40,027 bases of DNA from an uncultured Verrucomicrobiales bacterium (lineage in GTDB: Bacteria; Verrucomicrobiota; Verrucomicrobiia; Verrucomicrobiales; DEV007), in the NCBI GenBank assembly GCA_938082635.1, contig CALLLI010000032.1:1-40027 (forward strand), read 5' to 3'. This document shows positions 1 through 40,027 of the stretch, in pieces. Below the pieces are notes generated by a model. That model searched no databases, was not told the DNA's origin, and saw nothing but the letters and a program-made list of their open reading frames with translations. The stretch's first letter is position 1; each line of letters opens with the position of its first letter. Position numbers and translations under genes: made by a program.

Positions 1-949
1 ACGGCGAGTGGTCTAATGCGATGACGGAAATGTCGGAAGGAATGGCCTGACGATTCTGAGCAAGCCAGCTCAATATGGTAAGGACTTGGCGCGTGCGCGT
101 GGCGACGAGAGCGGTCGGGCGGTCGCTTGTTCTTGTGAGTAACAGACGGGCGAGTGTCGAGCTCAATGGGTTCGCATCCGTGGGGTGTTCCGTCTCGGTA
201 CATGTTAGTGGTTTCGGGAGCGATTCTGGTGTGTGTTGGGCGAAGGCTTCATACAGGCCCGCCTCTGCCATTTCGAGCCCGCGTAGACGAGCGCGCGGCC
301 GCAAGAACACGACTTGGCGATGGCCACGGCTGATGAGATGACCGCCAGCGTGACGACCGACGGCCACATAGTCGACATCCACAAACGGCAGATCAATGCC
401 TTCCTGCGGTTGCCCGTGCAGAAGGCAAGGTATTTGGCGGGTGGCAAACCAGCGTTGGATGGTTTCTGTCGATTGATGCAAGATCCAAGCATCCGCACTC
501 ACCTCCGCCGTGATGCGATCAAGCGTGTGGCCAGGCCGTGATAAGTTGGATGCCTTCGCACTGTTAGCGATTTCCAGTTGGTATTCTGCGCCAAGCAGAT
601 GATCACGTAGTACATCGATCTCTAGCAATGCTGTTATCGATAGCCGTTCGATCGGATGCGGCGTGAGAAAGCCGATGACACCGGTTGCCGTGGTGGTCTG
701 AGAGCGACTCTTGCCGACTTTTGCGAGGATCTTTCTCGGTTTTCCCGGCTCGCTGGGGCCTATCAGGCGCTCGCGTTTAAGCTGTTTGATAGCCAGCCGC
801 AGGGTATCGCGACCAATTTGCATCTGCTGGCACAGTTTGCGTTCGCCGGGCAGCCGACCCTGCCATTTCCCAGAAAGGATTGCTTGGCGAAGAATCTCCG
901 TGGTGTCTGCGAGCAAGCTTTGGCGTTGAGGGACGAGAGCGGTATCCAT
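1..949 (-). CDS. GntR-type regulator with LacI-like effector domain (C-terminus off window)
   Basis: This frame is open from an ATG at 949 to the left edge (316 codons), so its C-terminus is missing. Residues about 12-63 read as a GntR winged helix: an amphipathic first helix (TEILRQAIL), then LPGERKL, then the recognition region GRDTLRLAIKQLKRERLI. From about residue 88 the protein resembles the periplasmic-binding fold of LacI/GalR regulators, including VDVDY, a GGHLISRGHR segment (typical G.HLI..GH), and near the edge IPSDISVIALDHSP, close to the LacI consensus IP.DISVIGFDD. That architecture is known for GntR-HTH/LacI-effector regulators that sense sugars. It diverges from the CotH gene starting at 1041, and a 17-bp dyad at 974-990 lies between them. 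Control of this gene, its neighbour, or the downstream sialic acid locus is inference. No strong ribosome binding site is visible before the ATG. Confidence 0.85.
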   Translation of the reverse strand, partial: MDTALVPQRQSLLADTTEILRQAILSGKWQGRLPGERKLCQQMQIGRDTLRLAIKQLKRERLIGPSEPGKPRKILAKVGKSRSQTTTATGVIGFLTPHPIERLSITALLEIDVLRDHLLGAEYQLEIANSAKASNLSRPGHTLDRITAEVSADAWILHQSTETIQRWFATRQIPCLLHGQPQEGIDLPFVDVDYVAVGRHAGGHLISRGHRQVVFLRPRARLRGLEMAEAGLYEAFAQHTPESLPKPLTCTETEHPTDANPLSSTLARLLLTRTSDRPTALVATRTRQVLTILSWLAQNRQAIPSDISVIALDHSP

Positions 950-973
950 TGGAGCGCCAGGATATCGTAAAGT

Positions 974-990
974 GGTTGGATGAGCCAACC
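974..990. promoter_or_regulatory. Inverted repeat in divergent promoter region, candidate operator
   Basis: GGTTGGATGAGCCAACC is a perfect 6-bp inverted repeat with a 5-bp spacer, lying 25 bp upstream of the regulator start and 51 bp upstream of the CotH start. A 14-of-17 match occurs at 4251-4267 upstream of the PEP-CTERM gene. On the plus strand the dyad is followed by T6, so a terminator-like hairpin is an alternative reading, but no plus-strand gene precedes it. Confidence 0.45.
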
Positions 991-1040
991 GCTTTTTTAG
1001 AGCTGCAATTATCTCGGTGCCCTCTTGATTGGTAGGTCTG

Positions 1041-4000
1041 ATGATTACTGGTGTTTTTCCAATCCTGCTGTCGACACTGGCAGCGTTCGTCTTCGTGGTA
1101 CCCGACCTTTCTGCCGAGGTCTTCGTTTCCGAATTCATGGCGATCAATGAGACCGGTCTTGAAGACGAGGATGGTGAGACGTCTGATTGGATCGAGATCT
1201 ACAACGCGGGCGCGAGCGCTGCTGATTTGTCAGGATACGCGATCACTGATGATGCCACCGATCTGACAAAGTGGCGATTTCCTGAAAGCATGATATTGGG
1301 ACCCGACGATCGATTGATTGTCTTCGCCTCTGGCAAGAATCGTGTTGTAGCTGACGCTGAGCTACACGCGAATTTTAAGCTTTCTGGAGGGGGTGAGTTT
1401 CTCGCCTTGGTGGCGGCTGATGGCGAATCCATTGTTCGTGCCTATGATCCGGCATACACACAACAGTTTGCTGATATCTCGTATGGCTTGGATCCTGACA
1501 ACGTGACTCTTGCGTATTTCAACGAGCCTACGCCGGGCTTGGCAAACAGCGCTGCGGCAGAGCCTCCGATTGCCCCCGTCACTTTCTCGCAAAGCAGTCA
1601 GGTTTTTGGCGATAGCTTGAGGCTAGAGATGCAAAGCAGCACGCCCGGCACGCACATCGTCTTTACGACCGACGGCAAAGAGCCCACCTTGTTCAACAGT
1701 AAAAGCTACACGGAGCCGATCGAGATCACGAAATCGACTGAGATTCGCGCTCGCGCGCAGCGTTCGTCTGCAGATGCTGGACCACTTGTGAGACGTCAGT
1801 TTACGAAGGTTGCGACTGATCTTACGACATTCACATCACCGCTGCCCATCATCGTTCTGGATAACTTTGGTGCGGGCAATGTCCCTCAGCGCAATGCGAG
1901 CACTGGGCCAAACGGGAATGACGGCAGTGGGGTCGTTCAGGTGGCGCGGCAACCGGTCTTCATGGCGATCTACGAGCGCGGAGAAGCAGAGCAGTCGTCT
2001 CTGGTTGATTCGGCGGGCATTGTTAGTTTTGCGGGCATTCGCGTGCGTGGTTCCAGTTCGGGGAGTCTTGCAAAGAAGGCCTTTAGCCTGGAAACCTGGA
2101 ATGAAGGCGTGATCGAAGACGCCACGGACATCGAACCCTTTGGCATGCCACCCGAGTCTGATTGGGTGCTCTACGCGCCCACGGAAACCTTTGGTGGGAA
2201 TCGTTACGATCGGCCGCTGTTGCACAACTCGTTCATCTATCAGTTGAGTAATGAGATAGGGCGCTATGCGGCTCGCACTCAGTTCGTGGAAGTGTTTCTG
2301 AACACAAACGATGACGAAGTCACGATGGCCGACTACGCAGGCCTCTACATCTTCATGGAGAAGATTAAGCCAGGGAGAGACCGCATTGATATCGAGGATC
2401 TCTCTCAGGACGGCTCCGAAGGGGGCTGGATCGTGGGTGTCGACCGAATGGACCCAGTGCCTTTGGGAAGCGATGAAACACCACGACACTTTCACACACC
2501 GGGGCCAAACCAGATCCTGGAGACCGACAACGACAGCGCGTTCGGCGTTCGCAATCGCGATGACTTGCCGTCATTCTATCATTCATTCCTTAAGTTCGAT
2601 TCGCCTAACGGTTACGCAATCAGTTTGGCGCAACGGCAGACGATTGAGTCTGCAATGAACGCCTTTGAGAACGCGTTATATGGATCGAACTGGACTAACC
2701 CTGAGATTGGATATGCCGCCTCGATTGATGTGGGTAACTTCATAGATCATTACATTCTTCACAATCTCACAAAGAACCAGGACGCCTTCGTGTTGAGCAC
2801 GTGGCTCTACCGCGAAGGACCTTCGGACAAACTGAAGTTTGGGCCGATATGGGACTTTGACCGCGGTTATACCACGAGCCCTACCGATCCCAATCCTGGG
2901 TCGAATCTCCTGTGGGCGGCCGATCGCATGTGGTTTCCCCGTCTGTTTGACGACATTGATTTCGAACAGAAGTACATCGACCGATGGCAGCAGCTTCGAG
3001 AAGGCCCCTTTTCCACAGCGCACTTGCATGCGATCGTTGGTGCGCAAATGGCGGAGATCACGGAGCCCGTCGCCTTACGCAATGGCACGATAGGTTGGCC
3101 TGGGAAAGTCGCGGCCATGAAGACTTGGTTAGAGACGCGTGCCGCCGCGATCGACAAACAATTTCCAGCGAAGCCAACCTTTAGCACCGCTGGAGGAGCG
3201 GTTCCCGAGAACCTCGAACTCGCGTTTCCCGGTAGCATTTTCACCACGGTGTACTTTACAGCAGACGGCACGGATCCCCGCCTGCCAGGTGGCGAAATTT
3301 CTCCGAATGCGACCAAGTTCGCTACCGGACAACCGCTCGTGTTGACGGAGAGCCGGACGGTGACGGCCCGAACTTTGGCTCGGGGGGAGTGGAGCGGCCC
3401 TGCGATCGCAACCTTTGTCGTGGGAGCAGCCCTTGCGGATGCGAACAATCTCGTCATCTCCGAAATCATGTACAACCCAGCTGGACCCAACGACGAGGAA
3501 TTGGTGGCGGGCATCTTCGATGGCGATCAGTTCGAGTACATCGAGTTGTTAAATATCAGTGCAGATGACATCGATCTCAGCGGTGCCTCGTTTACCCGCG
3601 GTATCGCCTTCAGCTTTCCGACTGGGGAGGCTTCTGTGCTTGAGGCGGGAGAACGGATGCTAGTGGTCAAGAATCGAGTGGCATTCGAACAGCGTTATGG
3701 TGCGGATTCAATGCATCGAGTCGCGGGTGAATTCGACAATGATACCAATCTTCGCAACAGCGGTGAACTCATAGAACTCACTGGCATTGATGCGAGTCCG
3801 ATACGCACGATCATCTACGATGATCGTGTGCCGTGGCCGGTAGGTGCCGATGGCGCTGGCTTCAGCCTTGTGCTCATTTCTCCCAACGGCAATCCTGAGC
3901 ACAACGTCGCGACGAGCTGGCGTCAGAGCGCTTCGGAGCGAGGCACTCCAGGAATCGGTCCAGGGATTGACCTACCCCTGATCACAGGGATCTCAAACAC

Positions 4001-4172
4001 GGCAGACGGTATCGCTTTGGAGTTGCCTGTAGGCACCAGTTTCGACATTGAATTTTCGCTGGATCTGATGAGGTGGGCTCCCATCGCAAGCGGAGTGACC
4101 GGCATCTACGAAGACACCGATGCGGGCAGAACCAAGGCGGACGCGGCCTACTATCGTGTGGTGGCGAAGTGA
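1041..4172 (+). CDS. Secreted lamin-tail / CotH-kinase-like protein
   Basis: A protein of 1043 residues from ATG 1041; an in-frame TTG at 1029 is less likely because the signal peptide fits the ATG (MITGVFPILLSTLAAFVFVV, cleavage near residue 25). Visible order: lamin-tail domain (about 24-135, with SDWIEIYN and ELHANFKLSGGG), a chitobiase C-terminal-like beta domain (about 185-240, FTTDGKEPT), a CotH region (about 265-700), a second chitobiase-like domain (about 710-790, YFTADGTDPR), a second lamin-tail domain (about 800-940, LVISEIMYNPAG...FEYIELLNIS), and a short C-terminal beta module ending in YYRVVAK. CotH marks are RVRGSSS near residue 332, the DWVLYAP segment near 373, and GPIWDFDRG near 600, the last fitting the family metal-binding DxD. 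CotH proteins include protein kinases of spore coats; here the substrate is unknown and an extracellular structural or adhesive role is equally possible. Confidence 0.85.
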   Translation: MITGVFPILLSTLAAFVFVVPDLSAEVFVSEFMAINETGLEDEDGETSDWIEIYNAGASAADLSGYAITDDATDLTKWRFPESMILGPDDRLIVFASGKNRVVADAELHANFKLSGGGEFLALVAADGESIVRAYDPAYTQQFADISYGLDPDNVTLAYFNEPTPGLANSAAAEPPIAPVTFSQSSQVFGDSLRLEMQSSTPGTHIVFTTDGKEPTLFNSKSYTEPIEITKSTEIRARAQRSSADAGPLVRRQFTKVATDLTTFTSPLPIIVLDNFGAGNVPQRNASTGPNGNDGSGVVQVARQPVFMAIYERGEAEQSSLVDSAGIVSFAGIRVRGSSSGSLAKKAFSLETWNEGVIEDATDIEPFGMPPESDWVLYAPTETFGGNRYDRPLLHNSFIYQLSNEIGRYAARTQFVEVFLNTNDDEVTMADYAGLYIFMEKIKPGRDRIDIEDLSQDGSEGGWIVGVDRMDPVPLGSDETPRHFHTPGPNQILETDNDSAFGVRNRDDLPSFYHSFLKFDSPNGYAISLAQRQTIESAMNAFENALYGSNWTNPEIGYAASIDVGNFIDHYILHNLTKNQDAFVLSTWLYREGPSDKLKFGPIWDFDRGYTTSPTDPNPGSNLLWAADRMWFPRLFDDIDFEQKYIDRWQQLREGPFSTAHLHAIVGAQMAEITEPVALRNGTIGWPGKVAAMKTWLETRAAAIDKQFPAKPTFSTAGGAVPENLELAFPGSIFTTVYFTADGTDPRLPGGEISPNATKFATGQPLVLTESRTVTARTLARGEWSGPAIATFVVGAALADANNLVISEIMYNPAGPNDEELVAGIFDGDQFEYIELLNISADDIDLSGASFTRGIAFSFPTGEASVLEAGERMLVVKNRVAFEQRYGADSMHRVAGEFDNDTNLRNSGELIELTGIDASPIRTIIYDDRVPWPVGADGAGFSLVLISPNGNPEHNVATSWRQSASERGTPGIGPGIDLPLITGISNTADGIALELPVGTSFDIEFSLDLMRWAPIASGVTGIYEDTDAGRTKADAAYYRVVAK

Positions 4173-4250
4173 GCAGGATATCGGCTCTCTCCCGCTCCAT
4201 GACTCCCGCCAATGTCCTACGGCGACCACGTTATCGCGCGCATGCTGACT

Positions 4251-4267
4251 GGTCGGGTGAACCAACC
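4251..4267. promoter_or_regulatory. Second copy of the dyad found at 974-990
   Basis: GGTCGGGTGAACCAACC matches the dyad at 974-990 at 14 of 17 positions and keeps near-palindromic ends (GGT.GG and CCAACC). It is intergenic, about 95 bp upstream of the PEP-CTERM gene start and about 40 bp upstream of a TATAAA box. Assignment as an operator of the regulator at 1-949 is inference. Confidence 0.4.
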
Positions 4268-4306
4268 ACGCGAATCCACTAGATTCTCCTTTAGTGACAT
4301 GAAATG

Positions 4307-4312
4307 TATAAA
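4307..4312 (+). promoter_or_regulatory. Possible -10 element of the PEP-CTERM gene
   Basis: TATAAA sits 48 bp upstream of the ATG at 4361. No convincing -35 hexamer lies 16-18 bp upstream (TTCTCC at 4284 is poor), so this is a weak call; the dyad at 4251-4267 lies just upstream and could serve an activator or a repressor. Confidence 0.25.
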
Positions 4313-4360
4313 AGTTGCCGCAAAGGCTCAACTCACAACCACCTCAGCTATCCGAGCCCG

Positions 4361-5113
4361 ATGAAACTGAATACTCTCCTCCTAACGACCTCGCTGGTCA
4401 CTCTCACCGCCGTTGGGGCGAACGCAAGCCTTAGCGTGCTCTCGTCCTCTGCGTTCCAGAACAAGTTTAATGGGTCTGACATCTTCGACGGAACGAATGC
4501 CATCAATGGCTGGGCAGGCACGGGTTCTCCCAACGATCCGGGCCTGGCGCTCAGTGGATCAAACGTATCGCTCAATCTCACTGGCACCAATGGCTGGATT
4601 CAGCACGACAACGATGCCACGCCCTGGGAGCTTGGTACAGGTAGCTGGACTGTTGAAGTGCGAGCCATGGTGAGTTCCAATGCTGGCGCTGGTGGGTTTA
4701 CCATTTGGGGTGCCTTGAATGGCGAGCGCAACATCATGACCATTCGTGAGAGCAGCGTGACGGATCTCGCGGGAAATGTATTTTCAGTGAACAACAATGT
4801 GGGCGAGTTTCACGACTTTCGATTGGTCTATGACGGTGACGACGATGCCTATCACTACTTCAGAGATGGTTCTCTAATCACACCCGCTGGAGGGATCGAC
4901 CAACAGGCTGGAAGCGGCAATACGCGTCTGATCATCGGGGATTGCTGCACGGGTATCGCTGGCGAAACCTTTGGAGGTCCTGACACGGTCGTCGAATTGG
5001 AATACGTTCGCTACGACAATACTGGAGCCTTTTCTCCTGTGCCCGAGCCTGCTTCGAGCCTACTAGTTATGCTAGGCGCTTTGGCTTTGGGTTTGCGCCG
5101 ACGTCGGGAATAA
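4361..5113 (+). CDS. PEP-CTERM-anchored secreted protein, LamG-like
   Basis: A 250-residue protein. The ATG at 4361 is preferred over one at 4304 because it starts a clean signal peptide (MKLNTLLLTTSLVTLTAVGANA). The C-terminus is a classic PEP-CTERM sorting tag: VPEP, then a hydrophobic stretch (LLVMLGALALGL), then RRRRE. Such tags are recognised by exosortases, which move the protein to the cell surface. The body (about 25-220) is a beta-rich, Gly/Asn/Thr-rich domain with pieces typical of LamG/concanavalin-like jelly rolls (WTVEVRAMV, HDFRLVYDG.D..Y..FRDG), suggesting glycan binding, but no enzymatic motif is seen. It lies just ahead of the sialic acid lyase gene, so surface glycan binding in the same pathway is a reasonable inference. 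No exosortase gene is present in the window. Confidence 0.8.
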   Translation: MKLNTLLLTTSLVTLTAVGANASLSVLSSSAFQNKFNGSDIFDGTNAINGWAGTGSPNDPGLALSGSNVSLNLTGTNGWIQHDNDATPWELGTGSWTVEVRAMVSSNAGAGGFTIWGALNGERNIMTIRESSVTDLAGNVFSVNNNVGEFHDFRLVYDGDDDAYHYFRDGSLITPAGGIDQQAGSGNTRLIIGDCCTGIAGETFGGPDTVVELEYVRYDNTGAFSPVPEPASSLLVMLGALALGLRRRRE

Positions 5114-5244
5114 GGGATAGCGGTTCCAACGTCGCGCAGTCCATCTCTTGGTATGCGATGGGTTCCTTACCAAGGTTCCCTGAGGTGACTTTGTGGAATC
5201 GCTTTCGAAATAGGGTAGGGCTGCCAAACTGGCGGTGAACTTCT

Positions 5245-6162
5245 ATGACAGCACCGCTATCAGGCCTCATTGCCGCCGTTTTCACTCCGCTCAAGCCGAC
5301 CCGGGAGATTGATCTCGATCAGATCTCGAAGTTTACGGATTATTTGGCGAATAGCCCGGTAACCGGGATCTACATTCTAGGTGGAACGGGTGAAGGCGTC
5401 TCGTTCTCGAACGACGAGCGCCGTGTGGTGGCGGAAGCATTCCTCAAGGCTGCGGACGGCAGGCTCAAGACGATCATTCAGGTAGGGCATAACAGTTTGC
5501 CAGATGCGAAAAGCCTGGCAGAACACGCCGAGTCGTTGGGTGTCGATGCCATTTCTGCGACGCCACCGAGTTATTTCAAGCCTGGCGATGTGGAGATGCT
5601 CGTCAATTGTCTTGCAGAGATCACCGAGGGTGCTCCGAAGACACCCTTTTATTACTACCACGTCCCAGGAGTGAGCGGCGTCGATCTGAGCATGATCGAT
5701 TTCCTAGACGAGGCGCCGAAGCGGATCCCGACGCTTGCGGGCATCAAGTATTCCAAGGCGGATCTCGCGGAGTTCAAGAGCTGCCTGAGTTACGATAATG
5801 GCCGCTTCGATATCCCTTGGGGAACAGACGAGATGTTGTTAGGCGGTCTGGCAACAGGCGCGACGAGCGCAGTCGGTACGACCTATTGTTATGTAGCTCC
5901 GCTGTATCAAGCGATCATCGATGCGGTAAAGAAGGGTGATCTCGTGGAAGCACAGCGTTTGCAGGGACTGTCCGTAGAGATGATTCGCATCACGATGAAG
6001 CATGGCGGTAGGGGAGGGCTCAAAGCCTCGATGAAACTGGTGGGCGTCGATTGCGGCCCACAACGTTACCCCATTTGGGACATGTGTGAGGATGGTCTCA
6101 AAGCCATGCGAAAAGATTTCGAACGCGCCGGCATTCTATCGTATCTGAAACCGTTCGGCTAG
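5245..6162 (+). CDS. nanA: N-acetylneuraminate lyase
   Basis: A 305-residue cytoplasmic protein of the DHDPS/NAL aldolase superfamily, the usual family length. It has GGTGE at residues 46-50, a TPPSYFKP loop near 106-113, the catalytic tyrosine in YHVPGVSGV (Tyr138, equivalent to E. coli NanA Tyr137) and the Schiff-base lysine in GIKYSKADL (Lys168). The YYYHVPGVSGV and GIKYS signatures match N-acetylneuraminate lyases, including the eukaryote-like branch, better than dihydrodipicolinate synthases. Reaction: Neu5Ac to N-acetylmannosamine plus pyruvate. Two sialidase fusions and an N-acylglucosamine 2-epimerase downstream support the assignment. There is no signal peptide. The start ATG follows a 130-bp gap with no strong ribosome binding site. 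A different 2-keto-3-deoxy sugar acid aldolase remains a less likely alternative. Confidence 0.9.
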   Translation: MTAPLSGLIAAVFTPLKPTREIDLDQISKFTDYLANSPVTGIYILGGTGEGVSFSNDERRVVAEAFLKAADGRLKTIIQVGHNSLPDAKSLAEHAESLGVDAISATPPSYFKPGDVEMLVNCLAEITEGAPKTPFYYYHVPGVSGVDLSMIDFLDEAPKRIPTLAGIKYSKADLAEFKSCLSYDNGRFDIPWGTDEMLLGGLATGATSAVGTTYCYVAPLYQAIIDAVKKGDLVEAQRLQGLSVEMIRITMKHGGRGGLKASMKLVGVDCGPQRYPIWDMCEDGLKAMRKDFERAGILSYLKPFG

Positions 6163-6308
6163 TGCGCGAGTCGTTAGCCAGACTCGTTGCCGCCCCAGCC
6201 TTGCGCGTTCGGGGCGCGGACGATGAGCGTTTTGATCTGACCGAGCCAATTTACAGTCTAATTCCGCCAGCTGCGCCTGCCTTCACGCGATAGCTCATTA
6301 GTTCCTCT

Positions 6309-9300
6309 ATGAACACCACGATCTCGAGTTTACTCGCCCTGCTAGGGGGCATAGCGACCGCTGCGGCCAAGCCGAATGTCCTGTTCATCGCCATTGATGA
6401 TCTGCGCCCTGAGTTAGGTTGCTACGGGCACAGCCACATCATCAGCCCGAACATTGATCGGTTGGCAAAGGAAGGCGTGCGGTTTGATCGCGCTTATTGC
6501 CAGCAGTCGGTTTGCAATCCTTCGCGGGCTAGCATCCTTACCGGGTTGCGCCCGGACGCCACACAGGTGCATAGCAACCACACACACTACCGTGACATCT
6601 ATCCCGACATCGTCACGCTGCCGCAGCATTTCAAGAATCATGGCTATCACACGCAGGCCTTTGGAAAGATCTATCATGGTGTGTTTCCTGAAGGTTCTAG
6701 CAAGACGGTAGCGGATACCTATGGGGACCCAGTTTCTTGGAGTGCCCCAGCGTATCGTCCAGGCCCCCGCTACTACTATACTGAGGATGGCATCGTTTCG
6801 GCAAAGAAAGCGTACCTTTCAATGTACCGGCCAGTCGATCCAGATCTCAATGATTGGACGAAGAAGCTGGTGTTTGGACCGATGACGGAAGCGCCCGATG
6901 TCCCTGACGAAACGCTCTACGATGGCTTGGTGGCGAAGCGTGCCACGGAGACCCTTCGCGATCTCGCTCAGAAGGATCGGCCGTTCTTTCTCGCCGTGGG
7001 CTTCATCAAGCCACACAGCCCTTTCATTGCGCCCAAGAAGTATTGGGATCTCTACGATCCTAACCAGATCGATCTCGCGACTCACCAATCCGCGCCTGAG
7101 GGCACACCAAAGATGGCTCTACATGGCTCTGTTGAGATTCGACGTTACACGGACCAGCCAAACAAGGGAGACATTCCTGAGGATAACCAGCGGCGAATGA
7201 AACACGGATACGCCGCTTGCATCAGTTATGTGGATGCACAGATCGGAAAGGTGCTGTCTGAATTGGATCAGTTAGGCCTGCGGGAGAACACGATTGTCGC
7301 CTTGTGGAGCGATCACGGCTATCATCTCGGTGAAATGGATCTCTGGGGAAAGACGACGAACTTCGAGTTGGACACCCGAGTGGCCATGATTGTGCGTGCC
7401 CCGGGCCGCAAGGGCAATGGACAGGCGACGAATGCTCTGGTCGAGCTGGTCGATCTTTACCCAACGCTCACGGATTTAGCGGAACTGCCAGTGCCTGAGC
7501 ATGGGCTTCAGGGAAAGAGCTTTGCGCCTATCTTGGATGAGCCAGAGCGTTCTTGGAAGTCAGCGGCGTTCTCGCAATTCACCCGTGGAGGGCATCGTGG
7601 TTACTCGCTCACGGACGGACGCTATCGATACACGGAGTGGATCAGTTTGAAGTCGGGCGACGTTTCCGATCGTGAATTCTACGATCATGAAGTTGATCCT
7701 GACGAAAGGCGCAATCTAGCCAACGCCACGGGCCAGCAAGTGAACGTTGCGAGGCTCAAAGCTTTGTTGGCTAAAGGCGAAGGCTGGCGACATGCTGAGC
7801 CGCATGAGCTTCAGTTAGGCGCGCCCTTTGGGAGTCACATGGTCTTGCAACGAGAGAAGCCGGTGCCGGTCTTTGGACAGGCGTACCCTGGTAAAACAGT
7901 CAAGGTGGCCTTCGGTGGGCAAGAGCAAACAACCCAAGCTGATTCGCTGGGAAGGTGGTCCATCAATCTCGATGCCATGCCTGCGAATACCTCGCCTCAA
8001 GAGATGGTGGTACGTTCCGGGAAGCAGGCGATCGCGCTCGAAGATGTGTTGGTGGGCGAGGTCTGGCTCTGCGCTGGCCAGTCAAACATGCACTGGAAGC
8101 TTGAGCAGTCCAAGGGGGCGAAACAGGCCATAGCCGCCTCTACCAATCCCAACATCCGCCTTCTCGATTTTACAGGCGCGCTCTACCCTAGCAAGAAACG
8201 CTATCCGCTAGGCATGCTGCGGAGCATTGGAGCCGACAACTACTACGCAACCGAAGGGTGGCAACGATGCTCGCCTCAGACAGCAGCGACGTTCTCGGCC
8301 GTTGCCTACTACTTTGGCGACAAGCTTCAATCCACTCTCGGCATCCCAGTTGGGCTCGTTCACAACGCTATTGGTGGCGTGCCCATGGAGTCCTACGTCC
8401 CTTCTGAGAACTCAAGCGGCTGGTTGGACGATCCTAACATGCCTGCCTGGTGCCGCGAGCGCGGTCGGGACAACTTGGCGGCTTGGTTAGATAAGCCTGC
8501 CGCTCCAGCTCCACATCATCCTTTCGAACCCGGATTTCTGTTTGAAGCCGGAATACGCCCATTGCTGCCCATGGCACTGCGAGGCTTTCTTTGGTATCAG
8601 GGGGAGTCCAATGCCACCGCTTCGGGAGCGGGCAGCCCCGCCATTGATCCTGCAACGAACAAGAAGAAGTTCATGTCCTTGATTCGCGAATGGCGCAAAG
8701 GCTGGAACGACCCGCAGCTTCCTTTTTACTTCGTGCAATTGCCAGGGCTCAACCGCGACTGGCCATTGTTTCGCGAGATGCAACTGGAGGTCTCGCAGGA
8801 AGTGCCACACACAGGCATGGCAGTGACGATTGATGTTGGTCACCCGACCAATGTCCATCCAGCGGATAAGCGCCCAGTTGGTGAACGTCTTGCCCAGCTG
8901 GCATTAGCAGCCGCTCGCAGCCCCATATTGAAGAATGTAGCATTCGAAGAATCCGCCGCGAGCATGCATTTGTCTGGCAGCCTAGCAACAAGCGATGGCG
9001 AACCTCTACGGGGATTTGTCATTGCTGGCGAGGATAAGCAGTTTCATCCGGCCAGCGCGACGCTGGAGAATAAGGTGATCCGTGTGACTTCGAACCACGT
9101 CTCGAGTCCGAAAGCGGTTCGTTATGGTTGGGCAAATAATCCTAATGTGAACCTCACTGGCAAAGATGGTTTTCCGGTGTCGCCGTTCAGGACCGATCGG
9201 TGGCTGGTTGCGATCACGACCCAAGAGGCTAGCCCCGATGCCAATGTTGCTTACGGGACCAGTTTCGAACAAGCGAAGCCGGAGCCGTTCACCAAGCTGA

Positions 9301-11165
9301 CGTTGGGCAAAGCGACGTGGGCTGCTGATGCCGGGCATGCGCAAGTAACCGCGCGTTACGCTCATCGTGGCAAACAGAGCCTTCACCTAAAGGGAGGCAA
9401 GGATCGCACTATCACTCTCGCGCTCGACCAGCCAACGGAAGCTGGCACGGTTCTAACGTTTCAAGCTGAGCGCTGGACAAGTCGCTCGCCCTACGCGTTC
9501 CGCATTGAGTCGCAGGATGGGAAAGAGATCTATCGTGGTGATAGTAAGATTCGAGTGGGACGACCATTTCTCTCCGTCGTTAGGGTTCCTCTACCAGCAG
9601 GTGCCACCCTTCTCCGTTTCATCGGCTCTGCGCCACCGAATGCAGGCACACTCATTGACGATGTGGCGATCAAGAAAGAGATGCCGATGCGAATTGATGG
9701 CGTCCGCGTTGCCCAGCAGGTGAATCCGGTATTGATTGGAAAAACGAACAACCCAGTAATCGCGGTGAATGTGAGAACGACTGGCAGTCTGGAGCCCAGG
9801 ACCGTTCGAAGTTTGACCGTTCGTATTCCCAATGTTGCGGGAATCGCTAGAGTTCGTATCTATCGTAAAGATAAACTCTTTGGCGAAGCGCTTGAGCCTA
9901 TGAATGAGCTCAAGTTCGAAGGGAAACAAGTCCTGTCCGACGGGCTCAATACCTTCCGTGTGTCCATGGAGCTGGAGCCCGCGGCACCGCTGGGTGGGCG
10001 CGTGGATGCGCAGTTCGTGAGCTTGGACATCGATGGCAAGACTCACAGCGTGGAAGAAGTATCTTTAAGGGGACCACAGCGCATTGGTGTGGCGGTGAGG
10101 ACAGCTGGGCAAGATGATTGCCACACCTATCGCATTCCCGGCTTAGCCACGACGAAGCAAGGCTCGTTGATCGCGGTGTATGACAATCGCTATCGCAGCA
10201 GCGGTGACTTGCCTGGTGATATCGATGTCGGCATGAGTCGCAGCACCGACGGAGGACAGACCTGGGAATCGATGAAGGTCATCATGGACATGGGGAACGA
10301 TCCTGACTGGCGTTACGATGGTATCGGCGATCCATCCATTCTGGTGGATCGTGTCACTGGGCGCGTCTGGGTCACGGCGACATGGAGCCACGGTGATCGC
10401 TCCTGGAACGGCTCTGGCCCTGGACTCGAACCGGAAGAAACAGGGCAGTTCATGTTAGTCTACAGTGATGACGATGGCGTGACCTGGTCAAATCCTCGCA
10501 ATATCACCAAGCAGATCAAGAAACCTGAATGGCGGTTTGTACTGCAAGGCCCTGGCAACGGCATTACCATGCGAGACGGCACCTTGGTCTTTCCCGCGCA
10601 GTATCGCGGCGTCAATGCCGAGCCTGTCAGTGGGAAACCATCCTCAACCCTCATCTACAGCAAAGATCGTGGGAAGACGTGGACTATCGGGACCGGTGTG
10701 AAGATAGACACCACGGAAGCGCAACTGGTTGAGCTTGGCGATGGCTCAATCATGATCAATTGTCGTGACAATCGAAACCGCGGCCTGCCAGATGGTCAGA
10801 ATGGTAGGACGGTGGCCATTACGAAGGATCTCGGCAAGACCTGGCAACTCCATCCCACCGACCGCAAGGCGCTGCCTGAACCCACTTGTATGGCCTCACT
10901 CATTCGCATCGAACACAAGAAATATGGGGCGTTGTTAGTCTTGTCCAATCCGGCGACTGGCAAAGGTCGCTTCAATATGACTCTCAAGGTGAGCAATGAC
11001 GAAGGCATGACCTGGCCGAAGAAATGGCACACGTTATACGATGCTCGTTCTTGCGCGGGTTATTCATGTCTTACCCAAGTGGATGACGATCATGTCGGCG
11101 TGCTCTATGAAGGTGTCAGAGAGCTGTATTTCATGAAATTCTCCATTGATGAGTTGATGCCATGA
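6309..11165 (+). CDS. Secreted sulfatase / sialate O-acetylesterase / sialidase triple fusion
   Basis: A single 1618-residue reading frame with a signal peptide (about 1-20, ending ATAAA). Module 1 (about 21-495) is an S1 sulfatase: PNVLFIAIDDL supplies metal-binding aspartates and Cys69 in CNPSR is the formylglycine site; HSPF and SDHGYHLGE resemble the iduronate-2-sulfatase-like subfamily. Module 2 (about 503-975) is a sialate O-acetylesterase-like SGNH protein: GSHMVLQREKPVPVFG, then GEVWLCAGQSNM carrying the nucleophilic Ser, and FLWYQGESNA. A beta domain (about 978-1125) and a sialidase-associated N-terminal domain (about 1127-1255) follow. Module 3 (about 1256-1618) is a GH33-like sialidase: YRIP near 1274, five Asp-box-like motifs (STDGGQTW, SDDDGVTW, SKDRGKTW, TKDLGKTW, SNDEGMTW), an acidic TEAQLVELGDG segment and a likely nucleophilic Tyr in GYSCL. 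Predicted role: outside the cytoplasm, removal of sulfate, O-acetyl and sialic acid from decorated glycans. The exact sulfate position is unknown. No internal stop or frameshift is seen. Confidence 0.92.
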   Translation: MNTTISSLLALLGGIATAAAKPNVLFIAIDDLRPELGCYGHSHIISPNIDRLAKEGVRFDRAYCQQSVCNPSRASILTGLRPDATQVHSNHTHYRDIYPDIVTLPQHFKNHGYHTQAFGKIYHGVFPEGSSKTVADTYGDPVSWSAPAYRPGPRYYYTEDGIVSAKKAYLSMYRPVDPDLNDWTKKLVFGPMTEAPDVPDETLYDGLVAKRATETLRDLAQKDRPFFLAVGFIKPHSPFIAPKKYWDLYDPNQIDLATHQSAPEGTPKMALHGSVEIRRYTDQPNKGDIPEDNQRRMKHGYAACISYVDAQIGKVLSELDQLGLRENTIVALWSDHGYHLGEMDLWGKTTNFELDTRVAMIVRAPGRKGNGQATNALVELVDLYPTLTDLAELPVPEHGLQGKSFAPILDEPERSWKSAAFSQFTRGGHRGYSLTDGRYRYTEWISLKSGDVSDREFYDHEVDPDERRNLANATGQQVNVARLKALLAKGEGWRHAEPHELQLGAPFGSHMVLQREKPVPVFGQAYPGKTVKVAFGGQEQTTQADSLGRWSINLDAMPANTSPQEMVVRSGKQAIALEDVLVGEVWLCAGQSNMHWKLEQSKGAKQAIAASTNPNIRLLDFTGALYPSKKRYPLGMLRSIGADNYYATEGWQRCSPQTAATFSAVAYYFGDKLQSTLGIPVGLVHNAIGGVPMESYVPSENSSGWLDDPNMPAWCRERGRDNLAAWLDKPAAPAPHHPFEPGFLFEAGIRPLLPMALRGFLWYQGESNATASGAGSPAIDPATNKKKFMSLIREWRKGWNDPQLPFYFVQLPGLNRDWPLFREMQLEVSQEVPHTGMAVTIDVGHPTNVHPADKRPVGERLAQLALAAARSPILKNVAFEESAASMHLSGSLATSDGEPLRGFVIAGEDKQFHPASATLENKVIRVTSNHVSSPKAVRYGWANNPNVNLTGKDGFPVSPFRTDRWLVAITTQEASPDANVAYGTSFEQAKPEPFTKLTLGKATWAADAGHAQVTARYAHRGKQSLHLKGGKDRTITLALDQPTEAGTVLTFQAERWTSRSPYAFRIESQDGKEIYRGDSKIRVGRPFLSVVRVPLPAGATLLRFIGSAPPNAGTLIDDVAIKKEMPMRIDGVRVAQQVNPVLIGKTNNPVIAVNVRTTGSLEPRTVRSLTVRIPNVAGIARVRIYRKDKLFGEALEPMNELKFEGKQVLSDGLNTFRVSMELEPAAPLGGRVDAQFVSLDIDGKTHSVEEVSLRGPQRIGVAVRTAGQDDCHTYRIPGLATTKQGSLIAVYDNRYRSSGDLPGDIDVGMSRSTDGGQTWESMKVIMDMGNDPDWRYDGIGDPSILVDRVTGRVWVTATWSHGDRSWNGSGPGLEPEETGQFMLVYSDDDGVTWSNPRNITKQIKKPEWRFVLQGPGNGITMRDGTLVFPAQYRGVNAEPVSGKPSSTLIYSKDRGKTWTIGTGVKIDTTEAQLVELGDGSIMINCRDNRNRGLPDGQNGRTVAITKDLGKTWQLHPTDRKALPEPTCMASLIRIEHKKYGALLVLSNPATGKGRFNMTLKVSNDEGMTWPKKWHTLYDARSCAGYSCLTQVDDDHVGVLYEGVRELYFMKFSIDELMP

Positions 11166-11194
11166 ATGACGCTAATCGCAGTGAACGGGAAACG

Positions 11195-11959
11195 TTACTT
11201 GCCCAAATCAGGATTCTTCTCTTTGGCGGGTTCGCCCATGATAAAGATTCCTGCACCTAGCTGGTCGCGGGTATACTGTTTCACCTTCCCTTGCTTGATT
11301 AGACGTTGCAGTGTGGCATTCGGGCGGGCGTCCGCGTCGAACCGGCCGGCGCTTCCCTTAAGGTAAGGGAGCAGTTTCTTCACATCTTCAATCATAGGGA
11401 CAGGGCAACCGGTTGTGCAAGGTACTCGGCCGACCAGGCGCTTTGATCGCCTCTCGCGAAGCATCGGGCTTGCCTTGGGATTGTAGGAGTGGATCACGAC
11501 GCCGTTGGGAACTTGCCCGCGCAGTTCTGGATCTGGGAAACTGGGCGGGTAGAGGATCTCGGCATAGATCCCTGAGACACCCTTCTTCGTATCTCCCGTC
11601 TGGATTGAGGTGTCTCCGTTCTTCGCAATCCGAACGCCACCCATCGTGAAGAATCCGGTTGGGGTCTGCGCATCGCCGAAGCCCAGTCCATTCTTTCCCG
11701 TCCCGCAGCGGAGAGTGGTGACGATGTTTCCCTTGCGCCGCGCCAACACATGCATCCGCTGCGTCTTTGGATCGACCACGAAGACGTAGGCGGGATTGTA
11801 GGTGCGATGACCAGCCGTCTGCTGAGCCTGGATGCCCGCCTCGATTTGTTGCAACGTGTCGCTGCCGATCGTGGCCTGAGCGCGTTTCGAATAAGTGACT
11901 GCGGGCGCGTGGGTGACTCCAGCGAGCAGAACGGCGAGGAATAGAAGGCGGAGGTTCAT
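11195..11959 (-). CDS. L,D-transpeptidase (YkuD-like) cell-wall enzyme
   Basis: A 254-residue exported protein starting at the ATG complementary to 11957-11959; the longer frame to 12079 is unlikely because the signal peptide begins there (MNLRLLFLAVLLAGVTHAPA). The catalytic region contains DAQTPTGFFTMGG, a conserved VVIHSYNP histidine near residue 157 and a CTTGCPVP segment with the likely catalytic Cys near 185, close to the SxGCP motif of YkuD-type domains. Such enzymes form 3-3 peptidoglycan cross-links or attach proteins to the wall. It is convergent with the triple fusion (29 bp between stops) and divergent from the next sulfatase-sialidase gene, so it interrupts the sialic acid locus on the opposite strand. 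A functional link to sialic acid use is not apparent. Exact substrate is unknown. Confidence 0.8.
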   Translation of the reverse strand: MNLRLLFLAVLLAGVTHAPAVTYSKRAQATIGSDTLQQIEAGIQAQQTAGHRTYNPAYVFVVDPKTQRMHVLARRKGNIVTTLRCGTGKNGLGFGDAQTPTGFFTMGGVRIAKNGDTSIQTGDTKKGVSGIYAEILYPPSFPDPELRGQVPNGVVIHSYNPKASPMLRERRSKRLVGRVPCTTGCPVPMIEDVKKLLPYLKGSAGRFDADARPNATLQRLIKQGKVKQYTRDQLGAGIFIMGEPAKEKNPDLGK

Positions 11960-12060
11960 GGGAAGAGTAACAGACAGTAAACTAACACTTGAGGCACCTC
12001 GGCTCAAGTAGGGCTTGAGTGAAGCGCTTACTATCGTCAAACTAGAGGTGTCCTTTAAAT

Positions 12061-14646
12061 TTGGTTCCCTTGTTGTCATCGTCGCTCCTCAGATATGTGA
12101 AGACTCTTCGTAGTGGAGTCTTGGTTCTCGGTTTCTTATTTCCTCTCCTTCAAGCCTCCTTCGCCAAGCCGAACATCCTCCTCATTGTCTCGGAGGACAA
12201 CGGACCGGAACTCAGATGCTATGGCGATCCCTACGCGCAGACCCCGGTGCTGGATCAGTTGGCCAAAGACGGTGTGCGCTTTGAAAGGGCCTTCGTTCCC
12301 TATCCGGTGTGCAGCCCCTCACGAGGCTGTTTCCTCACAGGGCTCTACTCGCATCAGAATGGGCAGATCGGTTTGGCGACTCACAAGTTTGCCACGTATC
12401 CTAACGTCCCGAACGTCTTCACATTGCTTAAGGCCACAGGCTATCGCACCGGGCTCATCGGTAAACTCCATGTCAATCCGGAGAAGGCTTTCCCCGTAGA
12501 CTATCGAGCCATCAAGGGGGCTAATTTCGGTGAGCGAAACATGAAGAACTACGCGGACGCAGCGAACAGTTTCTTCAGTGAAGAGTCCGCCGAACCTTTC
12601 TTCCTTTCGATCAATTATCCCGATGCGCATTTCCCGCTGCATCGGCAGCAGTTCGGCCTGCCAGAAACACCAATTGATGGCGATGATGTGAAGCCGTTGC
12701 CTTGGGTAGGCGCGGATTCACCAAGACTGCGTGACTTCACTGCCAATTACTACAATTGCATGCGCCGATTGGATGATGGCGTAGGCATGTTGTTAGAATG
12801 TTTGCGAAAGTCAGGCAAGTCGGACAACACGCTCGTCATCTACATTGGCGATCACGGTGCGCAGTTCTCTCGCGGCAAATGTTCCGTTTACGAATCCGGA
12901 TTGCGCATCCCATTCATCGTGAGATGGCCTCGTGAAGCTAAGGGGGGCCAAGTCCGGCGGGAACTGGTTTCCGCCTTGGATATTCTTCCTACCATTCTTG
13001 AGGCATCTGATATTGAGTTGTCTGGTCAGCTGTCAGGCCGCGCACTTCAACCGCTCCTCTCTGGAGAAACCGTGCCTTGGCGAAAGTACGTTTTCGGGTT
13101 CACCACCGGAGCGGCTCCAGCGATCTTTCATCTCGCACACTCCGTTAGAGATGAACGCTACAAGCTGATCTCAAATCCGCTGGCTTCAGAAGGTGCTCCG
13201 AATCTTTATGCCAAGGCCTATCTGGAGCAATACAACACGCACTTCGCTGCAGGCACTTTGCCTGAAGAGATCGAAGTCGCTCCCGAGCATGTGCAAACCG
13301 CCTACAACACCTTCCTGCATCCACCTCGCTACGAACTCTATGACCTGGAGAATGATCCTAACGAATTTCACAACCTGGTAGAGAACTCGGATTACGTGGA
13401 AACAAAGGAGAGACTGATTCGGACGCTGACGGACTGGCAATTCGAAACTCGTGATCCGCTCAGTGACCCGGAGCGGTTACAGGCCTTTGCTAGCTTTCAA
13501 AAGGAGATGAGCGACCTCTCCTATCGCAAAGACAACGTCTTCCGCTGGCCCTATCTGGATCAGTTCCGAACGTGGCGTAGTAAGCATGAGGGCAAGGTTG
13601 TTTACAGCTTTGATCAAGCATCGAACACGGGCTATCGAATCCCCTCAGTCATTCGAACGAAGAATGGCCGTTTGTTAGCCTTTTGTGAACGTCGTGAAGG
13701 CCTTCATGATCATGCCAAGAACGACATTGTCCTTCGGTCTTCTGATGATGAGGGCATGACCTGGAACAATCTCCAAGTGCTCGAGGATGAAGGCGATGAC
13801 TCATTGAACGACCCACGTGCTGTGGCCCTCGATGACGGTCGTATTCTGCTTCACTACAAACGCTATCCTCGAGGCTATCATGCTAGGAAGTCCGCGCATA
13901 CGGAGATGGCGGATGCTGGTTACGAAGGGCCGCGAACTTGTCGCAGCTACCAAATAGAATCCACCGACGAAGGTCGCACCTGGACCACACCTCACGAAAT
14001 CACGCGTCAGATCCGGCGTCCGGAAATGATGGCCTGCGGAAGCTCGGGCATTGGCATCCAATTACAGAGCGGTAAGCACAAAGGGCGGATCGTGTTTCCG
14101 CTCTATCAAACGCTTCCTTTGGGCAATGATCAACGTGCGTGGAAGACTTGTGCGGTCTACAGTGACGATGGCGGGAAGACTTGGCAACGCGGGGAGAACA
14201 TCGATGAAGGTGGCACGTCAGGCGTGAGCAATGAAGCGCAGTTGGTGGAATTGTCAGATGGGTTTATCATGATCAGCGCACGCAATCAGGGAGAGCAGCG
14301 TCGGAAACTTGCCGTGAGTCGTGATGGAGGGGCTCATTTCGAACCCTACCGTGTGGCTGACGAACTAACAACACCCGCATGCATGGCCAGTGTCCTGCGT
14401 TATGAATCCGACCTGCTTCTCCACACTATTCCTCACAGCACAAAGCGAGCCGACGGACGTCTCTTCTCAAGTTCAGACGATGGCAAGACTTGGCAAGATA
14501 TCCTAACAATTGAGCCTGGTGAGTTCGCCTATAGTTGCCTCGTCAACTTGGACCACGGTGATGTCGGCTGCCTTTACGAAACTCGCAGGGACGGCCGTTT
14601 TGAGATTCACTTCAAACGGATTTCCAAACATCTGATCACACCCTAA
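12061..14646 (+). CDS. Secreted sulfatase-sialidase fusion
   Basis: An 861-residue fusion. TTG 12061 has an AGAGGTG box at 12044-12050 at suitable spacing; GTG 12097 would give a shorter, equally good signal peptide (MKTLRSGVLVLGFLFPLLQASFA). Residues about 36-490 are an S1 sulfatase: PNILLIVSEDNGPEL, Cys84 in CSPSRG as formylglycine site, GKLHVNP and GDHGAQF; this resembles the heparan N-sulfatase-like subfamily, unlike the sulfatase of the upstream fusion. Residues about 515-861 are a GH33-like sialidase: TGYRIPSV, Asp boxes (SSDDEGMTW, STDEGRTW, SDDGGKTW, SRDGGAHF, SSDDGKTW), the acidic segment SNEAQLVELSDG and a likely Tyr nucleophile in FAYSCLV. There is no esterase module. It is the first gene of a tight plus-strand run with the YdcF-like and epimerase genes. 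Predicted to act outside the cytoplasm on sulfated sialoglycans. Confidence 0.9.
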   Translation: MVPLLSSSLLRYVKTLRSGVLVLGFLFPLLQASFAKPNILLIVSEDNGPELRCYGDPYAQTPVLDQLAKDGVRFERAFVPYPVCSPSRGCFLTGLYSHQNGQIGLATHKFATYPNVPNVFTLLKATGYRTGLIGKLHVNPEKAFPVDYRAIKGANFGERNMKNYADAANSFFSEESAEPFFLSINYPDAHFPLHRQQFGLPETPIDGDDVKPLPWVGADSPRLRDFTANYYNCMRRLDDGVGMLLECLRKSGKSDNTLVIYIGDHGAQFSRGKCSVYESGLRIPFIVRWPREAKGGQVRRELVSALDILPTILEASDIELSGQLSGRALQPLLSGETVPWRKYVFGFTTGAAPAIFHLAHSVRDERYKLISNPLASEGAPNLYAKAYLEQYNTHFAAGTLPEEIEVAPEHVQTAYNTFLHPPRYELYDLENDPNEFHNLVENSDYVETKERLIRTLTDWQFETRDPLSDPERLQAFASFQKEMSDLSYRKDNVFRWPYLDQFRTWRSKHEGKVVYSFDQASNTGYRIPSVIRTKNGRLLAFCERREGLHDHAKNDIVLRSSDDEGMTWNNLQVLEDEGDDSLNDPRAVALDDGRILLHYKRYPRGYHARKSAHTEMADAGYEGPRTCRSYQIESTDEGRTWTTPHEITRQIRRPEMMACGSSGIGIQLQSGKHKGRIVFPLYQTLPLGNDQRAWKTCAVYSDDGGKTWQRGENIDEGGTSGVSNEAQLVELSDGFIMISARNQGEQRRKLAVSRDGGAHFEPYRVADELTTPACMASVLRYESDLLLHTIPHSTKRADGRLFSSSDDGKTWQDILTIEPGEFAYSCLVNLDHGDVGCLYETRRDGRFEIHFKRISKHLITP

Positions 14647-14659
14647 CTTGGCGACATTC

Positions 14660-15304
14660 ATGACGGCGAAAGAAGCGATCCGCCTGGTGTGGGACTACCA
14701 TCATCTAAACCATGTCTTGGCTCCTGCCGATGCCATTTGGGTGCTGTGTAGTCATGATCTGCGCGTGGCGGATCGTGCGGTGGAGCTTTGGAAGGAGGGG
14801 CTGGCGCCTTTCGTGATCATGTCTGGGGGCTTCGGCAATTTCACGGAAGGTGTCTTCGAGAAGCCCGAAGCCGAGCTCTTTGCTGAACGCGCAATTCAAC
14901 TCGGGTTGCCGGTTTCCAAAGTCCTGGTAGAGGCTCGATCGACCAACTGCGGAGAGAACGTTGCCTTCACTCGGGCCTTGCTGGAAGAGAAGCAGATCGC
15001 GTTGTCAGAAGTCATCGCTGTGCAGAAGCCCTACATGGAGCGCCGCACCTTTGCGACGATTCGTAAGCAGTGGCCTGCACTCGAAGTCCAAGTGTCATCG
15101 CCACAGATGAGCTTTGACGACTACACTACCGGATCTATCACTCCTGACATGGTCGTCCATATCATGGTAGGCGACTTGCAGCGAATCATTGAGTATCCCA
15201 AGCAAGGGTTCATGATTGAGCAGGAGCTTTTGCCGGAAGTCGAAGAGGCCCTTCAAGTCCTCATTGAGGCAGGTTATACTAAGCATTTGTTAGCCCCACT
15301 GTAG
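14660..15304 (+). CDS. YdcF/ElyC-like DUF218 protein
   Basis: A 214-residue protein; the ATG at 14660 is chosen over an in-frame TTG at 14648. It matches the DUF218 (YdcF/SanA/ElyC) superfamily: an N-terminal strand ADAIWVLCSHD (about 23-33), the glycine turn FVIMSGGFG (about 51-59), EARSTNCGEN (91-100), where the family conserves S/T-x-x-N/E, and VQKPYMERRT (121-130). No signal peptide or membrane span is seen, so it is probably cytoplasmic like E. coli YdcF. Biochemical function in this family is poorly defined; some members bind S-adenosylmethionine and ElyC affects envelope polysaccharide precursors. It sits 13 bp after the sulfatase-sialidase fusion and 12 bp before the epimerase, so it is almost certainly cotranscribed with sialic acid genes. 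A role in amino-sugar handling is inference. Confidence 0.75.
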   Translation: MTAKEAIRLVWDYHHLNHVLAPADAIWVLCSHDLRVADRAVELWKEGLAPFVIMSGGFGNFTEGVFEKPEAELFAERAIQLGLPVSKVLVEARSTNCGENVAFTRALLEEKQIALSEVIAVQKPYMERRTFATIRKQWPALEVQVSSPQMSFDDYTTGSITPDMVVHIMVGDLQRIIEYPKQGFMIEQELLPEVEEALQVLIEAGYTKHLLAPL

Positions 15305-15316
15305 TAGATCCCTCCC

Positions 15317-16510
15317 ATGTCCTATTCTACCTCTGAACTTTCGGCACTACGCGATAATTACCGCGATACCTTGCTCAACGACACCCTTCCATTCTGGTTG
15401 CCTGACATTGTTGACAAAGAGTATGGTGGCTACCTGGTATCGCGCGATCGTGATGGCACCTTAGTCGATGACGACAAGTCGGTGTGGCAACAAGGCCGGT
15501 TTGCCTGGATGATTGCCACTATTCACAACACGATGGAGCAACGCCGGGAATGGTTGGACGTGTCGTTGTCGGGTATCCAGTTTATGCGCGACCACTGTTT
15601 TGACAGGGAAGGGGATGGTCGCATGTTCTTCCACGTCACGCGCGACGGTCGGCCGATTCGCAAGCGCCGCTACTACTTCTCAGAATGCTTCGCCTCCATC
15701 GCCTTAGGCGCATACGCCAAGGGGGCCAACGATTCGCAAGCGGCTGATGAAGCGCGCGATCTCTTTGAGCGCTGTTTGGATTATTACGAACATCCCGAGA
15801 AGCTGTCTGCCAAGTTTACCGATACACGCCCTAGCAAAGGTATCGGCGCTCCGATGATCTTGATGAACGTTGCCCAACAGTTGCGCGAAACCATTGGGCT
15901 TGAGTCCGCAGATCGTTGGATTGATCGATTCATCGACGAGATCCGTAAAGACTTTGTGAAGCACGATATCCAGTGCGTCATGGAACAAGTGGCTCCCGAC
16001 GGCTCTATCATCAATCACTTTGATGGTCGTACGTTAAATCCAGGGCACGCGATCGAGTGCGCCTGGTTTATCCTTCACGAAGCGAAGCATCGCAACGATG
16101 CCGATCTCACGAAGCTTGGCTGTGAGATGCTCGACTGGATGTGGGAGCGAGGCTGGGATAAGGAGTATGGCGGCTTGCTCTACTTCACGGACGTCCACGG
16201 CAAGCCGGTTCAGGAGTATTGGCACGACATGAAGTTCTGGTGGCCTCACAATGAAGGTGAGATCGCCACGTTGTTAGCCTACGATCTTACGGGTGATTCG
16301 AAGTATGCGGAGAACCATCGCAAGATCCGATCCTACAATTTGAAGACCTTTTATGATCCCGAGTACGGCGATTGGTATGGCTACGTGCACCGTGACGGAC
16401 GCGTTTCATCCACGCTGAAAGGCAATCTATGGAAAGGGCCTTTCCACATGCCGCGGATGCAATGGTACTGCTGGCAATTGTTGGACGAGAGACCCAAGTC
16501 AGATGCGTGA
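15317..16510 (+). CDS. N-acylglucosamine 2-epimerase (AGE family)
   Basis: A 397-residue cytoplasmic protein matching the AGE / renin-binding-protein family in length and motifs: DKEYGGYLVSRDRDG near the N-terminus, WQQGRFAWM, NPGHAIECAWF with His244, WWPHNEGE, and KGPFHMPRMQW with His377; the two histidines correspond to the family's catalytic pair. Reaction: reversible conversion of N-acetylmannosamine to N-acetylglucosamine, which follows the lyase step. This is the epimerase type used with a lyase in Bacteroides fragilis, unlike the NanE ManNAc-6-phosphate epimerase. Some AGE-family members act on cellobiose or mannose, but context with the lyase and two sialidases favours ManNAc. It starts 12 bp after the YdcF-like gene and is likely cotranscribed with it. 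Confidence 0.88.
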   Translation: MSYSTSELSALRDNYRDTLLNDTLPFWLPDIVDKEYGGYLVSRDRDGTLVDDDKSVWQQGRFAWMIATIHNTMEQRREWLDVSLSGIQFMRDHCFDREGDGRMFFHVTRDGRPIRKRRYYFSECFASIALGAYAKGANDSQAADEARDLFERCLDYYEHPEKLSAKFTDTRPSKGIGAPMILMNVAQQLRETIGLESADRWIDRFIDEIRKDFVKHDIQCVMEQVAPDGSIINHFDGRTLNPGHAIECAWFILHEAKHRNDADLTKLGCEMLDWMWERGWDKEYGGLLYFTDVHGKPVQEYWHDMKFWWPHNEGEIATLLAYDLTGDSKYAENHRKIRSYNLKTFYDPEYGDWYGYVHRDGRVSSTLKGNLWKGPFHMPRMQWYCWQLLDERPKSDA

Positions 16511-16579
16511 GGTGGCAATGGCGAGATTGTCAGCCTTCTGTGCTGGTGCATGATGGCGCGCTGAGTCATAGTCGGCGCA

Positions 16580-18259
16580 ATGAAGCGCCAAGTGTCATTC
16601 CTCGCAGTGCCAGGAGTAGTGGCTTTGTTAATGTTATGCCCTGCCGTCGGAGAGGGGCTCTTTATTCAGGAAGTGACCTTTCTAACGCCTCCTTACCTGC
16701 AGAACTTGAGAACGGATGGCATCGTGATTATGACCGAGACGGATGAGAATGTTCCCCTTGAGGTGGTCTACGGCACGTCTGAGGCGTTTGGCTCAAAAGC
16801 GACGATGGAGCGGGTGGCCAGTGGTGGGGGAACGTGGTTTCATCGGGTTCCGCTGTCGGGACTGGAACCCGAGACGGAGTATCACTATGCTGTTCAATGT
16901 CAGGGTGGGGATCCTTTAACGGGTCACGCGCATTTCCATACGGCGCCTGACAGAGAGGTCGATTTCAAGTTCTCCGCCTGGAGTGATAGCCAAGGGCACA
17001 ACCACGGTGCTTGGGCCGCAGACCCACTCGAACCGACCATTAGCATGATGAAGCATATGGTGCAGTCAGGCGTTGCCTTTGGTTTGACCGCGGGGGATTT
17101 GGCAGAAGATGGTGGTAGCTACTCGGACACGCGCGACTACTACCTCAAGCGTGTCGCGACCCATCTTGGAACGTCGGTGCCTTGGTTCGCAGCGTGGGGG
17201 AATCATGATACGAGCAGTCCTACTGCGCCGCTTCGTTTGGCCTCTGATATGCCGAGTCGTTACCGTGAAGGGTTCTCGCCAGGCCATGGCTCATTCAGTT
17301 TTGTCTACGCCAACTGCTTCTTTGTGTGTCTCGATGAGTTTTACAAACGAGAGATCACGAATGGTTGGCTCGAAGAGCAATTAGCATCGCCCGAATCGCG
17401 ACAGGCGCGCTTTCGATTTCTGGGTGTCCATGTGCCGCCTTATTGTGAGAGATGGATCGATGGCGACCAAGCATTGCGCGACAATTTAGTGCCGTTGCTA
17501 GAGAGGTATGATGTCGCCATTTGCTTCAGTGGGCACACCCATGAGTACGAGCGAGGTGAATTGAACCATGTTCACTATGTGGTCACTGGGGGAGGGAGCT
17601 GGCTAGACCACCCTGAGGTGGTGGTCCGGGATTGGGAGCACATGTTCGTTGGCGGCGCGCATGATGTGGATGGCATGTGGGCGAGGCAGAGCCGCCGTGG
17701 CGTTCTTGGCGCGCCCGAGCCGATTGTGGGTGGCCTGTTCAATGAGTATGCCCTGGTAAGCATCCGAGACGACTATCTTCGGCTAGAGACCCAGGGCTTT
17801 AATGCGGACGGGTCTGAGATCGGCGTGCTCGACTCGTTTGAGATAGGCAATGATCCTGGACCTGATAGCGATCAAGATGGTATGCGCGACCCATGGGAAT
17901 TAGCTAATGGGCTCGATCCCAATGACCCCACAGGGGTGAACGGGCCGGACGGGGATCTCGATGGCGATGGGCAGACGAATTTCGTGGAGTGGATGGCTGG
18001 AACGGTTGCCAATGATCGACATTCCCGATTTGAACTGCTTACAGCAAGGTTGGATGACGAAGCCCTTCACATTGCGTGGCCGAGTGCTCCCGGGAGACGT
18101 TACCGGATTCACACGTCAGAGGATTTGAAAACGTGGATGACTTACATTGGCGTATTTGGTCGGCCTGTCGAGATCAAGGCGTCGGATGGAGAACTTACCA
18201 CCTTTAAGCTGCGCGGGGCCCGGGTTAAAGTTCGGTATGTGAAAGTGTCAGCTGAATGA
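16580..18259 (+). CDS. Secreted purple-acid-phosphatase-like metallophosphoesterase
   Basis: A 559-residue protein with a signal peptide (about 1-25). An FN3-like domain (about 36-120) typical of purple acid phosphatases precedes a calcineurin-like phosphoesterase domain (about 128-350). Metal-ligand motifs visible are AWSDSQG, GDLAEDGG, GNHD (Asn208-Asp210) and GHTHEYER (His319 and His321). After the catalytic domain comes a calcium-binding, thrombospondin-type-3-like stretch (PDSDQDGMRDPWE, GDLDGDGQTN, about 428-470), then a C-terminal beta module (about 485-559) opening YRIHTSEDLKTW and ending YVKVSAE. It probably hydrolyses phosphomonoesters or diesters outside the cytoplasm; substrate unknown. 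It starts 69 bp after the epimerase and may share its transcript. Its stop lies one base from the convergent DUF1080 gene's stop. Confidence 0.82.
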   Translation: MKRQVSFLAVPGVVALLMLCPAVGEGLFIQEVTFLTPPYLQNLRTDGIVIMTETDENVPLEVVYGTSEAFGSKATMERVASGGGTWFHRVPLSGLEPETEYHYAVQCQGGDPLTGHAHFHTAPDREVDFKFSAWSDSQGHNHGAWAADPLEPTISMMKHMVQSGVAFGLTAGDLAEDGGSYSDTRDYYLKRVATHLGTSVPWFAAWGNHDTSSPTAPLRLASDMPSRYREGFSPGHGSFSFVYANCFFVCLDEFYKREITNGWLEEQLASPESRQARFRFLGVHVPPYCERWIDGDQALRDNLVPLLERYDVAICFSGHTHEYERGELNHVHYVVTGGGSWLDHPEVVVRDWEHMFVGGAHDVDGMWARQSRRGVLGAPEPIVGGLFNEYALVSIRDDYLRLETQGFNADGSEIGVLDSFEIGNDPGPDSDQDGMRDPWELANGLDPNDPTGVNGPDGDLDGDGQTNFVEWMAGTVANDRHSRFELLTARLDDEALHIAWPSAPGRRYRIHTSEDLKTWMTYIGVFGRPVEIKASDGELTTFKLRGARVKVRYVKVSAE

Positions 18260-18260
18260 T

Positions 18261-19049
18261 CTAGGAAGTTGGCCGTACCCAGATGTTTCGGAAAGCGACG
18301 GGGCAACCGTGGCCAGCGAGCTTGATGGGGCCTTCGCTTACTTTGTGATTGTAGTGAGGCACCACCTTGTGGCCTGTGGCTCCATAGATGCGCTGATGGC
18401 GATGCACGAGCACGCCATTGTGAAACATGGTGACGTAGGCAGGTGAGATTAACTGATCTTTCTCGAAGACTGGAGCGGTAAAGACAATGTCAAAAGACTG
18501 CCACTCGCCTGGAGGCAGCGTGACATCTACTGAGGGAGGAGTTTGCGCGTAGACGGCTGCACACTGGCCATCTGGATAGAGCGGTTCATGATAGGAATCG
18601 AAGATCTGGATCTCATAGAGACCGTGCAGCAAGACGCCGTTGTTGCCTTTGTTATACCAGGGGCCCTTAAAATCCTTGGGCATCTTCCATTCGAGATGAA
18701 GTTGGAAGCTGCCGAACGATTGTTTCGTGGCTGGAGATTTCTCGCCATCGGCAACTAAGAGACTATTGGCGACGTGCCAATCCGTAGAGGTCCATTGTGA
18801 GAGATCGCTGCCATCGAACAAGACGATTGCGTCGGCAGGTGCCGGAGCAGAAACGAGGGGTTTACCAGGATCGACCTTGAGTGGTCTGGGTCTGTCAGGA
18901 TCATGGACAAGCCATTCGCACCAAGGCAGCTTGGGGGTGTCTTTGTAACCGTAGACGCCGGACCCGTCTTTCGCTTTTATCAATGGGCTCTCTTCGGCAG
19001 ACAGAGCCGTTAGCATGAGGGACAGGAAGAAGAGGATGGATGATTTCAT
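18261..19049 (-). CDS. Secreted DUF1080 (3-keto-disaccharide hydrolase-like) protein
   Basis: A 262-residue protein with signal peptide MKSSILFFLSLMLTALSA. From about residue 75 it shows the DUF1080 jelly-roll pattern: IVLFDGSDLSQW, SFQLHLEWKMP, NGVLLHGLYEIQIFDSY and GEWQSFDIVF, ending with a conserved FRNIWVRP strand. DUF1080 proteins are abundant in Planctomycetota and Verrucomicrobiota; some hydrolyse 3-keto glycosides and others are thought to bind glycans. About 50 residues before the domain (KDTPKLPWCEWLVHD) match the form common in these phyla. It is convergent with the phosphoesterase, with one base between stop codons. Its start is 56 bp beyond a hairpin terminator at 19105-19128, so it probably has its own promoter in that gap; no clear promoter boxes are visible. 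Confidence 0.8.
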   Translation of the reverse strand: MKSSILFFLSLMLTALSAEESPLIKAKDGSGVYGYKDTPKLPWCEWLVHDPDRPRPLKVDPGKPLVSAPAPADAIVLFDGSDLSQWTSTDWHVANSLLVADGEKSPATKQSFGSFQLHLEWKMPKDFKGPWYNKGNNGVLLHGLYEIQIFDSYHEPLYPDGQCAAVYAQTPPSVDVTLPPGEWQSFDIVFTAPVFEKDQLISPAYVTMFHNGVLVHRHQRIYGATGHKVVPHYNHKVSEGPIKLAGHGCPVAFRNIWVRPTS

Positions 19050-19104
19050 GGGAGTCGTTATACGATGTTACTGCGCAGATATTAAGAGAGCCTTCATGTA
19101 CGCG

Positions 19105-19128
19105 AAAAGGCCGGGACGTATCCCGGCC
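19105..19128 (-). terminator. Rho-independent-type terminator
   Basis: On the minus strand GGCCGGGA and TCCCGGCC form a perfect 8-bp stem with a 4-base loop at 19128-19109, followed directly by TTTT and then CGCG. The T-tract lies on the minus-strand side only, so it would end transcription coming from about 19244. The only candidate gene there is the 29-codon frame at 19155-19244. Confidence 0.55.
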
Positions 19129-19154
19129 ATTTCAAACAACAACAAACAACAGCT

Positions 19155-19244
19155 CTACATTAGCCAGAGGTAGATAAGAACGAGCCCATAGAAGATTACC
19201 CTCTGGGTGAGCTGATTCCTTCTCTCGTAGCGTCTGAAAAACAT
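19155..19244 (-). CDS. Candidate 29-residue single-span membrane microprotein
   Basis: A 29-codon ATG frame ending in TAG, too short for normal gene callers. The N-terminus is strongly basic and aromatic (MFFRRYERR), followed by NQLTQR and then a continuous hydrophobic segment (VIFYGLVLIYLWLM) running to the C-terminus. That is the layout of a small inner-membrane protein with cytoplasmic basic head and one span. It is followed 27 bp later by a stem-loop plus T4 terminator on the same strand, and lies in an otherwise empty 300-bp gap between the DUF1080 gene and hisB. No clear Shine-Dalgarno is seen, as for many genes here. No known family is recognised. It may be chance; conservation would decide. 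Confidence 0.4.
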   Translation of the reverse strand: MFFRRYERRNQLTQRVIFYGLVLIYLWLM

Positions 19245-19353
19245 TGTTGTGGATGTTTATCATTTCAGATTCTCTTGGGCAAGATTTTTTATGGTATTTG
19301 AGACCTTTATCCGCATTTGTAAGGTGCGGCGGGCCCGTGTATAGAGATGGCCG

Positions 19354-19950
19354 ATGTTAGAAATCAGAGAGGCCAGTATCGAGCGAAACACGACGGAGAC
19401 GCAAATCCAGCTTTCCTTAACCGTTGATGGTTCAGGCGTTAGCGAGGTGTCGACGGGGATTCCGTTTCTTGATCACATGCTGACGCTCTTCTCCCGGCAC
19501 TCCTTAATGGACCTCAAAGTCGCAGCCACAGGGGACGTGGAGGTCGATTATCACCACACGGTTGAGGACGTGGGGATTGTCTTGGGGCAGGCGCTGAGCA
19601 AAGCGCTTGGCGATAAGAAGGGGATCGAGCGCTACGGTTCTTGCTACCTTCCGATGGACGAAACGCTTGCTCGGGTCGTGGTCGATCTGAGCGGACGTAG
19701 TTTCCTCGAGTTTCGTGCGGAAGATCGCTCTGGGATGATTAGAGACTTTCCGTTTCAGCTCGTTGAGGAGTTCTTCCGCGGGCTGACCAATCACCTGCAG
19801 GCAAATGTCCACGTGGAGATCCTCTACGGTCGCGATGCGCACCACATGGCGGAAGCGCTCTTTAAGGGCCTTGCGAAAGCGTTAGATATCGCCTGTCGCA
19901 GGGATCCGCGTCGAGCCGGGAAATTGCCGACGACAAAGGAGGCTTGGTAG
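19354..19950 (+). CDS. hisB: Imidazoleglycerol-phosphate dehydratase
   Basis: A 198-residue cytoplasmic protein of normal length for monofunctional HisB, without the fused phosphatase of enterobacteria. It dehydrates imidazole glycerol phosphate to imidazole acetol phosphate in histidine biosynthesis. Family signatures are intact: GIPFLDHM (35-42), DYHHTVEDVG (65-74), LPMDETLARVVVDLSGR, RDFPFQLVEEFF and the second metal site DAHHMAEALFKGLAKAL (from 161). The paired His-His motifs bind manganese. It is 21 bp upstream of apt and probably cotranscribed. Neither gene belongs to the surrounding polysaccharide genes. Confidence 0.97.
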   Translation: MLEIREASIERNTTETQIQLSLTVDGSGVSEVSTGIPFLDHMLTLFSRHSLMDLKVAATGDVEVDYHHTVEDVGIVLGQALSKALGDKKGIERYGSCYLPMDETLARVVVDLSGRSFLEFRAEDRSGMIRDFPFQLVEEFFRGLTNHLQANVHVEILYGRDAHHMAEALFKGLAKALDIACRRDPRRAGKLPTTKEAW

Positions 19951-19971
19951 GTTTTAGTTAGTATATACACA

Positions 19972-20505
19972 ATGAACGACGCTTTTCTCCAACGCCTGAA
20001 CGATACGATTCGCGATGTGCCGGACTTCCCCAAGCCTGGCATTCTTTTCAAGGACATCACACCGGTCCTAGCTGATCCTGAAGTCTTCTGTATCGCTCTC
20101 GATGCAATGCAGGAGAAAGTGGCTGATCAGAAGATAGACAAGATCATTGGTATCGATGCTCGCGGGTTCATCTTCGGAGCAGCGTTGGCAGATCGCATGA
20201 AGGCTGGGTTTGTCCCGCTGCGCAAGAAGGGTAAATTGCCATACAAGAGCCACGAAGTTTCTTACTCGCTTGAGTATGGTGAAGCGACGATCGAGATTCA
20301 CGAAGACGCCGTGGAGCCGGGCGAGCGTGTGTATTTGGTGGATGACTTGTTAGCCACAGGAGGTACTGCCGCTGCGGCGATTGATCTCATTGGTCGTCTC
20401 AAGGGCGATTTGGTGGCGGTGTCGTTTTTGGTCGAGCTGGCCTTTTTGAATGGTCGAGAGAAGATGAAGACGTCCGCGCCTGTGCATAGCATTCTTACTT
20501 ACTGA
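19972..20505 (+). CDS. apt: Adenine phosphoribosyltransferase
   Basis: A 177-residue cytoplasmic enzyme of typical size. It makes AMP from adenine and PRPP in purine salvage. Seen are the N-terminal DFPKPGILFKDITPVL segment, the loop GIDARGFIFGAALA, LRKKGKLPYKSHEVSYSLEYG (Apt-specific), and the PRPP-binding signature VYLVDDLLATGGTAAAA near residues 120-136. It follows hisB by 21 bp. The stop TGA at 20503 is followed by A/T-rich sequence without a convincing terminator hairpin. Confidence 0.96.
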   Translation: MNDAFLQRLNDTIRDVPDFPKPGILFKDITPVLADPEVFCIALDAMQEKVADQKIDKIIGIDARGFIFGAALADRMKAGFVPLRKKGKLPYKSHEVSYSLEYGEATIEIHEDAVEPGERVYLVDDLLATGGTAAAAIDLIGRLKGDLVAVSFLVELAFLNGREKMKTSAPVHSILTY

Positions 20506-20584
20506 AAAATTTAGGCTTGTTTCCCTGCTGGGTGTTTTCGTAAGTTTCTATGTTGCTATTGGGTAACTCAAAAACCTCACACTC

Positions 20585-23500
20585 ATGAAACTATCAAAAC
20601 CCTGCGGGAGTTTACTCTCTCGTGTCTTGTTGGCGTGCACACTATTCAGTGCACCGTTTGCGTTGGCCGAGCTTCCAGACCAGGATCCGTCCGCTGAGGG
20701 GCCGTGGTCTGATGTCGAGTGGACGACCCTTACGGTCCCCTTGGTCCCCGATGGCTCTGTCACTGTGGACGGAACCGTGAGCCAAGAAGAGTATGGAAAT
20801 TTCCCTGGCCAATTTGTCAATCCAGGGGAGAACGCGTGGAACCTTCCTGCCCCCGGTGGCCTGTGGGATAATGAGGAAGATACCAGTTTCACGTTCTGGT
20901 TAGCGCACGACACGGACTACTTCTATGTGGGCATCGATGTTAACGATGACGTCGTCAATCAGGACAATATCGATGCTTTGTGGAAGGACGACTCTGTCGA
21001 GATCATCGTCGATGCCTTGAATGATCGCTACGACCTCAATACGGACCAGGGCGTGAATGATGCGCTTGGTGGTCACAATTATGTCAGTTACAATGGGTTC
21101 TTTTCCGATTGGGACCATGATACAGACATGAAGAAAGCCGATGGGCTGCGTTGGTCGAATGAGGTCGATTGGACCTTTAGCGAAGATGGGGGAGTCTATG
21201 CTGTGGGCAGTGAGGTCGACGGTGGTTGGCACCTGGATGTTCGTTTTGCTAAGGTACTCTTCGAAGACGCTGAAGTAGGTAACAAGTTAGAGGATGGCTA
21301 TGTTATGGGCTTCAACATCGGCATGGATGATGACGATAAGACTGGGCCGGAAACGGGCGACTTGGAACTCCAATACTGGTGGGCCAATCGTGCACGTTTG
21401 ATCGGTTGGAACGCTGAAGCAGCAGAGGATTACACGGCAGAACAAATTGCCAATGGTGACCATGAGAAGGATTTTGAAACGGGGCTTGATGCTGGAAGTC
21501 GATTGACTCGCGGTTCTACGGGTGAGATCATCTTTGCATCGGACAACCCATTCGAGTTGACGCCGGGCCCTAACATCACGGTCAGTTCAAAAAAGCGGCT
21601 TGGTCAGTTGGATTCAGCCAATCCCACCTATGCCGACGTCGTGACGGTGAGAAACACCGGGACGGAGAATGATCTAACCATTTCTGACGTGAACGTCGTG
21701 GGCACCGACATGGCACTGTTCACGGTCGATGAATTTCCTATGACGCTCGCGCCGCTGACGTCTGGCGATATCAAGTTCACCTTCAGTCCAGAAGGTCGTA
21801 CGGGTAACTTTGCCGCGACTTTCGAGATCGTGAGTGATGATGTGGATGCTGATGATCAGACGAGATTGGTCGAAGTCACGGCCAGTGTGGTCAATTTGAG
21901 TGGTCCCAAGGCTCATTATGCCTTGGATGACGCGGCCGATGCTGCGGAAATGATCGATATCACAGGATTCGGAAACGGCGGCACCTATGTCGGCAGCCCC
22001 ACCCTTGGTGTCGATGCGCTTGCGAGCGGAACCGCCATGGAAGTGAACGGGAGCAACTACGGCCAAGCAGATGGATCGGCACTGGGCACTCCTGACGGCT
22101 TTACGATTTCTACTTGGGTCAACGCGTCTACAAACACGGGGTCGCAGACCATCGTAGGCAAAGGCGATAACGGCAACCCTACCTTTGCGCTCTTGCTCAC
22201 AGCAGATGCGCTGGAATGGTTCGTCGAAGACGCCGCGAAGTTCGCGACACCCGCAGGTGCCGTGATCGCCGGCCAGGCGCACTTTGTCACCGTCACATGG
22301 ACGGCTGACAAAGCCACCATCTATGTGGACGGTGTGGAAGCGGCGAGTCAGGATGGACCGGACGCGCTTGATTTATCGAACGCGAATCCGATCTACATTG
22401 GTTCGTTTGCCGGAGTCCTCTCCTTCAGCGGTGTCATTGATGACGTGCAGATCTACGATCGTGTGTTGTCTGGCGAAGAGATTGAGTTCCTCATGGCGAG
22501 TCCCGGTGAGGTTATTGGAGGTACGGCTCCGCCAGTCGATCCTGTCAATGCGATGATCACTTGGCAGGCACCGAACGCCGACACTACTACATCGGACATC
22601 ATTGGTGGATCTGCCATTACGTTTGCTCCGTTCGCCTATGATGGTGGAAATGCGGAAGGGACTTTCTTCACCGGTGATGGTGGAACTTCAGGAGACGAGG
22701 ATCTTGATGCTGTTTACAACAGTCACGGCTGGAATGGCGACGGAGCGTCAATCGTTCTCGATGGGCTGACCGCTGGCCAAGCTTACCAGGTGCAATTGTT
22801 AGGTGCCGGAGATACTCGTGGCTGCTGCGCGACGCGGAATCAGGCGGCTTCAGATGGGCAGGGGAATGTGAGTGCGGACTTCCTTCGCGGGAATAGCTCT
22901 GTCATTGGCACGTTCACCGCAGCGAGTGCAAGTCAGGAGATCATGATCATCGCGGGCACAGACAACGGCGTTGATCCTGGTCTCAGTGGTTTCATTCTAA
23001 CAGATGCTAATGGTGGTTTCATCTCAGCCTCAAATGTCGGGCGGACCGAAGGGGACGCGATTGCGGTAACGGTGCCTTCAGGGGGTGACGCGCCGCTCGA
23101 TCTCCTTGTATTGGGAGCGGATGATACGGGGGAGGCGGGGGCCGATGCCAATGTGCTCGCTTACCTTGGTGAGACGTTTGGTGCAGAGAATATACGCTAT
23201 CTAAACTCCGGGGCCACGGATGGCACGGAGACGGCTGATGTGATTATCTTCTCGTCGACGTTTGGTTCGGGGTCTGTGCGTGGGAAATTCCACAACGCTG
23301 CAGTACCCATCGTGAACTGGGAAGAAGCGGTCATGGATGCCAGTGCCGATGGAGAATTCGGGCAAAGCGTCGCGTTGATGACGAAGTCGAGCGACACGGT
23401 TCAGATGGCATTATCCAATCATCCCATCGCGGGCGACTTCGCTGGCACAACGATCGACTTCTTCACGGGAGCCGGCGCGGAAACGTTGGGATCCTCAGAG

Positions 23501-24667
23501 CTTTCGGCTGGAACAGAAGCGGTTGGAACAGCTGCCGATGGCAGCATTGTGGATCTTGCCATGCTCTTCGCCACAGAGGCTGGTGCGGCTGTGGCTGAGG
23601 GCGCAGGAGTGACGGACAACGTGGCGCCTGCGCGACGTGTGGCTTTCCCAATAACTGACTCGTCGTTCAATGAGCTTACGGATGCAGGCAAGCAGTTGTT
23701 TGCGAACTCCATCCGTTGGGCGGCTGGTGTTGGCGGTGATCCCTCGCCAAACCTGGTTGGCCATTGGACCTTTGATGAGGGAGCAGGAACGGTCGCGGGT
23801 GATGGAAGTGGCTCCGGCCATGACGCTGAATTTCGCAATGGCGAACCGATGTGGGTGGCGGGTAAGAGCGGTGGTGCCTTGGCATTCGATGGGGATGACG
23901 ACTTGACTGTTGCTGGCTGGAAGGGCATCGGCGGAGCAGCGCCTCGCGCCATTTCCTATTGGCTCAAGACGGATTGGGACGTCAGCGCTGTGGGCGGAAA
24001 TGTTGCCTGGGGCTCAAGTGAAACTGGGCTTAAGTGGCATTTCCGACTGAATGAGAACGCTGGGAATGGACCTGTTGGTGCCATTCGCACCGAGATTCAA
24101 GGGAGCTTCCACATCGGAACTCAGGTCGTGAATGACGACGCGTGGCACCATGTGGTGTCGATCTTCCCTGAGGGGGGCCAGTTCATGCAAGACTTGGTTC
24201 ACTATGTGGACGGCGAGCTGCAAGAGGTTGGCGGGACTGGCTCAGACACGGTTGAGGTAAACACCGCTGGTGAAGCGGAAAGCGGCACCGATGTGACGTT
24301 CGGATCGCGACTTCAAGGGGCCAATGATCAATACTACATTGGTGCGATGGATGACATTTCCATCTGGAGCCGGGGACTTGCGGCCGAGGAAGTGCAAGCG
24401 CTCTTCCAGGGAGCGACTCCTATCAATGTTGCTGCTGGTAATCTTGACGTTGGATCGAGTGAGGGATTGCCTCCTCTCACCAGTGTCAACCGCACTGCTA
24501 GTGGTGTCTCGATCAGCGTGCCTGATGGTCAAGCGTATGACATTCAGTATTCCACGGACCTGATCAAGTGGGAAACTGTCGCCCTAGGAGCGAGTGGTTC
24601 CTACGAAGACACAGACGCGACGCGCACAGGTGGTGCGTCAGGCTACTATCGTGGCGTGAAGCCCTAG
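20585..24667 (+). CDS. Large multidomain secreted carbohydrate-binding-like protein
   Basis: A 1360-residue protein with a signal peptide (about 1-28, ending PFALA). Order seen: a CBM9-like domain (about 55-322, with VTVDGTVSQEEY, DDSVEIIVDA), a beta domain of the choice-of-anchor D / ASH type (about 325-435, TVRNTGTENDL), a LamG-type lectin fold (about 440-635, FTISTWVNA, DDVQIYDRVLSGEEI), a glycine-rich stretch (about 650-815), an alpha/beta region resembling a ThuA/glutamine-amidotransferase-like fold (about 833-1030, LDLLVLGADD, ADVIIFSS), a second LamG domain (about 1052-1275) and a C-terminal module (about 1307-1360) opening YDIQYSTDLIKWETV and ending GYYRGVKP. No glycosidase or peptidase active site is recognised. 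Likely a cell-surface or released glycan-binding protein. A strong terminator follows at 24699-24728. Confidence 0.82.
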   Translation: MKLSKPCGSLLSRVLLACTLFSAPFALAELPDQDPSAEGPWSDVEWTTLTVPLVPDGSVTVDGTVSQEEYGNFPGQFVNPGENAWNLPAPGGLWDNEEDTSFTFWLAHDTDYFYVGIDVNDDVVNQDNIDALWKDDSVEIIVDALNDRYDLNTDQGVNDALGGHNYVSYNGFFSDWDHDTDMKKADGLRWSNEVDWTFSEDGGVYAVGSEVDGGWHLDVRFAKVLFEDAEVGNKLEDGYVMGFNIGMDDDDKTGPETGDLELQYWWANRARLIGWNAEAAEDYTAEQIANGDHEKDFETGLDAGSRLTRGSTGEIIFASDNPFELTPGPNITVSSKKRLGQLDSANPTYADVVTVRNTGTENDLTISDVNVVGTDMALFTVDEFPMTLAPLTSGDIKFTFSPEGRTGNFAATFEIVSDDVDADDQTRLVEVTASVVNLSGPKAHYALDDAADAAEMIDITGFGNGGTYVGSPTLGVDALASGTAMEVNGSNYGQADGSALGTPDGFTISTWVNASTNTGSQTIVGKGDNGNPTFALLLTADALEWFVEDAAKFATPAGAVIAGQAHFVTVTWTADKATIYVDGVEAASQDGPDALDLSNANPIYIGSFAGVLSFSGVIDDVQIYDRVLSGEEIEFLMASPGEVIGGTAPPVDPVNAMITWQAPNADTTTSDIIGGSAITFAPFAYDGGNAEGTFFTGDGGTSGDEDLDAVYNSHGWNGDGASIVLDGLTAGQAYQVQLLGAGDTRGCCATRNQAASDGQGNVSADFLRGNSSVIGTFTAASASQEIMIIAGTDNGVDPGLSGFILTDANGGFISASNVGRTEGDAIAVTVPSGGDAPLDLLVLGADDTGEAGADANVLAYLGETFGAENIRYLNSGATDGTETADVIIFSSTFGSGSVRGKFHNAAVPIVNWEEAVMDASADGEFGQSVALMTKSSDTVQMALSNHPIAGDFAGTTIDFFTGAGAETLGSSELSAGTEAVGTAADGSIVDLAMLFATEAGAAVAEGAGVTDNVAPARRVAFPITDSSFNELTDAGKQLFANSIRWAAGVGGDPSPNLVGHWTFDEGAGTVAGDGSGSGHDAEFRNGEPMWVAGKSGGALAFDGDDDLTVAGWKGIGGAAPRAISYWLKTDWDVSAVGGNVAWGSSETGLKWHFRLNENAGNGPVGAIRTEIQGSFHIGTQVVNDDAWHHVVSIFPEGGQFMQDLVHYVDGELQEVGGTGSDTVEVNTAGEAESGTDVTFGSRLQGANDQYYIGAMDDISIWSRGLAAEEVQALFQGATPINVAAGNLDVGSSEGLPPLTSVNRTASGVSISVPDGQAYDIQYSTDLIKWETVALGASGSYEDTDATRTGGASGYYRGVKP

Positions 24668-24698
24668 TCCTGGCTGGGATTCAGTAGTACCATTCATG

Positions 24699-24728
24699 AA
24701 GGGCGAAGCTGGCGACGGCTTCGCCCTT
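24699..24728 (+). terminator. Intrinsic terminator after the 1360-residue protein gene
   Basis: AAGGGCGAAGC and GCTTCGCCCTT form a perfect 11-bp stem around an 8-base loop, 31 bp after the stop codon, followed by a short T-rich run (TCTTGTGTG). It separates this transcript from the CotH gene that starts at 24848. Confidence 0.75.
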
Positions 24729-24821
24729 TCTTGTGTGATGGGGGCTCCGGTCGGTTCGTGAAAGATATCGGTGACGGGTCCGTAACAAGGAGGTTGTTCT
24801 AGACCTCATTTTGGCTTATCT

Positions 24822-24827
24822 TATAAT
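24822..24827 (+). promoter_or_regulatory. Candidate -10 box of the giant CotH/lamin-tail gene
   Basis: A perfect TATAAT lies 20 bp upstream of the ATG at 24848 in a clearly A/T-rich stretch. No well-spaced -35 consensus is obvious; TTGTTC at 24794 would pair better with TATCTT at 24817. If used, the leader would be only about 14 bases. Confidence 0.4.
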
Positions 24828-24847
24828 TTCCATATATATTTGTTATT

Positions 24848-27568
24848 ATGAGGCAATCCCTCCCCCTATTCGCCGCCATCTTTCTTCTCGCTCCCTGTAG
24901 CCTTCAGGCTGCTCTCGTTATTTCTGAGGTCCAGGCTTCGAACTCCACGACATTGGTAGACGCTGACGGCGATTCTTCGGACTGGCTGGAGCTCTACAAC
25001 TCCGGTCTTGGTTCCGTGAATCTTAGCGGGTATCATCTCACGGATGATCCGGCTGGCTTTTCGAAATGGGCGTTCCCTTCGGTGACTCTTGAGCCAGGAG
25101 GCTTTCTTGTCGTCTTTGCTTCTGGCAAGGATCGCGATCCGGAAGGTGGTGAGCTTCATGCAAATTTCAAGCTCTCGGCTGGCGGTGATTACCTAGCACT
25201 TGTCTTGGCTGACGGGGTAACGGTGGTCGATGACTACGATCCTCAGTTCTCAGCGATGGCTGATGATGAGAGTTATGGCCCCGCGTTCAGTGGCACGACA
25301 TTCATCGATGAAGGCGCGGCTGCAGAAGTGCTTGTTCCGACAAGCGGTGCTTTGGGGCGCAGTTGGACGAGTCGCACGTTCAACGCAAACGCCTCCTGGC
25401 AAGATCTCCAAACGAAAGTGGGTTTTGGCTCAGTGGGTGGACCTTCTCTGGATGGCTTGGTTGCCTATTACGATTTCGAAGAAGGCACGGGAACGGCTTT
25501 GTTAGACAAATCGGGCAACAACAATCATGGCACGCTCGTCAACATGAATTCGTCCGACTGGGTGACGGGCAAGAGTGGCTTGGGGACGGCGTTAGACTTT
25601 GACGGCTCCAATGATCACGTCACGCTGCGAGCAGCAAATGCGCTGGGTTTCCAAGGAGACTTCACGGCGTCTGCTTGGATACGTTTGGATAATACGAACG
25701 GCGATCACACCATCCTTGGTCAGAATGCGGCGGCCTTGCATTTGACGACACGGGGAAACAAGAACCATTTCGGATTCTGGGGGAATGACACGTCGGGAGG
25801 AAGTCAGACCTTGTCGACTGGGCAGTGGACACACCTGGCTTGGCGTTTCAACAACGGCGAGCAGACCATGTTCAAGAATGGCGTCTTGGACAATTCGACC
25901 GGTGGCCATGCCGCGCTAGGTGATAACAGCACGATTGCGATTGGGCGTTCGAACGGCGATCGAGGCTGGTTTGATGGGAGATTGGATGAGATTGCGATCT
26001 TTGATAAGTCGCTAAGTAATAGTGAGATTGCGGCGCTCTCGTCTGGAGAGCCCTTGGCTGCAGGGGGAGGGCTGGAGGACGCGATGCTGGGGAACAATGC
26101 CACGGCCTACATCCGTGTGCCCTTTGCGGTGACGAGTCTTGTGAGCATTGATAGTCTGTCTCTTCGCATGCAATACAACGATGGCTTTGTCGCTTATCTC
26201 AACGGAGCGGAGGTGGCGCGCCGGAATGCGCCAAGTTCGGTCACTTGGAATAGCGCCGCTACGGCATCTCGATCTGTTGCGGCCAGTGAATCTGAGGAGG
26301 CGTTTAATCTGACTGGGAATAAGAACCTGTTAGTAGTCGGCACAAACGTGTTGGCCATCCAGGGGCTTAACGTGTCTCCCAGCGACGATACGTTCTTGAT
26401 CAATCCGATTCTCAGTGCGGGGACGCTGGAGAATGGGGCTCCAGGAATTCTTGCTAGTCCGACGCCTGGTGGGCCAAATACAAGTGTGTCGTCCTTTGGG
26501 CAGATCGCCAATGTTGAGTTTAGCGTCGAGCGGGGACTTTATAGCAGTTCGATGCCGGTCGCCCTGTCGACGAGCACGTCTAGTGCACAGATCCGTTATA
26601 CAACGAACGGCACCGAACCAACATCCACGAACGGTACGCTCTATTCGAGTGCGATCACGGTGAACAAGACGACAGTCTTACGGGCAGTTGCCTATCGGAA
26701 TAGTTACTCTTCAAGTCCGGTAGAAACGAATACCTATCTCTTTCTCAATGATGTGGTGAGTCAAGGGGCGACGCCTCCGAGCGGCTGGCCGACCGGCACG
26801 GTGAATGGGCAAGCGCTTGATTATGGCATGGACACGCCATCGGCGATTGGGACGACCACGGCGGAGCTAAAGTCAGCCTTGGAGAGTCTCGATACTATCT
26901 CGGTGGTGACAGATCCTGATAGCCTCTTTGATACTTCTGATGGGATCTACGTTCACGCAGGGAGTCGTGGGCGATCCTGGGAGCGTCCGTCGTCGGTGGA
27001 ATTGTTGCAGAAGGATGGAAGTGAGGGGTTCCAGATCGATGCTGGTTTGCGCATTCGTGGAGGTTTCAGCCGAAGTGGAGGCAATCCGAAGCATGCTTTC
27101 CGCCTCTTCTTCCGTGATGAGTATGGCGGTGATCTCAAGTATCCTATGTTTGGAGGCGAGGGGGCTAATCGCTTCAAGAACTTAGATTTAAGGACGGCCC
27201 AGAATTATTCCTGGTCGTTCCAGGGAGGGACCAACAATACCTTTATGCGCGAGGTCTTTGCTAGGGATGCTCAGAAGGCCATGGGACGGGCGTATACTCG
27301 AAGCCGCTACTACCATTTGTACGTCAATGGCATCTATTGGGGCCTCTACATGTCTCAAGAACGTGCGGAAGCGGAGTTTGGGCAAACCTACTTTGGTGGC
27401 GATGCCGATGATTATGATGTGATCAAGTCTGCTGGAAGTTCGGGGGGCTACACGATCGAAGCAACCGATGGAGAGATCACGGGGTGGGCTGATTTCTGGG
27501 CCCGGTCCAATACGATGGCAGCAAGTTCGAATGTCACGACGCGTTTCAATATCTTTCAAGAGTTGTAA
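24848..27568 (+). CDS. Giant lamin-tail/CotH protein, N-terminal part, ended by in-frame TAA
   Basis: 906 codons from ATG 24848 with signal peptide MRQSLPLFAAIFLLAPCSLQA. Order seen: lamin-tail domain (about 22-135, SDWLELYNSG, ELHANFKLSAGG); a jelly-roll-like beta domain (about 150-520) that a LamG domain (about 198-405, VAYYDFEEGTGTALLDKSGNNNHG) appears to interrupt; a chitobiase C-terminal-like domain (about 554-625, IRYTTNGTEPT); and the N-terminal half of a CotH domain (about 640-906, RIRGGFSRSGGNPKHAFRLFFRDEYGG). The frame stops at TAA 27566-27568 in the middle of the CotH domain, and the same frame continues without loss through 32278. So this is probably a nonsense-disrupted or readthrough gene, or a sequence error, and not a natural C-terminus. 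A CotH half-domain alone would likely be inactive. Confidence 0.8.
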   Translation: MRQSLPLFAAIFLLAPCSLQAALVISEVQASNSTTLVDADGDSSDWLELYNSGLGSVNLSGYHLTDDPAGFSKWAFPSVTLEPGGFLVVFASGKDRDPEGGELHANFKLSAGGDYLALVLADGVTVVDDYDPQFSAMADDESYGPAFSGTTFIDEGAAAEVLVPTSGALGRSWTSRTFNANASWQDLQTKVGFGSVGGPSLDGLVAYYDFEEGTGTALLDKSGNNNHGTLVNMNSSDWVTGKSGLGTALDFDGSNDHVTLRAANALGFQGDFTASAWIRLDNTNGDHTILGQNAAALHLTTRGNKNHFGFWGNDTSGGSQTLSTGQWTHLAWRFNNGEQTMFKNGVLDNSTGGHAALGDNSTIAIGRSNGDRGWFDGRLDEIAIFDKSLSNSEIAALSSGEPLAAGGGLEDAMLGNNATAYIRVPFAVTSLVSIDSLSLRMQYNDGFVAYLNGAEVARRNAPSSVTWNSAATASRSVAASESEEAFNLTGNKNLLVVGTNVLAIQGLNVSPSDDTFLINPILSAGTLENGAPGILASPTPGGPNTSVSSFGQIANVEFSVERGLYSSSMPVALSTSTSSAQIRYTTNGTEPTSTNGTLYSSAITVNKTTVLRAVAYRNSYSSSPVETNTYLFLNDVVSQGATPPSGWPTGTVNGQALDYGMDTPSAIGTTTAELKSALESLDTISVVTDPDSLFDTSDGIYVHAGSRGRSWERPSSVELLQKDGSEGFQIDAGLRIRGGFSRSGGNPKHAFRLFFRDEYGGDLKYPMFGGEGANRFKNLDLRTAQNYSWSFQGGTNNTFMREVFARDAQKAMGRAYTRSRYYHLYVNGIYWGLYMSQERAEAEFGQTYFGGDADDYDVIKSAGSSGGYTIEATDGEITGWADFWARSNTMAASSNVTTRFNIFQEL
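27566..27568 (+). other. In-frame TAA inside the CotH domain
   Basis: The frame reads FNIFQEL, TAA, GLNTNGTRNASFPVYLDVDNL. CotH relatives typically have a glutamine there (a LQGLN-type segment), so a single C-to-T change of CAA to TAA explains the stop. Both sides are fully in frame. Confidence 0.75.
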
Positions 27569-27571
27569 GGG

Positions 27572-30500
27572 TTGAACACTAACGGAACGAGAAATGCTTC
27601 TTTCCCAGTCTACCTGGATGTCGACAACCTCATCGACTACATGATGACCATCTTGTTCGTTGGGAGCTACGATGCTCCGGTTTCGAATTTCCTCGGTAAT
27701 GAGCGACCAAACAACTGGTTTAGCGTGTGGAATCGAACGGATGAGATGGGCTTCCAATTCTTCGCGCATGATTGTGAGCATTCGTTAGGTACCGGTGGCG
27801 GCACGAACATCGAGAACCGGAATGGACCTTGGCCGGCTGGGCAGACGCAGCAGTATAGCAACCCTCAGTGGATCCATCAGCAGCTCATGTCGGTCGATGC
27901 TTATCGTCTGCGCTTTGGCGATCGCGCTCACGAACTCTTCTTCAATAGCGGTGCGCTGAGTGCTAGTCAATCGATCGATCGAGTGAATGCCCGTGCTTCA
28001 ACCATTGATCAAGCCATCATTGCGGAGTCGGCGCGGTGGGGAGACTCTAAGAGGGGCAATCCGTTGAGGCGTAGCGATTGGCTCAACGCGGTGAACGGTG
28101 TACGCAGCTACCTCACGAGTCGTCCTAACATACTGCTAGGGCAGCTCCGCAACACACGACGGTACAACGGAGGGAATTCGAGCAATGCTCTTGTCGATGC
28201 GCCGCTTTACCCATCGGTGACTGCTCCGTTGTTGAATCAGCATGGAGGATCAGTCCCGAGCGACTTTGTCCTGCGTTTCTCTGGTGCGGGTGGCACAATC
28301 TACTACACGACGGATGGGAGTGATCCTCGTACCGCAAATGGGGCAGTTTCTGGGACGGCGCAGACGGCTGACGTGGGTGCTATCGATACCGAGACGCTGT
28401 ACGCGGCATCGAACGGCCTCCGAGCCTTTGTGCCAGCGAATGGAAACTTGGGAACCGCATGGAGAAATGTCAGTTTCAATGACGCGAGTTGGTTGTCGGG
28501 AAATGGCGGTGTGGGCTATGATCAGGCGACGACGTATGATTCTCTGATCGACCTCGATGTGGGTGGTCCCTTGGATGATGTGAATACATCGATCTATGTT
28601 CGTTCGACGTTCACCGTGGCCGATCCGAATGCCTTTCAAGGACTCACCTTGCGCATGAAATTCGAGGACGGGTTTGTCGCTTATCTCAATGGGCAAGAAG
28701 TGACGAGTTTCAATGCACCTGGTGGTCTGGTCTGGAACAGTGAAGCCACGGGATTGCATGGAGATGAGGTCGCCGTGACGTTCGTCGACTTCGATCTGAC
28801 GACGCATCTTGATAAGCTGGTCGCGGGAACAAACATGCTGGCGTTTCAGGGACTCAACGACAACCTCGGCAGTTCAGATTTCCTTCTTTTGCCTGAGTTG
28901 GTGGCGAATCGCGTTTCTGGTGGTTCGTCGGTGACATTGCCGTCGACCTTTACGGAAGTGAAGGCGCGGACCTTGCAGAATGGTGAATGGAGTGCCTTGA
29001 CCTCGGCAGCCTTTGTTGTCTCCGCGTTGCCTGCGACGTCGGCTAACTTGGTCATCTCGGAGATCATGTACAATCCTGCGGATCCTTCGGTAGCTGAGAT
29101 TGCGGCGGGATTCACGGATGCCGATGAGTTCGAGTATCTGGAGCTCATGAATATCTCGAGCCAGCCTATCAGTTTAATCGGTTATCAGTTTGCTGACGGC
29201 ATCACGTTCGACTTTGCGGAAGATGCGGGAGCCGTCATTGATCCGGGGCAGCGTATTGTCTTGGTCAAGAGTCTTGCTGCTTTTGAGTTTCGCTATGGTA
29301 CGAATGCCAGCATTGTAGGTATCTACACTGGAAGCCTGAGCAATGGTGGGGAGACTCTTCTGATCAATGATGCGGCTGGTGGTGCGGTTAGAAGTTTCAC
29401 CTACGATGACGCCGCGCCTTGGCCCGTTTCCGCCGATGGTTTGGGTTCGTCCCTCGTGATCGTAAATCCGAATGGCAATCCTGACCCAACAGCGTCAGGT
29501 TCTTGGCGAGCGAGCACGGAAGGTGGCAGTCCTGGGATTGGTGATGGTGAGAGCGTGCCTGGCATTCTGGTCAATGAAGTCCTTACCCACACTGATTGGC
29601 CGCTGGTGGATGCGATCGAGCTTTTCAATCCGACTTCCGAAGCTGTCGATGTGGGTGGCTGGTATCTCACGGATGATCCCAACACGCCGACAAAGTACCG
29701 TTTGCCGAATGGATCTTCCGTTCCCGCGAATGGTTACCTCGTTTTGGAGGAGGACAATGACGCTGATGCGACTAACAATGCGTCTCTTCCAGATGATTAC
29801 TTCGGTGGCGCATTCTCGTTAAGTTCTATCGGTGACGAAGTGTATCTCTATTCGGCCGATGGAGCAGGGCTCACGGGTTATCGTGACGGCTTTGGGTTCA
29901 AGGGAGCTGCCAATGGGGTGTCCTTTGGTAGATTGAATGTCTCAAATGACGAAATCCGTTATCCGGCTGCGTCGATGCCAACGTTGGGAAGTGCCAATGC
30001 TGAGCCGTTGCGACCTGATGTGGTCATCAGTGAAATTATGTACAATCCTGCGTCGACTGCGGGGGAGTTTGTCGAGATATGGAACACCTCAGGCGAATTT
30101 ATACGACTCTATGATCCCGAGAATCCTGCGAATACCTGGAGAATCGATGGGATGAATTTCAATTTTCCCACCGGGCAGTCGCTCGCTCCAGGTGAGACAG
30201 CGTTGATCGCAGAAGGGGAGTCGAGTGCGTTTCGCGTTGCCAATGGGATTGCCTCAACGGTGAAAGTGTATGGCCCCGCAGCTGGTGTTATCGACAATGG
30301 CGGTGAACGCCTTGAACTGCTTCGTCCGGATGGCCCTACCGAGAAGAATGGCGTTATCGTAGTTCCGATGATCGTCGTGGATGCCGTGGAGTTTGACGAT
30401 GAGGACCCGTGGCCGGTGGCAGCCGATGGGCAGGGCCCCAGTCTGGAGCGTGTTAGTGCGGAGGTCTTTGGCGATGAGGTCGCTAGTTGGATTGTGTCGT

Positions 30501-32278
30501 CCTCGGGTGGTGGCAGTCCAGGGAGCATCCCCGGGCGCTTAGTTGTCAGTGTTAGCGATCAAGGTCAGGGGACGGTGGCATTGAATCCTAACAAAGTGGA
30601 GTTCGAAGCTGGAGAGACTGTTTCCCTCACGCCGCAAGCCTCGCCAGGCTGGTCGTTCGTTCGCTGGGAAGGTAGCGCCAGCGGGAGCGCGGTTCCCTTG
30701 ACCTTGACGGTGAATGAAAGTGTTTCTGTTGAGGCTGTCTTTGAAGCGGACATTCCAATCTACTCGCTCACGGTTGTCGCCTCTGGTGGTGGCACGGTGG
30801 GCGCTAGTCCAAGTCAGCCTAGTTATGAAGAAGGCACTCAAGTCACGCTTACGGCTTCGCCAGCTCCTGGAACGCGATTTCTGCGCTGGGAAGGGGACCT
30901 CACAGGAAGTCTCAATCCGAGCACTTTGATCATGAATGCCAATCGCTCGGTGAATGCGGTCTTTGCGCAGCAGGTCACCCTAACGACCTCGGTGAAAGGC
31001 CCTGGCAATATTGGCATCGCGCCAGACAAGGATGTCTACGACGTGGGTGAGCGAGTCACGGTCACGGCTATTCCGATAGGCAATGCGGCCTTCGATGGTT
31101 GGTGGGGTGATGCCTCGGGCACTCAAACGAGCTTTGTGGTCACCATGGATTCGTCAAAGTCGGTGACGGCAACGTTTGCAAACCAGTACAATATTACCGC
31201 GACTTCTCAGCCTGGGGGTAGCCTTTCGATTTCGCCAGTGTTACAGGCCTATCGAGCTGGTAGCCAAGTGATCCTGAAGGCCACCTCACAGCCGGGATTC
31301 CGTTTCGTGAACTGGACAGGTGGCGCTAGCGGAGACGCTAATCCGTTGACGCTGGTGATCCAGGCGGACACTGTGGTTTCAGCACAGTTTGAGGCTCTCA
31401 GCTCCTTGTCTCTAGATACGCAAGGAAGCGGCCAGATCGTGGCTTCTCCGAGCAAGCCTAGTTATCAGAATGGCGAGCAAGTCAGTCTGACTGCATCGCC
31501 TGCGGACGGCTGGAGCTTTGTGAACTGGGCGGGTGCTGTTTCTGGATCGGCAAATTCTAGGAGCCTTGTCATCAATGGGAATGCCAGTGTCACGGCAGTC
31601 TTCAAGCAGCTCTTTGCTGTGGAGGTGTTTACTAGTGGCGAGGGGACTGTTTCCAAGTCGCCCGACGAGCCGACCTATCTTGACGGGACGAGTGTCAGTG
31701 TGATAGCAACCGCCGCTCCGGAATGGAGATTTGTCCGCTGGGATGACGATGGCAATGGCAGCACGAACAATCCGTTAGGTCTATCCGTGACGGCGGCTCG
31801 GCGAGTCACGGCGGTGTTCCAAGAAATGGAGCAGGATACTGTTTTTGAAACCTGGCAGAAGAGTGAGTTTACTCAGGCCGAACGAGTCGATTCATCGATC
31901 AGTGGTCCGTTGGCAGATCTTGATGGTGATGGTCTGGCAAATCTCTTGGAGTATGTCTTCGGGACCGATCCGCGTGATCGAGCGAGTTCGACAGGGATCA
32001 CGGCGTCTTATTCGGAGACCGATGGACAGATGACGTTGCAGGTAGCCGCCGTTCTGAAGTCGCAGGAGGGTATCCAATATCGGGTCGAAGTTTCACCAGA
32101 TATGGTTTCGTGGTTCTACAATGGAGACGGCACGGGTAAGAATTATGTGAGTGAGGCCGCTGCACAGCCCTCGGCGGACGGCGAGCGTCTTGTTTGGTCG
32201 GTTGTTCCACCCGCGGATGTGGCGGATCGTTGGCACTGTCGGTTTGTTGTGGAGTTGGATGAGGTGGGCAATCCCTAA
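27572..32278 (+). CDS. Giant lamin-tail/CotH protein, C-terminal part
   Basis: 1568 codons in the same frame as the gene ending at 27568; the TTG at 27572 is only a possible restart, with no signal peptide and no clear ribosome binding site, so independent export is doubtful. Order: C-terminal half of CotH (about 1-190, DVDNLIDYMM, FFAHDCEHSLG), a chitobiase-like domain (about 205-250, IYYTTDGSDPR), a jelly-roll-like domain (about 285-440, GFVAYLNGQEV) paralogous to the one in the upstream part, three lamin-tail domains (starting about 492, 663 and 815), six InlB-B-type beta repeats (about 990-1420), a calcium-binding-like DLDGDGLANLLEYVFGTDP stretch (about 1448) and a C-terminal beta module (IQYRVEVSPDMVSWFY). 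With the upstream part and one restored codon the full protein would be 2475 residues. Likely a surface adhesin or scaffold if made. Confidence 0.78.
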   Translation: MNTNGTRNASFPVYLDVDNLIDYMMTILFVGSYDAPVSNFLGNERPNNWFSVWNRTDEMGFQFFAHDCEHSLGTGGGTNIENRNGPWPAGQTQQYSNPQWIHQQLMSVDAYRLRFGDRAHELFFNSGALSASQSIDRVNARASTIDQAIIAESARWGDSKRGNPLRRSDWLNAVNGVRSYLTSRPNILLGQLRNTRRYNGGNSSNALVDAPLYPSVTAPLLNQHGGSVPSDFVLRFSGAGGTIYYTTDGSDPRTANGAVSGTAQTADVGAIDTETLYAASNGLRAFVPANGNLGTAWRNVSFNDASWLSGNGGVGYDQATTYDSLIDLDVGGPLDDVNTSIYVRSTFTVADPNAFQGLTLRMKFEDGFVAYLNGQEVTSFNAPGGLVWNSEATGLHGDEVAVTFVDFDLTTHLDKLVAGTNMLAFQGLNDNLGSSDFLLLPELVANRVSGGSSVTLPSTFTEVKARTLQNGEWSALTSAAFVVSALPATSANLVISEIMYNPADPSVAEIAAGFTDADEFEYLELMNISSQPISLIGYQFADGITFDFAEDAGAVIDPGQRIVLVKSLAAFEFRYGTNASIVGIYTGSLSNGGETLLINDAAGGAVRSFTYDDAAPWPVSADGLGSSLVIVNPNGNPDPTASGSWRASTEGGSPGIGDGESVPGILVNEVLTHTDWPLVDAIELFNPTSEAVDVGGWYLTDDPNTPTKYRLPNGSSVPANGYLVLEEDNDADATNNASLPDDYFGGAFSLSSIGDEVYLYSADGAGLTGYRDGFGFKGAANGVSFGRLNVSNDEIRYPAASMPTLGSANAEPLRPDVVISEIMYNPASTAGEFVEIWNTSGEFIRLYDPENPANTWRIDGMNFNFPTGQSLAPGETALIAEGESSAFRVANGIASTVKVYGPAAGVIDNGGERLELLRPDGPTEKNGVIVVPMIVVDAVEFDDEDPWPVAADGQGPSLERVSAEVFGDEVASWIVSSSGGGSPGSIPGRLVVSVSDQGQGTVALNPNKVEFEAGETVSLTPQASPGWSFVRWEGSASGSAVPLTLTVNESVSVEAVFEADIPIYSLTVVASGGGTVGASPSQPSYEEGTQVTLTASPAPGTRFLRWEGDLTGSLNPSTLIMNANRSVNAVFAQQVTLTTSVKGPGNIGIAPDKDVYDVGERVTVTAIPIGNAAFDGWWGDASGTQTSFVVTMDSSKSVTATFANQYNITATSQPGGSLSISPVLQAYRAGSQVILKATSQPGFRFVNWTGGASGDANPLTLVIQADTVVSAQFEALSSLSLDTQGSGQIVASPSKPSYQNGEQVSLTASPADGWSFVNWAGAVSGSANSRSLVINGNASVTAVFKQLFAVEVFTSGEGTVSKSPDEPTYLDGTSVSVIATAAPEWRFVRWDDDGNGSTNNPLGLSVTAARRVTAVFQEMEQDTVFETWQKSEFTQAERVDSSISGPLADLDGDGLANLLEYVFGTDPRDRASSTGITASYSETDGQMTLQVAAVLKSQEGIQYRVEVSPDMVSWFYNGDGTGKNYVSEAAAQPSADGERLVWSVVPPADVADRWHCRFVVELDEVGNP
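30535..31830 (+). repeat. Six tandem InlB-B-type protein repeats (about 70 residues each)
   Basis: Six consecutive units share the pattern of a beta strand, G.G.V...P....Y..G..V.LTA.P..G..F..W.G...G......L.......V.AVF. They are divergent at DNA level, with no near-identical copies, so they are old. Such repeats are known from surface adhesins such as internalins and probably act as a stalk. Confidence 0.75.
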
Positions 32279-32394
32279 CATTGAGGACTGAGGGAAACCC
32301 TTGTGCCGTCGATGCTGCTGGCTGGGACAAGTCCCTGACGGGGAAAGCGGTGAACAAGTCTCCGGCATTCCAAGGGGCGCTGCCTGATGCAAGG

Positions 32395-33666
32395 CTATCT
32401 TCCGCCTTTGAAGGGACCGCGACTACGCTGGCGCTGGCGCTGTGGCTGTGGCTGGGCGGCTTGGCGCTGTCGTTTGACCTGCTCTTGAGACTTGCGCATG
32501 CGGTTCTGCTGTTGGGCCTGCGCTTGGCGTTGCCGACTTCTCTCCGTTTCGACCTGCCGCTGACGGGCTGCGGCTTGTGCTTGAGCCGCGCGTTGTTGCT
32601 GGGCTGCTTGTTCGCGTTGCCGGGTTACCATCGCCTGACGTTGGCGGGCCTCTTCTTGTTGCTGACGCTTTGCCGCAATTTGCTGTTCACGGATGCGTGC
32701 TGCTTGAGCGCGTTGAGCTTCGATCTGTTGCTGGCGCTGGCGTTGCGCGATGATCTGTGCTTCGCGGGTGGCTAGTTGTTCCCTGCGACGTTGTTGAGCT
32801 GCTTCTTGCTGCTCCTGTTCTGCGAGGGCGCGCTCACGTTCGGCGACTTGTTCGCGGATCATGGTTTTCCGGTGGTTCTCGCTTTCGCGTTCTTCACGCG
32901 TACGTTGATCGCTGTGCTCATTCTGACGCTGGCGCCCATCGCGAATGTCAGGCTGGAAACCGCCATTGCGAATGTTAGGCTGGAAACCGCCATTGCGAAT
33001 GTTAGGCTGGAAACCGCCATTGCGAATGTCAGGCTGGAAACCGCCATTGCGAATGTCAGGCTGGAAACCTCCATGATGAGGCGTGGTCTCTTGTTTGGGG
33101 TGCCTCGGTTCAGTGGGTTTCAGCGGACGATGAGGAGCCAAGGGGTGATGCACGTCGCTGTCTACCCAGATCACGGACGGACCGTCATCGTAGTAAACGG
33201 GCACTTCCTCATAGATCACGGTTTCATCGTAGATGATTTCTGTCTCTCCCGTGTCGTAGGCGAGTTGCTGTGTTAGGAGCATGCCGTCTAGGCCTTGCAC
33301 TTGTTGCTCTAGCAAAGCGAGTTCGGCTGTCTGCGCTGCCGCTTGTGCATGGAATTCCGCTTCCTGGGCTGCGAGTGCTGCCTCTTCGGCGGCAAAGTTC
33401 GCGTCTTCTAACAGAACGGCGGAAACGACTCGGATGGGGGTTCGAGCGGGCCGGGTGACAATCTGAGTGGGCTGCGCTGGAGCTGGACGTGGGTTCCGGG
33501 TGAATGCATCAATCAGACTCCTTGAGTCGGCAATCGGTTGCTGGACCTTTGTGGACTGATCTTGAGTGAGTTTGTTCGCTTTTTGGAGAATGACAATCCA
33601 AGGAACGGAGACCGCTGCTGCGGCGATGATGAGGGCGACAGAGGACAGGTTAGAGGGCGATTTCAT
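32395..33666 (-). CDS. Membrane-anchored Gln/Arg-rich low-complexity protein with tandem 9-residue repeats
   Basis: A 423-residue protein not assigned to a family. An N-terminal hydrophobic segment (about 8-26, VALIIAAAAVSVPWIVIL) is an uncleaved anchor or signal peptide. Then come a Pro-rich linker (about 57-75), an Ala/Glu-rich helical segment (about 90-128), and an acidic tyrosine-rich patch (ETEIIYDETVIYEEVPVYYDD, about 142-162). Five 9-residue repeats of GGFQPDIRN type follow (about 198-242), then some 175 residues dominated by Gln, Arg, Ala and Glu that should form a long charged single helix or coiled coil, ending in a Gly/Arg tail. It is the last gene of a minus-strand run, 81 bp after the PQQ-like gene. 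Function is unknown; an envelope scaffold is a guess. Confidence 0.7.
   Translation of the reverse strand: MKSPSNLSSVALIIAAAAVSVPWIVILQKANKLTQDQSTKVQQPIADSRSLIDAFTRNPRPAPAQPTQIVTRPARTPIRVVSAVLLEDANFAAEEAALAAQEAEFHAQAAAQTAELALLEQQVQGLDGMLLTQQLAYDTGETEIIYDETVIYEEVPVYYDDGPSVIWVDSDVHHPLAPHRPLKPTEPRHPKQETTPHHGGFQPDIRNGGFQPDIRNGGFQPNIRNGGFQPNIRNGGFQPDIRDGRQRQNEHSDQRTREERESENHRKTMIREQVAERERALAEQEQQEAAQQRRREQLATREAQIIAQRQRQQQIEAQRAQAARIREQQIAAKRQQQEEARQRQAMVTRQREQAAQQQRAAQAQAAARQRQVETERSRQRQAQAQQQNRMRKSQEQVKRQRQAAQPQPQRQRQRSRGPFKGGR
32941..33075 (-). repeat. Five 27-bp tandem repeats within a coding region
   Basis: Five units of 27 bp run head to tail. On the plus strand each starts GCGAATGT and continues C or T then AGGCTGGAAACC. 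Units 2 and 3 are identical, 1 and 4 are identical, and unit 5 differs at its end. The unit is a multiple of three and encodes GGFQP(D/N)IRN, so copy-number change keeps the frame. Confidence 0.9.
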
Positions 33667-33747
33667 GGCATCAGAGGTCTAGACGTTCGGGTGGCTCACT
33701 TTCTTCGAAGAAATCTCAACTAAATCCGTCCGTGCGCGATTCTCTCT

Positions 33748-35067
33748 CTAACCACGACCGATACAGAAGAGCTTCTCATTGGTTCGGATGAAGAGATTCT
33801 GTTGGGCAATGGCAACGGTTGAGCGGGTGAATTGAGCGCGTTCGGCACTCATAGGCGTCTTGTGGAGGAGTTCGAAGGTGTCAGACGCCTTGACCACATA
33901 GGCATTACCGCCATGATCCATGAGATAGATCTTGCCGTCTGCACCTGTGGGAGAGGCTTCAAACTTGGTCCGCCCCAGGCGTTCTTTCCAAACGACCTCG
34001 CCGGATGAGGGCTTAAGACAGGATAATTCGGAGCGATTGCCATCGAGGACGTAGAAACGGCCCCCATAGTAGAGTGGCGTAGGCACGTCTGCAGTTACGC
34101 CTTTTTCCTCTTTCATCCAAGCAATGGCATTCTCGTCTAACATCCCTTTGCCGCCTAACTTCACCGCATAGATCGGCTCGTTCTTTGGTGCGCATGCTAG
34201 AGCTATGCCTTCGGCAACGCAGGGGGAAGCAACCAATCGCCAGTGACCGATTTTCTTCGGATTCCAAGTGCCCCAGCGCCAAAGCTCTTTGCCTTCGGCA
34301 TCAATGTCATGACCAGAAATACAATCGCCGCCGGAGACGATGAGTTGAGTCTTCCCATCCTGACTGAAAATCATGGGTGTGGTGAAGGCTTCACGAGATT
34401 CGGCCACAGCTTCTGATGGGCGAAGATGTTTCCAGATTTCTTTGCCGGTGGAGGCATCCAGCGCGAGGAGGTAACTCTCATTCTTCTTGTCCTTGAAGCC
34501 GTTGTCGCCCACGGCTTCGTCGCGTTGTAAGACTTGAAGGTAGATGCGGCCATCGTAGAGGACCGGGCTGCTAGAGAAGGTCCAGAGGAAGGCGAAGGTG
34601 CCGTAGTCTTTCTGGATGTTCCGTTTCCAGAGTTCCTTACCGTCCATGTCAAACGCTAACAGATCACCGGTACCGTAGAAGATGATCACGCGCTCGCCAT
34701 CGGTCGCTGGCGAAGGCGCGGCGTAGTTGCTCCGATTGTCTTGCTCGATGGGGGACTTCAGTGAGTGTTTCCAGAGTTCCTTGCCGGTTTTGCGATTAAT
34801 GCAGAAGGCCTCTAGCGCTTTCGCTCCAGGATTGGTGGAGGTGGTAAAGACACGGTCGCCCCAGATGGCAGGCGTGGATGAGCCAGTGCCAGGCATGTCC
34901 ACACTCCACTTCACATTCTCTGTCTTGGAGAAGGTGCTTGGGAGCTTTGCCTCGCGAGAGGCGCCATTAAATTGCGGGCCGCGAAATTGTGGCCAATTCT
35001 CTGCGGCTACGAGTGCGGATGACGTGAGGATCGCTAGGCATGAAGCCAGGATGAGGGGGCGTTTCAT
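33748..35067 (-). CDS. Exported PQQ-like beta-propeller protein
   Basis: A 439-residue protein with a signal peptide (about 1-22, ALVAA). The mature N-terminus NWPQFRGP is a hallmark of PQQ-binding-like propeller proteins in Planctomycetota and Verrucomicrobiota. Repeated blade motifs of the TGKELWKH type occur several times (NRKTGKELWKHSL, DMDGKELWKRN, DASTGKEIWKHL, DAEGKELWRWG, SSGEVVWKERL), consistent with a six- to eight-bladed BamB-like propeller. No dehydrogenase active site is evident, so a scaffold or binding role is more likely than quinoprotein catalysis. It begins 33 bp after the stop of the upstream sulfatase gene on the same strand, pointing to one transcript. Substrate or partner unknown. 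Confidence 0.85.
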   Translation of the reverse strand: MKRPLILASCLAILTSSALVAAENWPQFRGPQFNGASREAKLPSTFSKTENVKWSVDMPGTGSSTPAIWGDRVFTTSTNPGAKALEAFCINRKTGKELWKHSLKSPIEQDNRSNYAAPSPATDGERVIIFYGTGDLLAFDMDGKELWKRNIQKDYGTFAFLWTFSSSPVLYDGRIYLQVLQRDEAVGDNGFKDKKNESYLLALDASTGKEIWKHLRPSEAVAESREAFTTPMIFSQDGKTQLIVSGGDCISGHDIDAEGKELWRWGTWNPKKIGHWRLVASPCVAEGIALACAPKNEPIYAVKLGGKGMLDENAIAWMKEEKGVTADVPTPLYYGGRFYVLDGNRSELSCLKPSSGEVVWKERLGRTKFEASPTGADGKIYLMDHGGNAYVVKASDTFELLHKTPMSAERAQFTRSTVAIAQQNLFIRTNEKLFCIGRG

Positions 35068-35100
35068 GCCCTCAGTCTAGGAATGGTCCCCTCGGCCTGT

Positions 35101-36465
35101 CTAGTCCTTCTTCGGGGGGTAGAACTCAGCCCTGTGTTTATCTGTGATCTGATGGAGTCTTTCGAAGACCGCTGGATGCTGCGCTGCCACATTAGTGGTT
35201 TCGTAGGGGTCATTCTGAAGATCGAAGAGGCTTAACGCGATGGTTGCTTGTCGATATTCCCCAGCCTGACCGTCGTTGGCTGGTTTCACCAAAGACCGAT
35301 AGGCATGTGGCACGTGAAGCTTCCATTTTCCATCTCCTGAGATGACGCCTTGGAAATCATGGCCGTTGGAGAATGCGTAATAACGCTGTGGGGTCTTGGC
35401 ATCTTTCTGGCCGGTGATGAGTGGCCACACATTCTTGCCGTCGATCGGGTTCTTTGGAAGGGGGACCTCTGTGAGGTGAGCGATGGTCGGCAAGAGATCG
35501 ATGGTACACCAAGCCGACTCAGACACACTTCCCGAAGCGAGTTTGCCAGGATACTTAGCCAAGCAGGCACTGCGAATGCCTCCATCAAAACTCGTGCCTT
35601 TGGCTTCGCGAAATGGCGTGGCTCCAGCATGATCCCCATAGGCGACCCAGGGGCCGTTGTCGGATGTGAAGACTAACAAGGTGTCGTCTTCAAGGCCGTT
35701 GTTTTTTAGGGCTTGATTGATCTGACCGACAGACCAGTCAATCTCCATCAGGACATCGCCTAACAAACCTGCGACAGACTTGCCTGCAAACTTCTCACTC
35801 ACGAAGAGAGGCACGTGAGGCATGGAGTGGGGGACGTAGAGGAAGAACGGATCCTTCTTGTGGCGGCCAATGAAATCGACTGCTTTCTCAGTATACCATG
35901 TGGTTAGGTACGGTTGGTGCTCCTTGGTGACACGTGGGATGGTGATTTTGTTGTTTTCGTAATACTGTAAAGGGAATTTGCCCCAGTAATCAGGTTTTTC
36001 TGGATGAAACTCCCACATGTCGTTGGAATACATGAGGCCGGCCGACTCATCGAATCCGCGTGCTGCAGGACGGGTGTCTGGCTGATCGCCGACATGCCAT
36101 TTGCCAAACATGCCTGTCTTGTAGTCCTTCTGTTTGAGCATCTCTGCGATGGTCATGAATTTGGGCTCCAGTCCACGCCCATTTGGGCCGTGTGCGCCGA
36201 AGACCTTGGTCCGTCCCGGATAACATCCTGACAGAAGTGCGGCACGAGACGCCGAACAGATGGCCTGGGGAACATAGAACTGATTGAATCGTCGGCCTTC
36301 TTCGGCAAGCTGGCGTACATGAGGTGTCTTGTAAGGGGGAATCCCGAAGGGTTCGAAATCTGCCCAACCTGCGTCATCTAGAAAGATGATGACTACATTA
36401 GGCGGGCGAGCTTCGCTTGTGGAAAGCGTGAGAACAAGAAGGAGGAATGCAGATAGAAATCTCAT
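35101..36465 (-). CDS. Secreted S1-family sulfatase
   Basis: A 454-residue protein with a signal peptide (MRFLSAFLLLVLTLSTSEA). It has PPNVVIIFLDDAGW with metal-binding aspartates, Cys70 in CSASR as formylglycine site (an accepted C-x-A-x-R variant), GKWHVG, HSMPHVPLFVS, and FTSDNGPW. Length and motifs fit arylsulfatases acting on polysaccharide or glycosaminoglycan sulfate esters; substrate specificity cannot be read. It is a stand-alone sulfatase, unlike the two fused ones at 6309 and 12061. It heads a minus-strand run with the PQQ-like protein (33 bp gap) and is divergent from gluconokinase, with 95 bp between starts. Activity needs a formylglycine-generating or anaerobic maturation enzyme, which is not in the window. 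Confidence 0.92.
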   Translation of the reverse strand: MRFLSAFLLLVLTLSTSEARPPNVVIIFLDDAGWADFEPFGIPPYKTPHVRQLAEEGRRFNQFYVPQAICSASRAALLSGCYPGRTKVFGAHGPNGRGLEPKFMTIAEMLKQKDYKTGMFGKWHVGDQPDTRPAARGFDESAGLMYSNDMWEFHPEKPDYWGKFPLQYYENNKITIPRVTKEHQPYLTTWYTEKAVDFIGRHKKDPFFLYVPHSMPHVPLFVSEKFAGKSVAGLLGDVLMEIDWSVGQINQALKNNGLEDDTLLVFTSDNGPWVAYGDHAGATPFREAKGTSFDGGIRSACLAKYPGKLASGSVSESAWCTIDLLPTIAHLTEVPLPKNPIDGKNVWPLITGQKDAKTPQRYYAFSNGHDFQGVISGDGKWKLHVPHAYRSLVKPANDGQAGEYRQATIALSLFDLQNDPYETTNVAAQHPAVFERLHQITDKHRAEFYPPKKD

Positions 36466-36560
36466 GGGACGCGAAGCGAGGATAGTGGCAAGAGGCGATG
36501 TGCTGCAACGTCAGAATCACCTTGGAATCGACGTTATTCTCGCTCATGGTCCGCGAAGCT

Positions 36561-37049
36561 ATGAGTAAGGTTTACGTCGTTATGGGGGTGTGCGGGTGTG
36601 GCAAGACCACGGTGGGAGAGGCGTTGGCAGAGGCAAGGGGTGGCGTGTTTATCGAAGGTGATGCCTACCATCCTGAGGCGAACGTTGAGAAGATGCGCTC
36701 GGGGAAGCCTCTAAATGACGATGATCGCCAGGGTTGGCTTGAGTCTCTTGCTGAGGCTATTCGTGAGCGCGCGGGAACGACGGTCTGGAGCTTTGTCGGC
36801 TGTTCTGCACTCAAGGAATCGTATCGCGATGTGCTTCGAACGGGAGATCCCGAGCTGAAGTTCATCTACCTACACGGGACTCCAGAGGTTCTCCAACGCC
36901 GTATGGATGCTCGGATTGGCCACTTCATGCCTCCTGGCTTGCTAGTGAGTCAGTTGGATACGTTGGAAGAGCCAGTAGATGCCATTCGCGTGTCGATCGA
37001 CCAGTCGCCCGAGTCCATTGTGTCGGAGTTGCTTGCCCAGCTTGCATAG
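36561..37049 (+). CDS. gntK: Gluconokinase
   Basis: A 162-residue cytoplasmic kinase; the ATG at 36561 (MSKVYVVMG) is chosen over an ATG at 36498 because the extra residues are not family-like. P-loop GVCGCGKTT (9-17), then a FIEGDAYHPEANVEKMRSGKPLNDDDR segment (typical GD..HP..N..KM..G.PL.D.DR) and RIGHFMPPGLLVSQLDTLEEP match GntK closely. Reaction: gluconate plus ATP to 6-phosphogluconate. The length is close to the usual 165-175. The neighbours do not suggest a gluconate operon, so it stands alone; a transporter is not nearby. Confidence 0.92.
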   Translation: MSKVYVVMGVCGCGKTTVGEALAEARGGVFIEGDAYHPEANVEKMRSGKPLNDDDRQGWLESLAEAIRERAGTTVWSFVGCSALKESYRDVLRTGDPELKFIYLHGTPEVLQRRMDARIGHFMPPGLLVSQLDTLEEPVDAIRVSIDQSPESIVSELLAQLA

Positions 37050-37115
37050 TTGGAACGTTTCCTGTTGATCCAGATCCACGGCCACTCGTAGCCTTCTAAT
37101 TGTCGTAATCCTATC

Positions 37116-37881
37116 TTGATGTCCCTCCATCAATTTGTCGTCGCTGCACTGGCTGCCAAGGCGAATTCTGGTACGGAAGTCATTTATTCCCTATCACTAT
37201 TCCGTGAATCGAACAATACTCTCGGCGTGGTGGTCGGTGAAGATGCGAACAACCTGAGCGCGGCGGTGGCTAATCAGACTTCGCCAACGCCTACCCATAT
37301 TGTCCTGGTTCATGAAGATGCCAATGGCTCGGAGCCCGGTGCTTCCTCGACCCGAATCTATATCAACGGCGTCGAAGTTGGCCTCTCTGAAGGGCCTTCT
37401 GGGTTTGCCTATGTTGACGAAGTGTGGCAACTGGGGGCTTGCGTTGGAGTTAACGGTTTCGCTGGTATGTTAGACGATGTGCAAATCTACTATCGCGTTC
37501 TCACGCTCGCTGAAGTTTCCGAGCTCTTCACGAATCCTGGCATGCTTATCGGTATTGACGATGGCGGGCCGATAGGTCCCGGCACTGGTGACGACGCAGA
37601 CCGTGCCAGCGTCAGCGTTGCCGACGATGTCATCGCGGGCACGGATCTAAATGACGCGAGCGACTACTTCCGCCCTACGGAATCTGATCTCACTGCGGAT
37701 GGCTTCAGTTTCAGTTTCGCCAGCGTCGTGGGTCGCAGCTACAGCATTGAATTTGCCGAGGCGCTCTCTGCCAATGGTTGGACGAAGCATCACCGATGCT
37801 GCAGGTGTGACGATGTTCACCGATGCCGATGGCGCACGCCTCGGTCATTCGGGAGGCTCCTACCGTGTCGTCACGGAGTGA
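37116..37881 (+). pseudogene. Frameshifted remnant of a LamG-domain secreted protein
   Basis: The frame from 37119 onward encodes the C-terminal half of a LamG fold (TRIYINGVEVGLSEGP, GFAGMLDDVQIYYRVLTLAEVSELF) and the C-terminal module found in neighbouring secreted proteins (YSIEFAEALSANGWT). At about 37785 an extra A shifts the frame; the other frame continues with ITDAAG through GSYRVVTE and stops at TGA 37879-37881, exactly as the module should end. No signal peptide or N-terminal half is present. So it is truncated at the 5' end and frameshifted near the 3' end, and lies in a decayed region with an IS remnant. A sequence error could explain the one-base shift but not the missing N-terminus. 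Confidence 0.7.
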
Positions 37882-37905
37882 GTAAGGTAGTGCTGACTCA
37901 GAAAC

Positions 37906-37977
37906 TACGCCCGAAGGGAGTCGAACCCCTATTCCCGGTTCCGGAAACCGGTGTGTTATCCATTACACTACGGGCGC
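37906..37977 (-). tRNA. tRNA-Arg (anticodon CCG)
   Basis: The minus strand folds into a full cloverleaf. The acceptor stem GCGCCCG pairs with CGGGCGU (one G-U), the D arm is GUGU/ACAC, the anticodon stem CCGGU/ACCGG carries loop UUCCGGA, and the T arm is AGGGG/CCCUU with loop UUCGACU. Anticodon CCG (plus-strand 37942-37944) reads CGG. The discriminator is A and CCA is not encoded. It lies 25 bp from the LamG remnant. Confidence 0.93.
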
Positions 37978-38147
37978 GTTGAAGTGCTCGGAAGCTTAGG
38001 GCGACCCGGTGGTGGGGCAAGGATTATTTGTGGAGGGTTGAATCTGCGTGTTGAATCGTAACATAGGGCCCTGTAGCGAAAAGTGGGAATGGCAGGAATG
38101 GAGTTCCCCAAGAAAGTGGGCACGGTTGGACACAACTAGATCCAGAT

Positions 38148-38435
38148 ATGTCAAAGAGAACAAGAAAGACCTACACGAAGGAGTTCTGAAAGGGAGTTGT
38201 GAACCTTTTGAGGCCCAGTGACAAGCCGCTTTCCCAAGTGGCTCGAGAGGGCTAGGCGTCAGCGTCGCTAGTCTGCGCACATGGAAGAACCAAGTTCCCC
38301 GGAGCAAGTGCCAAGGACCTCTGGGACGAAAATCAGAAACTGATGCGCGAGAACGCTTACCTCAGAAGGCAGCGCGAGATCCTGAAAAAGGCCGCCAGAA
38401 TCTTAGCGGAGGACCTGCAGCTAAGCTTGCGATGA
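38148..38435 (+). pseudogene. IS3-type orfA remnant
   Basis: ATG 38148 begins MSKRTRKTYTKEF, an IS3 orfA-like helix-turn-helix start, but a TGA follows at once. In shifted frames come VNLLRPSDKPLSQVARE, LGVSVASLRTWK and the leucine-zipper end ENAYLRRQREILKKAARILAE. At least one stop and two frameshifts break it. Confidence 0.7.
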
Positions 38436-39000
38436 TGAATGAAATGCGGGAAGAAGGCTACCAGTTAACTGAACTTTGTGCGGCCTTCGAGCTACCCAAA
38501 AGCAGCTGCGACGCTGCCAGAAAACGCCCACCTTCAAAATGAACACAGGAGAACGAGATTATCGTTTTCAAGATCAAAGAGATCCATGAAGACCGCCACT
38601 TCAAAGTCTATTGCAGCCCACGCATGACCACTGAACTCCAGGAAGAACATGGGCCCTCAGCTCAGAGAACCGCGTGGTTGGCGAAGAACGGGCCTTCAGG
38701 CCCACTAAAAGGCCGCCTTTCGCCCGAAGACAAGCACTCAAGATCCCACTCAGAAGGCCTCTCCAAACATGCTGGAAAACGCCGAGCCTCCTTCCGCACC
38801 AGGCCAAGTCTGTGTCAGTGATATCATCTATGTCGCGACACGAGAAGGAAGACTCAATCTCGCCGTCGTCATCGATCTTTACAGCCGAGCAGTCGTCCGG
38901 TGGAGTGTAGCCGAGACCATGCACACCTGCCTCGTCACTAGCGCTCTACGCCGCGCTATGGCCACTTATTTGCGAACAAACGGGACACTGTTGGTGTTAG
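38432..39000 (+). pseudogene. IS3-type orfB (transposase) remnant
   Basis: Pieces of the OrfB start (MMNEMREEGYQLTELCAAFELPKS), the middle (EIHEDRHFKVYCSPRMTTELQEEHG) and the start of the rve integrase domain (VCVSDIIYVATREGRLNLAVVIDLYSRAVV) occur in different frames. Only the first Asp of the DDE triad (in SDIIY) is present; the region with the second Asp and the Glu is missing. Confidence 0.75.
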
Positions 39001-39008
39001 AAAGAGGG

Positions 39009-39749
39009 CTATTTCTTGTCAGTCTTGATCTCGCGTATCTTCATATTTCGAAACGAGACCTTGCCGTGGTCGCCCTGAAACACGAGGTGACCTTTGGGTA
39101 CCTTGGCGAAGTTCTTCATCTTGGAGAACTTGCTAGCGGCGACACGTTTCTTAAAGTCGTCGCTGCCTAGCACGTATTCGAAATATTTCACTCCGTTGAT
39201 CTCATGAATGCATTTCTCTGGCGAGATCAGTAGACGCAGGTGATTCCATTCGCCCGCAAGTTTGGTGGTATCGAGAGGCTTGCCTGTCTTCGGATCATTC
39301 TCTGGCTTGTAGAGACCGTAGAGCCAACCGCAGCGCTGTGGGTCAGTCGCCTTAGCATTGTCTTCTAATTGAAATTCGGGACCCGTGGCCCAAGCCGCTC
39401 TGCCCGACGGAGACGCGTGGTACATGATGCCACTGTTCGCGCCTTCGCCCATCTTGAAGTCCACGTGCAACTCAAACCATTCATACTGCTCGCCGGTAGC
39501 AAGATCGCCTGCATTGTGCGGATCCACGCAGGCCAAGGTTCCTTTCTGAACTTGCCAACCAGGTTTGATCGAGTCGCTCTTGAAATTGCTCCACCCAGAG
39601 AGGTCCTTGCCATTGAAGAGCAGCTTCCATCCAGAAGCGGTCTCCTCGGTTGTGAGGACGTTGTTGGCTTGCGTCGCGGCCGTTTGCCCGATGATGGAGC
39701 TGATGGCGAGGACAGGGATGGCGAGTAGAGTCAGGTGAATACGTTTCAT
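39009..39749 (-). CDS. Secreted DUF1080 (3-keto-disaccharide hydrolase-like) protein
   Basis: A 246-residue protein with a signal peptide (about 1-22, start MKRIHLTLLAIPVLAIS). The DUF1080 domain spans about 38-240: WKLLFNGKDLSGW, GWQVQKGTLAC, YEWFELHVDFKMGEGANSGIMYH, GPEFQLEDN, GEWNHLRLLISPEKCIHEINGVKYFEY, and the closing GKVSFRNMKIREIK strand. It follows the canonical layout more closely than the DUF1080 protein at 18261. Biochemically the family includes 3-keto-glycoside hydrolases; the substrate here is unknown. Twelve bases upstream of its start is an 18-bp perfect palindrome (39760-39777). Its 3' end abuts the IS remnant. Confidence 0.85.
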   Translation of the reverse strand: MKRIHLTLLAIPVLAISSIIGQTAATQANNVLTTEETASGWKLLFNGKDLSGWSNFKSDSIKPGWQVQKGTLACVDPHNAGDLATGEQYEWFELHVDFKMGEGANSGIMYHASPSGRAAWATGPEFQLEDNAKATDPQRCGWLYGLYKPENDPKTGKPLDTTKLAGEWNHLRLLISPEKCIHEINGVKYFEYVLGSDDFKKRVAASKFSKMKNFAKVPKGHLVFQGDHGKVSFRNMKIREIKTDKK

Positions 39750-39759
39750 GTGTTTGATT

Positions 39760-39777
39760 TGATAATGCGCATTATCA
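39760..39777. promoter_or_regulatory. Perfect 18-bp palindrome, candidate operator
   Basis: TGATAATGCGCATTATCA is perfectly self-complementary and sits 10 bp before the DUF1080 start codon, an ideal place for a repressor. The half-site TGATAAT is identical to the Fur 7-1-7 half-site, but the spacer is 4 bases instead of 1, so Fur-family binding is only a guess. Confidence 0.5.
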
Positions 39778-39904
39778 TCGCGAAATCCGTAAAGAGAAGG
39801 ATGATCTTGACTGATCGACCAACTATGTAGCTAGACCTTAGCCGAAAAAGGTTCGGGGCATGCCTGCGGGGTGATATTAATCCGGCCCTCAAATACATTA
39901 CGCC

Positions 39905-40027
39905 CTAAGAAGCATATGCTATCTTTTTCCCATTGAAGTAATTCATGATTCGCTCAGGTTGTTTCTGAATGCTGAGCATAAATGACATCACATTCGCTTT
40001 CAGTTCTGCGAGATTTCTCGGCATCCG
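39905..40027 (-). CDS. C-terminal end of a transposase-like protein (partial)
   Basis: The last 40 codons of a minus-strand frame enter from the right edge and stop at TAG (39905-39907). They include RNLAELKANVMSF, LSIQKQPERIMNYF and a final IAYAS. The ELK..V..F...IQKQP..I..YF pattern with a terminal RYA/AYA is typical of the end of DDE transposases such as IS630-like elements. The 5' part lies outside the window, so family and completeness cannot be judged. Confidence 0.5.
   Translation of the reverse strand, partial: RMPRNLAELKANVMSFMLSIQKQPERIMNYFNGKKIAYAS

Follow-up and report, generated by a model that had tools for sequence, protein, structure and literature searches.

Within the stretch of DNA analysed here (the window, 40,027 nucleotides from an uncultured Verrucomicrobiales bacterium), two forward-strand genes each encode a protein in which a sulfatase is joined to a sialidase. 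This raises the question of whether the two proteins go back to a single fusion or were put together separately, and of what substrate a sulfatase and a sialidase in one chain might act on. The genes and motifs concerned are as follows.

5245..6162, forward strand: gene of the DHDPS family; its best NCBIfam match is N-acetylneuraminate lyase (NanA-like), below the equivalog cut-off
6309..11165, forward strand: TRI, the upstream triple fusion (1618 aa), with an S1_7/IDS-like sulfatase, a SASA esterase (GQSNM), a BNR_assoc_N domain and a GH33 sialidase (BNR_2/3) of Bacteroidetes/Akkermansiaceae type
11195..12079, reverse strand: YkuD (L,D-transpeptidase) gene that separates the two fusions; divergent from SulSia and conserved in the related locus L031
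12061..14646, forward strand: SulSia (861 aa, TTG start), with a signal-peptide-like N-terminus, an S1_8-like sulfatase, a short linker and a GH33-type sialidase
12310..12327, forward strand: CSPSRG formylglycine motif (C84, R88), residues 84-89 of SulSia
13636..14532, forward strand: sialidase catalytic residues R526, D550, E725, R741, R796 and Y824 of SulSia, from the alignment to NanI
14648..15304, forward strand: DUF218 gene, between SulSia and the epimerase gene; the same neighbour is present in L031
15317..16510, forward strand: gene of the N-acylglucosamine 2-epimerase (AGE) family; its best NCBIfam match is N-acyl-D-glucosamine 2-epimerase, below the equivalog cut-off

The original prediction described SulSia as a single 861-residue protein combining an S1 sulfatase (CSPSRG) with a GH33-like sialidase and lacking an esterase, and domain searches bear this out. 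The frame at 12061-14646 is free of internal stops in translation; Pfam places Sulfatase at residues 37-317 (2.5e-47), together with SGSH_C, and BNR_2 at residues 537-836 (2e-30), together with BNR_3 (combined about 528-836), and no SASA or other esterase domain was found in the Pfam search of the 861 residues. The sulfatase thus spans approximately residues 35-510 and the sialidase approximately residues 520-861. The N-terminus appears to be a Sec-type signal. The exact start codon is uncertain, because the first 19 bp of the frame, from the TTG at 12061, also belong to the divergent YkuD gene; the orthologue in L031 has a possible ATG start about 16 codons ahead of the mature sulfatase.

Both halves retain the residues expected of active enzymes. 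The sulfatase half has the PF00884 core and a formylglycine motif of the form C/S-x-P-S/x-R, and alignment to SGSH and S1_8A shows that the S1 active-site residues E45, D46, R88, K135, H137, H190, D264, H265 and K273 are kept, which comprises the sulfate-binding and metal-binding set (D/E-D, K, H, H, D-N/H, K/R). Relative to the usual S1 set the first Asp is replaced by Glu and the Asn by His, as is also the case in S1_8A. Genes of the FGE family, which are needed for sulfatase maturation, were found in the genome of the window. In the C-terminal half, the Arg triad, the Asp acid/base and the Glu and Tyr nucleophile pair of GH33 are all present, and these six catalytic residues are shared with the sialidases of Clostridium perfringens (NanI) and Micromonospora viridifaciens, as the Asp-boxes may be. 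Unlike those enzymes, the sialidase half of SulSia has no lectin or CBM40 domain, and is accompanied by a sulfatase instead. Four Asp-box-like motifs were identified in the sequence, at residues 561, 634, 701 and 804; the propeller is modelled with low confidence. The AlphaFold model of SulSia is confident for the sulfatase part and poor for the sialidase half, and the relative geometry of the domains is not readable from it.

The sulfatases of the two fusions differ in type. The nearest solved relatives of the N-terminal half of SulSia by sequence are SGSH and S1_8A/S1_8B (PDB), and a Foldseek search with the AlphaFold model returned SGSH first, followed by S1_8A/B/C. SGSH is placed in S1_8 by SulfAtlas (PMC5066984); our provisional S1_8 label for SulSia comes from these best sequence and fold matches. 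Human SGSH and the Pseudoalteromonas S1_8A/B/C enzymes share with SulSia the formylglycine motif and most active-site residues, and the E-D and D-H pairs are as in S1_8A, but identity is only about 24-30%, and SulSia is fused to a sialidase and lies in a sialic-acid locus. For the sulfatase of TRI, on the other hand, the matches are iduronate-2-sulfatase and 6hhm, an S1_7 ulvan sulfatase. These matches support the assignment of the two sulfatases to different subfamilies, S1_8/SGSH-like and S1_7/IDS-like respectively, as had been anticipated from their motifs.

It had been suggested that the two sialidase modules might group together; instead, a tree built from 74 modules places them in separate clades, both with strong support. 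The SulSia sialidase belongs to a clade of mostly free-standing sialidases (B type, support 100/99), and that of TRI to another (T type, support 100/97) with Akkermansiaceae sialidases carrying BNR_assoc_N. Identity between the two modules is only about 34%, and a topology that unites them is rejected by the AU test (p 8.9e-43). It could be argued that a single sulfatase-sialidase ancestor was duplicated and that one copy then lost its esterase, given that the two proteins share a genomic neighbourhood and the same order of end domains. However, the trees and the AU test exclude this course of events for the sialidases, the sulfatases are S1_8-like and S1_7-like, and each module has unfused relatives that are closer. 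Sister positions of both module pairs, the mark of a duplicate of the upstream fusion, were not found, and we regard common descent of the two fusions as hardly credible. Taken together, the different subfamilies and the rejection of a single sialidase clade uphold the predicted independent origin and support the view that SulSia and TRI arose by separate fusions of neighbouring genes, with no duplication.

A scan of 84,980 species genomes yielded the complete SulSia fusion once more, in the Verrucomicrobiaceae MAG HS5BWF_bin.44 (L031, on the same contig as G001), which belongs to the genus of the window. The two proteins are 80% identical over residues 33-860, and the window and L031 have in common the gene order triple fusion, YkuD, SulSia, DUF218, epimerase, phosphoesterase and DUF1080. 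SulSia is absent from two other genomes of the genus. As L031 is an independent MAG holding the same fusion, an assembly chimera can be ruled out. Between the two sequences, dN/dS (NG86) is 0.09 in the sulfatase and 0.06 in the sialidase, with 0.18 in the linker; both halves are therefore under purifying selection.

Sulfatases and sialidases have also been brought together in other relatives, and within the window's family the S1_8 clade of SulSia occurs in several further forms. One genome (G439, L159) encodes a 1187-aa S1_8-BNR_assoc_N-sialidase protein whose T-type sialidase is nested in the tree among the triple-fusion orthologues, and whose sulfatase lies in an S1_8 subclade other than that of SulSia (AU p 9.3e-67 against grouping). 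In three others (G418, G412 and G419; L160-162), S1_8 and S1_7 modules form a double sulfatase; a sialidase comes next, and NanA-like and SASA genes are close by. A common group for this S1_8 module and that of SulSia was likewise rejected (AU p 2.7e-6). Given these different forms and the rejected groupings, S1_8 fusions arose at least three times. The same partners occur as separate genes: a free S1_8 sulfatase lies beside a TRI orthologue in G012 (L172), G440 (L177) and a planctomycete (L032); G247 and G334 (L132, L133) have an S1_8, an S1_7 and a sialidase gene in a row, each unfused; and in G434 (L188) a free S1_8 sulfatase abuts a T-type sialidase gene, an arrangement expected of the precursor of the G439 fusion. 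The joining is best explained by the collapse of neighbouring co-directional genes. The earlier proposal that repeated joining reflects selection is strengthened by these further independent fusions and separate-gene pairs, and it is plausible that coupling serves to handle two sulfate positions or two linkages.

Several S1_8 sulfatases of these relatives stand beside double sialidases of about 740-760 aa with two tandem propellers (L159:6591-8807, L177:10820-13102, L170:3245-5470 and L172:10462-12678); both propellers score strongly in G439 (L159) and G440 (L177), and the first scores weakly in L170 and L172 (G443, G012). Among the Akkermansiaceae, proteins of 1747-1936 aa (L128:13059-18866, L135:2001-7241) carry a T-like sialidase and, after it, a segment similar to the metallophosphoesterase protein at 16580-18259 of the window. 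Two B-type sialidases (L139:8354-11122, L129:111-2213) are preceded by 350-570 aa that match no Pfam family.

The association of S1_8 sulfatases with sialidases was seen in part of the family. In the window's family, 36 S1_8-clade loci were found via the sulfatase. A sialidase lies within about 10 kb in 11 of them, which fall without exception in three subclades. No sialidase was seen near the remaining 25, a count that includes two loci (G455, G450) viewed with flanks of 1.5 kb only and several cut by contig ends. On this basis, S1_8 sulfatases are not specific to sialic acid as a family, though particular lineages are tied to it. With 103 matches to sulfatases, besides 13 to BNR_2, in the genome of the window, the adjacency of sulfatases and sialidases has some background rate. 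Of its other sialidases, two adjoin sulfatases (L178, L179) and two do not (L180, L181). Three multi-domain sulfatases examined in this genome (1626, 1006 and 1000 aa) contain no further sialidase fusion, and have ankyrin, PhoD or a second sulfatase instead. The largest, G000:C452 (L182:3366-8243), is a 1626-aa frame with beta-propeller, cytochrome peroxidase-like and ankyrin segments and a sulfatase, and the 1006-aa protein (L185:3435-6452) is a fusion of a sulfatase and a PhoD phosphatase.

We consider it probable (about 0.72) that SulSia belongs to a verrucomicrobial locus for sialic-acid catabolism and acts outside the cell or in the periplasm as a bifunctional enzyme on sulfated sialoglycans, and that it is a fusion separate from TRI. 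This explanation draws on the domains, the intact catalytic residues, conservation, purifying selection, the separate origins, the recurrent association and the sialic-acid gene context; from these we infer secretion, the two activities, one substrate for both domains and the uptake step. A formylglycine-dependent exo-sulfatase of S1_8 type and a GH33 exo-sialidase would work in one chain on the same sulfated sialoglycan, and would take off a terminus-blocking sulfate and sialic acid together. The freed sialic acid would be taken up by the cell (the scan of window genes showed no transporter), the NanA-like lyase would split it into N-acetylmannosamine and pyruvate, and the AGE enzyme would epimerise the N-acetylmannosamine. 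TRI, with its S1_7-type sulfatase, O-acetylesterase and second type of sialidase, may serve differently decorated sialic acids. AGE and NanA genes also adjoin other B-clade sialidases (L136 and L137; only AGE was noted at L138).

Which sulfate SulSia would remove is a separate matter, as the substrate and the order of action are not readable from sequence. On the one hand, the sulfate may be carried by a sugar that adjoins or underlies the sialic acid (such as Gal, GalNAc or Fuc in a sialoglycan from animals or algae), so that the sialidase uncovers it for the exo-sulfatase, or the two domains attend to different branches of one glycan. The characterised S1_8 enzymes are exo-acting, have blind pockets and cleave the 2-O- or N-sulfate of terminal Gal, Xyl or GlcN (PMC12549532); such exo-action at position 2 favours a neighbouring sugar, and nothing in sialic acid corresponds directly to this 2-O/N-sulfate position, which counts against our explanation. 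The occurrence of S1_7 and S1_8 genes together in the absence of a sialidase (L041, L042) is as expected of a wider sulfated glycan, and sulfatase-glycosidase fusions usually serve one polysaccharide (PMC6388578). However, the window shows neither a fused nor an adjacent glycosidase for the underlying sugars, and we give this possibility slightly less than an even chance. On the other hand, the sulfatase half may be a sialate O-sulfatase (acting for example on 8-O-sulfo-Neu5Ac/Gc) that unblocks the substrate of the attached sialidase, as the SASA esterase of TRI would for O-acetyl groups. A sulfate on the sialic acid itself is favoured by the direct weld to sialidases, made with two sialidase types in separate events, and by the unblocking esterase that TRI contains. 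Sulfated sialic acids are found across the vertebrates as well as in sea urchins (PMC9304399), 8-O-sulfated ones being found in sea urchin gametes (PMC9630641) and in vertebrates (PMC9304399), and according to a 2023 review no microbial sulfatase active on them had been reported (PMC10017367), leaving an activity to which no microbial enzyme is assigned. The preference of characterised S1_8 enzymes for position 2 of hexoses or pentoses, and the many S1_8-clade homologues far from any sialidase, weigh against a sialate O-sulfatase, which we propose tentatively. We are more doubtful still of the broader proposition that bacteria have a sialate O-sulfatase in this S1_8-like half and that the recurring fusions constitute a class of enzymes which remove sulfate (and acetate) from sialic acid before cutting it, thereby opening sialidase-resistant sulfated sialic acids to Verrucomicrobiota and Planctomycetota.

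GH33-like folds also cleave other 2-keto-3-deoxy sugars, and the BNR domain could accordingly be a GH33 relative for another ulosonic acid (Kdn, a Kdo-like sugar or a plant or algal sugar). The complete NanI-type catalytic set of SulSia, the AGE epimerase and NanA-like lyase genes adjoining in the window and in relatives, and the SASA esterase of TRI all speak for sialic acid, and make another ulosonic acid quite improbable.

Fusions of comparable design are known. Those of S1 sulfatases with glycosidases have been described in PVC and other marine bacteria (S1_7-GH10, S1_7-GH32 and S1_15-GH29; PMC6388578), and in these, as in the GH78-sulfatase 6hr5, the two enzymes share one chain as in SulSia; however, none of those reported in PMC6388578 includes a sialidase, whereas the joining of sulfatase and sialidase seen here recurs in several separate forms within one family. 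Esterase-sialidase fusions are also known (PMC10017367). In SiaBb1 of Bifidobacterium bifidum (PMC10017367) an unblocking enzyme is likewise fused to a sialidase, but it removes O-acetyl groups, not sulfate, and comes from another phylum; TRI corresponds to that plan with a sulfatase added. Our literature searches, which covered few subscription papers, found neither a sulfatase-sialidase fusion nor a sialate sulfatase. The recurrent welding of the two activities in sialic-acid loci provides a short list of candidates for a sulfatase of sulfated sialic acid, and can be viewed as a natural experiment on when enzymes that share a degradation step merge into a single protein. Enzymes of the SulSia type may make sulfated sialic-acid sugars available as food.

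Two other parts of the window deserve mention. The sialic-acid locus is adjoined by a run of very large proteins with CotH, Lamin-tail, LamG and InlB-repeat domains (20585-32278), and further downstream, on the reverse strand (33748-36465), a PQQ beta-propeller gene adjoins another, free-standing sulfatase.
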